From contig JANYJA010000018.1 in NCBI GenBank assembly GCA_025358575.1, positions 1 to 47,219 on the forward strand: a stretch of DNA of 47,219 bases, written 5' to 3'. The notes under the pieces were generated by a model, which saw only the letters and a list, made by a program, of their open reading frames with translations, was not told where the DNA came from and ran no database searches. This document shows, piece after piece, positions 1 through 47,219 of this stretch. The number at the start of each line of letters is the position of its first letter. Position 1 is the stretch's first letter. The position numbers and the translations under genes are program-made. Source of the stretch: Terriglobia bacterium. GTDB lineage: Bacteria > Acidobacteriota > Terriglobia > Bryobacterales > Bryobacteraceae.

Positions 1-1
1 G

Positions 2-1090
2 CCGGAGCACGTGATCAACTTCTTTTTCTACATTGCGGAAGAGCTGCGGCAAATCATGGCCAAGCTGGGGTTCCGCAACTTGGATGAGATGGTGGGCCGC
101 GTGGACAAGCTCGATTTCCGCAAGGCGGAACACCACTGGAAGGCGAGCGGACTCGATTTCACAAGTATCCTCTACAATCCGCCGATGCCCGGACGCGTGG
201 CGCGGCGGCGCGTGCAAGCACAGGATCATGGGCTCGACGAGGCGCTCGATTACAAATTGATCGACCATGCGCGAGAGGCGATCGATAATCGGACACCGGT
301 TGAAATCAAGCTGCCGATTCGCAACGTGCACCGCACGGTCGGCGCAATGTTATCGGGCGAGATTGCCCGAAAGTACGGCTCCGAGGGGCTTCCCGATCAC
401 ACCATCAGGTGCCAGTTCACCGGTTCGGCGGGGCAAAGCTTCGGCGCGTTTCTGGCCAACGGAGTGACATTGGAGCTGGAAGGCGATGCCAACGATTATG
501 TCGGCAAGGGACTTTCAGGCGGCAAAATCACGGTCTATCCGCCACGGACTTCAACGTTCCTTCCAGAGGAAAACATTCTCATTGGAAATGTGGTGCTATA
601 TGGCGCAACCAGCGGAGAAGCCTTCTTCAACGGCGTAGCCGGCGAGCGCTTCGCGGTGCGGAATTCGGGAGCCACCGCGGTGGTGGAGGGTCTCGGAGAC
701 CATGGCTGCGAATACATGACTAATGGCCTTGTGATTGTCCTGGGAAAGACCGGGCGGAACTTCGCGGCAGGCATGTCAGGCGGCATTGCATACGTGCTCG
801 ATGAGAACGGCGATTTCGCGAATGGCCGGTGCAATCAGGCTTCGGTGGATTTGGAAAGCGTAATCGATCCGCAAGATCAGCAGCTTCTGGAAACATGGAT
901 ATTGCGGCACATTGAAGCGACGGCGAGTCCTCGCGCCAAGTGGATCGTCGAGAACTGGGCTGAGATGCTTCCGAAGTTTGTGAAAGTGTTCCCGCAGGAA
1001 TATAAACGCGTTCTGCATCAGACTCACGTGGCACAACGCATGCCAGTGGCGGCGCAGGTTTTAGAACAAGGTCAAGCGCTCCATGGGTAA
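2..1090 (+). CDS. gltB: Glutamate synthase large subunit, C-terminal part (5' end outside window)
   Basis: The frame is open from the first bases of the window, so this is the last 362 residues of a protein normally about 1500 long. It starts in the end of the FMN/Fe-S synthase domain (PEHVINFFF, then [12 protein letters not shown]) and continues through the C-terminal GXGXG beta-helix domain, visible as repeated glycine motifs ([41 protein letters not shown]). The enzyme moves the amide nitrogen of glutamine onto 2-oxoglutarate in the cytoplasm, giving two glutamates. Its last 8 bases overlap the start of gltD, the usual order and coupling for this heterodimer. Family identity is clear; only the 5' truncation limits the call. 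Confidence 0.95.
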
Positions 1091-2495
1091 GAACACTGGT
1101 TTCAAAGAATATCCGCGTGAGCTGGCGCCGCGGCGTCCGGCTGCCGAGCGAGTCAATGATTGGTTCGAGATTTATCTCGACTTCCCCGAAGAGAAGCTTC
1201 GTAAACAGGGGGCGCGCTGCATGGATTGCGGAGTGCCATTCTGCCACACCGGCTGCCCGGTGAACAACATTATTCCGGACTGGAACGATCTGGTGTACCG
1301 CGGGCGCTGGAAGGAGGCCCTGCGGACGCTGCACGCCACCAACAATTTTCCGGAGTTTACGGGACGGATCTGCCCGGCTCCTTGTGAAGCGGCCTGCGTG
1401 CTCGGGATCATCGAGCCGCCGGTGACCATAAAGCAGATCGAGAAGAACATCATCGAGCGAGGCTTTGCGGAGGGATGGGTAGTTCCTGAACCGCCCGTCT
1501 CGCGAACCGGCAAGCGAGTCGCGGTGGTGGGCTCGGGGCCAGCGGGCCTCGCGGCTTCGCAACAGCTCTGCCGCGCCGGGCACTGGGTGACGGTGTTCGA
1601 GAAGGCCGACCGCATTGGCGGATTGCTGCGTTATGGCATCCCGCATTTCAAGATGGAGAAGCATCTGATCGACCGGCGCTTGGCGCAGATGGAAGCCGAG
1701 GGTGTGGAGTTCGTTCCGAATTCGCACGTCGGCCACAATGTGGCATGGGAAGTTTTGCGCAAAGATTTCGATGCGGTGCTGCTGGCGGGGGGCGCTGAAA
1801 ATCCGCGCGATCTCAATGTTCCGGGGCGGAAGTTGAAGGGTATTCACTTTGCCATGGACTATCTGCCGCAGCAGAACAAAGAGTGCGAAGGCGACACCAT
1901 TGCCGCGGCAGAACGCATTCTGGCCAACGGGAAGCGGGTGGTGATCATCGGCGGCGGTGACACGGGCGCGGACTGCCTGGGAACTTCACACCGGCAGAAG
2001 TGCGCGTCAGTGTACCAGTTCGAATTGCTGCCCATGCCGCCGATCGAGAGGTCGCCGACTACGCCATGGCCACTTTGGCCGATGCAATTGCGCGTCGAGG
2101 GCGCTCACGAAGAAGGCGGACACCGCGAGTGGAGCATTGCGACCACGGAGTTTACGGGCGACGAAGACGGAAACGTGAAGCAGCTTCACGCCATTCGGGT
2201 GGGCCCGGCTCCGAAGTTCGAGCCAGTTTCGGGGACCGAATTCTCCATGGAAGCGGATCTGGTGCTGCTCGCGATGGGTTTTACGGGTCCGGTGCGCAGG
2301 GGCCTTCTGGACCAAGCGGGCGTGGAGTTGGACGCACGCGGCAACGTTAGGGCAAATTCCGATTACATGTCGTCCATCCCTGGAGTTTTTGCGGCGGGCG
2401 ACCTGCGGCGCGGACAATCTTTAGTGGTGTGGGCCATCGCCGAAGGACGCCAGGCGGCTGAAGGCATCAACCGGTATTTGATGGGCCAGGATTGA
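1083..2495 (+). CDS. gltD: Glutamate synthase small subunit
   Basis: 470 residues, the usual length for GltD, the NADPH-oxidising subunit that passes electrons to GltB. N-terminal cysteine clusters for 4Fe-4S centres are visible at C46, C49, C54 and C58 (CMDCGVPFC then GCP) and at C97, C101 and C105 (CPAPCEAAC). The FAD-binding motif [10 protein letters not shown] follows near residue 147 and the NADPH-binding motif [13 protein letters not shown] near residue 287. The C-terminus carries the expected [19 protein letters not shown] segment. The ATG lies inside the end of gltB (8-base overlap), so the two are translationally coupled. Nothing unusual is seen. Confidence 0.96.
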
Positions 2496-2511
2496 AAAAA
2501 ATAGACTGGCG

Positions 2512-2539
2512 TTGAAACGAAACCGCCTCCCTTTACACT
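2512..2539 (+). promoter_or_regulatory. Candidate sigma-70-type promoter for the 2569-5618 gene pair
   Basis: TTGAAA at 2512-2517 and TACACT at 2534-2539 are separated by 16 bases in the 73-base gap after gltD. Transcription would begin near 2546, inside the inverted repeat that ends at the start codon at 2569. Inferred from sequence match only. Confidence 0.45.
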
Positions 2540-2568
2540 AGCTGCTCAGATCGAAAATCTAAGCAGCT
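2540..2568 (+). promoter_or_regulatory. 12-bp inverted repeat abutting a start codon
   Basis: AGCTGCTCAGAT (2540-2551) and ATCTAAGCAGCT (2557-2568) form an inverted repeat with one mismatched pair and a 5-base centre (CGAAA). The right arm ends exactly where the ATG of the next gene begins, and no Shine-Dalgarno is present. It could be a DNA operator over the predicted transcription start, or an RNA hairpin that controls initiation if transcription starts further upstream. It has no T run, so an intrinsic terminator is unlikely. Confidence 0.55.
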
Positions 2569-3831
2569 ATGCAACAGGTACTTCAATGGATGCGGCATCT
2601 GGTTTATCCGGTGGCGGGGATCTTTCTCCTGTGGGCCGGATATCAGGTTCTGGCCGACACTTACATTTCGGACAACAACGGCCAAATCCTGGTCGTCTAT
2701 AACGCCGACACCGCGTTACAAGATTGTTCCAGCCTCACTGCCGACGTCGAGAATTTGTCGGAGCAGGCGCTGGCGGGCGTATGCCAGGCATACCGGGATC
2801 AGCAAAAACAGGGCCGGGCCCCGACCCTCCAATTCCTAAATGTGCATGACAGCGTGGAGGACGGGCAAACGCTAAACGCGGGAGGCGTCTACGAGCAACT
2901 TTCCGCGCGAGTGGCTCACGGTTCGCTTCTTGGAATCGTCTCGGTCCTCACTTCACCCGACTCGCAGCCGGTAGTCCGGTTCTGCCGCAGCATGCAAATT
3001 CCGCTGCTTCTGGCACTGGCGGCAAACAACGATCTGCTCTCGCCGGTGGAGGATACCAACGGCCTCGTCTTCCGCATGATGCCTACCAACCGCGAACAGG
3101 CCCTCGACATCGCGATGTGGCTCCAGAAACGCAAGTTCGCGCGCGTCGCGCTGTTCCATGAACCCAACAGTTTTGGCGAATACCTTCATCGGCAGGTTAA
3201 CAACAACCTGAAGACCGCGGACTATTCGCCCGTGGTTTACCAGTTCGAAGTGAGGGAACAGATGGAGTTCGCCGACCTGATGCCGCAATTGCTGTGCGAT
3301 CGGATCGATGCGATCGTATATCTCGGTTTTGCATCTCGTGCGACGGACCTGATCGACAAACTCAAGTGGTATCAAGGCGATAAATCGAATAAGCGCTGCG
3401 AAGCGAAATCGCAATCGTTCGACGGACTCGCGGTGCTGCTTTCGAGCGGAGCCTACCAGGAAGATTTTAACGACGAGGACAAGTTTAAGTTCCCATTCAC
3501 GGCTTACGCGATGTTGCCCACCAAGCCCTTTCAAGTGCGCTCATCGAACGCGGACCGAAGGCACCCGATCACGGACGTCACTGAACTAGCGTCCGCCATG
3601 CAGTATGGGTACGACTCCTATCGGCTGATGTCGCGGCTGGCGGGTACCGCCAAAGGAAAAGGCAGCGATGCGCTGCGGCAGATATTTTCAGATCCGCCGC
3701 TGGATTCGAGAACGGGGCATGATTATCAGTTTGACGATCGTGGGGAATTGAAACCCGTGGATAAGAATAAGTATCAGGTTTATCGGCTGGCGTCGTCGCG
3801 GCCGGAGCCCTCGGAAAGGGGCAACCGATGA
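2569..3831 (+). CDS. Membrane-anchored periplasmic-binding-type (LivJ-like fold) protein
   Basis: 420 residues. One hydrophobic segment at about residues 10-29 (VYPVAGIFLLWAGYQVLA) acts as a signal anchor; no clear signal-peptidase site follows, so the protein is probably tethered and faces the periplasm. The rest resembles type I periplasmic ligand-binding proteins of the branched-chain amino acid/receptor family: segments such as GIVSVLTSPDSQPVVRF, VFRMMPTNREQALDIAMW and KFARVALFHEPNSFGEY match the alternating strand-helix pattern of the two lobes. There is no ABC permease or ATPase nearby. Its stop overlaps the start of the next gene by 4 bases (ATGA), so it is made with the membrane aminotransferase-fold protein and may present a ligand to it. 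The ligand is unknown. Confidence 0.75.
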   Translation: MQQVLQWMRHLVYPVAGIFLLWAGYQVLADTYISDNNGQILVVYNADTALQDCSSLTADVENLSEQALAGVCQAYRDQQKQGRAPTLQFLNVHDSVEDGQTLNAGGVYEQLSARVAHGSLLGIVSVLTSPDSQPVVRFCRSMQIPLLLALAANNDLLSPVEDTNGLVFRMMPTNREQALDIAMWLQKRKFARVALFHEPNSFGEYLHRQVNNNLKTADYSPVVYQFEVREQMEFADLMPQLLCDRIDAIVYLGFASRATDLIDKLKWYQGDKSNKRCEAKSQSFDGLAVLLSSGAYQEDFNDEDKFKFPFTAYAMLPTKPFQVRSSNADRRHPITDVTELASAMQYGYDSYRLMSRLAGTAKGKGSDALRQIFSDPPLDSRTGHDYQFDDRGELKPVDKNKYQVYRLASSRPEPSERGNR

Positions 3832-5618
3832 GCTGGCTCGGACTTCGACTGACGCCTCCGGACGAGAGCTATGACGGTTTTAAGTTCCGCATGGCCCGGA
3901 TTCTCTGCCTGGTGTTTGGCATTTTCGGGGTCCTGTTTTTCGTGAAGCATGCGGTGGTCATTCACAGTTTTTATGACATCGAACTGCTGCCTGAGCCGTT
4001 CCGGATTATCCGCAATTACGTTCTTGGATACTATCTGAAAACCGCGTGGGGCGCGCTGGAGGTGTTGTTAATTCTCGCCGGGTTTGCCGCGATCTTTTGG
4101 CTGAACTTTCCCAAACAGTACTTCGCGGGGCGATATCGCGATTACGGAAAGGAACGCGCCAGTTCGGAGGCGAAGAGCTTGAGCCTTTTGCTCGCTTTGC
4201 TGGCATTCAGTCTGGTCTTGTTCTCGGTCCCATTTCTAACGCTGCATTTCCCGATCTGGGTATCGTTCCTGGTGAAGTATGGACCGATCGCGGCCGGCGT
4301 TTTGCGTTACTTGTCGATTCTTCCAGACGCCAAGAGCGTTGACCGGATTCCGGAGATCGCGAAACTGGATTGGGATGTCCGCTGTTTTGATGCCTCATAC
4401 CGGTCGACACTCAGCCCCGCGCTGGTTAATGAACTAAAGGCGTGCGCGTCGCTGATGTCGCCCACGAGCCCTGAGGCGGCGCGGCGCTTCCTGACGCAGG
4501 GAAGTGCCAATGTTACATGGAGCGGCGTTGACGCGCTGTTCCACAACCTGGAAGCGTGGCTTCGCGTGAGCGCGGAATCGGTCACGCTGCATGATGACGC
4601 ATCCCACGGGATTGAGTTCGCCATCGGAGAAATTCTGGATGCGCGCGGCGCCAGTTCCACGGTGGTGCTTACAACGGATGCGGAACACAAGTCGCTGCGC
4701 TGCGTGGTGGAAGATCATTTGAAGCCGATCTACCAGTTCAAATCCGAGACTGTTCCTATCCAAAGCTTGCTTTGGAACAACGCGCCGACGCGTGAAATTG
4801 TCGCGAACCTTTTACAAGCTTGCGTCGATCATAAGCCGGATGTGTTCGTGCTGAGCCATGTTTTCCCGGACTCGGGCGTGATTTTAGATTTGAAAGAGCT
4901 AATCGATGGCGCGCGAAAGGAGGGGCTGCGAACGCTGTTTGTGGTGGACGGGTCGCAGGCGATGGGAAACATTCCGGTGAGCGACGACATTCTGTTGCGG
5001 TCCGCTTACTACGCGTTCAACGGCCACAATTGGCTTTTGGGAACGCCTTCTGTCGGGGTTCTGGTTCGCAACGGGTGGCTGCTTCGCGTCACTGCCCAGA
5101 TGCCGGAGGCGGCCGCGTTAAAACGCCCCTTCTCTTCATTTCGGCCCGGCGACACGCAGGATTTGCCGGCGACTTATGAAAGTTTCTTCCCGTGGTTCGC
5201 GCTGAATTATCTCTTGAAGCACGAGTGGCTCGAAGTGGGCGCCGAGGCCGCCACGAAACAGACCAAGCAACTTGCGGAACTGTTTCGGACGGAGATGCAG
5301 AAGCGCGATTTCCGCGTAATTGGAAACGCGGGGGAAAGCTCGATGGTGGTGATCACCGATGTGCCGCAGATCGACGCGTTGTACCGTGCGCTGGAGAACA
5401 AGCGGGTGCGCTGCCGGATGGTTAGCTCGGATCTGGATTCGGGTCGACGATCATTCGGAATCCGCTTCTGTTTCCATCATTATCACGATGACGAAGATGT
5501 GCGCGATTTGGCCGAATTCATCGGTAAATCCATGGTGTATTCGGACGCAGACGAGGCACCGCCGGAAGCTTGCGGGCCGCAGGGGGCCGGAGAGCGTTAC
5601 TTCGAAAAGTCAGCTTAA
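3828..5618 (+). CDS. Membrane protein fused to an aminotransferase class V-like domain lacking the PLP lysine
   Basis: 596 residues. The N-terminal ~165 residues hold about four membrane segments (near 22-45, 68-95, 117-137 and 140-165). The remainder looks like a fold-type I, class V aminotransferase/cysteine desulfurase domain: the TTDAEHKS strand-turn, LSHVFPDSGVILDLKEL, VVDGSQ with the aspartate (D374) that normally contacts the PLP ring nitrogen, and FNGHNWLLGTPSVGVLVR. In active members the last motif reads ...HKW..G; here the Schiff-base lysine position is N401 (codon AAT, 5028-5030) while the preceding histidine is kept. The domain is therefore probably not a classical PLP enzyme; it may bind a ligand or partner. 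It overlaps the upstream binding-protein gene by 4 bases. An unrecognised alternative lysine cannot be excluded. Confidence 0.72.
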   Translation: MSWLGLRLTPPDESYDGFKFRMARILCLVFGIFGVLFFVKHAVVIHSFYDIELLPEPFRIIRNYVLGYYLKTAWGALEVLLILAGFAAIFWLNFPKQYFAGRYRDYGKERASSEAKSLSLLLALLAFSLVLFSVPFLTLHFPIWVSFLVKYGPIAAGVLRYLSILPDAKSVDRIPEIAKLDWDVRCFDASYRSTLSPALVNELKACASLMSPTSPEAARRFLTQGSANVTWSGVDALFHNLEAWLRVSAESVTLHDDASHGIEFAIGEILDARGASSTVVLTTDAEHKSLRCVVEDHLKPIYQFKSETVPIQSLLWNNAPTREIVANLLQACVDHKPDVFVLSHVFPDSGVILDLKELIDGARKEGLRTLFVVDGSQAMGNIPVSDDILLRSAYYAFNGHNWLLGTPSVGVLVRNGWLLRVTAQMPEAAALKRPFSSFRPGDTQDLPATYESFFPWFALNYLLKHEWLEVGAEAATKQTKQLAELFRTEMQKRDFRVIGNAGESSMVVITDVPQIDALYRALENKRVRCRMVSSDLDSGRRSFGIRFCFHHYHDDEDVRDLAEFIGKSMVYSDADEAPPEACGPQGAGERYFEKSA

Positions 5619-5624
5619 CCGCTG

Positions 5625-5630
5625 TATAAT
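5625..5630 (+). promoter_or_regulatory. Candidate -10 box upstream of first halogenase-like gene
   Basis: A perfect TATAAT sits in the 40-base gap between the aminotransferase-fold gene and the halogenase-like gene, 28 bases before the ATG. The possible -35 (TTCGAA, 5601-5606) is poor. It suggests that the genes from 5659 onward can be transcribed separately from the pair upstream. Confidence 0.4.
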
Positions 5631-5658
5631 TTAAATTACCCGCTTCCCCACAGGCCCC

Positions 5659-7338
5659 ATGATTGAATCCGCCTACGAAACTTACGACGTTGCCATCTTA
5701 GGGGCTGGTTTTGAAGGCGGACTTCTAGGCACCATTCTGGCTAGGCAGGGCGCTAAAGTGCTGCTGATCGAAAGCGGGACGCACCCGCGATTCGCGGTCG
5801 GCGAGTCTACCGTGCGGCACGTGTTTCGCATGCTGAAGATCATCGGCGAACGCTACGACGTGCCCGAGATCATCGAGAAATTTAGCTCCGCGGACAGCAT
5901 CCACAAGCACGTGACAACCATGTGCGGCGAGAAGCGTAATTTCGGATTCGTCTATCATCGCGAAGGGCAGGATCAGAACGCCAGCGAATGCACGCAGCTC
6001 GTGATTCCTCCGTTTCGAGAAGGGTACGAGGCCCATCTGTATCGCCAGGATATCGATTCGTTTTTAACTTACACGGCGATTAACCATGGCGCGACGGTGC
6101 ACTACCGGACGTCGATCGCGGATATCGATATTCAAGACGACGGCTGCACGCTGACCAGTTCACAGGGCGATGTTTTTAAGTCGCGATACATCGTGGATGG
6201 ATCGGGCTATCGCTCCGTGTTGGCGATGAAGTTCAGATTGCGCGAAGAACCGAGCCGCTGCAGCACGTTTTCGAGAAGCTTATTCACGCACATGCTGAAC
6301 GTGACGCCATACGACGCGACGGTGACGCCTAGGGGCGCGCACGGAATGCCGCAGCCCTGGTATAGCGGCACTTGCCATCACATTTTCGACGGCGGGTGGC
6401 TGTGGGTGATTCCGTTCAACAACCGCGAGGGATCGACCAATCCGCTGGTTAGCGTGGGCTTGCAGCTCGATCCGCGGCGGTGGCCGAAGCCGCGCGACGT
6501 CACCCCGGAGCAGGAATTTCACCATTTTCTCGAGCGGTTTCCGAGCATGGCGGCGCAGTTCGAGAAAGCGCGAGCCGTACGCGACTGGGTTTCAACCGAG
6601 CGTATTCAGTTCTCAAGCAAACGCACGGTAGGTGACCGCTACTGCCTGATGGCACATGCTTCAGGCTTTATCGACCCGCTGTTTTCGCGCGGACTTCCGA
6701 ATGCGTGCGAGTTGATCAACGCGCTGGCGGTGCGGCTCCTGCGGGCGTTTAAGGACGACGATTTCTCTCCTGAGCGGTTCGATTATATCGAGCGGATGCA
6801 GCAGATCAATCTGGATTACAACGACCGGCTGGTGAACTGCGCGTACATTTCCTTCAAGAGCTTCGAACTATGGAATGCCTTTTTTCGGGTCTGGGTTCTG
6901 GGCGTGGGGCTCGGAGATTTGAGACTGACCAGCGCGCACCGGCGCTTTACGGCGACTCACGATGAATCGGTGTTGCCCGACGCGGAGGAACCGATGGGTC
7001 TGTTCTTCGCGCATCACACGGGATACAAGAAACTCTTCGAGGAAGCCTGCGACAAGGTAGAGGCGTTCGAAGCTGGAACGGTTTCGGCGCACGATGCGGC
7101 GCGCCACATCTTCGAATTGATGGCCGCCGCGGACTACGCGGCGCCTGCGAATCATTTGGCCGACCCGTCGAAGCGTTATGTGGATCAAGGCGAAACGGTG
7201 ACAGTGCTTAAGACAGTCGCGTGGCTGCTAACGTCGGCTCCGCCGGATATTAAGAAGATGGGCGGCGGTATCTTATCGGACTTGAATCCGCGGCGGCTGA
7301 TGTCTCGCAAGGTGACACCGGAGCCTTCGGCCATTTAG
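5659..7338 (+). CDS. Flavin-dependent halogenase-family oxidoreductase (copy 1)
   Basis: 559 residues. An FAD-binding GxGxxG motif lies at 15-20 (GAGFEG), followed by VGES at 47-50. Two hallmarks of flavin-dependent halogenases are present: WxWxIP at 247-252 (WLWVIP) and FxxPxxSxG at 337-345 (FIDPLFSRG). K92 in the segment CGEKRNFGFVYH is a candidate for the catalytic lysine that forms the haloamine or guides hypohalous acid; this is alignment by eye. Known family members use FADH2 from a separate reductase, O2 and chloride or bromide to halogenate an aromatic substrate; no reductase or carrier protein is seen here, so a free small molecule is the more likely substrate. The MFS gene follows after 3 bases. 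It is roughly two thirds identical to the protein at 10836-12494. A flavin hydroxylase is the main alternative. Confidence 0.78.
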   Translation: MIESAYETYDVAILGAGFEGGLLGTILARQGAKVLLIESGTHPRFAVGESTVRHVFRMLKIIGERYDVPEIIEKFSSADSIHKHVTTMCGEKRNFGFVYHREGQDQNASECTQLVIPPFREGYEAHLYRQDIDSFLTYTAINHGATVHYRTSIADIDIQDDGCTLTSSQGDVFKSRYIVDGSGYRSVLAMKFRLREEPSRCSTFSRSLFTHMLNVTPYDATVTPRGAHGMPQPWYSGTCHHIFDGGWLWVIPFNNREGSTNPLVSVGLQLDPRRWPKPRDVTPEQEFHHFLERFPSMAAQFEKARAVRDWVSTERIQFSSKRTVGDRYCLMAHASGFIDPLFSRGLPNACELINALAVRLLRAFKDDDFSPERFDYIERMQQINLDYNDRLVNCAYISFKSFELWNAFFRVWVLGVGLGDLRLTSAHRRFTATHDESVLPDAEEPMGLFFAHHTGYKKLFEEACDKVEAFEAGTVSAHDAARHIFELMAAADYAAPANHLADPSKRYVDQGETVTVLKTVAWLLTSAPPDIKKMGGGILSDLNPRRLMSRKVTPEPSAI

Positions 7339-7341
7339 ATC

Positions 7342-8505
7342 ATGAAGTTCTTGGCGCACGGCTTCAGTGCGCGTTTCTGGGCGCTAATCGCGGCTACGTT
7401 TCTGGGATTTCTTGGGATCGGCACGGTGCTGCCTGGCCTCGCGCCGCACATCCGGCACGATCTCGGCGGGTCGGACCGGACTGTCGGTTTCGTCATCGGA
7501 ACATTTTCATTCGTGGCACTGGCGAGCCGCTTCTTTTCGGGGCCGCTGGCGGACCGGAGAGGGCGCAAGATCGCATTTCTCAGCGGGCTGCTGAGTTGCG
7601 CCGCCGCGGGGGTCGCTTACTTATTGCCGCTGGGAATTGCCGGGGCTTATCTGGGCCGAATTTTCCAAGGTTTCGGTGAAGCTTGCCTATACACCGGCGC
7701 GGCGACGTGGGTAGTGGACGCGGCGGGCATCGATAGAAGCGCACAGGCGCTAGGTTACTTGAGCAGCGGGATTTGGGGCGGAATCTCAGCGGGTCCAGTG
7801 GTGGGACACTTCCTCGGGACGTTCCAACATGCGGCGATGATGCAGGTGATTACGGCGCTGGCGGCGTTCGCGGTGCTAATGCGAATCCCGGAAGACTATC
7901 GACCGCCTGCGCGGAGCGGGCGCAGGCAATGGATTCCGGCGTCGCTCGTGGGTCCGGGAATCGCCGTGGGTTTCGTCAACGTCCATTACCCGGTGATCGC
8001 CGGATTTCTAATTCTGCATTTGGCTCGGCACGGGAATTCAGGACCGGCGGCATTCTCGGCGTACGCGCTGATGATTCTGCTGTCGCGGTTCTTTCTTGGC
8101 GGCCTGCCGGATCGTATCCGCCCAACCATTACTTATTACGGTGGATTAGCGGCGATGACTGTAGGGCTGATCGTGGTTGCAACCGGGCCGTCGCCCGCCA
8201 TCGCGGTGGCCGCGACGGCTCTGCTGGGGCTCGGTTTCTCATTCCCGTGGTCGTCGATCGCGGCGACGGTTTTGAAACGAACTCCCGACGGTGAGCGCGG
8301 GTCCGCGGTGGGAGTGCTCAGCGCGTTTTACGATCTATTCGTGGGCGTCAGCTCGTTTGCCGCGGGAGTGGTGGCGAACCGGTGGGGATACGGGGCGGCT
8401 TTTACGATGGCCGCTGGCGCTCTGGGAGCGGCGGCGATCGCCGGAAGGTTCGTTTTCCCTGGGCAAAAAGCGAACATTCCGACGCCAGACGAGGTGATAG
8501 CATAG
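7342..8505 (+). CDS. MFS transporter
   Basis: 387 residues with about twelve hydrophobic segments, typical of drug/metabolite-exporting major facilitator proteins. The conserved loop 2-3 motif A is clear at residues 67-80 (GPLADRRGRKIAFL). The ATG is 3 bases after the stop of the halogenase-like gene, so the two are almost certainly co-transcribed. By position it may export the halogenated product or import its precursor; that is inference. The DUF1080 gene follows within a few bases. Confidence 0.88.
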   Translation: MKFLAHGFSARFWALIAATFLGFLGIGTVLPGLAPHIRHDLGGSDRTVGFVIGTFSFVALASRFFSGPLADRRGRKIAFLSGLLSCAAAGVAYLLPLGIAGAYLGRIFQGFGEACLYTGAATWVVDAAGIDRSAQALGYLSSGIWGGISAGPVVGHFLGTFQHAAMMQVITALAAFAVLMRIPEDYRPPARSGRRQWIPASLVGPGIAVGFVNVHYPVIAGFLILHLARHGNSGPAAFSAYALMILLSRFFLGGLPDRIRPTITYYGGLAAMTVGLIVVATGPSPAIAVAATALLGLGFSFPWSSIAATVLKRTPDGERGSAVGVLSAFYDLFVGVSSFAAGVVANRWGYGAAFTMAAGALGAAAIAGRFVFPGQKANIPTPDEVIA

Positions 8506-8511
8506 CCCGTG

Positions 8512-9135
8512 ATGAAGAATATTCTGGTACTCATGGCACTGGCGGCGGTTAGTCTTGCGGCTACGGAGAAGGGCTATACGTCGCTGTTCAACGGCAAGGA
8601 TTTTACCGGCTGGAAGCCAAATGAAAATGTGGACACGTGGTCCATCAAGGATGGCGCAATGGTGTCGCACGGGAAGCGCAGCCACTGCTTCTATGTCGGC
8701 GATTTTCACGGTCATACGTTCAAGGACTTCGAACTGAAGGTGGACGTGATGACGCTGCCCGGCTCGAATGGCGGCGTTTATATCGAGACTGAATATCAAG
8801 ATGAAGGATGGCCGGGCAAAGGGTTCGAAGTTCAGGTGAATAACACGTATAACAGCGACCCACGCAAGACCGGCAGTCTTTACGAAGTAAAAGATGTGAC
8901 CCGGCAAGTCGTGCCCGATAACAAATGGTTCACTGAAGACATTATTGCCAAGGGTGACACGATCAAGATCAAAGTTAATGGCAAAGTGGTGTCGCAATGG
9001 ACGCAGCCGGCCGACTGGAACGGCACGAAGGATTTCGTGGGGCGCCGCATCGGACCGGGAACGATTGCGCTGCAAGGTCATGATGCCGGCAGCACGGTGT
9101 ACTACAAAAATATTCGCATAAAACCGCTCGACTGA
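8512..9135 (+). CDS. Secreted DUF1080-family protein (3-keto-disaccharide hydrolase-like fold)
   Basis: 207 residues from the ATG at 8512; a GTG immediately before it (8509) could add one residue. A short signal peptide (about residues 1-17, ending VSLA) is followed by the typical DUF1080 opening YTSLFNGKDFTGWK and a jelly-roll-like series including GGVYIETEYQDEGWPGKGFEVQVNN and, at the end, GTIALQGHDAGSTVYYKNIRIKPL. Family members are secreted concanavalin-like proteins linked to sugar-derivative hydrolysis. It begins 6 bases after the MFS stop. Its link to the halogenase-like enzymes is unexplained. Confidence 0.88.
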   Translation: MKNILVLMALAAVSLAATEKGYTSLFNGKDFTGWKPNENVDTWSIKDGAMVSHGKRSHCFYVGDFHGHTFKDFELKVDVMTLPGSNGGVYIETEYQDEGWPGKGFEVQVNNTYNSDPRKTGSLYEVKDVTRQVVPDNKWFTEDIIAKGDTIKIKVNGKVVSQWTQPADWNGTKDFVGRRIGPGTIALQGHDAGSTVYYKNIRIKPLD

Positions 9136-9156
9136 GTGGCGCGCAAACTGCTCTTA

Positions 9157-9185
9157 AAGTCTTCCGGATTTCCTAAGGAAGATTT
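9157..9185 (+). promoter_or_regulatory. Potential hairpin covering the Shine-Dalgarno of the propeller gene
   Basis: AAGTCTTCC (9157-9165) can pair with GGAAGATTT (9177-9185) through nine pairs, one of them G-U, with an 11-base loop. The right arm contains the ribosome-binding sequence AAGGAAG that lies just before the ATG at 9186. If it folds, it would limit translation of the downstream gene. Seen by eye only. Confidence 0.35.
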
Positions 9186-10763
9186 ATGCGCATACACATC
9201 GCCGCCATCATTTTGGGGACACTTCCATGCTGCAGTTTCGGTCAAGGAAGCGTCCTAACTTATCACAACGATAACCTCAGGACAGGACAAAACCTCAACG
9301 AGAAGGTGCTGACACCGGCAAACGTCAACTCGGCGACGTTTGGAAAATTGCTGAACCTGCCTGTGGATGGAAAGGTGGATGCGCAGCCGTTGGTGGTGTA
9401 CCCGATCGCAATGGGCGGTAAGAGGCTTCGCACAGTGGTCTATACGGCGACGGAGCATGACAGCGTCTACGCATTCGATGCCGCCACGGGTCAGCAATAC
9501 TGGCATGTCTCGATGTTGAAGACGGGCGAGACAACTTCTGGCGATCATGGGTGCGGACAGGTCACGCCGGAAATTGGGGTGACGGGAACACCGGTGATCG
9601 ATCGCAAATCGGGCCCGCACGGCACTATTTACATCGTGGCGATGAGCAAGGACTCGTCGAATCACTATTTCCAAAGGCTTCATGCGCTCGACCTCACAAC
9701 CGGCGCCGAACAGTTCGGAGGCCCGGTGGATATCGCCGCGACATACCCGGGAACGGGAGACAACAGCAGCAACGGGAATGTTATCTTCGACCCGGGGCAG
9801 TACAAGAATCGGCCGGGTTTGCTTTTGTTGAACGGCGTGGTGTACACGAGTTGGTCATCGCACTGCGATATTCGGCCTTACACGGGTTGGACGATGGGAT
9901 ATAACGAAACGACGCTGGCGCAAACCGCCGTGTTCAACTTCGCTCCAAACGGAAACGAGGCTGCGGTTTGGGCGAGCGGCGCGGGTCCGGCGGCGGATGC
10001 CTCGGGGAATCTATATTTTCAGATCGCCAACGGGACCTTCGATACTGCGCTCAACACGCAAGGTTTTCCGAGCCGAGGGGACTACGGAAACGCTTTCGTG
10101 AAATTGACCCCTAGCGCGGGCAAACTTACAGCCGCCGATTATTGGACGATGTATAACACGGTTGCGGAATCCAACGTGGATGAGGATCTGGGTTCGGGCG
10201 GGATTCTGCTGCTGCCGGACCTGACCGACGCCAGCGGCAAGGTTCGTCACTTGGGAGTGGGCGCGGGCAAGGACCGCAACATCTACGTGGTGGATCGCGA
10301 CAACATGGGAAAATTCAACGCTTCCAGCAATTCCAATATTTATCAGGAACTACCGCTGGCCCTTAACGGCCAGGAGTACGCAATGCCGGCGTGGTTCAAC
10401 GGTTACGTCTACATTTGCGCGGTGGGCGATGTGATTCGCGCTTATAAAGTAACCTCGGCGCTGCTGTCGACGACGCCGACCTCATCGTCGCCGACGGCAC
10501 TGGCGTATCCCGGCGCGACGCCTTCGATCTCGGCGAACGGGACCACGAACGCAATCTTGTGGGCCGTGGAAAACACCAATCCGGCGATTCTTCATGCCTA
10601 TGATGCGAATGATTTGGTGACTGAGCTTTATAACAGCAACCAGGCTTCGGGCGGGCGCGACCAGTTCGGCGCCGGCAACAAATTCATTACACCGACCATC
10701 GCGAACGGCAAAGTGTTCGTGGGAACGACCAATAGTGTAACGGTGTTCGGATTATTGAAGTAG
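9186..10763 (+). CDS. Secreted PQQ-type beta-propeller protein
   Basis: 525 residues with a signal peptide (about 1-19, ending CCSFG). The start YHNDNLRTGQNLNEKVLTPANVN and the later DGKVDAQPLVVYP, VYAFDAATGQQYW and TPVIDRKSGPHGTIYIVAM segments match a family of secreted pyrrolo-quinoline-quinone-like repeat proteins common in Acidobacteria. Repeated blade-like strands with aromatic-glycine motifs continue to FVGTTNSVTVFGLLK. Cofactor use is not evident; many relatives are non-enzymatic propellers. A good Shine-Dalgarno (AAGGAAG) supports the start. It lies 50 bases after the DUF1080 gene and 72 before the second halogenase-like gene. Confidence 0.82.
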   Translation: MRIHIAAIILGTLPCCSFGQGSVLTYHNDNLRTGQNLNEKVLTPANVNSATFGKLLNLPVDGKVDAQPLVVYPIAMGGKRLRTVVYTATEHDSVYAFDAATGQQYWHVSMLKTGETTSGDHGCGQVTPEIGVTGTPVIDRKSGPHGTIYIVAMSKDSSNHYFQRLHALDLTTGAEQFGGPVDIAATYPGTGDNSSNGNVIFDPGQYKNRPGLLLLNGVVYTSWSSHCDIRPYTGWTMGYNETTLAQTAVFNFAPNGNEAAVWASGAGPAADASGNLYFQIANGTFDTALNTQGFPSRGDYGNAFVKLTPSAGKLTAADYWTMYNTVAESNVDEDLGSGGILLLPDLTDASGKVRHLGVGAGKDRNIYVVDRDNMGKFNASSNSNIYQELPLALNGQEYAMPAWFNGYVYICAVGDVIRAYKVTSALLSTTPTSSSPTALAYPGATPSISANGTTNAILWAVENTNPAILHAYDANDLVTELYNSNQASGGRDQFGAGNKFITPTIANGKVFVGTTNSVTVFGLLK

Positions 10764-10835
10764 CGCTAAAACGGTCTTCTTTAGAAGCGTAAATTGGTAG
10801 ATCCCGGGGTTGGCGGGGCCATCTCATGATCTACG

Positions 10836-12494
10836 ATGAGCCAACACTCTAACGAGCAGTTTGATGTCGCCATTATCGGTGCCGGATTTGAAGGAGGATT
10901 GTTAGGAACGATCCTCGCTGCCAACGGCGCCAAGGTTCTCATGATTGAATCCGGGATGCACCCGCGATTCGCCGTCGGCGAATCGACCGTGCGCCACGTG
11001 TTCCGGATGCTCAAAATTATGGGCGAGCGGTTTAACGTGCCGGAGATCAGCGAAAAATTCAGTTCCGGGCAGGAAATTCACGATCACGTCACCACGGCCT
11101 GCGGTGAGAAGCGAAACTTCGGTTTCATCTATCATCGGCCGGGTGAAAAGCAGATTCCAAAAGAATCCACGCAGCTTGTGATTCCGCCATTTCGCGAAGG
11201 GTACGAGGCGCATCTATACCGGCAGGATATCGATTCATTTCTGACTTACTCGGCGGTGGGTCACGGGGCGACGGTGAAGTACAACACGCGCATCGCTGAA
11301 GTGGATATCAACGACAAGGAAGCGACGATCTCGACCACGAGCGGCGAAGAGTTTCGGGCGAGGTACGTGGTGGACGGATCGGGCTACCGTTCGGTGCTGG
11401 CGAACAAATATGGAGTTCGCGAAACGCCGACGCGGCTGAAACATCACTCGCGCTGCCTTTTCACGCACATGGTGAACATCACGCCTTACGACGACTGCGT
11501 GCCCAAGGGGACCTTCAAGGATATGAAGGAGCCGTGGTACAGCGGCACTTGCCATCACATTTTCGACGGCGGCTGGCTCTGGATTATTCCGTTCAACAAT
11601 CGGGAAGGGTCGAGCAATCCGCAATGCAGCATTGGTTTGACGCTGGACACACGACGGTGGCCGAAGCCAACCGACATCACGCCGCAGCAGGAGTTCGACG
11701 AATTTCTGAAGAAGTTCCCGGCGATGGCGCCGCAGTTTGCGAAGGCGAAGACCACGCGAGACTGGGTATCGACGGATCGGCTGCAGTTCTCATCGACGCA
11801 GGTGGTGGGCGACCGCTGGTGCCTTTCGGCGCATGCTTCAGGGTTTATCGACGCGCTGTTCTCGCGCGGGCTGGCGAACGCCTGCGAATTCACGAACGCG
11901 GCGGCGGGGCTTCTGCTCAAGGCGATCAAGGACGACGATTTTTCGAAGGAACGATTCGAATATCTGGAGCGACTTTCGCAGACCAACATCGATTTCAACG
12001 ACATGATGGTGAACTGCGCCTTCATCTCATTCCGCGACTTCGATCTCTGGAACGCATGGTTTCGCGTGTGGGCGCTGGGCGTTGGGCTGGGCGATTTGCG
12101 GCTGACGGCCTCCTATCGAAAGTTCAAAAACACGCATGACGTTTCGGTGCTTCCGGACGCGGAAGAACCGATGGGAGTGTTCTACGCGCATCACCACGGG
12201 TACAAGGAATTCTTCCTCGACGTGGTAGCCAAGATGGAAGCCGTAGACGCGGGTCTGGTGGGACCGAAAGAAGCGGCGCGTTATATCTTCCAGAAAATTT
12301 CCGAAGCCGATTTCCACTCACCGGCGAACAAGATGGCGATTCCCGAAGCGCGCTGCATCAACGTGGGCGCTCCGATAACGCTGATCAAGACGGTAGCGTG
12401 GGCCCTGACTTCGGCTCCGCCGGAGATCAAGGAATACACTCTCGGCGTAATGGCGGACCTAATTCCGAATCGATTTACGGCTACGGCGAGGTAA
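10836..12494 (+). CDS. Flavin-dependent halogenase-family oxidoreductase (copy 2)
   Basis: 552 residues, collinear with copy 1 through at least residue 345. GAGFEG at 15-20, VGES at 47-50 and CGEKRNFGF are shared, and WxWxIP is intact at 247-252 (WLWIIP). The second hallmark is altered: FIDALFSRG at 337-345, with alanine at 340 (codon GCG, 11853-11855) in place of the proline of copy 1. It may therefore have a different substrate or activity, or have lost halogenation. The 72-base gap upstream has no clear Shine-Dalgarno, so regulation may be separate. The last 14 bases overlap the convergent minus-strand gene. Confidence 0.76.
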   Translation: MSQHSNEQFDVAIIGAGFEGGLLGTILAANGAKVLMIESGMHPRFAVGESTVRHVFRMLKIMGERFNVPEISEKFSSGQEIHDHVTTACGEKRNFGFIYHRPGEKQIPKESTQLVIPPFREGYEAHLYRQDIDSFLTYSAVGHGATVKYNTRIAEVDINDKEATISTTSGEEFRARYVVDGSGYRSVLANKYGVRETPTRLKHHSRCLFTHMVNITPYDDCVPKGTFKDMKEPWYSGTCHHIFDGGWLWIIPFNNREGSSNPQCSIGLTLDTRRWPKPTDITPQQEFDEFLKKFPAMAPQFAKAKTTRDWVSTDRLQFSSTQVVGDRWCLSAHASGFIDALFSRGLANACEFTNAAAGLLLKAIKDDDFSKERFEYLERLSQTNIDFNDMMVNCAFISFRDFDLWNAWFRVWALGVGLGDLRLTASYRKFKNTHDVSVLPDAEEPMGVFYAHHHGYKEFFLDVVAKMEAVDAGLVGPKEAARYIFQKISEADFHSPANKMAIPEARCINVGAPITLIKTVAWALTSAPPEIKEYTLGVMADLIPNRFTATAR

Positions 12495-13194
12495 TCTGCA
12501 CGTCGGCGGTGGCGTTTTGCCAATCGGGCAACTCGTAGATCTTCAATTTGGTGGTAAGGGGCGCGGTCATTTCGCGGGACTCGTTAGCCCCTAGCGACGG
12601 CAGCTTAAAAGCAAAGGTGCCGACGGAATCCTCTTCCGATCGAGCGGTGCTGGCCCACAAAGTTACGTTGCCGGCGAGATCCGCAAGTTCAGCGTTGCCG
12701 TGGTTAACGACGACAAAGCGGGCTTGCGGTTTCTTGCGGGAATCGGGAATTATGCGGATGCCCACCACTTCTATATATTTCTGCAGCGGATTGGTGCCTT
12801 TGGCGCGCGCGGTGGCGGTGGGAGCCACGCTGTCGGCGATCTTGTTGTTGCCATAGCGCTGAAGACCATAGTAAATTCCAAGACCCAAGCCCAGAAAAGC
12901 GAGGGCGAACAGGATACCCATGAGCCAGGTCGGCAAGGGCGGGCGCTGGGCGGGAGCGGGGGCATGATAGTGCTGCGGGGGCGGCGGGGGCGCGGCGGCA
13001 TACACGGGCGCGGGCGGAGGCGGGATGTAGGCGGGGGGCGGCGGAACATACGCGGGCGGCGGCGCTTGCTGGAGCGGCGCGGCGATGGGGGGAACGTTGG
13101 CAGCGGCGATCTTGTCGCGCTCCGCGCAATCGGGACATTCAGTTACAGAGGGCCGATTTTCGCGGCCGCACCTCGGACAGATCCATGAGAACAT
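12481..13194 (-). CDS. Zinc-ribbon, proline-rich single-pass membrane protein
   Basis: 237 residues. The N-terminus is a rubredoxin-like zinc ribbon: C6-x2-C9 and C20-x2-C23. A proline-rich linker with repeated PPPAY-type units spans about 40-87, followed by one membrane helix near 88-111 (LPTWLMGILFALAFLGLGLGIYY). The C-terminal ~120 residues form a beta-rich domain (VVGIRIIPDS, ARFVVVNHGNAELADLAGNVTLW) of the sort found in membrane-tethered proteins with an outside domain. Function is unknown. It follows the histidine-rich membrane gene with 10 bases between them, so the two are probably one operon. Confidence 0.72.
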   Translation of the reverse strand: MFSWICPRCGRENRPSVTECPDCAERDKIAAANVPPIAAPLQQAPPPAYVPPPPAYIPPPPAPVYAAAPPPPPQHYHAPAPAQRPPLPTWLMGILFALAFLGLGLGIYYGLQRYGNNKIADSVAPTATARAKGTNPLQKYIEVVGIRIIPDSRKKPQARFVVVNHGNAELADLAGNVTLWASTARSEEDSVGTFAFKLPSLGANESREMTAPLTTKLKIYELPDWQNATADVQITSP

Positions 13195-13204
13195 GTTGGC
13201 TCTT

Positions 13205-14632
13205 TCAATTTACCGCAGCGTCGAAGACGCCCGTATCCACGTGTTCGTTGCGCTTGATCTGCACGAAGATGCGATAGATTCCAGGTCCGGGAAAACCGTA
13301 AGGGAAGGAAACGGTGGAGGGGGGCGTGGAGGGCGTGTTCATGCTTTGCATGGCGCCGTCGGCCATCATGAGCGCGGCCATGGAGACAGATCCGGATGGA
13401 TGCACGTGGGCGAACACGTTACCATCGGCGCGCACGAACTCGGCGTGGCCGGGCATTCCCATGTATAGCTGCATATCGGGCGCGAGATTCCCCGCCCTGT
13501 CTTCCACGCGAAATAGGAAACGATAGAGGCGGCGCGATTGCAGGGGCTGCGAGTCGCGCATCCACACCATGCGGAAGCCATCCGAAAGCGGCGCGGCGGT
13601 GCGCGAGATATCGGCTTGATAGAGGGCGGCGGCGGTGCCGACGGAATCGTCTCCATCGAGGGCGCGGCCTTGAATGGCGGGCAAATCGATTTCGGTTACG
13701 GCGGTTTCGGCGAAGCCGGTATCGTGCACGACATCGGCGAAGATCTTGTAATGTCCGGGGTCGACGTTGGGCAGCGCGAGGGAGAACTCGCCGGGCTGCA
13801 CTTCATCCGGATGCAGGTGCCAGAGGCGATCCATCGCGGGAGTGCGGACGAGAAACAGATGCATCAGATGGTTGTGATCGGGGACCAGATCGTCGAGTTT
13901 GCGAAAGCCTTCCCAGCCTTGGTCGCGCAGATGCAGGTCGAGACGATTACCGTTGGTTAAGTGAGCGGCGAGGCCGAGCGGTTTATAGAGATTGTCGCGA
14001 TAGTCGCTATCTTGGGAACCCCACCAATGCTGGCCGGCACAGAGCGCGAGGATGCAGAGGACAGCGGCGAGGGCCATGACGATATTGGCGCGGCGACGAC
14101 GGCTGCCTGTCGGTGCGAGGCCGGCATCGAGGGGCGCTTCACGCACGCTGGCGCCAATGATGCTAACCAGGCCGACGACTAAAAACGCCATCATCCCGAA
14201 TAACAAAATAGCCATCGGCGTTTGCATGGGGCGAGTTTGCGAAGCGATGGCGGGGATGGGGACGGACAGTGTTCCAGGACCGCGCGCTCCCTCGACTTGC
14301 GCGCGCACTTGCCAGGAACCGAAAGTCATGAGCCAGACGGAGCCGGTATAGAACCGCGGATCGGCTTTGGAACGCTGCAGAAGATCGGGCGTGGGCGGAT
14401 ATTTTTTCGCGAGGCCCGTGAGTGGGACGGGGACGACGCGGATTTCGCGAACATCGGCGGCCGAAGTGCGGATTTCGACTTCGGCTACGCCGGGGATGAC
14501 GACTGGCGGGCGAAGCGTGACGAGAAGCGGATAGGGGCCGGCGGTGCCTTCGAGAAAAACATCGGGGCTGCCAACGTGGGCGGTCGCGATGGTGGTGAGT
14601 AGCAGAAGGATAAGCGCGGGTTTACCGGTCAC
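13205..14632 (-). CDS. Histidine-rich membrane protein of unknown function
   Basis: 475 residues. A signal peptide (about 1-18) leads to an Ig-like outside domain, then two membrane helices near 137-160 and 182-200, then a large C-terminal outside domain. A cluster of histidines sits at 253, 255, 258, 272 and 274 (DHNHLMHLF, LWHLHPDE) next to a segment (GHYKIFADVVHDTGFAETAV) that resembles FixH/YtkA-like or copper-handling Ig folds. Metal binding is an inference from these residues. No recognised enzyme motif is seen. The zinc-ribbon membrane protein is encoded 10 bases downstream. Confidence 0.66.
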   Translation of the reverse strand: MTGKPALILLLLTTIATAHVGSPDVFLEGTAGPYPLLVTLRPPVVIPGVAEVEIRTSAADVREIRVVPVPLTGLAKKYPPTPDLLQRSKADPRFYTGSVWLMTFGSWQVRAQVEGARGPGTLSVPIPAIASQTRPMQTPMAILLFGMMAFLVVGLVSIIGASVREAPLDAGLAPTGSRRRRANIVMALAAVLCILALCAGQHWWGSQDSDYRDNLYKPLGLAAHLTNGNRLDLHLRDQGWEGFRKLDDLVPDHNHLMHLFLVRTPAMDRLWHLHPDEVQPGEFSLALPNVDPGHYKIFADVVHDTGFAETAVTEIDLPAIQGRALDGDDSVGTAAALYQADISRTAAPLSDGFRMVWMRDSQPLQSRRLYRFLFRVEDRAGNLAPDMQLYMGMPGHAEFVRADGNVFAHVHPSGSVSMAALMMADGAMQSMNTPSTPPSTVSFPYGFPGPGIYRIFVQIKRNEHVDTGVFDAAVN

Positions 14633-14667
14633 GTTGGACTAAGAAACTATTGTAAGCCGCAGCGGAT

Positions 14668-15306
14668 TTACTGGATTTCGCCAGGCTCAATACGGGGACC
14701 CTCGGCTTGGCGGGGAGGGTTGGGATCAGCCGCAAGAGGGGGGTCGCAAGGGTGCAAAGGCTCGGTCTCGGAATCGGATTGGGTTTGATTCGTCACTACA
14801 GATGTCGCGTCTTTAGACTCGGCATGGCGGGCGGCTTGCAGGGCGCGGAGCTCCTTCATGGATTGGGCATAGAGGCGATGCAGGCGGGCCTCCTGCTGCG
14901 GGATACGTTTGAGCATCTTGCTGTTAATGGCATCGTATTGGAGCATGTAGGCGAGGTGGATGTTGGGGTCGTCGGGGAGCGCCGCCAACTCTTCGGCGAG
15001 GGTGATGGTGTAGAGGCTGTAGGTGGCGTCTTCGATGCGCGTGAGGCGGCGAAGTTTCCACTTGCAGTCGGTCAAAGTATCGACGGCATGCGATTCGAGG
15101 GGACCGACGGGCTTGCAGGCCTTCTGATATTCGGTGAGAAGGGCGGCGCGCTCGGCGGGGTCCTCGCCGGGGATGAGAGTCTGGGTGGAGTAGGCACCGT
15201 GACGGGTGGCGTTTTGGGATGAAGCAAGTTTGCCCTCGGGGGTGACGGGGCCGGTAGAGTGCTGCGCGTTGGCGCGGTTCGCGTCGATCTGTGCCTGTGT
15301 GGCCAT
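14668..15306 (-). CDS. Multicopy-family protein with STGPVTPEGK...RHG N-terminus
   Basis: 212 residues, soluble and highly charged. The N-terminus (ANRANAQHSTGP, TPEGKLASSQNATRHGAY) is the signature of a family found in many copies in acidobacterial and planctomycete genomes, with no established function. The middle is helical and rich in Arg, Leu and Glu; the last ~40 residues are low complexity (Ser, Asp, Pro). The N-terminal motif is basic and could contact nucleic acid, which is inference. It stands alone, 35 bases downstream of the start of the histidine-rich gene. Confidence 0.7.
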   Translation of the reverse strand: MATQAQIDANRANAQHSTGPVTPEGKLASSQNATRHGAYSTQTLIPGEDPAERAALLTEYQKACKPVGPLESHAVDTLTDCKWKLRRLTRIEDATYSLYTITLAEELAALPDDPNIHLAYMLQYDAINSKMLKRIPQQEARLHRLYAQSMKELRALQAARHAESKDATSVVTNQTQSDSETEPLHPCDPPLAADPNPPRQAEGPRIEPGEIQ

Positions 15307-15419
15307 GAGAACGTTTCCTCGATTCGATGTTAGAGGGGCGGAAATGAGGTGGAGGGGTTGCGGGCGGAGTAAGTGGTTTAAAATGTGGGGAAAATAAAAT
15401 TTGGCGTTTGGTGATTAAA

Positions 15420-15434
15420 TACCAGCGCCTGGTA
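15420..15434 (+). promoter_or_regulatory. Inverted repeat, candidate PadR operator
   Basis: TACCAG-CGC-CTGGTA is a perfect 6-bp inverted repeat with a 3-base centre, placed 2 bases before the -35 box of the PadR gene. PadR regulators usually repress their own promoter, so this is a natural operator candidate. No binding data. Confidence 0.42.
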
Positions 15435-15436
15435 CC

Positions 15437-15467
15437 TTGACACTCTACCTACCTAGCGTGTCATACT
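15437..15467 (+). promoter_or_regulatory. Candidate promoter of the PadR-ADOP operon
   Basis: A perfect -35 box TTGACA (15437-15442) is followed after 19 bases by CATACT (15462-15467). The predicted transcription start falls within a few bases of the PadR ATG at 15476, and no Shine-Dalgarno is present, so the message may be leaderless. Confidence 0.5.
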
Positions 15468-15475
15468 AGTGGCGT

Positions 15476-15805
15476 ATGCCTGACAAGAAGACCGATCTCA
15501 TCCAAGGCACGCTGGATCTGCTGATTCTAAAAACCATCGCACCCGAGGCGATCCACGGGTATGGGATCGCGCAACGAATCCTTCTGACCTCGAAAGAGAT
15601 ATTGCAGGTGCAGCAGGGATCTTTATATCCGGCATTGCATCGATTGGAACGGAAGGGGCTGCTGAAGTCCGAGTGGCAGGAGTCGGGCAGCGGGCCCATG
15701 GCGAAATACTACTCGCTGACGGCGGCCGGCCGGAAAAGTTTGCAGGAAGAAAAGGCGCAGTGGCAGCGCTATGCGGGCGCGGTGGCGCTGGTGCTTGAGT
15801 CTTAG
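15476..15805 (+). CDS. PadR-family transcriptional regulator
   Basis: 109 residues, the size of short PadR proteins. The winged-helix region is clear: LIQGTLDLLILKTI, HGYGIAQRI, LQVQQGSLYPALHRLERKGLLKSEW and the wing AKYYSLTAAGRKSL. The family acts as a cytoplasmic, often ligand-responsive repressor. The permease gene begins 11 bases after the stop, a pairing seen again and again in Acidobacteria, so this probably controls that permease and itself. It has no ribosome-binding site; a start codon at the transcription start is likely. Confidence 0.93.
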   Translation: MPDKKTDLIQGTLDLLILKTIAPEAIHGYGIAQRILLTSKEILQVQQGSLYPALHRLERKGLLKSEWQESGSGPMAKYYSLTAAGRKSLQEEKAQWQRYAGAVALVLES

Positions 15806-15816
15806 CTAGGAGGATT

Positions 15817-18432
15817 ATGCGTCTCCCCTGGAACGGAATGGAAGCCGCCTTGAAGCGTGAAATTGCCCATCACCTGGAGGCGCTGACGGCAGAGCATGAG
15901 CGCCGCGGACACTCCCGCGAGGAGGCTGTGCGGATGGCGAACCGCGAATTCGGCGGCAGTGAGCAAGTGAAAGAAATGTGCCGGGACGAGCGGCGGTGGG
16001 CGTGGATGCCGGGTATCTGGCAGGATGTGGTCTTCGCCATTCGCCAGATACGCCGTTCTCCCGGCTTTGCCGTCACGGCCGTGGTTACCCTGGCGCTGGG
16101 GATTGCCGCGAACGTCATCGTGTTCGGGGTGCTGCAGGCGTTGATTCTGCGGCCACTGGACGTGCCTCACCCCGAGCGGGTGATGACGCTTTCGCCCTCC
16201 AGTCGCGCCTACCCGGTATTTGCTTATCCGGAAGTGCGCGATGTGCGCGACAACAACACCGTGTTTTCCGCGGTTGCCGCCGATACCATTGGGAATTTCG
16301 GGCTGGAAGCCGACGGAGTCACGCGGCCGGTTTGGGGATACGCGGTGAGCGGACAATACTTCGAAGTGGTCGCCATCAAGCCATTTCTGGGGCGGCTTCT
16401 CCAACGCGCCGATGACGATCATCCCGGAGCGTCGGATGCCGTGGTGCTTTCCTGGACGGCCTGGAACAGTCTTTTTGGCGGGGATCGCAACATCGTTGGA
16501 AAGACGGTGCGTATCGACAAGCATCCGTGCACGATCGTGGGCGTTACCCAGGAAGGGTTCCACGGGATTGAAGAATTTCTGCAGCCCTCAATTTTCGTTC
16601 CCTTGGCGAATCAAACTTTTGCGGACACAGCCAACTGGTCGGAGCAGCGGCATGACAAGAACCTGTTTTCCGTGGTGCGCCTGAAAGACGGGGTTACGGT
16701 GCCACAGGCCGAGGCCGAACTGAATTTGATTGCGGCCCGTGTGCGGAAGCAATATCCGTCGGAGGAAGAGGGGCTGTCATTCACTCTGGTTCGTCCTGGT
16801 CTGGTGGGCGGTTATCTGGGCGGCCCGGCGCGCGCCTTTCTGGCTGGTGTGATGGGGCTAGCGGGGATCGTGCTGCTGGCCGCGTGCGTGAACCTCGGCA
16901 GCCTTTTCGCAGCGCGCACCGCGGATTGCACGCGCGAGATTGCCATTCGCCTAGCCATCGGATCGAGCCGCTGGCGGGTTGTGCGTCAGGTGCTAGTGGA
17001 GGCGTTTTTGATTTCGATTCTGGGGGGCATCTGCGCCTGCGGTTTGGCTTGGATCGCGCTAACTGGCCTCGCTTCCTGGAATTTTCCGAGCGATTACCCA
17101 ATCAAGTTTGCCGTGCTGCCGGACCCATCGCTAATTCTCATAGCTTTACTGATTTCGGTGCTCGCCGGCTTATTGTTCGGAGTGATGCCGCTGGGCCAGA
17201 TCTTCAAGACCGATCCCAATGACGCGATTAAGAGCGGTGGAATCCAGACTTCAGCCGGGCGCCGGTGGGCGCTTCGCGACATCCTGCTGGCGGGGCAGAT
17301 CGCGCTTTGCTGCGTAACCATCACCGCCGCGTTGGTGTCGCTCCGCGGCCTGGGAAAAACGATGACCATGGACCTTGGCATCCAGCCGCGGAATGTTGTG
17401 GTGACGAAGTTCGACCTGAGTCAAGCGGGCTATTCGGCTCAGACGGGGGAGCAGTTCCAACGCCGGTTGCTGGAACGGGTGTCGCAACTGGCGAGCGTGG
17501 AAGCGGCAGGCTATGCGAATACTCCGCCCTTCGGCGACGTCTCGACGACCGCTGTCTTCACGCAACAGACGATCGAGTTCAAACCTTCCAACAAGGCGCT
17601 GACGGCCTTCCTCTTCGACGTGTCACCGGGTTACTTCAGAGCCGCGGGAACGCCGCTGATAGAGGGGCGCGATATCAGGTTTAGCGACACCGCCACGACG
17701 CCCGCCGTAGCCGTGGTTAATCGGGAGTTTGTCCGGCATCTCTTCCATTCCGAACACGCTGTGGGCCGCCAATTCAAGAATCACTTGGGCCAGGCGATCG
17801 AGATCGTGGGCATGGTGGCCGATGGAAGATACCTTTCGGTCAGCGAGGATCAGCACGGCGCGGCGTTTTATCCGATTTTGCAGCACCCTACCCCCACTAC
17901 GGCGCTTGTGGTCCGAGCTAGGGGCAGCGCGGATGAGATGGCAGCCGAGATTCGCGGAGTGGTTCGCGATCTGGACCGGAGCGTTCCTATTCGGGATTCG
18001 AGCACCTGGAACCACCAGCTTGCGATGAACTTCTTTCCCTCGCGGGTGGCGACGGTCGCTCTCGGGATGTTTGGCGCGTTTGGGCTGCTGCTTTCGATTG
18101 CGGGCACGTTCGGGCTAGCGTCGTATACGGTGAGCAAACGGATGCGCGAGCTGAGTATTCGAGTGGCGCTGGGGGCGGAGGCAAAGGAGATTGTCGCGGC
18201 GTCGCTGGGCCGGATGCTGGTCCTGCTGGGGTCGGGCGCGGTGGTGGGGATGGTGCTGGGGGCGGCGGCAAGCCAGTTGTTGTCGGCAATTGTGTATCAG
18301 GCTTCCGCGCTGGACCCGGTTGTGCTGGGGGCGGTGGCGCTGACGATGGTGATTACGGGCGCGCTGTCGGTAGCGGGGCCGGTGCGGAGGGCGCTGCGGG
18401 TAGATCCGGCGATGTTGTTAAGGGAGCAGTGA
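15817..18432 (+). CDS. ADOP-type ABC permease (MacB/FtsX-like)
   Basis: 871 residues. The N-terminal ~75 residues are the helical domain of acidobacterial duplicated orphan permeases (EIAHHLEALTAEHERRGHSREEAVRMA... compressed here, then FGGSEQVKEM), followed by the QDVVFAIRQIRRSPGF segment and the first membrane helix near 82-104. Two MacB-type periplasmic domains each precede an FtsX-type block of membrane helices (around 340-460 and 740-865), with the typical end RRALRVDPAMLLREQ. No ATPase gene is adjacent, which is normal for this 'orphan' family; an ATPase elsewhere would be needed for transport. A strong Shine-Dalgarno AGGAGG (15808-15813) sits only 3 bases before the ATG. The transported molecule is unknown. 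Confidence 0.92.
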   Translation: MRLPWNGMEAALKREIAHHLEALTAEHERRGHSREEAVRMANREFGGSEQVKEMCRDERRWAWMPGIWQDVVFAIRQIRRSPGFAVTAVVTLALGIAANVIVFGVLQALILRPLDVPHPERVMTLSPSSRAYPVFAYPEVRDVRDNNTVFSAVAADTIGNFGLEADGVTRPVWGYAVSGQYFEVVAIKPFLGRLLQRADDDHPGASDAVVLSWTAWNSLFGGDRNIVGKTVRIDKHPCTIVGVTQEGFHGIEEFLQPSIFVPLANQTFADTANWSEQRHDKNLFSVVRLKDGVTVPQAEAELNLIAARVRKQYPSEEEGLSFTLVRPGLVGGYLGGPARAFLAGVMGLAGIVLLAACVNLGSLFAARTADCTREIAIRLAIGSSRWRVVRQVLVEAFLISILGGICACGLAWIALTGLASWNFPSDYPIKFAVLPDPSLILIALLISVLAGLLFGVMPLGQIFKTDPNDAIKSGGIQTSAGRRWALRDILLAGQIALCCVTITAALVSLRGLGKTMTMDLGIQPRNVVVTKFDLSQAGYSAQTGEQFQRRLLERVSQLASVEAAGYANTPPFGDVSTTAVFTQQTIEFKPSNKALTAFLFDVSPGYFRAAGTPLIEGRDIRFSDTATTPAVAVVNREFVRHLFHSEHAVGRQFKNHLGQAIEIVGMVADGRYLSVSEDQHGAAFYPILQHPTPTTALVVRARGSADEMAAEIRGVVRDLDRSVPIRDSSTWNHQLAMNFFPSRVATVALGMFGAFGLLLSIAGTFGLASYTVSKRMRELSIRVALGAEAKEIVAASLGRMLVLLGSGAVVGMVLGAAASQLLSAIVYQASALDPVVLGAVALTMVITGALSVAGPVRRALRVDPAMLLREQ

Positions 18433-18589
18433 GGGACGTCAGGTTAGATTTGCGGCCAGAAATTTTTGGCTTGAGCGTGGTTGTCTATCTCGCGACAACG
18501 CCGCCGGCTGGCTTGAATTGCAATCGTTGGACGACTGAGCGTGAATGCCACCGAGGCGCTGCGGTCTAGGACAAGGTGCTGGGTCGTCA

Positions 18590-18889
18590 TTATTTCGAGT
18601 GGATCACGAAAGGTTTGTCAGAGCTGGCGCTGCAAAATCCTTCTTCGATCAGGAGCGGCAAAACATAACTCATAACCTGTGGCGAAATCTTATGTTTAAG
18701 CCAAAGTGTCTCGCCCACAGATCCCTTAACTAACGGCTTCCTGCTCGCGCCCATCAACACCGGGCTTCTGGTAGTGATCTCGTCCCGTATGATCTGAATC
18801 ATTTCCGGCTTAATCTTCGTGGCAGAACTCTCAAACAAGACAAGCAATCCAGTTTTAAGCGAACCGGAATACTCGAAGCGTTTTCGCAT
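18590..18889 (-). CDS. Small conserved-looking protein of unknown function
   Basis: 99 residues from the ATG at 18889; an in-frame ATG at 18910 would add seven residues but has no ribosome-binding site. The protein is well formed, with no low-complexity stretches: RKRFEYSGSLKTGLLVLF, then EMIQIIRDEITTRSPVLMG, VGETLWLKH and SPQVMSYVLPLLIEEGF. These read as a compact alpha/beta protein. No family name is recognised. It lies in an AT-richer stretch together with toxin-antitoxin-type genes and downstream of a HicB-like gene, so a part in a defence or toxin system is possible but unproven. Confidence 0.55.
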   Translation of the reverse strand: MRKRFEYSGSLKTGLLVLFESSATKIKPEMIQIIRDEITTRSPVLMGASRKPLVKGSVGETLWLKHKISPQVMSYVLPLLIEEGFCSASSDKPFVIHSK

Positions 18890-19021
18890 GACGGTTGTTC
18901 CAAAAGGCATGGCGTCTTGGTCTGACCCAAAAATCTATCACCGCAGTGAGCTGATGAAAAAAGTGTTTCAGCAGGCTTTCGATTTTCGTTGCATCTCAAG
19001 CGCCAGAATTGCCTGGGAATT

Positions 19022-19231
19022 CTATGCAGACGACACGACTTCGTCGCGCATGAGGTGAAGACGCATATGCTCCGGCGTCGGCCGGTTGAAAAAGAATGCG
19101 GTCGTCGCCTCGATTACGTTTTTTCGGAGCTCGTTCCAAGTATTGGCCTGCGTGAAGATGTCCTCGGTGAGGCACTCGGCACAGAAGCCGCCGTCAGTTT
19201 CCTGAGTCATTTCAAATACTAATGAGGGCAT
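19022..19231 (-). CDS. HicB-like (DUF1902-type) antitoxin-family protein, orphan
   Basis: 69 residues. The pattern LVFEMTQETDGGFCAECLTEDIFTQ, then TWNELRKNVIEATTAFFF and HMRLHLMRDEV, matches the small HicB-type fold (partial RNase H-like) often mislabelled as an oxoisovalerate dehydrogenase subunit. Such genes usually sit next to a HicA RNA-interferase gene. No HicA-like frame is found within the 130 bases downstream or in the 340 bases upstream, so the partner seems lost or replaced. Base composition is more AT-rich than in the surrounding genes. Confidence 0.7.
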   Translation of the reverse strand: MPSLVFEMTQETDGGFCAECLTEDIFTQANTWNELRKNVIEATTAFFFNRPTPEHMRLHLMRDEVVSSA

Positions 19232-19572
19232 ATATAAGCAATATTACGGTACGCCGGTGGGACGCGAAATTCATTTGCTCTTGCTAATGGCCACCCATCT
19301 TCGTCAAAACGTCGAGGTACAGGGCACGAAGCCGAGCAGCGCGCAGCAGCCCCCACTGGTGCGAGGAACGACGCCTTTACCATATGGCGGAGACTTGATG
19401 GAATTCAAGGCTCTTCGAGCACTAGTCCGGTTCACTGGCCTCCCGGTAACAATCCCATAATCGGTTGATCGTAAATGGCCCGACCCAATCCATATGGCGT
19501 TCTGAAAGAGCGCCTTTCCTGTTTTTGCTTGCATTTTGGCTGAAAGCCAGTTTCCTTGCGCGACTAGCGGGT
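19232..19572 (+). other. 341-bp stretch without a supported gene
   Basis: Both strands were read here. Short open frames exist but none has a recognisable protein, a ribosome-binding site or a good start. Two copies of the 10-mer CCATATGGCG occur at 19380-19389 and 19490-19499; its core CCATATGG is palindromic. The stretch may be remnant sequence from rearrangement in the islet. Confidence 0.4.
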
Positions 19573-19935
19573 TTAGATGGGGAAGAGCCGAACGCGCTGG
19601 CGGCTGGGATCGATTGTCACAAGCGCACCCATTTCCAAATGAGAGGCAGCCGAGTTGACAGCGCGCAGAACTAATTCGCCGATCACGCTTGGGAGGACTT
19701 CCTGAGATCGTAGTTGAATAACACTGGGGCCACTGCTCTTGCCGATTGCTAGCAGTGTGCCGAAATCGAGATCGTGAGTAAACACAATGAAGCTGTTCGC
19801 CGCGGCGTAATCTAAGATTTCAGAATCGCGCGCGGAAATCTCGCCAATTGCGGACCAGTGAATTGCCTCGAAGCCATGATTGACAAAGAATTCAGCCCAC
19901 GAGGGGCTCAAGTTCATGTCAATTAGGAACTTCAC
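19573..19935 (-). CDS. DUF5615-family PIN-like toxin
   Basis: 120 residues from a GTG start. The opening KFLIDMNLSPSWAEFF carries the first acidic active-site residue (D6), and the later segments ISARDSEILDYA and VFTHDLDFGTLL provide the other acidic residues expected of a PIN-like (VapC/Mut7-C related) ribonuclease fold. The start was set at 19935 because this GTG overlaps the antitoxin stop in a GTGA arrangement; the frame is open for 13 more codons but these lie inside the antitoxin gene. Toxins of this kind cut RNA when their antitoxin is degraded. The target is unknown. Confidence 0.84.
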   Translation of the reverse strand: MKFLIDMNLSPSWAEFFVNHGFEAIHWSAIGEISARDSEILDYAAANSFIVFTHDLDFGTLLAIGKSSGPSVIQLRSQEVLPSVIGELVLRAVNSAASHLEMGALVTIDPSRQRVRLFPI

Positions 19936-20162
19936 GCAGCGGGGATGGGAACTTCGATCTCTTCCACCCGCCACGCAGCGTAGGCGAGGGATTGATTGAT
20001 ATCTTCATCTTGCAGATATGGGTAGGCGGCGAGGATTTCGGCGCGCGAATGGCCGGAGGCGACGAGGCCAACTACCATGCCGACGGTGACACGCATTCCG
20101 CGCAGACAGGGTTTGCCGCCCATGACTTCGGGGTTGCGGGTGATGCGATCGAGAGCGGGCAT
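19932..20162 (-). CDS. DUF433-family antitoxin
   Basis: 76 residues. The sequence ITRNPEVMGGKPCLRGMRVTVG, then ASGHSRAEILAAYPYLQDEDINQSLAYAAWRVEEIEV, is the standard DUF433 winged-helix antitoxin, which usually binds its own promoter and neutralises a DUF5615 toxin. Its stop overlaps the toxin GTG by 4 bases. A TAGAAT -10 box on the same strand (20176-20181) lies 13 bases before the ATG, so the message would have a very short leader. Confidence 0.9.
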   Translation of the reverse strand: MPALDRITRNPEVMGGKPCLRGMRVTVGMVVGLVASGHSRAEILAAYPYLQDEDINQSLAYAAWRVEEIEVPIPAA

Positions 20163-20395
20163 GGGTTAATAAACTATTCTAGCGGTAAGCGGGGGAGGCT
20201 TTGACGGCATCGGGTTAGCCGCGTTCGTCATTTTGTCCGGATCGCAAGAGGTGTGTTTCAGGACCATCTCGGCGATCAAAATTGGTCTGCCTATCCCGAG
20301 AGATATATTTTTTAATAGAAACTTTGCCGATTCATTAGTGTTTGATTTACTTCCACAGGTACTCCTCCAAAGCCCGGAAACTACCCGCCTTACAA

Positions 20396-22498
20396 ATGCG
20401 TCTTCTTTTGCTTGCAGGCCTCGCGGTGTCGATGTCTGCAATTCAGGTTTCAGCTCAAACCCCGCCGCCCGTTCCGTCGGCTTTTCAAGATTTGTATACC
20501 CAGTTGAGCGGCCATATCGCGACGTTTAACACCACGATTAATTCAGGGTGGAACGGCTCCAAGTATCCCGTTCTGAACAGCGCTCAATTGCGATCGGCGG
20601 CTTCGGCCGCGGGTCCCGCGTTGCTGGGCTCGCAATACTACACAGGCGTCTTGAATGAGCTGCAGTCTCTGCAGACTTTAGGGGTGACGGCCGTTACGGT
20701 TCACATCGATTTTCCGCTGCTTGATCCCGCCTATTCCACCAGCTATCAGAACTACTTGAACTTTTATTTGCAGCTAGCTTCGGACATTCGCGCGCGGGGT
20801 CTGAAGCTTCTCGTCGAAGACCAAATCGTTTTTTCCGCCGGCGGCTCGGGGATAAACTGCTCGGCGTTCTATAACAGCCTGAGTTGGTCCCAGTACGAAG
20901 CGGGCAGGGCGCAACAAGCGGCACTGATTGCGCAGCAGATCAAGCCGGATTATCTTTCCGTAATTACCGAGCCGGACACCGAAGCCACCTACAGCCTGAA
21001 GAGCGAGCCAGGCACGGCGAGCGGAAGTCTCGACATGCTGAATCAGATTCTGGCGGCCATTCAGGCGACCGGTGTTCAAGGCGTTCGCGTGGGGGCGGGC
21101 GTGGGGACCTGGCTCAATTCATTTCAAACATTTATTCAGAACTATGCGAGTACGGCCGTGCAGTACATCGACATGCATGTGTATCAGCTTAATGGAACCG
21201 CGCTGCAGAATGCGCTGACGATTGCGACCATGGCGCATGCGGCAGGCAAGCAGGTTTCCATGTCGGAGAACTGGATGTATAAGATGCGTGACAGCGAGCA
21301 AGGCCTCTACACGTCAGACCAAATTCACGCGCGCGACCCATTTAGCTTTTGGGCACCGCTCGATGCAAGCTTCCTGCAGATGATCGCGAATTTCGCGAAT
21401 TATCAGCAGCTCGCGTTCGTTGCGCCGTACAACACGACCTATTTCCATGCCTACCTGGACTACAACACGTACGCCAATTACTCCACATATCAAATTCTGA
21501 GCGCGGCCAACGCGCAATCGAGCGCCGCCATCAACACGGGAATGTTCACGTCGACGGCCTTGGCCTACGAGAACATGTTTTTAAGCCTGCCCGACAAAAT
21601 TCCTCCGAGCGTCCCGACGGGGCTATCGTTCGTCGCCACTCCTTCACAGATCAATCTCGCGTGGGCCGCTTCGTCCGACAATGTGGGTGTCGGCGGATAC
21701 CGGGTCTATCGCAATGGGATTCTGCTGGGAACGACGTGCAGCCTCTACTACAACGACCTAGGTCTGCCGTCGGGCTATTCGGCGCTGTACACGGTTTTGG
21801 CGTATGACGTGGCGGGGAATGCGTCGCCGCTATCCGCTGCTCTTACGGCTAAGACGGTCGACAATATCCCTCCGTCGACTCCCGGAACTCCAAGTTTGAC
21901 TCCCGGGGTCCCAGGACAAATCAAGCTCTCATGGACACCCTCGACCGATAACGTGGCAGTGATTGGATACAAGGTGTATCGGGGTACGTCTCCGACCGCA
22001 TTAAGCCAAATCAGCACGGCAGCCACGAATTCCTACACCGATTCAAAGTGCGTTCCGGGCACGACATATTCATATGCGCTAGTGGCGTATGACGCCGGGG
22101 GAAACGTATCGCCGCAATCGCAGGTGGCTAGCGCCAAGGCACCTTCAGACACCACTCCGCCTTCGGTGCCGACGGGGTTGGCGGGCACGTCGGTCTCGAG
22201 CACCACGATAGCGCTAACGTGGCTGGCGTCAAGCGACGACGTCGCGGTCGCCGGTTACAGCCTTTATCGGGGATCGACGGCTTCCAGTTTGTCGCAGATC
22301 GGTTTTGTGAAGACGCTGCTGTTCACCGACGCCACCGTGACAACGCAGCGCACCTATTACTATTCCGTGGCCGCGGCGGATACCGCGGGAAATTCGTCCG
22401 CCAAGTCTCCGACAATATCGGTGCCTGACGCCTTGACACCAATTAAGAGCGAGTCAGTGGCGGCCGTACCGCTTCTCGCCCGCTTCGACGCGCGATAA
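20396..22498 (+). CDS. Secreted putative glycoside hydrolase with three fibronectin III domains
   Basis: 700 residues from the ATG at 20396; the frame is open upstream, but this ATG begins a clean signal peptide (about 1-20, MRLLLLAGLAVSM...VSA). Residues ~25-395 look like a TIM-barrel hydrolase of the GH-A clan: VTAVTVHIDFPLL, LKLLVEDQIVFS, SVITEPDTEATY with candidate acid/base E192, and VSMSENWMYK with candidate nucleophile E291, about 100 residues apart as expected for that clan. Three FN3 domains follow, near 403-490, 492-585 and 588-680, each opening PPS.P and containing SSDNV or similar. The exact GH family is not recognised. The gene overlaps the convergent DUF1684 gene by 45 bases. 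Confidence 0.72.
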   Translation: MRLLLLAGLAVSMSAIQVSAQTPPPVPSAFQDLYTQLSGHIATFNTTINSGWNGSKYPVLNSAQLRSAASAAGPALLGSQYYTGVLNELQSLQTLGVTAVTVHIDFPLLDPAYSTSYQNYLNFYLQLASDIRARGLKLLVEDQIVFSAGGSGINCSAFYNSLSWSQYEAGRAQQAALIAQQIKPDYLSVITEPDTEATYSLKSEPGTASGSLDMLNQILAAIQATGVQGVRVGAGVGTWLNSFQTFIQNYASTAVQYIDMHVYQLNGTALQNALTIATMAHAAGKQVSMSENWMYKMRDSEQGLYTSDQIHARDPFSFWAPLDASFLQMIANFANYQQLAFVAPYNTTYFHAYLDYNTYANYSTYQILSAANAQSSAAINTGMFTSTALAYENMFLSLPDKIPPSVPTGLSFVATPSQINLAWAASSDNVGVGGYRVYRNGILLGTTCSLYYNDLGLPSGYSALYTVLAYDVAGNASPLSAALTAKTVDNIPPSTPGTPSLTPGVPGQIKLSWTPSTDNVAVIGYKVYRGTSPTALSQISTAATNSYTDSKCVPGTTYSYALVAYDAGGNVSPQSQVASAKAPSDTTPPSVPTGLAGTSVSSTTIALTWLASSDDVAVAGYSLYRGSTASSLSQIGFVKTLLFTDATVTTQRTYYYSVAAADTAGNSSAKSPTISVPDALTPIKSESVAAVPLLARFDAR

Positions 22499-23317
22499 CA
22501 TTCGATTTTGCTTCGGCGGTATCGGACAGGTCGCAAACTGCGTGAACGCGCAGGGCGGATTGCGTGCGTGGTTGAAGTCAATGACAAGCTCGCCGTTTTG
22601 GGCCAGAGGCGTAGTCAAAAAGCGCCCCGAAGCATAGGTCTCGGTGCGTGAAGTTTCATCGCGAAACATGAAAAATAGCTCGGTGGGACTCTCCATCACG
22701 GGCTCCAATCGATAGATTCGTCCATGAAGCTGGAACTCGGCGTAACCGGGACACTCTTGGTTTTCGGTATCGCCCAAAACGTTGGTGATAGGAATTTTTC
22801 TGGGGGGATCGTAGACGACGAAACGAGCTTTTACTCGGTATTGCTCGTTGGGCGGAAACCAGTGAAGTCCGGTAAAATGGACGCGCGTGAGAGCGTGCGG
22901 ATCACGAACCCGCAAACCGTAGCGTGCGCCGCGTTGGATGAGCATCGCGTGGAGATCACCAATCTGAATACGGTCCGGCACGGGTGCGGTATCGGGCGCG
23001 AGGTTAGCGTGAGAGGCAAGCCCGCCGTTAATCAGGATTTTGACGCCAGCAGCGGCGGTAAATGAGGCTTGGCCTTCATGCAGCGAGACGATGCCTGCAT
23101 TTTTCGGCGCCGATGGCGGAAGCACGACCGCGCTTTCCGAGTCCGAGCCAATTCGATTGTCGCCTTCGTGCAGCCATCCGAGTGCGGCCACCGAAAGCCA
23201 GCCATCCTCAGCGCGGAGTGAGGCTTCATATCTCTGCCGCCACTGCTCAAGTGAAGTTTCGTAAGCGCCGGCGGCCGCGAAGAGCGAAATTGGGATCAGG
23301 CAATACAACGCGCGCAT
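22454..23317 (-). CDS. Secreted DUF1684-family protein
   Basis: 287 residues from the ATG at 23317, which begins a signal peptide (MRALYCLIPISLFAAAGA); the frame is open a little further upstream but that part has no signal character. The family hallmark is near the C-terminus: DFNHARNPPCAFTQFATCPIPP. Other conserved parts are DGWLSVAALGWLHEGDNRIG and VHFTGLHWFPPNEQYRV. DUF1684 proteins are widespread and of unknown function. Its start lies 17 bases from that of the divergent cupin gene, so the two may share a compact control region. Confidence 0.87.
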   Translation of the reverse strand: MRALYCLIPISLFAAAGAYETSLEQWRQRYEASLRAEDGWLSVAALGWLHEGDNRIGSDSESAVVLPPSAPKNAGIVSLHEGQASFTAAAGVKILINGGLASHANLAPDTAPVPDRIQIGDLHAMLIQRGARYGLRVRDPHALTRVHFTGLHWFPPNEQYRVKARFVVYDPPRKIPITNVLGDTENQECPGYAEFQLHGRIYRLEPVMESPTELFFMFRDETSRTETYASGRFLTTPLAQNGELVIDFNHARNPPCAFTQFATCPIPPKQNRMLSRVEAGEKRYGRH

Positions 23318-23334
23318 GCTTCTATGATAGGGAA

Positions 23335-23988
23335 ATGCGTTTCCTGTTGATTTTGATCCCGCTGCTCTCACTAAAGGCGCAAACGGATGGCGTGAAGTAC
23401 GACACGCCCGACATTCGTGTTTTGACGGTAACCGACGCGCCCCACCATAAGAGTGCGCTGCACCAGCACAAATCGAATCGCGTGATGATTTATCTGGATG
23501 CCGGCCAAATGGATCTGGTGGACCCGGCGGGCGCGGTGAGGCACATTTCCTGGAAGGCCGGCGAGATGCGCTGGGATCCGGCGGGCGGCATGCACACCAG
23601 CGAGAATGTGGGTTTGGAGCCTTTCCGTATCGTGGAACTAGAGCTCAAACACGCCGGGCGCGAAGGGGAGGCTGGGATGCCTCAAAATCCGTTAGACCCG
23701 GTGAAGGTGGACCCCGACCACTATAAAGTGGAACTCGACAATAACCAGGTGCGCGTGCTGCGCGTCCATTATGGGCCGCACGAAAAGGGAGTGCTTCATG
23801 AGCACGCGCTGCCGCGAGTGGTGGTCTATGTGCACGGCCAGCAGATGCGAGTGACAACACCCGGCGGCCACGCGGACACTGCACAAGCTGCCGCGGGCGA
23901 CGTCAAGATGGCGGCGGGCACGCGGCACACCGAGGAAAACGTCAGCGACAATCCGTTCGATGCCGTAGTGGTCGAGATCAAACCGTAA
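23335..23988 (+). CDS. Secreted double-cupin protein
   Basis: 217 residues from the ATG at 23335 (signal peptide MRFLLILIPLLSLKA); an upstream extension of the frame was rejected because it overlaps the DUF1684 gene. Two similar halves each carry cupin motifs with metal-binding-type histidines: HHKSALHQHKSNRVMIYL and HEKGVLHEHALPRVVVYV, each followed by a W/A-G-E or G-D turn and a TEENV/TSENV segment. This is an internal duplication giving a bicupin in one chain. Substrate and activity are unknown. Confidence 0.82.
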   Translation: MRFLLILIPLLSLKAQTDGVKYDTPDIRVLTVTDAPHHKSALHQHKSNRVMIYLDAGQMDLVDPAGAVRHISWKAGEMRWDPAGGMHTSENVGLEPFRIVELELKHAGREGEAGMPQNPLDPVKVDPDHYKVELDNNQVRVLRVHYGPHEKGVLHEHALPRVVVYVHGQQMRVTTPGGHADTAQAAAGDVKMAAGTRHTEENVSDNPFDAVVVEIKP

Positions 23989-24000
23989 AGAATTTCGGCG

Positions 24001-24393
24001 CTACTCGGGGCGGGTCACTTTCCACGTTCCGGTGTCGACCGAGGTCTCGTCCGATGACTTGGAAGCATACTTACCCTCTAGAGTATTGCCGGTCCATTCA
24101 CCGGTCATGACCGAGTGAAGAGTCATTCCCCCGATCTCATATTCGAAAACCATCTCCAGTTTCGAACCGTCCACTTTTGTGGATTTAGCGGTGCCGATAA
24201 TTTTCTCGCCTTGGTAGACGAAATAGGCGGAGGAATCCCAACTGTCGCCGGCCTTTTTCAAGCTGCAATGAAACTTTCCCGAATCGCCGCTCTGATCGCT
24301 GGTCCATTGACCGTCGTAATCTCCTGGAGCCTGGGCCACCGCGAGGCCCAGCGTAAAAAAACAAAGAAGGCTTAAAGCCGCAAAGAATCTCAT
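24001..24393 (-). CDS. Small secreted beta-rich protein
   Basis: 130 residues with a signal peptide (about 1-20, ending GLAVA). The mature part has regular beta-strand pattern: GDYDGQWTSDQ, KIIGTAKSTKVDGSKLEMVFEYEIGGM and GEWTGNTLEGKYASKS, like small lipocalin-like or DUF-type stress proteins in Acidobacteria. No function is recognised. It lies 9 bases downstream of the TolC-family gene and could be the last gene of the efflux operon. Confidence 0.68.
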   Translation of the reverse strand: MRFFAALSLLCFFTLGLAVAQAPGDYDGQWTSDQSGDSGKFHCSLKKAGDSWDSSAYFVYQGEKIIGTAKSTKVDGSKLEMVFEYEIGGMTLHSVMTGEWTGNTLEGKYASKSSDETSVDTGTWKVTRPE

Positions 24394-24402
24394 GATGCCA
24401 GT

Positions 24403-26085
24403 CTACTTGGTCGCGATATTGATATTTTGAGTCTGGATGGTTTGAGCGGTGGCGCGATCAAGATCGGCGGCGGCTCGGCCCAAATCCGCTTGCGCACGAA
24501 CCTCGCGGGTACGGGCTGCGATCAGGTCGGTCTGGCGTTGGAGCACTAGAAATACCGTGGTAGTGCCCGCCTGGAACTGGCGCTGCTCACTTTGGTACTG
24601 CTCGTTCGCCGACTGGCGCGCGCGCGACGCGGCATCAAGACGCGATTGCGCGGATTCAAGACCCTGTAACGAATTTCGAACGTCCGCTTGAATGGCCATT
24701 TCCGTCTGTTCGCGAAGTGTTCGCAACCGCCGGCCTTCAGCCGCCGAAATTGCGGCCTGGGCATTCGCGGTTCGGTTGCGTAGAGGCAACGACATCTGCA
24801 CGCCGACCTGCGCGGTTGGGAAACTGCCCGCGGTCAAATTGCCGAGCGATTGGCCATAGCCACCGACGAAGATAGGGGGCACGCCGCCGCTGCCGAATGA
24901 GATGGGCGGAATGAGGGGAAGTCCGGCCAAACCCGACAGAATATTGAGACGCTGCAAAAGCGCGTCGGTGCTGGCGGTAAAAGGATTCGGGCCGGGCGGC
25001 AAAGGCCTGCCGGCAAGACCGGCGAGGCTAAATGTGCCCACCGCGTCGATCTGCGGCTTGGCGAGCTCGCGAGTTAAGCGTGTGTCAAGTCTGTTGATCT
25101 CGATCGAAAAATTGCTTTCCGCCAATTCAGGCCGAGTGTTCAGGGCGCGTTTGACGGCTTCGTCCAACGGGGGCGTCAAAATATGCGCGCTGGGTGGAGT
25201 TTCGGGAATCAGCGCGACGCCCCACATCATGTCGCTGCGATTCGGCAGCATGAGAGCTTTCAGCGCGTTCTCGTTACGCGTGAGTGTTTCTTGCGCGATA
25301 AAAATGTTTTGCTCGAAGTTCGCGATCTGAGTCTGGGTGGCAATTACGTCAACGGGCGCAAGCAAGCCTTGCTGCACCTGCCGACGGTTGCTTTGGTCCT
25401 GTTTCTCAGCGAGGCGCACGGCATCGATTTGAACTTCAAGACTGCGATACGCGTAATCGAGTTCCCAATAGGCCTGGACAGCTTGAGTTGCGACTTCAAT
25501 CACGCGTTGGCGAAACTGTTCCTCCGTCAAGCTCTGATTCTTGCGCGCGACTTGAAGGCGATGGCGGTTATCGTCGAACCGGAGACCGCGCCACAGCGGT
25601 TGGGTCAGGCTGAGCGAAAGCGCGGTTGGAAACTGCGGATTTAAAGTAATGAACGTGCTATCGCTGCGTTGCCGCGATGACGCGAAGTCGAGCTTGTACG
25701 ATCCGCCGAGCCACGGTGAAACTCCGCTCAATTGAGGGTCGGCGTAGATCTGAGTCTGAGTCAGCTTGCCGTTGGCTCCGCCGCCAATGAGCGACGAAAT
25801 CGGCGTCACGCTCTTGACTCTGTAAGCGTTGAGGCCTAACCGCGGATCGTAATAGCCCTGCGCCGATCGAATGTTGAAGTTGGCTTCCTCGCGGGCGATT
25901 CGCGACACTTCAATATCCCGATCGTTGGCGAGAACGCGCTGAATCACTTCCGGCAAGGTGATCGCGGTTGTGCCCAAGACACCGACGCGAGGCTGCACAT
26001 CGAGCGACCGCGCGGGAGGCAGCGTCTGCGCGCCAATGCCAGCAACGGCCAGGAGGACGATTGCGAAAAATCGACAATGCGCCAT
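24403..26085 (-). CDS. TolC-family outer membrane efflux protein
   Basis: 560 residues with a signal peptide (ending GIGA). The two outer-membrane efflux repeats contain the usual long helices (VIEVATQAVQAYWELDYAY, TQTQIANFEQNIFIAQETL; LESAQSRLDAASRARQSANEQY). A Pro/Gly-rich insert (near residues 356-420) separates two helices in the second repeat, a feature seen in acidobacterial relatives. The protein would form the outer-membrane duct of the RND pump. Its ATG overlaps the RND stop by one base (TAATG), so the genes are coupled. Confidence 0.92.
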   Translation of the reverse strand: MAHCRFFAIVLLAVAGIGAQTLPPARSLDVQPRVGVLGTTAITLPEVIQRVLANDRDIEVSRIAREEANFNIRSAQGYYDPRLGLNAYRVKSVTPISSLIGGGANGKLTQTQIYADPQLSGVSPWLGGSYKLDFASSRQRSDSTFITLNPQFPTALSLSLTQPLWRGLRFDDNRHRLQVARKNQSLTEEQFRQRVIEVATQAVQAYWELDYAYRSLEVQIDAVRLAEKQDQSNRRQVQQGLLAPVDVIATQTQIANFEQNIFIAQETLTRNENALKALMLPNRSDMMWGVALIPETPPSAHILTPPLDEAVKRALNTRPELAESNFSIEINRLDTRLTRELAKPQIDAVGTFSLAGLAGRPLPPGPNPFTASTDALLQRLNILSGLAGLPLIPPISFGSGGVPPIFVGGYGQSLGNLTAGSFPTAQVGVQMSLPLRNRTANAQAAISAAEGRRLRTLREQTEMAIQADVRNSLQGLESAQSRLDAASRARQSANEQYQSEQRQFQAGTTTVFLVLQRQTDLIAARTREVRAQADLGRAAADLDRATAQTIQTQNINIATK

Positions 26086-29000
26086 TAAGCGACGCTCTCA
26101 ACCGTGGCACGCTTGCGGCGCGGAAGACGATCGCGCAGTGACGATGTCATCTTTACCAGCCGCTTGCCAAAAGGATGTTCCTGGAGATCTTCGAATAGCG
26201 AATAAAACACGGGCACTGCCAGAAGCGTCAAAATAAGACAGAGCGATTGGCCGCCGACGACGAGCACGCCGATGGAGCGATTCGTGGCCGAGCCGGTGCC
26301 GCTTGAAACGACGAGCGGAATCATTCCCGCAACGAGCGCAATGGTGGTCATCAGAATGGGCCGCAACCGGTCGCGATTGGCTTGAATAATAGCGTCGTAC
26401 CGCGACAAGCCCGCCTTGCGCAGGCCATTGGTGTGATCGATCTGCAGGATCGCATTTTTCTTTACGATTCCAAAGAGCAGCAACAAACCGAGACCGGAGA
26501 AGATGTTCACGGTCTGATGCGCAATGAGAAGCGCCAGGATACCGAACGGGATTGCAAGCGGCAGAGTGAGCAAAATCGTGATTGGGTGAATGAACGACTC
26601 GAACTGCGCGGCAAGCACGATGTACATAAAAATAAACGTCAGCGAGAACGCAAGCACGAAGTAATAGCCTGCGCGGCCCAGTTCTTTCGACGTCCCGGCG
26701 AGCCCGGTGCGATAGTCCGCGTCGAGATTCAAGTCAGCGGCGGCCTTGTTCAAAAGACTCAGCACAGCAGTCTGCGATCCGCCGGCCAAGATATTTCCTG
26801 TGAGCGTCACCTGGCGTTGGCGGTTGATGCGATTGACGGCTGAAGGGCCGGTGCCAGGGCGGATCTGCACTACTTCATCGAGGCCCACGGAACCACGCTT
26901 CGACGAGGGAACGGTAATTTTGGCGAGGCCTTCCGCGCTGCCGCGAAACTCTTCGAGCGCGCGAACGCGCACGTCGTATTGGTCTTCACCGGCGTTAAAT
27001 GTGGAGGCCACTTGTCCGGCGACCATGGTATTCAGGGCCTGTTCGATATCGGACACCGAGACACCCAGGTCGGCGGCGCGGGGCCGGTCGATTTCAAGAC
27101 GAACTTCGGGCTTGCCATTGCGCAGCGTGGTATCGGCGTCGGCCAGCTCCGGGATCGTTTTCATTTTCGCGAGGAGGGCGTCGGAATAAACTGATAACTT
27201 CTGAAGGTCCGGGCCCTGCACAAAGTACTGGACATCGGCGTTACTCTGATTGCCGCCCACGGTGCTGACCAGTTCCACGCTCGTATGAACTTCAGCGGGG
27301 TAGCGCTTTAGCAACTGGCGCGTGCGCTGCATCAAATTGATCTGAGAAAGGTCGCGCGCCCCCAGCTCGGTGAGTTTGACGTAGATCGAGGCGTTGTTGG
27401 CGGATTTATCGGCACCGCCGCCATCGGTCATCAGAGTGTGCGCTACGCCGGGCAGGCGGCGAATTTCCTGGGCGACATTCTCCGCGATGTTGGTGGTGGC
27501 GGCTAGCGAACTGCCTTCTGGAGTACGCACCAGCACGTTGTACTGCGACTGGTCATCCGACGGAAGGAAGTTTTTGCCTACCAGCATGAACAACGGCACG
27601 ATGCTAAGGATCACCAGGGCGCTTATGGCAATTACAATGCGCCGATGCGCCATGGACCACTTCAGCATGGCCGTGTAGCGCGTATCGATCCAATGAAACA
27701 CGCGCGAATCTTTGGAGGTGCGCCCGCCCGCATGTTCCTTGGGCTTCTTAACGAATCGCGAACAGAGCATGGGCGTAAGCGTGAATGAAACCAGGAGGGA
27801 AACGGCGATGGCGAAACCGGACGTGAACCCAAACGAGCTCATAAAGCGGCCTACGATACCGCCCATGAATCCGACGGGCAAGAACACCGCCAGAAGCGAG
27901 AGAGTGGTGGCCATGACGGCAAGACCGATCTCGCGTGTGCCTTCAATCGCCGCCTCATACGGAGACATCCCCTTCTCTTCGATGAAACGGTAAATATTTT
28001 CGAGCACGATGATGGCGTCGTCAATGACAATCCCGACCATCAGCGTGAGCGCCAGCATGGTGATTTGATTTAACGTGAAGCCCATCGCGGCCATGAGCGC
28101 GAACGTGGAGATGATGGATGTCGGAATCGCGATGGCGGCGATCAAGGTGGTGCGGATATTAGCCAGGAACAGAAAAATGATGATCGACGCGAAAAAACTG
28201 CCTTCAACCAAGTGGCGTTTGATGGAGTCGACCGCCGCTTTGATAAAAACCGATTGATCCGAAATTACTTCCGCTTTGAGATCGCGCGGCAGCGACCTCG
28301 CAATCTCTTTTAGCCGCGATTTCACTTCATCGGCAGTGGCGACGGTGTTTTCGCCGGACTGCTTAGCCACGATTAAAGTGACCGCGGGAACCCCATCCAG
28401 ACGCGCGGATGTTCGCGGCTCCTCATAGCTGTCTTCAGCCGAACCGATATCGCTAACCTTGACGACGTAGCCGTCGCGATTGGCGATGGCGATTTGATTG
28501 AACTGTTCCGAATCGACGACACGCCCCGTGGTGCGGACCGTGAACTCTTTCGCGCCCGCGTTCAGATTTCCGCCGGGCAGTTCGAGATTTTGAGTGCGGA
28601 GCGCATTGAAGACATCCGTGACCGTGAGGTTGTAGGCGCGCAAGCGATCCGGATCCACGGAGATATGAATTTCGCGCTTAGCTCCGCCGACGATCGTGAT
28701 CTCGCCGACGCCCTTCGAATTTTCAAGCTTCTGCTTGATCTGCTTGTCGGCAATCAAGGTAATATCGCGCAACGAACGCGGAGCGGAAACGGCGATCTGC
28801 AAAATAGGCGCGGCGTCGGGATCGAACTTCGTGACCACTGGCTGCTTGGCGGTCTGCGGAAGGTTATTCACGATCGCGTTGACTTTGTTTTGGATTTCCT
28901 GCGCGGCGACATCGCCATTCTTGGCGAGCTCAAATGTGACGACGACCAGTGCTTGGCCTTCGGAAGAAGTGGAGCGCACTTCATCCACCAGACTGATGGT

Positions 29001-29219
29001 GTTTACGGCATCTTCAACCTTCTTCGTGATCTCAGTTTCGACTTCTTCCGGGGAAGCGCCGGGATTCAGGATGGTGATGGCGACGGTGGGAATATCAACC
29101 TTCGGGAAGAGATCGACACCGAGGCTGAAGTAAGAGAAGATGCCGACGACGACGAGCGAGAGAATCAACATCGTCGCGAAGACGGGACGGCGAACGCAGA
29201 GCGCCGCGAGACTATGCAT
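26085..29219 (-). CDS. RND (HAE1-type) efflux transporter
   Basis: 1044 residues, the length of AcrB-like pumps, with twelve membrane helices and two large periplasmic loops. The proton-relay aspartates are visible at D400-D401 in TM4 (GIVIDDAIIVLEN) and the partner lysine in FGIVKKNAILQIDHTN of TM10. The start RPVFATMLILSLVVVGIFSYFSLGVDLFP is typical. It uses the proton gradient to expel hydrophobic compounds. It overlaps the fusion-protein gene by 8 bases and the TolC gene by 1. Confidence 0.95.
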   Translation of the reverse strand: MHSLAALCVRRPVFATMLILSLVVVGIFSYFSLGVDLFPKVDIPTVAITILNPGASPEEVETEITKKVEDAVNTISLVDEVRSTSSEGQALVVVTFELAKNGDVAAQEIQNKVNAIVNNLPQTAKQPVVTKFDPDAAPILQIAVSAPRSLRDITLIADKQIKQKLENSKGVGEITIVGGAKREIHISVDPDRLRAYNLTVTDVFNALRTQNLELPGGNLNAGAKEFTVRTTGRVVDSEQFNQIAIANRDGYVVKVSDIGSAEDSYEEPRTSARLDGVPAVTLIVAKQSGENTVATADEVKSRLKEIARSLPRDLKAEVISDQSVFIKAAVDSIKRHLVEGSFFASIIIFLFLANIRTTLIAAIAIPTSIISTFALMAAMGFTLNQITMLALTLMVGIVIDDAIIVLENIYRFIEEKGMSPYEAAIEGTREIGLAVMATTLSLLAVFLPVGFMGGIVGRFMSSFGFTSGFAIAVSLLVSFTLTPMLCSRFVKKPKEHAGGRTSKDSRVFHWIDTRYTAMLKWSMAHRRIVIAISALVILSIVPLFMLVGKNFLPSDDQSQYNVLVRTPEGSSLAATTNIAENVAQEIRRLPGVAHTLMTDGGGADKSANNASIYVKLTELGARDLSQINLMQRTRQLLKRYPAEVHTSVELVSTVGGNQSNADVQYFVQGPDLQKLSVYSDALLAKMKTIPELADADTTLRNGKPEVRLEIDRPRAADLGVSVSDIEQALNTMVAGQVASTFNAGEDQYDVRVRALEEFRGSAEGLAKITVPSSKRGSVGLDEVVQIRPGTGPSAVNRINRQRQVTLTGNILAGGSQTAVLSLLNKAAADLNLDADYRTGLAGTSKELGRAGYYFVLAFSLTFIFMYIVLAAQFESFIHPITILLTLPLAIPFGILALLIAHQTVNIFSGLGLLLLFGIVKKNAILQIDHTNGLRKAGLSRYDAIIQANRDRLRPILMTTIALVAGMIPLVVSSGTGSATNRSIGVLVVGGQSLCLILTLLAVPVFYSLFEDLQEHPFGKRLVKMTSSLRDRLPRRKRATVESVA

Positions 29220-30489
29220 GACGAGATCCTACCGGGGCGCCATCGTAGATCTCGGTCAAGTTGCTGGTGGCGACAGTTTCACTGCCGTCCAGACCGGAGC
29301 GAATGCGAATCGAATCGCCGTCAACGTCACCGACCAGAACCACCCGCAAGCGAGCTTTGCCGTCTTTGACCACGAAGAGTTGATAGGAGTCGGTAGTTTT
29401 GTCGCGGATGACCGCCGACCGGGGGACGAACACGGCATCCTCTCCGCCCGGAAGCACGATGCGCGCGGTGGCGAACATGCCGGGCCGCAGCGCGGCGTTG
29501 GGGTTAGGGAATTTAGCTTCGAGAATGAAGGCGCGCGAATTCGGATCGACCGACATGTTGCTGGCCGAGATTCTTCCCTCAAAGTCACGGCCGGGATAAG
29601 CAGCCACGCGCGCGAGCACGCGCATTCCCAAACGCGCGCGAGCGGCTTGTTGTTCCGGAGTTTGTAATTGCAGCTTAAGGGTGCCGATGCGGACGACGGT
29701 TGCGATTTTGGACGTGAGAGCCACAAACTCGCCGGCGGCAACAGGGCGGGCAGTCACGAAACCATCGAAGGGAGCGCGGATGGTGGTGTCGGCGAAACCC
29801 TTCTCGGCTTGGGCGAGTTGCGCTTGAACGGCGGCCAGAGACGCCTGCGACGACGCGACTATCTGATAACTTTGGCGCGCGCCGTTAAGCGCCGCCTCAT
29901 ATTGCTGGCGAGCGGCGTTGGCTTGAGCTTCAGCGGTTTCCTGCTGGGTGCTGGCACGATCGGCGGCACTTCGCGAGACATCGCCGGTCGCCGTGAGGCT
30001 CGCATAACGCCGCGAATCCGCGGCGGCCAGTTTGGCCTGCGCTTGTGCGGATTCATAATTAGCGCGCGCGGCGGCGGCTTCGGGCACTTTATTGGGGTCG
30101 AAAGTGCCGCCCGAGAGGCCGATGCGGGACTGGCTCTGACGAAGTGCCGCATTGGCTTCTTCGATCTGTGCACGGGCCTGCTGTAATTTGAGCTGCGCAT
30201 CGCGATGGTCAAGCTCGCAGATGACCTGACCCTTCCGGACGAACGCACCGACATCTACCGGGGTGAAAATCACGCGTCCCGCGACGGGCGGCGCGATGTC
30301 GGAGCTTTCATCCGCCACGAAGGTACCGGTCTCCTCAAAAGAAGCGGGAACCTGCCGACGCCCGGCGTGGGCGGTCGCAACGGTAACAACGACCTGTTTC
30401 CGACTATCGGCATTGACCGAAGCGTCGGGCTTCGACCCGCAGGAAATGAATGTCACCAACGTGAATAACGGGATCGCAAGAGACTTCAT
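29212..30489 (-). CDS. RND membrane fusion lipoprotein
   Basis: 425 residues. A lipoprotein signal ends in FISCG, so the protein is probably anchored in the membrane through that cysteine. The lipoyl/barrel-sandwich halves (GRVIFTPVDVGAFVRKGQVICELD; TTIRAPFDGFVTARPVAAGEFV) flank a long Ala/Gln-rich coiled-coil hairpin. It bridges the RND pump and the TolC duct. It starts in a 4-base ATGA overlap with the TetR gene. Confidence 0.93.
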   Translation of the reverse strand: MKSLAIPLFTLVTFISCGSKPDASVNADSRKQVVVTVATAHAGRRQVPASFEETGTFVADESSDIAPPVAGRVIFTPVDVGAFVRKGQVICELDHRDAQLKLQQARAQIEEANAALRQSQSRIGLSGGTFDPNKVPEAAAARANYESAQAQAKLAAADSRRYASLTATGDVSRSAADRASTQQETAEAQANAARQQYEAALNGARQSYQIVASSQASLAAVQAQLAQAEKGFADTTIRAPFDGFVTARPVAAGEFVALTSKIATVVRIGTLKLQLQTPEQQAARARLGMRVLARVAAYPGRDFEGRISASNMSVDPNSRAFILEAKFPNPNAALRPGMFATARIVLPGGEDAVFVPRSAVIRDKTTDSYQLFVVKDGKARLRVVLVGDVDGDSIRIRSGLDGSETVATSNLTEIYDGAPVGSRHA

Positions 30490-31169
30490 CGCTTATTAGC
30501 AGCCTTTTTTTTAACAGTTCCGGTTTTTCGAGATTTGATTCGCACGCCGTCCAATACGATGCAAGTAAAAGTCTCCACCACCGCTTCGTCCGACGCCGTG
30601 ATCTCGCGCAGACCGAAAATCTCGGTCATCATGGCATAATGCTGGGCCATTCCAGCGATCGCGACGATGATGAGGCCGGGGTCGCACTGACGCAGCGCGC
30701 CTTCACGCTGTCGGCGGCGAACGTACTGACGCAGCATGTCGAAAATGGGAAGAGACATCTGGCGGTGATGCATGGAGGCCAGCTCATGGCCCTCAAGCCC
30801 GCTATAGAGCATCAGCCTCTCAAACTTCGGATCGGTCCGGTGAGCGTGGATAATAATCTTGGCGATGGCGCGAAATAAGCCTTCGTCGTCGCCGCGCTCC
30901 ATGCACTCTTTGGTCGTGGAGAGCCACTCGGTTTTACCTGCCTTTTGCAGGCGATGGTCCAGAATGGCCGTGTAAAGCTGCTGTTTGGTTGCGAAGTGGC
31001 GGAAGATCACAGCTTCATTCACCCCCGCGGCGGCGGCGATTTCCTTGGTGGTAGTGCCCCCAAACCCTTTGCGCGAGAAGAGATCCACGGCTGCATCCAG
31101 CAACTGCACGCGCCGCTCGTCGGCCGGCATTCGGGCATGTGCGGGTTTGACCATGAGGCGTCCGGGCAT
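30486..31169 (-). CDS. TetR-family repressor of the efflux operon
   Basis: 227 residues. The N-terminal helix-turn-helix is standard TetR: ERRVQLLDAAVDLFSRKGFGGTTTKEIAAAAGVNEAVIFRHFATKQQLY. The C-terminal domain is a variable ligand-binding bundle. It is the first gene of the TetR-MFP-RND-TolC run and overlaps the next by 4 bases. The operator and promoter directly upstream (31179-31208) are textbook for self-repression. Start codons at 31169, 31154 or 31130 are possible; none has a Shine-Dalgarno, and 31169 lies about 3 bases from the predicted transcription start. Confidence 0.93.
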   Translation of the reverse strand: MPGRLMVKPAHARMPADERRVQLLDAAVDLFSRKGFGGTTTKEIAAAAGVNEAVIFRHFATKQQLYTAILDHRLQKAGKTEWLSTTKECMERGDDEGLFRAIAKIIIHAHRTDPKFERLMLYSGLEGHELASMHHRQMSLPIFDMLRQYVRRRQREGALRQCDPGLIIVAIAGMAQHYAMMTEIFGLREITASDEAVVETFTCIVLDGVRIKSRKTGTVKKKAANKR

Positions 31170-31178
31170 CGAAAATTA

Positions 31179-31208
31179 ATTGTAAGTAAGTACTTACTTC
31201 GCTGTCAA
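31179..31208 (-). promoter_or_regulatory. Promoter of the tetR-efflux operon
   Basis: Read on the minus strand, TTGACA (31208-31203) and TACAAT (31184-31179) are separated by 18 bases. This is a near-consensus promoter. The 16-bp palindrome lies in its spacer, so a bound repressor would block polymerase. Confidence 0.72.
31184..31199. promoter_or_regulatory. TetR operator palindrome
   Basis: AAGTAAGTACTTACTT is a perfect 16-bp palindrome between the -10 and -35 boxes of the tetR promoter and over the -35 region of the opposite promoter for the CcsA-like gene. Position and symmetry strongly suggest the binding site of the adjacent TetR protein. Binding itself is inference. Confidence 0.78.
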
Positions 31209-31213
31209 GCCGG

Positions 31214-31219
31214 TATAAT
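31214..31219 (+). promoter_or_regulatory. -10 box of the CcsA-like/hemA operon
   Basis: A perfect TATAAT on the plus strand. The possible -35 region (about 31191-31196) lies inside the TetR palindrome and is weak. Transcription would start near 31226, ten bases before the ATG at 31236, which rules out the ATG at 31218 as a start. Confidence 0.5.
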
Positions 31220-31235
31220 GGTCCTGAAATCATTC

Positions 31236-32054
31236 ATGTCGCAAACAAGCGTGCTCTGGCTGCGCGTGGCGGCGGGCCTGTATTCGTTGGGCCTGCTTGA
31301 CGCCATATTTCTGGTGACCCGCCGGCGCGAAGGGCTGTTTCAGAAAGCCATTGCGGCTTTCGCCCTCGGCGGGCTGTTCCATCTGGTTTCAATCGTGGAA
31401 CAGGGGTTGATGACGCACCATTTTCCCGCCGACACCATCTTTGAAACCATGTCGCTGTGCGCGTTTATCGTGACGATATTGTTCCTTTTCGTGCACTGGC
31501 GATATCGCGCGGAAAGCCTGAGCGTGTTTATCTTTCCGCTGGTTTTCGTAATGACTCTGGTGGCCACGCTGGGCACCCCCGTGGGTGCGTGGTCCAGCCC
31601 GGTGCTGCGCAACACCTGGCTCATCGTGCATATCGTAAGCGTGCTTGTGGGATATGCGACGCTGCTGTTCACCGCCGTAGCATCCGTGCTCTATCTTTTC
31701 CAGGAGCGCGAGCTAAAACGCAAACAGCCGCGCGGCTGGTATCACCGTCTGCCGCCTCTGGGCACGTTGGACGACCTGATTTCCAAGTCGCTCGGTCTTG
31801 GCTTCGCGTTCATTACGCTGGGCATCATTGTGGGCAGCGGGTGGGCTTTCGTCGAGTTCGGGACGCACTGGATCGGCGATCCGCGCATCGCAATCTCTTT
31901 TATCACCTGGGGGATCTATCTCGCTCTTGTATTCTTTCGGGTGAGCGCTGGCTGGCGGGGTCGTAAGGCCGCAATACTCGCAATCATGGCGCTTTGCTGC
32001 TCTGTAATAACGTGGGTGGCGCATTCGCGACTGCCCAACCTCAGCATCCAATGA
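31236..32054 (+). CDS. CcsA/HemX-like cytochrome c assembly-family membrane protein
   Basis: 272 residues from the ATG at 31236 (MSQTSVLWLRV), chosen because the in-frame ATG at 31218 overlaps the -10 box. About eight membrane helices are present. The sequence SIVEQGLMTHHFPADTIFETMSLCAF and later WGIYLALVFF fit the CcsA/HemX family, but the tryptophan-rich heme-handling motif of true CcsA is only partly present, as in HemX-type proteins encoded beside hemA. HemA follows after 13 bases, so a role in heme supply or in controlling HemA is likely by context. Confidence 0.82.
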   Translation: MSQTSVLWLRVAAGLYSLGLLDAIFLVTRRREGLFQKAIAAFALGGLFHLVSIVEQGLMTHHFPADTIFETMSLCAFIVTILFLFVHWRYRAESLSVFIFPLVFVMTLVATLGTPVGAWSSPVLRNTWLIVHIVSVLVGYATLLFTAVASVLYLFQERELKRKQPRGWYHRLPPLGTLDDLISKSLGLGFAFITLGIIVGSGWAFVEFGTHWIGDPRIAISFITWGIYLALVFFRVSAGWRGRKAAILAIMALCCSVITWVAHSRLPNLSIQ

Positions 32055-32067
32055 TGAGACAGACTGC

Positions 32068-33318
32068 ATGAAACTGTGGCTCGTGGGCGTCAGTCACAAA
32101 ACCGCCCCGGTGGAAGTCCGCGAACGGCTGGCGTTTCGAGAATCTTCAATTCCGCGGGCACTGGAAGTTTTATTGGCGAGCCCCGGAATGGCCGAGGGCA
32201 TGATTCTCTCGACGTGCAACCGGGTTGAAGTTTGTGTCACGTCGCAAGACGATGCCGACCCTTTTCCGGCTTTGTCGGCAGCGATGACGGGGGCGCGAGG
32301 TCTGGGTCCCGAGCTTTACCAGTATGAGGGTCGCGCCGCCATTCACCATCTTTTCCGCGTGGCATCGAGCCTGGAATCGATGGTGCTCGGCGAACCGCAG
32401 ATTCTGGGACAGATGAAGGCAGCCTATGCCGCGTCGAAGTCGGCTGGGGCGTTGAACGGGTTGCTCGAAAGCGTACTCACTCGGGCTTTTGGCGTCGCCA
32501 AACGCGTGCGCTCAGAGACCGGCATTGGACAGATGGCGGTATCGGTAAGCTACGCGGCGGTGGAACTGGCGCGAAAAATCTTCGGATCGTTGAGTGGGCG
32601 CACGGTAATGATTGTGGGCAGCGGCAAGATGTCGCAACTCGCCGCGCGGCATCTGCGGCGTTCGGGTGCATCGCACATCTTCGTTACCAATCGGACGGGG
32701 GAGCGCGCCGTTGAGATGGCGGCGCTTTTCCAAGGGACGGCGGTGGACTATTCGCGTTTCGCCGCGATGCTGCCGGAAGTGGACATTCTGATCGCATCAA
32801 GCGCGGCGCCACATTACATCCTCACTAAAGAAGAGGTGCAGCGCGCAATTGCCGTTCGCAAAAATCGGCCCATGTTCCTGATCGATATTGCCGTCCCGCG
32901 TAACATCGACCCCGCCGTCGACAAGGTCGATAACGTGTTTCTTTATGACATTGACGACTTGCAAGGAGTGGTAAACGCGAATCTGCAATCCCGTATGAAG
33001 GAAGCGGAGCGGGCCGAAGAGATTGTGCTTCAGGAAGTGGAGCGAATGATGTCGCGGCTTCAGGTGCAGGAAGTCGCGCCGACCATCGTCAGTTTGCAAG
33101 AGCAACTGGAGCAAATTCGCATCACCGAAGTGGCACGCATGACGCGCAAGCTGGGCGTATTGACGGCGGAGCAGCGCGAGGCCGTCGAGGCGTTGACCCA
33201 ATCGATTGTGAACAAGATCGCGCACGGCCCGATCTCGGAGCTGCGCCGCCAAGCTGGAAAGCCCGAGGGTGTTCAGGTGATCGATGCAATCAAGCGCGTG
33301 TTTCACTTGCAAGACTGA
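32068..33318 (+). CDS. hemA: Glutamyl-tRNA reductase
   Basis: 416 residues, normal length. The catalytic cysteine is C50 in MILSTCNRVEV, and the GEPQILGQMK motif and the NADPH-binding VMIVGSGKMSQLAARHL follow in order; the C-terminal dimerisation helices end in KIAHGPISELRRQAG. The enzyme reduces glutamyl-tRNA to glutamate-1-semialdehyde, the first committed step of C5 tetrapyrrole synthesis in the cytoplasm. The next heme genes are not in the window on this strand. An inverted repeat lies just after the stop. Confidence 0.97.
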   Translation: MKLWLVGVSHKTAPVEVRERLAFRESSIPRALEVLLASPGMAEGMILSTCNRVEVCVTSQDDADPFPALSAAMTGARGLGPELYQYEGRAAIHHLFRVASSLESMVLGEPQILGQMKAAYAASKSAGALNGLLESVLTRAFGVAKRVRSETGIGQMAVSVSYAAVELARKIFGSLSGRTVMIVGSGKMSQLAARHLRRSGASHIFVTNRTGERAVEMAALFQGTAVDYSRFAAMLPEVDILIASSAAPHYILTKEEVQRAIAVRKNRPMFLIDIAVPRNIDPAVDKVDNVFLYDIDDLQGVVNANLQSRMKEAERAEEIVLQEVERMMSRLQVQEVAPTIVSLQEQLEQIRITEVARMTRKLGVLTAEQREAVEALTQSIVNKIAHGPISELRRQAGKPEGVQVIDAIKRVFHLQD

Positions 33319-33328
33319 TTCCTAGGGT

Positions 33329-33356
33329 TATCCTGTAACCTTACACGTGCAGGATA
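33329..33356 (+). promoter_or_regulatory. Inverted repeat between hemA and the glycosyltransferase operon
   Basis: TATCCTG (33329-33335) and CAGGATA (33350-33356) are perfect 7-bp arms around 14 bases that contain CACGTG. No T run follows, so it is not a standard intrinsic terminator; an operator for the following operon is possible. Confidence 0.3.
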
Positions 33357-33388
33357 CGTAGTAATTCAGATGCACCGGGAGACGCTCG

Positions 33389-34183
33389 TTGATTAATGGA
33401 AGAAGAATCGCGGTTGTTTTACCAGCGTATAACGCTGTAAAAACTCTCGAAAAGACAATTGCAGAGCTCCCCGATATTGTTGACGAACGAATCCTTGTAG
33501 ACGACGGAAGTTGTGACGGGACGGCAAGTCTGGCGCGAAAGCTGGGTCTAACGGTGCTCGAGCATCGGCACAACTTGGGATATGGGGGAAACCAGAAGAC
33601 TTGCTATGCCGAGGCCATGGCGCGCGGCGCGGACATCGTGGTCATGGTTCATCCAGATTATCAATACACTCCGAAACTGGTGACGGCCATCGCCAGTATG
33701 ATCGCGTACGACGTGTATGACGTGGTGCTGGGCTCGCGAATTTTGCAGGGGGGCGCGTTACGCGGCGGAATGCCGTTGTACAAATTTCTGGCCAATCGCG
33801 GACTTACGTGGTTTCAAAATTTGCTTTTAGGCGCGCATTTCTCGGAATATCACACAGGGTTCCGCGCATTTAGCCGCGAAATTCTCGAACGGTTGCCGCT
33901 CGAAACGTATCCGGATGGCTTTGTTTTCGATAACCAGGTGCTTGCCGATTGCATATTACTGCGCGCGAGGGTGGGCGAGATTTCATGTCCCACGCGGTAT
34001 TTCGCGGAGGCGTCCTCAATTGATTTCAAGCGGTCTTGCCATTACGGGCTCGGCGTTTTGAGAACCACAGTGCGGGCCGCAACCACGCGCCGCCTAGCGG
34101 AACCTGGCCGCTCCGGGCGCTTTTCGCCGAATACCCTGGGGCCGCGTGAAGCGCTCCAGGTCGCGAATCGCGTACGCCGGTGA
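33389..34183 (+). CDS. GT2-family glycosyltransferase (dolichyl-phosphate mannose synthase-like)
   Basis: 264 residues from a TTG start with a Shine-Dalgarno-like CGGGAGA 6-8 bases before it. The GT-A fold is clear: RIAVVLPAYNAVKTLEKTIAEL, then ILVDDGSCDGTASLARKLG and HNLGYGGNQKTCYAEAMARGADIVVMVHPDYQY. The metal-binding DxD position reads HPD in this subfamily. HTGFRAFSREIL is the usual end of the catalytic domain. Such enzymes transfer a sugar from a nucleotide donor to a lipid carrier at the inner membrane. The next gene starts in a 4-base GTGA overlap and codes for a polytopic membrane protein that may use the lipid-linked sugar. Confidence 0.88.
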   Translation: MINGRRIAVVLPAYNAVKTLEKTIAELPDIVDERILVDDGSCDGTASLARKLGLTVLEHRHNLGYGGNQKTCYAEAMARGADIVVMVHPDYQYTPKLVTAIASMIAYDVYDVVLGSRILQGGALRGGMPLYKFLANRGLTWFQNLLLGAHFSEYHTGFRAFSREILERLPLETYPDGFVFDNQVLADCILLRARVGEISCPTRYFAEASSIDFKRSCHYGLGVLRTTVRAATTRRLAEPGRSGRFSPNTLGPREALQVANRVRR

Positions 34184-35673
34184 CGCTGGTTTCGAAAGCG
34201 AAAGAGCTCGCGTGCCTCGCGCTGTTAACGCTTGCCGCTTTCGTGGTGCATGGGTATCATCTCGGCACTGAAGACGGCGCAATCTACGTTCCCGCAATCA
34301 AGAAGGTTGCGGACCCTTCTTTGTACCCGGTGAACGCTCAATTCTTTTCTCACCACGCCAGTCTTTCTCTTTTCCCGAACTTAGTTGGAGGCATGGCGTC
34401 GCTTTTCTCGGTGCCAATCGATTGGGCGATTTTCTTGACTTACTTGTTCAGCCTATTCCTCCTGTTGCTGGCTGTGCGCCAATTAGCGTGCCTCTGCTTT
34501 TCGAACGAGACGGCCAGGTGGGGCGCGGTGGCGCTGCTTGCCGGCGTGCTTTCAGTGCCGGTATGCGGGACGGCATTGATTTTGGTAGATCCTTACCTTA
34601 CGGCACGGTCGCTCTCCACACCGACTACCGTTCTGGCAATCGCCTATTTGTTAGCCGGACAGCGCGTGCGCGCCATTGGATGGTTCGCAGCTACGGCGCT
34701 CATTCACCCCCAGATGAGCGTTTATGGAATGGCTTTCGCCATTATTTTGGAGTGCATTCGACACGCGCGGACGCGAGTCAGCCAATCGTCCGCAGTGCCT
34801 GCTCTTGCGGCGGCTTTCATACTGCCGTTCTACTTTGAGCTTCAGCCGGCACACGGGGCTTATCGCGAGATCCTAGAATCGCGATCTTACTTTCTGATCA
34901 GCCGCTGGGAGTGGTACGAATTTCTTGGCGCAATTCTTCCCCTGCTGATTCTGTGGAAACTATCCGAGATGAAACGGCTGCGGGTCAACGCGAATTTTTC
35001 AGCACTTTGCTCCGCGCTGGTTATTTTCGGAATAGTGTTTACCGCGGTCGCACTGGTCCTGGCGAGTTCACCGCGTTTTGAGTATTTGGCGAGACTGCAG
35101 CCCATGCGCAGCTTCCATTTAATTTACCTGGTCTTATTTGTAGTCTTAGGAGGAATTCTGGGGGAATACGTGCTCCGGGTCCGCTTATGGCGCTGGGCGG
35201 TGCTTTTCGTGCCACTCGCGGCTGGCATGTGGACGGTGGACGCGAAGACGTTTGCAGCAAGTCCGCACATTGAATGGCCCGGCGTTCCCTACCAAAACGG
35301 GTGGCTGGCGGCATTCCAATGGGTTAGCGGCAATACACCGAAAGACGCTTATTTTGCGCTCGATCCGGATTATTTGAACTTGCACGGGGTCAATGTGCAT
35401 GGGTTTCGAGCGCTTGCCGAGCGCAGCGCTCTGGCAGATCGATTGAAAGACAGCGGCGCAGCGTCGGTTTTTCCGGAGCTTTCCGAGGTTTGGAAGGATC
35501 AAGTATTGGCGCAAAGTGGCTGGAAATCGTTCCAGGATGCAGATTTCAGGAATCTTCAAGACCGCTTCGGCGTCCAATGGTTAGTGGTGGAGAGTACCCG
35601 ATCCTTGTCGTTTGAATGTCCGTATCGAAATTCCGTTGCGATGGTGTGCCGCATCGAAAGGCCGAGCCAGTGA
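34180..35673 (+). CDS. Polytopic membrane protein (DUF6798-like)
   Basis: 497 residues with about ten membrane helices and a C-terminal ~130-residue outside domain. The start HGYHLGTEDGAIYVPAIKKVADPSLYPVNAQFF is typical of a family distantly like GT-C membrane glycosyltransferases, with an acidic pair in the first outside loop. A GT-C role would fit the upstream GT2 gene, but no catalytic residue is proven. It begins with GTG in a GTGA overlap and ends in another GTGA overlap with the TonB-receptor gene. Confidence 0.72.
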   Translation: MTLVSKAKELACLALLTLAAFVVHGYHLGTEDGAIYVPAIKKVADPSLYPVNAQFFSHHASLSLFPNLVGGMASLFSVPIDWAIFLTYLFSLFLLLLAVRQLACLCFSNETARWGAVALLAGVLSVPVCGTALILVDPYLTARSLSTPTTVLAIAYLLAGQRVRAIGWFAATALIHPQMSVYGMAFAIILECIRHARTRVSQSSAVPALAAAFILPFYFELQPAHGAYREILESRSYFLISRWEWYEFLGAILPLLILWKLSEMKRLRVNANFSALCSALVIFGIVFTAVALVLASSPRFEYLARLQPMRSFHLIYLVLFVVLGGILGEYVLRVRLWRWAVLFVPLAAGMWTVDAKTFAASPHIEWPGVPYQNGWLAAFQWVSGNTPKDAYFALDPDYLNLHGVNVHGFRALAERSALADRLKDSGAASVFPELSEVWKDQVLAQSGWKSFQDADFRNLQDRFGVQWLVVESTRSLSFECPYRNSVAMVCRIERPSQ

Positions 35674-38144
35674 ATTTTCCTAGAGCGGCTTTGCTCGCAC
35701 TTTCGCTGTTGATCCCAACGGTATTTTTGGCTCAAACGCCTGAACGTGGGAGCGTGACGGTGCTGGTGCACGAAGCCGACGGCAAACCTGTTTCGCACGC
35801 CCGCGTGACCGTCAAATCCGAAACTTCTTCGACGATAATGACCAGCGGCGATAACGGCGAAGCGCGATTTGCAAGTATCGCGCCTGGTTCGTACCAGGTC
35901 ACGATGCAAGCTGACAAGTATCAGGAATTGGGGGCGAGCGTCACCGTAAACGCCGGCCAGGACGCGAAAATCGACGCCACGCTCACGGCGCTTCACGCGG
36001 ACAGCATCACGGTGGAGAGTGACGCGGACGTGCCACTCGACACGGGCTCCACCGCTCCCCGGACTCTTGAAAGAGAAAAGGTAAAGAGCCTGCCCGATCG
36101 CCCGGCCTCCGTTGCGGATGCGCTTCCCTTAACTCCCGATGTGGTGCGACTGCCTTCAGGTGAGTTGAGCCTCTCAGGCAGCGGAGAACACCGCAGCGCG
36201 CTGCTGGTGAATTCAGCGGATACCACGGACCCTTCAACGGGCCAGTTTGGCGCCACTGTCCCGATTGATAGTGTGCGTGTGATCGACGTTCTTTCGAGTC
36301 CATTCCTGGCGCAGTATGGCGGTTTCACGCGAAAAGTTGTGGCGGTTGAGACACGGAAACCAGGCGAAAAATGGCACTTCGAGGTAAACGATCCTTTACC
36401 CGAGTTTCGATTCCGAAGCTGGCACATGGACGGCTTAAAGACCGCATCGCCCAGGCTTTATTTCGGCGGCCCTATTATTCCTCAGAAGCTTTATATTTCG
36501 GGAGCGATGCAGTACGAGATGCGAACGACGTCAGTCATCACACTGCCCTATCCCAACAACCAGCAACGGCGGGAGGGGTACAACAGTTTTTCCGAAATCG
36601 ATTACACAATCAGTCCGACTAACTTTCTGACCGGCACTTACCATGCGGCGAATCAGCACACTCGTTTTGCCGTACTCGATTTTTTTAACCCCGAGCCAGT
36701 AAGCCCGAACTCCTCCAATGCGAGTTATTCAGCTAGCGTTGAGGACCATGCTTCGCTCGGCGCTTCGCTGCTGGATAGCGGATTGACGTTGACACGTTTT
36801 CGTTTCGACGTTTGGCCGCAAGGAAATGCGGCTATGAATCTTACGCCGACGCTCAATTCCGGTAATTACTTTGACCGTCAGAATCGCAGCTCATCGCGAG
36901 CGGAATGGCGCGAAACTTACTCGTTCTCAAAGCATGCGTGGGGAACGCATGAGTTCAAGGCCGGCACAATGCTCGGCGGCACATCCGAAAATGCAGTGGT
37001 GCGAAACGGCCCGGTCAATATAAACGACCAATCGGGTTCTGTGTTGCAAACGATCCGCTTCACTTCGGGACAGCCGATCGCGAGCTCGGATGTGGAGGCC
37101 GCCGCCTTTTTCCAGGACCACTGGTCATTGGGATCGCGGTTTGTTTTCGAATCGGGAGTGAGAGCTGAGCAGCAGCACGTCACCGAAACCCTTCGTATCG
37201 GGCCTCGCGCGGGCATAGCGTGGACGCCTTTTGGCAACTCGCGCACGGTAATCCGTGGCGGCATGGGTATCTTCTATGACCGGGTTCCGCTTAACGTTTA
37301 CGGCTTCGGATCCTACCCGCAGCAGATTATTACGACGTATGCGCCGGACGGATCGATCGTCAACGGGCCGACACAGTATTTTAATTTGACCCAAGCCGCG
37401 CTGCGGTCGAATCTGCCGCTGCTTTATTCGGAGCATCATGCCGGAAATTTCTCGCCGAGCAGTCTGAACTGGAGCGTGCAGGTCGAACAGATCATCACGC
37501 CCACTGTGCGTGTGCGCGCCGCCTACCTGCAAAGTGACTCGAATGGCTTAATCGTGCTCAATCCAGGTCTGGCACAAAACCAGCATGCGTTCGTATTAAA
37601 TGGAAACGGGAATGCGCTCCTAAAGCAGTTGGAGTTTACCGCCGCCGTGAGAGCCTGGAAAGACAGTGAGATGTTCCTTTCCTACGTCCGCAGCAGGTCG
37701 ACTGGAAACATCAATGAATTCAGTAACTATCTGGCGAACTTCCCGCCAGCAGTGATTTTGCCGGATTACCACACGAATCTGCCGGGGGACATCCCGAATC
37801 GCATGCTCGCATGGGGCACGTTCAGTTTTCCACGTAAAATTCGAATCACGCCTAAGATTGAGTATCGGTCGGGATTCCCGTACTCATCGGTGAATGTGTT
37901 GCAAACATATGTGGGCACGCCTAATCACACGCGCTACCCGAATTACTTGTCGGCCGATGCGCGGATATCGAAAGATATCAAAGTGAATGACAAGTATTCA
38001 GTTCGCTTTTCGGTATCGGGATCGAATTTGACGAACCACTTCAACCCGGTGAGTATCCATGCCAATACAGCGGACCCCTATTACGGAACGTTCTTCGGAA
38101 CTTACCACAGGCGTTTTACGATGGATCTGGACTTTTTGTTTTAG
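35670..38144 (+). CDS. TonB-dependent receptor (Oar-like) with carboxypeptidase-type N-domain
   Basis: 824 residues from a GTG at 35670 that overlaps the previous stop (GTGA) and begins a signal peptide (NFPRAALLALSLLIPTVFLA); the frame is open 18 codons further but inside the upstream gene. Residues ~25-110 are a carboxypeptidase-regulatory-like beta sandwich (GSVTVLVHEADGKPVSHARVTVKS; NGEARFASIAPGSYQVTM). A plug-like region follows, then a beta-barrel with strands ending in aromatic residues, closing ...RRFTMDLDFLF. It is shorter than most acidobacterial Oar-like receptors. The substrate is unknown; translational coupling to the glycosyltransferase genes suggests a glycan-linked role. Its last 29 bases overlap the GH51 gene on the other strand. 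Confidence 0.85.
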   Translation: MNFPRAALLALSLLIPTVFLAQTPERGSVTVLVHEADGKPVSHARVTVKSETSSTIMTSGDNGEARFASIAPGSYQVTMQADKYQELGASVTVNAGQDAKIDATLTALHADSITVESDADVPLDTGSTAPRTLEREKVKSLPDRPASVADALPLTPDVVRLPSGELSLSGSGEHRSALLVNSADTTDPSTGQFGATVPIDSVRVIDVLSSPFLAQYGGFTRKVVAVETRKPGEKWHFEVNDPLPEFRFRSWHMDGLKTASPRLYFGGPIIPQKLYISGAMQYEMRTTSVITLPYPNNQQRREGYNSFSEIDYTISPTNFLTGTYHAANQHTRFAVLDFFNPEPVSPNSSNASYSASVEDHASLGASLLDSGLTLTRFRFDVWPQGNAAMNLTPTLNSGNYFDRQNRSSSRAEWRETYSFSKHAWGTHEFKAGTMLGGTSENAVVRNGPVNINDQSGSVLQTIRFTSGQPIASSDVEAAAFFQDHWSLGSRFVFESGVRAEQQHVTETLRIGPRAGIAWTPFGNSRTVIRGGMGIFYDRVPLNVYGFGSYPQQIITTYAPDGSIVNGPTQYFNLTQAALRSNLPLLYSEHHAGNFSPSSLNWSVQVEQIITPTVRVRAAYLQSDSNGLIVLNPGLAQNQHAFVLNGNGNALLKQLEFTAAVRAWKDSEMFLSYVRSRSTGNINEFSNYLANFPPAVILPDYHTNLPGDIPNRMLAWGTFSFPRKIRITPKIEYRSGFPYSSVNVLQTYVGTPNHTRYPNYLSADARISKDIKVNDKYSVRFSVSGSNLTNHFNPVSIHANTADPYYGTFFGTYHRRFTMDLDFLF

Positions 38145-40140
38145 CAGGTTTCAGGGCACGCGGATTCGCGAGGGGCAGCCGCAAAACAGTGAATGAGTAA
38201 GGCTGAAGGCTGAAGCTAAGGCCCTGCGGTGACGCGGCAACCGCCGACTCTACCGGTGTCAGAAGTCCCGGTTGATCCAAAGAGTTCTCAGCTTTCAAAT
38301 TGGCATTCGCGAGGACGAAAGCGCGGCCAGATCCGAACGCACCTCCAATTTTAACAGGGCGCGCAGCGCCGGACACGTTTACTATTTTTACGATTACCTC
38401 GGACGTCCGCTGATCAATGGACGCGCTCACGTAGAGGCCCTTTGGCGCGGTTACGGGCAGAATCCGGGTTCCCACGTTGTTGGCGTAGAGTTTCTGAACG
38501 TAGTAATTCGGCGTTCCGAACGAGCGGAGGTTGTCGAACCAAATCAGATCGGGCGTCCACTGCCACGCATCGACGTGAGCGAACAGGGGAGCATAGGAGG
38601 CCATGGCCACCACATCGGCATTGCGCTCAAGGCCAGTGATGAAGGCTGCTTCGGCGATGGCGCCTTCCCAATTATTGCGGTTTTCTAAACTGACCACCCG
38701 GTCTGTCTGAGCGGCATATTCGCCAGCGAACACTTTCGGACCTTTGCGGTCATAGCCGTCGTAGCGCGCGGAATTCGCCAAGAACCATTCGGGCCGCGCG
38801 TAATAGTGCTCGTCGACAATGTCAGCATGAAGCTGGCGGAGGTTGGACCAGAGATAGTCGAACTCTTTGCCCGAAGGCGATGGACCAGCGCTTGAGATCA
38901 GCGCGATCTCAGGATGCTTGGACTTCAGCGCGGCGGCAAATAATTTGTAGCGCTCGATGTATCGCGGGCCCCACTGCTCGTTGCCGACGCCGATCGTCTT
39001 CAAGTGAAAAGAGGCTGGATGGCCGAGGCTCGCCCGCACAGCGCCCCACGGGGTTTCCACCGGGCCGTTGGCGAAGTCGATCAGGTCGAGAGCGTCCTGA
39101 ATGAACGCGCCGGTCTCCGACAGCGGCGCCGTTTCACTGGAATTGAACTGACAGGCCATGCCGCAATTCACGATGGGGAGCGGGCTCGCGCCGATATCCT
39201 CCGCTAACTGGAAATACTCGAAGAAGCCGAGGCCGAAGGATTGGAAGTAGTCGGGTGTGAGACGCTTGGCCATTTCATCGTTCCATCGATTGACGATGCC
39301 GAGCCGGTCGCTCACATCACCCACGGTTTTCTTCCACTGGTATCGCAAGGCAAGCCGGCGACCTTCCACGATGCATCCGCCGGGAAATCGCATGAAGCCT
39401 GGATGCATATCGGCCAGGAATTGCACCAGATCTTTTCGCAATCCGTTAGGCCGGTTTTTCCAGGTGTCTTTCGGATAGAGCGACACCATATCGAGATCGA
39501 CATCGCCTGGTTCTTCGACGATGACGTTCAGGCGCGCGTGCGCCGTGGTCGCGGTTGCGTGGAGAGTGGCCTGATACTTCTTCCACTCCCTGTTGAACCC
39601 GGCCAACAACGCTTCGCCGATGGTCTTGCCCTGTTCATCGATGAGCGCCGCTCGAATCTTGCGCGGACCGGAGCCGGTGTTGCGCACGTAAGCGGAGAAC
39701 GTGAAATCTTCGCCGGCTTGCGCGCCAATGCCACGAAAGCCCGAGTTGGCGATGCCGAAGCCTGAGCCCGGAGTATCGACATGCAGACGCAGATAGTGCG
39801 GATTGTTGGCGTTCAGAGCGCCTTCCGTGCGGACATCGAGTTCGCCTTCCGCGCCGTCTCGCAGGAGTTTGGTCCATGCACTGAGCGGTTCGGTGAATTC
39901 GAATGACCGGTTCTTGATGCGCTCGGGGTACAAACCGCCGTCGGCCGCAAAATTGATGTCTTCGAAGAACACGCCGAACATGCCGGGCGAGATGCTAGCG
40001 CCGGGCTTGTCGACATGAATGTCGATCACGTCGGCGGTGGGCGCGGAAGTCTGGGCGAAAGCTCCAATTAGCAGAAAGCCGGTTACAACGGCGACGACGA
40101 CTATCCCGAGCCGGTCTTGGACTTTGCGGAGTAATGGCAT
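38116..40140 (-). CDS. GH51 alpha-L-arabinofuranosidase
   Basis: 674 residues with an N-terminal signal or anchor (GIVVVAVVTGFLLIGAFA), so it acts outside the cytoplasm. GH51 features are clear: GMFGVFFEDINFAADGGLYPERIKNRSFEF, a carbohydrate-binding-like insert at ~80-210, GFMRFPGGCIVEG, GVGNEQWGPRY with acid/base E388, and KVFAGEYAAQ with nucleophile E474. The C-terminal beta domain ends in a basic tail. It would release arabinofuranose side chains from plant polysaccharide. A 54-codon ORF ends 3 bases before its ATG. Confidence 0.93.
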   Translation of the reverse strand: MPLLRKVQDRLGIVVVAVVTGFLLIGAFAQTSAPTADVIDIHVDKPGASISPGMFGVFFEDINFAADGGLYPERIKNRSFEFTEPLSAWTKLLRDGAEGELDVRTEGALNANNPHYLRLHVDTPGSGFGIANSGFRGIGAQAGEDFTFSAYVRNTGSGPRKIRAALIDEQGKTIGEALLAGFNREWKKYQATLHATATTAHARLNVIVEEPGDVDLDMVSLYPKDTWKNRPNGLRKDLVQFLADMHPGFMRFPGGCIVEGRRLALRYQWKKTVGDVSDRLGIVNRWNDEMAKRLTPDYFQSFGLGFFEYFQLAEDIGASPLPIVNCGMACQFNSSETAPLSETGAFIQDALDLIDFANGPVETPWGAVRASLGHPASFHLKTIGVGNEQWGPRYIERYKLFAAALKSKHPEIALISSAGPSPSGKEFDYLWSNLRQLHADIVDEHYYARPEWFLANSARYDGYDRKGPKVFAGEYAAQTDRVVSLENRNNWEGAIAEAAFITGLERNADVVAMASYAPLFAHVDAWQWTPDLIWFDNLRSFGTPNYYVQKLYANNVGTRILPVTAPKGLYVSASIDQRTSEVIVKIVNVSGAARPVKIGGAFGSGRAFVLANANLKAENSLDQPGLLTPVESAVAASPQGLSFSLQPYSFTVLRLPLANPRALKPAKTKSPDPS

Positions 40141-40143
40141 CGG

Positions 40144-40308
40144 CTAATAGTCGCGGCCGGTGTTCCCTGCCATGAGCAGGTGAATTGCCAAGGGCATCTC
40201 ATCGGGATGCGTCGCGCACCACACCACAATGCGCTCCAGTTTGAGGGAATCGTCGGGGATGGCACTAATCTCGAAAAGTTCAGCTTCAATGGCCTGCAAG
40301 TCTCGCAT
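40144..40308 (-). CDS. Small ORF (54 residues) between tlpA-like and GH51 genes
   Basis: An ATG-started frame that begins MRDLQAIEAELFEISAIPDD and ends MAGNTGRDY. It reads like a real protein: an amphipathic, acidic helix-rich sequence with a balanced composition. It fills the gap between the TlpA-like gene (24 bases upstream) and the GH51 gene (3 bases downstream) on the same strand. No Shine-Dalgarno is visible and no family is recognised. A regulatory leader peptide is possible. Confidence 0.48.
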   Translation of the reverse strand: MRDLQAIEAELFEISAIPDDSLKLERIVVWCATHPDEMPLAIHLLMAGNTGRDY

Positions 40309-40332
40309 ATCGTATAGCTTGTCACAGCGCCT

Positions 40333-41589
40333 TTAATTCTTCAGTGTCTGCTGGATGCGGTCGGTCAGCATGTCAACGAAGCGATCTGGGATGAAACCGA
40401 TGCGGCTGGCTATTTGCCCATTCCGGTCGACGATGATCGTCGTCGGGATCGACGAGATTTCCAGCGCGTGCTGAAGGCCAGCCTCGAAATAGACGCGGCT
40501 AGTCCAATGCTGCGCGGCTAGAAACGGGGCAACCAAGCTTCGGTCTTCGTCGGTGTCAATTGCCAGGAACACGACGTCGGGCTGATTCTTGAATTTCTCC
40601 TGCACCTTCTCATACAAAGGATGCTGAGCCCGGCACGGACCACACCAGGTGGCCCAGAAATCGAGGACCACCGTCTTACCGCGGAGCGATGACAAGCTCA
40701 GGGAGTCGCCGGACACGCCGGGCACTGTAAACTCGAGAACCTTCTGTGCGCTGGCGTTTGGATCGAGCGCACGCAGCTTAGCAACGCGCGCCGCGATCAG
40801 TGCGTTGGAACGATCATAGGCCTGCAAAATAATATCGCCGAGGCCTTTCTCCGAACCATTGGCCTTCGTGTACAACTCGCCCATGCGCATGCGGTCTTTG
40901 CCGCGATCGATTTCGGTGCTCTTGGGGTCTTCGATGGTGAAAGCATCGGCGATGTGCTCGACCGCCTCCATGCTCTTCCCTGCCCTGGCCAGCCAGCGCC
41001 CAATTTCGCGTGCGCCTTCGGCGGTGGGATAGCTGTCGTAACTGCGCTGCGCGAGAGTTGCGGCTTCTTCCGCCTTACCGAGATTTCCTGTCGCACGAGC
41101 CTCCAAAACCAACGCCCGTGCAATACCGCGATCCAGTTCATCCTGCCACTTGCCGGCGCTCACCTGCCCGGGCGCGGGCTTGTCGCGTAAGGCTTGCACG
41201 CCAGTCTGGTAACGACGTGCGTAGTCGAGTGCCTTCTCCGCATTCTCTTTGTTATCCGATGTCAGAAGGGCGCGCGCGACGCGGTCCAAAATCTGGAGAT
41301 CGCCATTTTCCCGCGCGAGCACTTTTTCACCGTAGAGCGCAATGCGGGAATCGTCTTTCGCTTCAATAGCGGATTTCACCATGGCGCGCTCAATTTCAGC
41401 GCGGTGTTCCGTCATCGGATACTTGGCGAGGTGGCCTTCCAAAGCGCGCATGAATTCGATAGGGCTGGAGCCGGCTTCGGCCAGCGCCGTGCCGAGATCC
41501 TTGCGCTCGGCATCGCTTCCGTCAGCGCTCTTGTGCTGCGCAAGAGCGGATGACGCAAACAGCATCAAAGCAAGAAGCAGCGATTTCAT
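40333..41589 (-). CDS. TlpA-like thioredoxin-fold protein with helical N-terminal domain
   Basis: 418 residues from the ATG at 41589, where a signal peptide begins ([17 protein letters not shown]); it starts in a 4-base ATGA overlap with the upstream gene. Residues ~25-270 are helical and TPR-like (e.g. EKALDYARRYQTGVQAL, GKAEEAATLAQRSYDSYPTAEGA). The C-terminus is an AhpC/TlpA-type thioredoxin domain with the redox pair C316/C319 in ATWCGPCRA and the cis-proline in SSIPTTIIVDRNG. It probably reduces or isomerises disulfides in the periplasm. Confidence 0.88.
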   Translation of the reverse strand: MKSLLLALMLFASSALAQHKSADGSDAERKDLGTALAEAGSSPIEFMRALEGHLAKYPMTEHRAEIERAMVKSAIEAKDDSRIALYGEKVLARENGDLQILDRVARALLTSDNKENAEKALDYARRYQTGVQALRDKPAPGQVSAGKWQDELDRGIARALVLEARATGNLGKAEEAATLAQRSYDSYPTAEGAREIGRWLARAGKSMEAVEHIADAFTIEDPKSTEIDRGKDRMRMGELYTKANGSEKGLGDIILQAYDRSNALIAARVAKLRALDPNASAQKVLEFTVPGVSGDSLSLSSLRGKTVVLDFWATWCGPCRAQHPLYEKVQEKFKNQPDVVFLAIDTDEDRSLVAPFLAAQHWTSRVYFEAGLQHALEISSIPTTIIVDRNGQIASRIGFIPDRFVDMLTDRIQQTLKN

Positions 41590-42206
41590 TTCGCCGCCCG
41601 CATGCTCTCCGCCACGCCAGCGGCGCGCGATCGCGCCATGTTGAGATAGGTCTCGTTGGCGGCGATGCGGTCGAGGATCGGCAAAACTTGCCGCGGTGCC
41701 ATAAAACGTTTCTTGTCCCACACGGCCTCAAGCTGCAGCAGAGCTTTGTTCACGCCTAGCTTGTCGTATTTCGCGGCGCTCTGCAAGGTGATGAAGGTCT
41801 GCTCGGTTTCGGAAATGCGTTCGAACCAGTCAGTGAGAAGGGCGGCGTCGGGATCATCAGTGTAGTTGAATTTGACTTGCTGCCGGGTGGCACCGGATTC
41901 GTAGCGAAAAGTCTTCATTCCCATGAAAGCAACTTTGGCTGGCGACTCTAACGGGAGCGTGAAAAACTTCAATTTCTCCGCAAGGGCGAACATCTGAGCC
42001 GCATCGGCAGCACCGATTTGGAAGTGAAGCGGCGGGTTGTCGTCTTTGGGATCGTCGCGGTATAGGGCCGCACCCGAAGGAACCACCGCGATTTCAACGA
42101 AAGCGGGAACGCTATGGGGAAACGATTTGCTGAATATCAAACGGGCCTCTTCAGCGGACAGATTCAGGGCGGGGAGCGCAAGCAGAAGAATGCAGGCCCA
42201 CCTCAT
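41586..42206 (-). CDS. Secreted protein of unknown function
   Basis: 206 residues with a signal peptide (about 1-18, ending LNLSA). The mature protein has a beta-rich N-terminal half ([50 protein letters not shown]) and a helical C-terminal half. No family is recognised. It is locked between ruvC and the TlpA-like gene by 4-base ATGA overlaps on both sides, so it is translated with them and may be a partner or substrate of the thioredoxin protein. Confidence 0.72.
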
Positions 42207-42703
42207 ACCGCGCGACGCTCCATTTGGCGCGCGGTGGCCTCACGATTGGCGTGGCAAATCGCAATCGCGAGGGCATCGCTGGCGTCTTCGGACGCTAATA
42301 CCTGGGGCAGTTTCAGAAGTGACGCCACCATCCGCTGAACCTGATGCTTTTCAGCGCGGCCATATCCGACAACGCTCGTTTTGACTTCGAGCGGCGAGTA
42401 TTCAGCGAACATTACGGCAGACTCCGCGATCACCAGCAGGGCCACGCCCCGCACATGCGATAGTTTCAGCGCCGTCTTCACGTTAACCGCGAAAAACACT
42501 TCTTCCACGGCGGCGAATTCGGGGCGGTGCAACAATATCTGGTTCCTAAGAGCCGCGGCGATTACCGCCAATCGGAGCTCCAGAGGTTGTTTCGGCGAGG
42601 TGACAATCACCCCGGAATCGATGAGGCAATGCGTTCGTCCGTCGCTGTCGATGATTCCATATCCGGTGCGCTCAGTGCCGCAATCGATGCCCAGAACTCG
42701 CAT
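42203..42703 (-). CDS. ruvC: Holliday junction resolvase RuvC
   Basis: 166 residues, normal length. The four catalytic acids are visible: D7 ([14 protein letters not shown]), E67 (AAVEEVFF), and D140 and D143 ([14 protein letters not shown]). [25 protein letters not shown] is the usual DNA-binding stretch. The enzyme cuts four-way junctions in recombinational repair with RuvAB. It follows yebC after 5 bases; ruvA and ruvB are not in the window. Confidence 0.96.
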
Positions 42704-42708
42704 TCACG

Positions 42709-43452
42709 TCAAGCTACGACTTCCATCGCATCTTCATCGACGTCGAAGTTGGAGTACACGCTTTGAACATCATCGTGATCTTCCAGGATATCGATGAGAC
42801 GCATCATGCCGCTCGCGTTCTTGCCTTCCAGCCGCATCAGATTCTTCGGAATCATGGCAACTTCGGCGGACACGGTCGGAATATTAGCGCTGTGCAGCGC
42901 CTTCAGGACGGTCTCGTGACTTTCCACCGCGGAGAGAATCTCCCAGCTATCGCCCTCGTCGCGGAGGTCATCGGCACCCGCTTCGAGGACCAAATTCATC
43001 AGTTGATCTTCAGTCGCTTTATCGTGCTCGATGAGGATCTGGCTCTTGCGCTCGAACATCCAAGCGACGCTGCCCTGCTCGCCGAGATTACCACCATTTT
43101 TCGAAAAGGCGTGGCGAATCTCGCTGACGGTGCGATTGCGATTATCCGTGGCAACGTTGACCAGCACGGCCGCGCCGCCGGGTCCGTAGCCTTCGAACAT
43201 AACCTCGTCGATCTGACCGCCCTCAAGCTCGCCGGTGCCGCGCATGATGCCCTTTTTGATGTTGTCGGCGGGCATGCTGACATTCTTGGCGGCGAGGATC
43301 GCGGTGCGAAGGCGTGGGTTGGCATCCGGGTCGCCTCCATTGCGCGCGGCAATGGTGATTTCTTTGATGATGCGCGTGAACGCTTTTCCACGCTTCGCGT
43401 CAGTGGCGGCTTTTTTGTGCTTGATCGTCGCCCACTTGGAATGGCCAGACAT
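42709..43452 (-). CDS. yebC: YebC/PmpR (TACO1) family protein
   Basis: 247 residues with the invariant opening SGHSKWATIKHKKAATDAKRGKAFTRIIKEI and the later EVMFEGYGPGGAAVLV. The family includes transcription regulators and factors that help ribosomes through difficult sequences, and commonly precedes ruvC, as here. A TGAGG ribosome-binding sequence lies 8 bases before the ATG. It is the first gene of a minus-strand run reaching to 38116. Confidence 0.95.
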   Translation of the reverse strand: MSGHSKWATIKHKKAATDAKRGKAFTRIIKEITIAARNGGDPDANPRLRTAILAAKNVSMPADNIKKGIMRGTGELEGGQIDEVMFEGYGPGGAAVLVNVATDNRNRTVSEIRHAFSKNGGNLGEQGSVAWMFERKSQILIEHDKATEDQLMNLVLEAGADDLRDEGDSWEILSAVESHETVLKALHSANIPTVSAEVAMIPKNLMRLEGKNASGMMRLIDILEDHDDVQSVYSNFDVDEDAMEVVA

Positions 43453-43524
43453 GTGTAAACCTCAGGAAGGCCCGTTTGGTAAGAACCGGGAATTGGATGA
43501 ATTTGTTGCCAAAGAGTAAGGATA

Positions 43525-44982
43525 TCAAATCCGTTTGATGTCGGCCCGCAGATCCAACTTACGGATCAGCCGGTGAAGATAGTTCGGATGAACTCCCAGC
43601 AGGTGCGCGGCCTCGGTCAGGTTGCCCGCGGTGCGCCCGATGGCTTGCAGGATGGACTGCTTTCTGGAGCCCTGCACGGCGGATTGGTAATCGTGAGCCT
43701 CTTCCTGGCAGGCGGATTGCCGGACGCTCGCGGGCAAATCTTCGAGACGAATACAGCCGCCGTCACCCAGCACGACAGCGTGCTCCATGGCATTTTGCAA
43801 TTCGCGAATGTTTCCGGGCCAGGAGTAGCGCGTCAAGCACAACCGGGCATCAGGAGCAATGGCGCGGCCAGCGAAAAAACCGGCCAGCAGCGGAATGTCT
43901 TCGAGGCGCTCACGCAGCGGCGGCATCTGAATGGAAACTACGTTCAGGCGATAGAACAAGTCGGCCCGAAAGGCGCGATCCGCAATGCATTGCTTTAGAT
44001 CGCGGTTAGTAGCGGCGATAATGCGCACATTGGCGGGCAGAGTACGGCTCCCTCCCACGCGCTCAAAAACGCGCTCCTGGAGGACACGCAACAGTTTGGC
44101 TTGGAGAGCGGGGGACATTTCACCCACCTCATCCAGAAAGAGAGTCCCGCCATCGGCGAGCTCAAATTTACCGCGCTTCTGCGCGACGGCGCCGGTAAAC
44201 GAGCCGCGCTCATGGCCGAAGAATTCGCTTTCAAGAAGAGTATCGGTCACGGCGGCACAATTTACCGCGATGAAAGGCTTATTCTTGCGCGGGCTGTTGT
44301 TGTGAATGGCGCGAGCCACCAGTTCTTTGCCCGTCCCACTTTCGCCGCAGATCAGGACCGTAGTCTCGGATGGCGCCACCTGCCCGATGAGGTGGCAAAC
44401 GCGGCGCAGGGCGGCACTTTCACCGACCATGCCATGGTCGATAGAAGGTTCCGCGCGCAAACGTGAATTTTCGGTTTCCAGCGACTCCACGTAACGTGCA
44501 TTCTGGAGCGCCATGGCGGCGATCCCGGCAATCGCAGTCAGGAGTTCGACATTCTCGTGTTCGAAGCGATCGCTGGAATTGGTGGACGCGAGATAGATGG
44601 CGCCGAACACATGGTTTCCAGAGATCAACGGCATCGCAATGGCCGAATTTCCAGGCTCATTGCGAATGGCAGCCGCACCTTGAGATACAGCCCGTTGCGC
44701 CATTTCGCGGTCGATGGCAATTGAATGACGACCCGACGCGCGGCTCCATCCCACTATCTGAGCGGGCATTTCGAGCACTTCCGTCAACAGAAGAATAGCG
44801 CCACATTCCGCCGGCACCGACTCGAAAATCAGTTCCAGCAGCTGCCGTTCCAGCAGTTCACGCGCGCCTGGCTGCCGAGTGGAGTAGAGTGCCTGCACGG
44901 AATGTATGGCCGTGCTGATGCGGAGCAAAGTATCGAGCTCGTCAATCTCTTTAGATAGCATCGATCCCGATTGGATAGTCAT
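43525..44982 (-). CDS. Sigma-54-dependent activator with GAF domain and Fis-type HTH
   Basis: 485 residues from the ATG at 44982, which has a good GAGGAG Shine-Dalgarno; an upstream ATG at 45009 lacks one. A GAF sensor domain covers about 15-165 (ECGAILLLTEVLEM, AIAMPLISGNHVFGAIYLAS). The AAA+ domain has Walker A GESGTGKE at 213-220, the sigma-54 contact loop GSFTGA (serine in place of the common alanine of GAFTGA), Walker B GGTLFLDEVGEM, and a shortened segment before YSWPGNIREL. The Fis-type HTH closes the protein (NLTEAAHLLGVHPNYLHRLIRKL). It activates sigma-54 promoters; the divergent gene at 45172 has such a promoter. The GAF ligand is unknown. Confidence 0.93.
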   Translation of the reverse strand: MTIQSGSMLSKEIDELDTLLRISTAIHSVQALYSTRQPGARELLERQLLELIFESVPAECGAILLLTEVLEMPAQIVGWSRASGRHSIAIDREMAQRAVSQGAAAIRNEPGNSAIAMPLISGNHVFGAIYLASTNSSDRFEHENVELLTAIAGIAAMALQNARYVESLETENSRLRAEPSIDHGMVGESAALRRVCHLIGQVAPSETTVLICGESGTGKELVARAIHNNSPRKNKPFIAVNCAAVTDTLLESEFFGHERGSFTGAVAQKRGKFELADGGTLFLDEVGEMSPALQAKLLRVLQERVFERVGGSRTLPANVRIIAATNRDLKQCIADRAFRADLFYRLNVVSIQMPPLRERLEDIPLLAGFFAGRAIAPDARLCLTRYSWPGNIRELQNAMEHAVVLGDGGCIRLEDLPASVRQSACQEEAHDYQSAVQGSRKQSILQAIGRTAGNLTEAAHLLGVHPNYLHRLIRKLDLRADIKRI

Positions 44983-45088
44983 AGCAGCTCCTCGTGTAAA
45001 GACGCGCAAACTGCCGCGAAGTTAGTTGATCTTTTGAAATCACGACTTTAGAGGGTAACCCGGCGGTTAAATTGGCAGGCGCGGCTGG

Positions 45089-45104
45089 TGGCACGGAGCG
45101 TGCG
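45089..45104 (+). promoter_or_regulatory. Candidate sigma-54 (-24/-12) promoter
   Basis: TGGCACG at 45089-45095, then GAGC, then GTGCG at 45100-45104. The invariant GG (45090-45091) and GC (45102-45103) are separated by exactly 10 bases, as sigma-54 requires, although the -12 element is not a full TTGCA. It lies 68 bases before the ATG of the secreted protein and next to a gene for a sigma-54 activator. Confidence 0.58.
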
Positions 45105-45171
45105 TTTGTCATAAGTGTTCGCATCTCACATTTAAGGCGATTGAAAAAGAATCGCCAAAGGACACCTTCTA

Positions 45172-45561
45172 ATGAAACGAATTGCTCTTTGTTTGAGTTC
45201 CACAATCGCGCTGCTAACTTTAGGCGCGCTGGCCGCTTCGGCATCCGCGCCAGATAAATTCCGTATTGATGTTCCATTCAATTTCACGGCCGGAAAAACA
45301 CCGCTGCCCGCTGGCAAATACACCATTGTTTGGGATCGCATGCCCAATATGATCCAGCTCACAGACCAGAGCGGCCGAATCTGGGCGGCACTCAACGTGA
45401 GTGAGCAGACGCGGACTTCCACGGCGGAAAAGAGTTCCGTGTTTTTCTACCACCACGGCGACCACTATTTTCTGTCGAGCGTGAAGCGGCGCGGTGACGA
45501 TCGGACTTACGCTCCACGGATGATTGACATGGGGCAGGAAACCGTCAGTTCCGCAAAGTGA
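45172..45561 (+). CDS. Small secreted protein, probably sigma-54 controlled
   Basis: 129 residues with a signal peptide (about 1-26, ending LAASASA). The mature part DKFRIDVPFNFTAGKTPLPAGKYTIVWD is the motif of a small beta-rich secreted family common in Acidobacteria (VPF.F..G...LPAG.Y). An AAAGGAC ribosome-binding sequence precedes the ATG. It is divergent from the sigma-54 activator gene and has a -24/-12 type promoter. Function is unknown; it may be a surface or envelope protein whose level follows the GAF signal. Confidence 0.8.
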   Translation: MKRIALCLSSTIALLTLGALAASASAPDKFRIDVPFNFTAGKTPLPAGKYTIVWDRMPNMIQLTDQSGRIWAALNVSEQTRTSTAEKSSVFFYHHGDHYFLSSVKRRGDDRTYAPRMIDMGQETVSSAK

Positions 45562-45595
45562 GGTTGCCGCTGGTCAGTTCCGCGTTTCAAGAGGG

Positions 45596-46447
45596 TCATT
45601 TTCCGGCCGCCTTTACCGGATTTTCGACCCTCTTGAAGCCCTCGGGCACTTCAAACCACTTAGCATTCACGGAATCAGCGGAATGTTTCGTGATGTCGGT
45701 AGTTGTTTCCACGATGGTCTGCTCGGTATCGGCCTGCGCTGAAGGCGCGGGCTCCGCTTTAGCGACCAGCGTGAGCACTTGGTGCACCGGCAATCCCTCG
45801 AACTTTGCACCTTGTTTGAACATTGCCGCCATGGCGCGCGCAACGTCCGGGGTGCCGACCATCGCCGGGTTTCCGCCGGGTGCCCAGTCTAACTTTTGGC
45901 CCATACTGTTGTGGAAGGCGCGGATTTGTTCGGAGCCGGACACGTCAGTCATCCAAACCTCATCGGTTATGGTCATCTTCCCGGCGCTGCCGGTTTGGGA
46001 ATCTTTGCCCTGCATGATCACGGTCATCACCACTTCTTTGGCGTCGTAATCTCCGATTTTTTTTGTTTCCTTGGCTTCTTTGAGGGCCACCACCACCCCT
46101 GCAGCCTGAACGTCGGTGGTCTGCTTCACCTTATCCAACGTGTCGCGCATTTGCGCGAAAGTGAGAATCGACCATGTGCGCTCGTCGAAGTTCAGACGCG
46201 TGATGGTTTCCTTATCGATATCGATGATCTGAGCGGAATTGAGTTTGCCCCCCTTGGCGACACGATAGACCATGCGATTGCCTTTGACGGCTACGGTGGT
46301 GACAGTGGGGACGTTGCCCTTTTCGCCCAGCATGCCGACAAACTGCATCAACATTCCACCTGTGATTCGGGAACTTTCCTCATAAGAAAAATCGGCGCGC
46401 AAACATAACGCGCTCAACAGCGCGGCAAAGAATAATTTCGAGTGCAT
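45596..46447 (-). CDS. Secreted DUF4412-like protein
   Basis: 283 residues from the ATG at 46447, which has an AGGAGA ribosome-binding site and opens a signal peptide (MHSKLFFAALLSALCLRA). The pattern GNRMVYRVAKGGKLNSAQIIDIDKETITRLNFDERTWSILTF, with the later EVVMTVIMQGKDSQTG and MTITDEVWMTDV, fits DUF4412-type periplasmic proteins that carry LolA-like strands. Function is unknown. The start lies about 60 bases from that of the divergent SDR gene. Confidence 0.75.
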   Translation of the reverse strand: MHSKLFFAALLSALCLRADFSYEESSRITGGMLMQFVGMLGEKGNVPTVTTVAVKGNRMVYRVAKGGKLNSAQIIDIDKETITRLNFDERTWSILTFAQMRDTLDKVKQTTDVQAAGVVVALKEAKETKKIGDYDAKEVVMTVIMQGKDSQTGSAGKMTITDEVWMTDVSGSEQIRAFHNSMGQKLDWAPGGNPAMVGTPDVARAMAAMFKQGAKFEGLPVHQVLTLVAKAEPAPSAQADTEQTIVETTTDITKHSADSVNAKWFEVPEGFKRVENPVKAAGK

Positions 46448-46507
46448 CGGTTCTCCTACTCGCCATCGTAAGGCAGGCGGCCCGCGCGGTACAATGCCCC
46501 TGCGGAT

Positions 46508-47219
46508 ATGAATCCATTTCAACTGAATGGCAAGACAGCCCTGATCACAGGCGCAAGTAAAGGCCTGGGCCGAGCGATGGCGATGACGCTAGCCGAGTCC
46601 GGCGCGACGGTGGGCTTGATTTCGCGCGATCGCAAGAAACTTCTGGACGTGGCGGGGGAAATCCAAGCGGCCGGTGCCAAAGCACACGTTTTTGTCGCCG
46701 ACGTGGCCCTGGAGGAGCAAGTGTTGGCGTTGGCCAAAGAAGTCGCGTCGGTTTTTCCGCGCGTGGATATTCTGATCAACAACGCGGGAATGAATATCCG
46801 CAAAAAGATCACCGATTTCACGCTGGAAGAATGGAATCGCGTGCTCGACACCAACCTGACGAGTGTTTTTCTGATGTGCCGCTCATTCGTGCCACAAATG
46901 CGGGGATCGGGGCACGGACGCATCATCAACATGACGTCGATCATGAGCCATGTCTCGTTAGGAGAGCGCGGCGCCTATTCCGCCAGCAAGACCGCGCTGC
47001 TGGGTCTGACGAGAACCCTGGCGCTAGAACTTGCGTCTGACGGGATCACCGTAAATGGCATTAGTCCTGGCCCGTTTGGAACCGAAATGAATCAGACGTT
47101 AATGCAGAACCCGGAGATAAACGCGCAGTTCATTTCGAAGATTCCTTTGGGGCGCTGGGGGAAAGTCGAAGAGGTTGGGCAGCTGGCGTTATATCTATGT
47201 TCGGAAGCCGCTGGCTTCA
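46508..47219 (+). CDS. SDR-family dehydrogenase, 3' end outside window
   Basis: 237 residues are visible and the frame runs to the window edge. The NAD(P)-binding motif TGASKGLG lies at 14-21, NNAG at 91-94, and the catalytic residues N115, S144 and Y157-x3-K161 (YSASK) are in place. The sequence is close to gluconate 5-dehydrogenase/3-oxoacyl reductase-type SDRs; substrate cannot be named. A TACAAT -10 box (46490-46495) lies 12 bases before the ATG and there is no Shine-Dalgarno, so the leader is very short. Confidence 0.92.
   Translation, partial: MNPFQLNGKTALITGASKGLGRAMAMTLAESGATVGLISRDRKKLLDVAGEIQAAGAKAHVFVADVALEEQVLALAKEVASVFPRVDILINNAGMNIRKKITDFTLEEWNRVLDTNLTSVFLMCRSFVPQMRGSGHGRIINMTSIMSHVSLGERGAYSASKTALLGLTRTLALELASDGITVNGISPGPFGTEMNQTLMQNPEINAQFISKIPLGRWGKVEEVGQLALYLCSEAAGF

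Follow-up and report, generated by a model that had tools for sequence, protein, structure and literature searches.

A conserved gene pair for a predicted tethered binding protein and a membrane protein with a lysine-less aminotransferase-fold domain lies beside twin halogenase genes in a Terriglobia bacterium

The window analysed here, a stretch of 47,219 nucleotides from a Terriglobia bacterium, opens contig 35 in a draft genome of 4.77 Mb. It contains seven consecutive genes, named below by their start coordinates. An earlier sequence-only reading had described them as a same-strand run with short gaps, and all seven open reading frames were indeed found at these positions on the plus strand, with consecutive gaps of -4, 40, 3, 3, 50 and 72 bases. 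Upstream, genes that by sequence appear to encode glutamate synthase subunits end 73 bases before 2569. We refer to 2569-5618 as unit A and to 5659-12494 as unit B. The features are as follows.

2569-3831, plus strand: first gene of unit A, predicted tethered type I periplasmic binding protein (Pfam PF13458; relatives lie upstream of 3828 relatives)
3828-5618, plus strand: second gene of unit A, about four predicted membrane segments and a lysine-less class V aminotransferase-fold domain (PF00266; 1elq alignment; five-member alignment)
3828-3831, plus strand: ATGA overlap (4 bases) of the unit A genes (junction sequences and coordinates in all five genomes)
5602-5630, plus strand: promoter-like site ahead of the first halogenase gene (TCGAAA, 17, TATAAT; 10 of 12; weak evidence)
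5659-7338, plus strand: unit B, predicted flavin-dependent halogenase of the CtcP/PltM/PrnC clade, Lys92 and Glu124 kept (structure match, alignment)
7342-8505, plus strand: unit B, MFS transporter, probable exporter by inferred direction (PF07690, 131 bits)
8509-9135, plus strand: predicted secreted PF06439 protein, possible passenger (145.5 bits, N-terminal hydrophobic segment)
9186-10763, plus strand: beta-propeller-like protein with a signal-like start, possible passenger (sub-cut-off PQQ-propeller matches)
10836-12494, plus strand: unit B, second predicted flavin-dependent halogenase, Lys92 and Glu124 kept (65% identity to 5659, alignment, tree)

Pfam searches confirmed the domain families proposed earlier for 2569 (Peripla_BP_6), 3828 (Aminotran_5), 5659 and 10836 (Trp_halogenase), 7342 (MFS_1) and 8509 (PF06439). 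The product of 9186 had been read as a secreted propeller; the signal-like start was found, and the matches were to PQQ propellers, all below cut-off. The locus had also been said to lack PKS, NRPS and carrier proteins. In agreement with this, no such domain and no core scaffold enzyme of a classical biosynthetic gene cluster was detected in the seven proteins or in 16 larger open reading frames scanned further along the window, and a type III PKS had no match anywhere in the genome.

Analysis of the family (family, class and phylum are genome groups as defined in the searched collection) indicated that the first two genes belong together. Relatives of 3828 were present in 5 of 237 family genomes, including its own, with identities of 63% (G783), 63% (G883), 60% (G772) and 28% (G867). 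In all five genomes, a relative of 2569 (53, 52, 48 and 31% identity in G783, G883, G772 and G867, respectively) was located directly upstream on the same strand, and the two genes overlapped by 4 bases (ATGA) in each case. The segment 2569-5618 is a conserved two-gene module. The closest comparison, G883 versus G772, gave dN 0.16 and dS 1.02 for the 3828 family and dN 0.29 and dS 0.89 for the 2569 family, showing that the pair is under purifying selection in this comparison; most other comparisons were near or beyond saturation of synonymous sites.

The surroundings of the pair differed in all five genomes. Its neighbours are the halogenase genes in the window; genes with protein kinase and phage-lysozyme domains (Pfam) in G783, along with a hydrolase-like gene that had no Pfam match; a helicase-like gene in G883 and an iron-permease-like gene on the opposite strand in G772, both judged by sequence. 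In G867, the neighbours are thioesterase and methyltransferase genes (Pfam), PKS- and NRPS-like genes (by sequence) and an ankyrin-protein gene that shares 4 bases with the end of the pair. Around the other four pairs, tblastn detected nothing related to the remaining five genes of the locus.

The orthologues of 3828 came to light only by the search of all 237 family genomes. Searches with 3828 matched 31 of 61 relatives at E <= 0.001 and 18 of 399 class genomes at E <= 1e-8; besides its own gene, these matches were partial and reached at most 29.3 and 43 bits, respectively. Only the own gene was recovered by the 3828-family profile in 139 phylum genomes, and by 2569 in the 61 relatives and in 396 phylum genomes (the samples of 399, 396 and 139 genomes were drawn from larger groups). 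A scan of genome contigs with 3828 returned nothing; this method relies on short peptide patterns and is insensitive, so that its silence, like that of the viral scans described below, means little. A literature search for such a pair or pseudoenzyme showed nothing on this pair among the papers listed, and to our knowledge a pair of this kind has not been described.

The product of 2569 scored 32.4 bits with PF13458 (cut-off 31.7), pointing to a type I binding-protein fold. Three relatives tested against Pfam gave nothing above cut-off (one without a match, two below). A single N-terminal hydrophobic segment (residues 11-29) would act as the one anchor of the protein, tethering it to the inner membrane with the binding domain outside. 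A profile built from the five members matched the Leu/Ile/Val-binding protein (LivJ) at 8e-9, the similarity spanning some 160 residues. All five members have Ser at the position aligned with Ser79 of that protein, and the place equivalent to Thr102 is not kept; we presume that both residues have the roles usually assigned to them in the Leu/Ile/Val-binding protein. Amino-acid binding by 2569 is a tentative lead. Unlike the binding proteins of Leu/Ile/Val ABC importers, 2569 has an N-terminal membrane anchor, and none of the seven locus genes gave a Pfam match to an ABC permease or ATPase. ABC genes near the G867 pair resemble ABC-2 exporter genes by sequence.

The aminotransferase domain of 3828 sits behind its hydrophobic segments. 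It matched Aminotran_5 with 39.1 bits (cut-off 21.5), as expected for a class V fold, and the 3828-family profile matched the C-S lyase 1elq at 9.6e-14. This domain had been described as degenerate, which the 1elq alignment bore out: GHNW is found in 3828 where the lyase has GHKW, and Asn401 replaces the Schiff-base lysine. In the five-member alignment, the lysine place is occupied by N, G, D, G and K in the window, G783, G883, G772 and G867, respectively. The DGSQ/DGAQ motif retains its Asp and Gln in 5/5 members; the stacking His is retained in 4/5 (Tyr in G867) and the His preceding the lysine place in 4/5 (Asp in G783). We assume that the Asp, Gln, stacking His and lysine have their usual PLP-site roles in this family. 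Loss of the Schiff-base lysine in the window and in three relatives suggests that the lysine-less domain probably no longer follows the ordinary route of PLP chemistry. Because this residue is missing, we did not file 3828 as a PLP enzyme. The alignment suggests an enzyme turned pseudoenzyme. The distant G867 member still bears the lysine, suggesting that the enzyme form preceded the lysine-less form, an order that we infer from this one member.

Hydropathy analysis with a lenient cut-off predicted three membrane segments in G867 and about four in each of the other members; in three of these four, the second segment consists of two overlapping hydropathy windows. Between the second and third segments, the four members have 5 or 6 Lys/Arg residues. 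Applying the positive-inside rule for orientation, the aminotransferase-fold domain of 3828 would be cytoplasmic. A single-sequence AlphaFold model of 3828 was poor (mean pLDDT 41). The domain core and the PLP-site Asp and Gln are common to 3828 and to class V enzymes such as cysteine/cystine C-S lyase and SufS-type desulfurases. 3828 differs from these enzymes by its replaced lysine, the membrane segments ahead of the domain and its binding-protein partner. The use of an aminotransferase fold for sensing would be an idea shared with MocR-type regulators, which are soluble wHTH fusions of another aminotransferase class and keep the lysine; in contrast, 3828 is predicted to be membrane-bound, is lysine-less and is paired with a binding protein outside.

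The two Trp_halogenase proteins of unit B (59.7 bits for 5659 and 48.6 bits for 10836) are 65% identical to each other. Compared with solved structures, 5659 matched CtcP (7xgb) at 2.2e-149 and PltM (6bzt) at 2.4e-96 along its full length, with tryptophan halogenase structures far behind at about 1e-5. Both proteins aligned over their full length with annotated pyrrolnitrin-operon genes at about 45% identity. Lys92 and Glu124, present in both, are equivalent to Lys97 and Glu129 of PrnC, and the GxGxxG (GAGFEG) and WxWxIP (WLWVIP/WLWIIP) motifs are found as well. In PMC10770391, mutation of the PrnC Lys and Glu is reported to have abolished or strongly reduced activity, and PMC12400496 names CtcP Lys98 and PltM Lys87 as the same catalytic lysine. 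The window proteins have His54 where PrnC has a third residue, Glu60. They have the catalytic Lys/Glu, GxGxxG and WxWxIP in common with CtcP (a tetracycline 7-halogenase), PltM (a phenol halogenase) and PrnC (pyrrolnitrin pathway); in contrast to these relatives, no assembly-line or pyrrolnitrin genes were found near them among the 7 + 16 proteins scanned. From these residues and matches, 5659 and 10836 appear to be intact flavin-dependent halogenases of the CtcP/PltM/PrnC clade. NCBIfam matches of both were below cut-off, the best for 5659 being CmlS. For 10836, CmlS came second to the wider geranylgeranyl reductase family (2.4e-20). Pfam detected no flavin reductase among the seven locus genes; elsewhere in the genome, contig 249 carries the only match to a flavin reductase domain.

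The product of 7342 matched MFS_1 (PF07690) with 131 bits, its NCBIfam matches all being below cut-off, and is probably an exporter. The 8509 product, with an N-terminal hydrophobic segment, matched PF06439 (3-keto-disaccharide hydrolase; presumably the former DUF1080) with 145.5 bits. Together with the 9186 product, it is possibly a passenger of the locus. Halogenation followed by export is plausible for 5659-8505.

Halogenases of this type were rare: at E <= 1e-60 they were found in 3/237 family genomes and 3/399 class genomes, the own genome counted in both. More distant relatives (28-31% identity) occurred in three further genomes among the 61 relatives, and a scan of genome contigs with the halogenase alignment, by the same insensitive short-peptide-pattern method, gave nothing. 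The own genome encodes a third paralogue on contig 215, amid genes that look housekeeping by sequence. In the tree, this paralogue grouped with the G838 and G329 proteins (100/99), and the two window halogenases formed a sister pair with weaker support (82/86). Neighbouring genes varied here too: housekeeping-like genes by sequence in G838, two SDR genes and glycosyltransferase-like genes in G329, and two KAS III-like genes in G290. At the halogenase loci of relatives, tblastn gave no match to the other five genes of the locus. A halogenase relative was present at E <= 1e-40 in 14 plasmid records; among the seven whose surroundings were examined, two lay in pyrrolnitrin-type operons, four had NRPS, PKS or type II PKS genes around them, and one (Halostagnicola) had no biosynthetic neighbours. 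Six of these seven are thus set in clusters of a kind not found next to the window halogenases. A literature search for halogenases in this phylum or family showed nothing on this pair among the papers listed.

Co-occurrence of the two units was analysed across the 237 family genomes. The 3828 family was present in 5 and the halogenase in 3, with not all first-look candidates scored in every genome; the window's genome was the only one to have both (Fisher one-sided p = 0.062), and counts this small decide neither for nor against an association. The proposed association of the pair with the halogenase family was seen in this genome alone, and what proved conserved (5/5) was the pair itself. 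The other four pair-bearing genomes had no detected halogenase of this type, and two family genomes had the halogenase without the pair. Units A and B are linked by adjacency, and their joint transcription is possible. The promoter-like site at 5602-5630 fits two units, yet such sites occur at chance frequency in the region (6 found, 5.2 expected).

We considered several ways of reading the locus. The sequence-only reading had proposed one sense-and-modify operon, in which the pair senses or captures a small molecule, the halogenases modify it and the MFS protein exports it. All seven genes are on one strand with short gaps and so may form one transcript; in G867 the pair has PKS/NRPS, thioesterase and methyltransferase genes as neighbours, which provides a second example of a link to specialised metabolism; and the overlap of A and B in the own genome has a p value of 0.06. 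However, the pair lacks a detected halogenase in four genomes, the halogenase lacks the pair in two, and the neighbours of both vary. Because its two parts occur apart in relatives, we marked down a joint operon and regard it as improbable. Of the earlier reading, the domain assignments, the loss of the lysine and the absence of a nearby assembly line stood; the idea of seven genes acting as one set largely did not, since A and B occur separately and no neighbourhood is conserved except that of 2569 and 3828, an outcome that this reading had itself named as refuting it. We favour, with reasonable confidence, two units side by side: a membrane ligand-sensing pair (A) and a small halogenation and export unit (B), found together only in this lineage.

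Each unit has a rival explanation of its own. Unit A could be an active membrane enzyme whose domain binds PLP without a Schiff base and acts on an amino acid delivered via the binding protein. A precedent is offered by ColD and E1, which belong to this fold type and use His where Lys is usual, and the conserved Asp and Gln (5/5), the stacking His (4/5) and the lysine of G867 are consistent with this explanation. However, N, G, D and G at the lysine place give no common substitute, which argues against a replacement catalyst, and the adjoining His is Asp in G783; we consider an active enzyme unlikely. The unit B proteins could instead be flavin monooxygenases or detoxifying enzymes acting on soil phenolics. 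They gave sub-cut-off matches to aromatic hydroxylases and rifampin monooxygenase, no biosynthetic genes were seen near the locus, and the genome gave no type III PKS match. Since halogenases are by far the best PDB matches of 5659 and the Lys, Glu and WxWxIP are kept in both proteins, this reading seems very unlikely.

A role in defence was also marked down: 5 of the 6 proteins tested (10836 left out) had no PADLOC match, and those of 3828 were weak and of the desulfurase type (SspA, 5.2e-4; DndA, 9.7e-4). Recent arrival from a compositionally different source was not supported, as the GC and GC3 values are similar to those of five genes flanking the locus. Nor was a phage or plasmid origin supported for the genes searched: there was no phage or plasmid match for 3828 (the scans of viral sequences, run with the protein and with its alignment, being pattern-based and insensitive), none in plasmids for 2569 and none in phages for 10836. 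The G867 relative had one partial match, of 23.8%, in a Staphylococcus plasmid.

In the favoured arrangement of two units, the periplasmic type I binding protein of unit A, tethered to the inner membrane by its N-terminus, would recognise a small molecule, possibly resembling an amino acid. Either its bound state or the molecule itself would be handed on from 2569 to 3828, its membrane partner with about four helices. The class V aminotransferase-fold domain of 3828 would face the cytoplasm and, as a descendant of a PLP enzyme, act in binding, in regulation or as a scaffold. In unit B, the two flavin halogenases would use FADH2 from a reductase encoded elsewhere and chlorinate or brominate a free small aromatic of the phenol or pyrrole type, either made elsewhere or taken up. 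The MFS protein would probably export a product, with both predicted secreted proteins perhaps being passengers. More tentatively, and as a possibility that we hold to be rather doubtful, 2569/3828 may represent an undescribed class of transmembrane sensor, combining a tethered binding protein with a membrane pseudoenzyme whose former PLP domain (C-S lyase/desulfurase-like) acts as cytoplasmic receiver; the lysine form in G867 would then preserve the step from enzyme to sensor.

The locus illustrates that short same-strand gaps alone do not make a functional set. The halogenases are ordinary members of a known clade, and the conserved pair with its lysine-less PLP fold is the interesting part. 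The twin halogenases are nonetheless new candidates for the halogenation of small aromatics outside assembly-line clusters. The occurrence of lysine-bearing and lysine-less forms in one bacterial family makes the change from enzyme to pseudoenzyme directly testable. If the pair is a sensor, the PLP fold would join the enzyme folds that have been reused as membrane signalling domains.

A third halogenase paralogue was found in the window's own genome, on contig 215. It groups in one clade with the halogenases of genomes G838 and G329, and in all three the GDRW/GERW motif is followed by a 2-residue insertion that is absent from the window halogenase pair.

Third halogenase paralogue: own contig 215, L057:8249-9940
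RND efflux operon with TetR regulator: window, 24403-31169
Alpha-L-arabinofuranosidase-type protein (PF22848 and PF06964): window, 38116-40140
G867 pair region: L079:6831-12895 and L080:10491-19895 (G867:C166)
Injection-system-like genes, by sequence, G783: L081:1-8293 (G783:C40)
Halogenase and KAS III-like genes, G290: L068:9331-13046 (G290:C13)

The efflux operon encodes an outer membrane factor, an AcrB-type pump and an HlyD-type adaptor. PKS/NRPS-like genes, together with a thioesterase and a methyltransferase, adjoin the lysine-bearing pair member in G867, and the end of this pair overlaps by 4 bases a predicted secreted ankyrin-repeat protein. About 8 kb away from the pair in G783 lie DUF4255- and DUF4157-like genes, which by their sequence resemble components of an extracellular contractile injection system.

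Two KAS III-like genes adjoin the G290 halogenase, which belongs to the same clade as the window halogenases. Together, these genes possibly form a small unstudied pathway.
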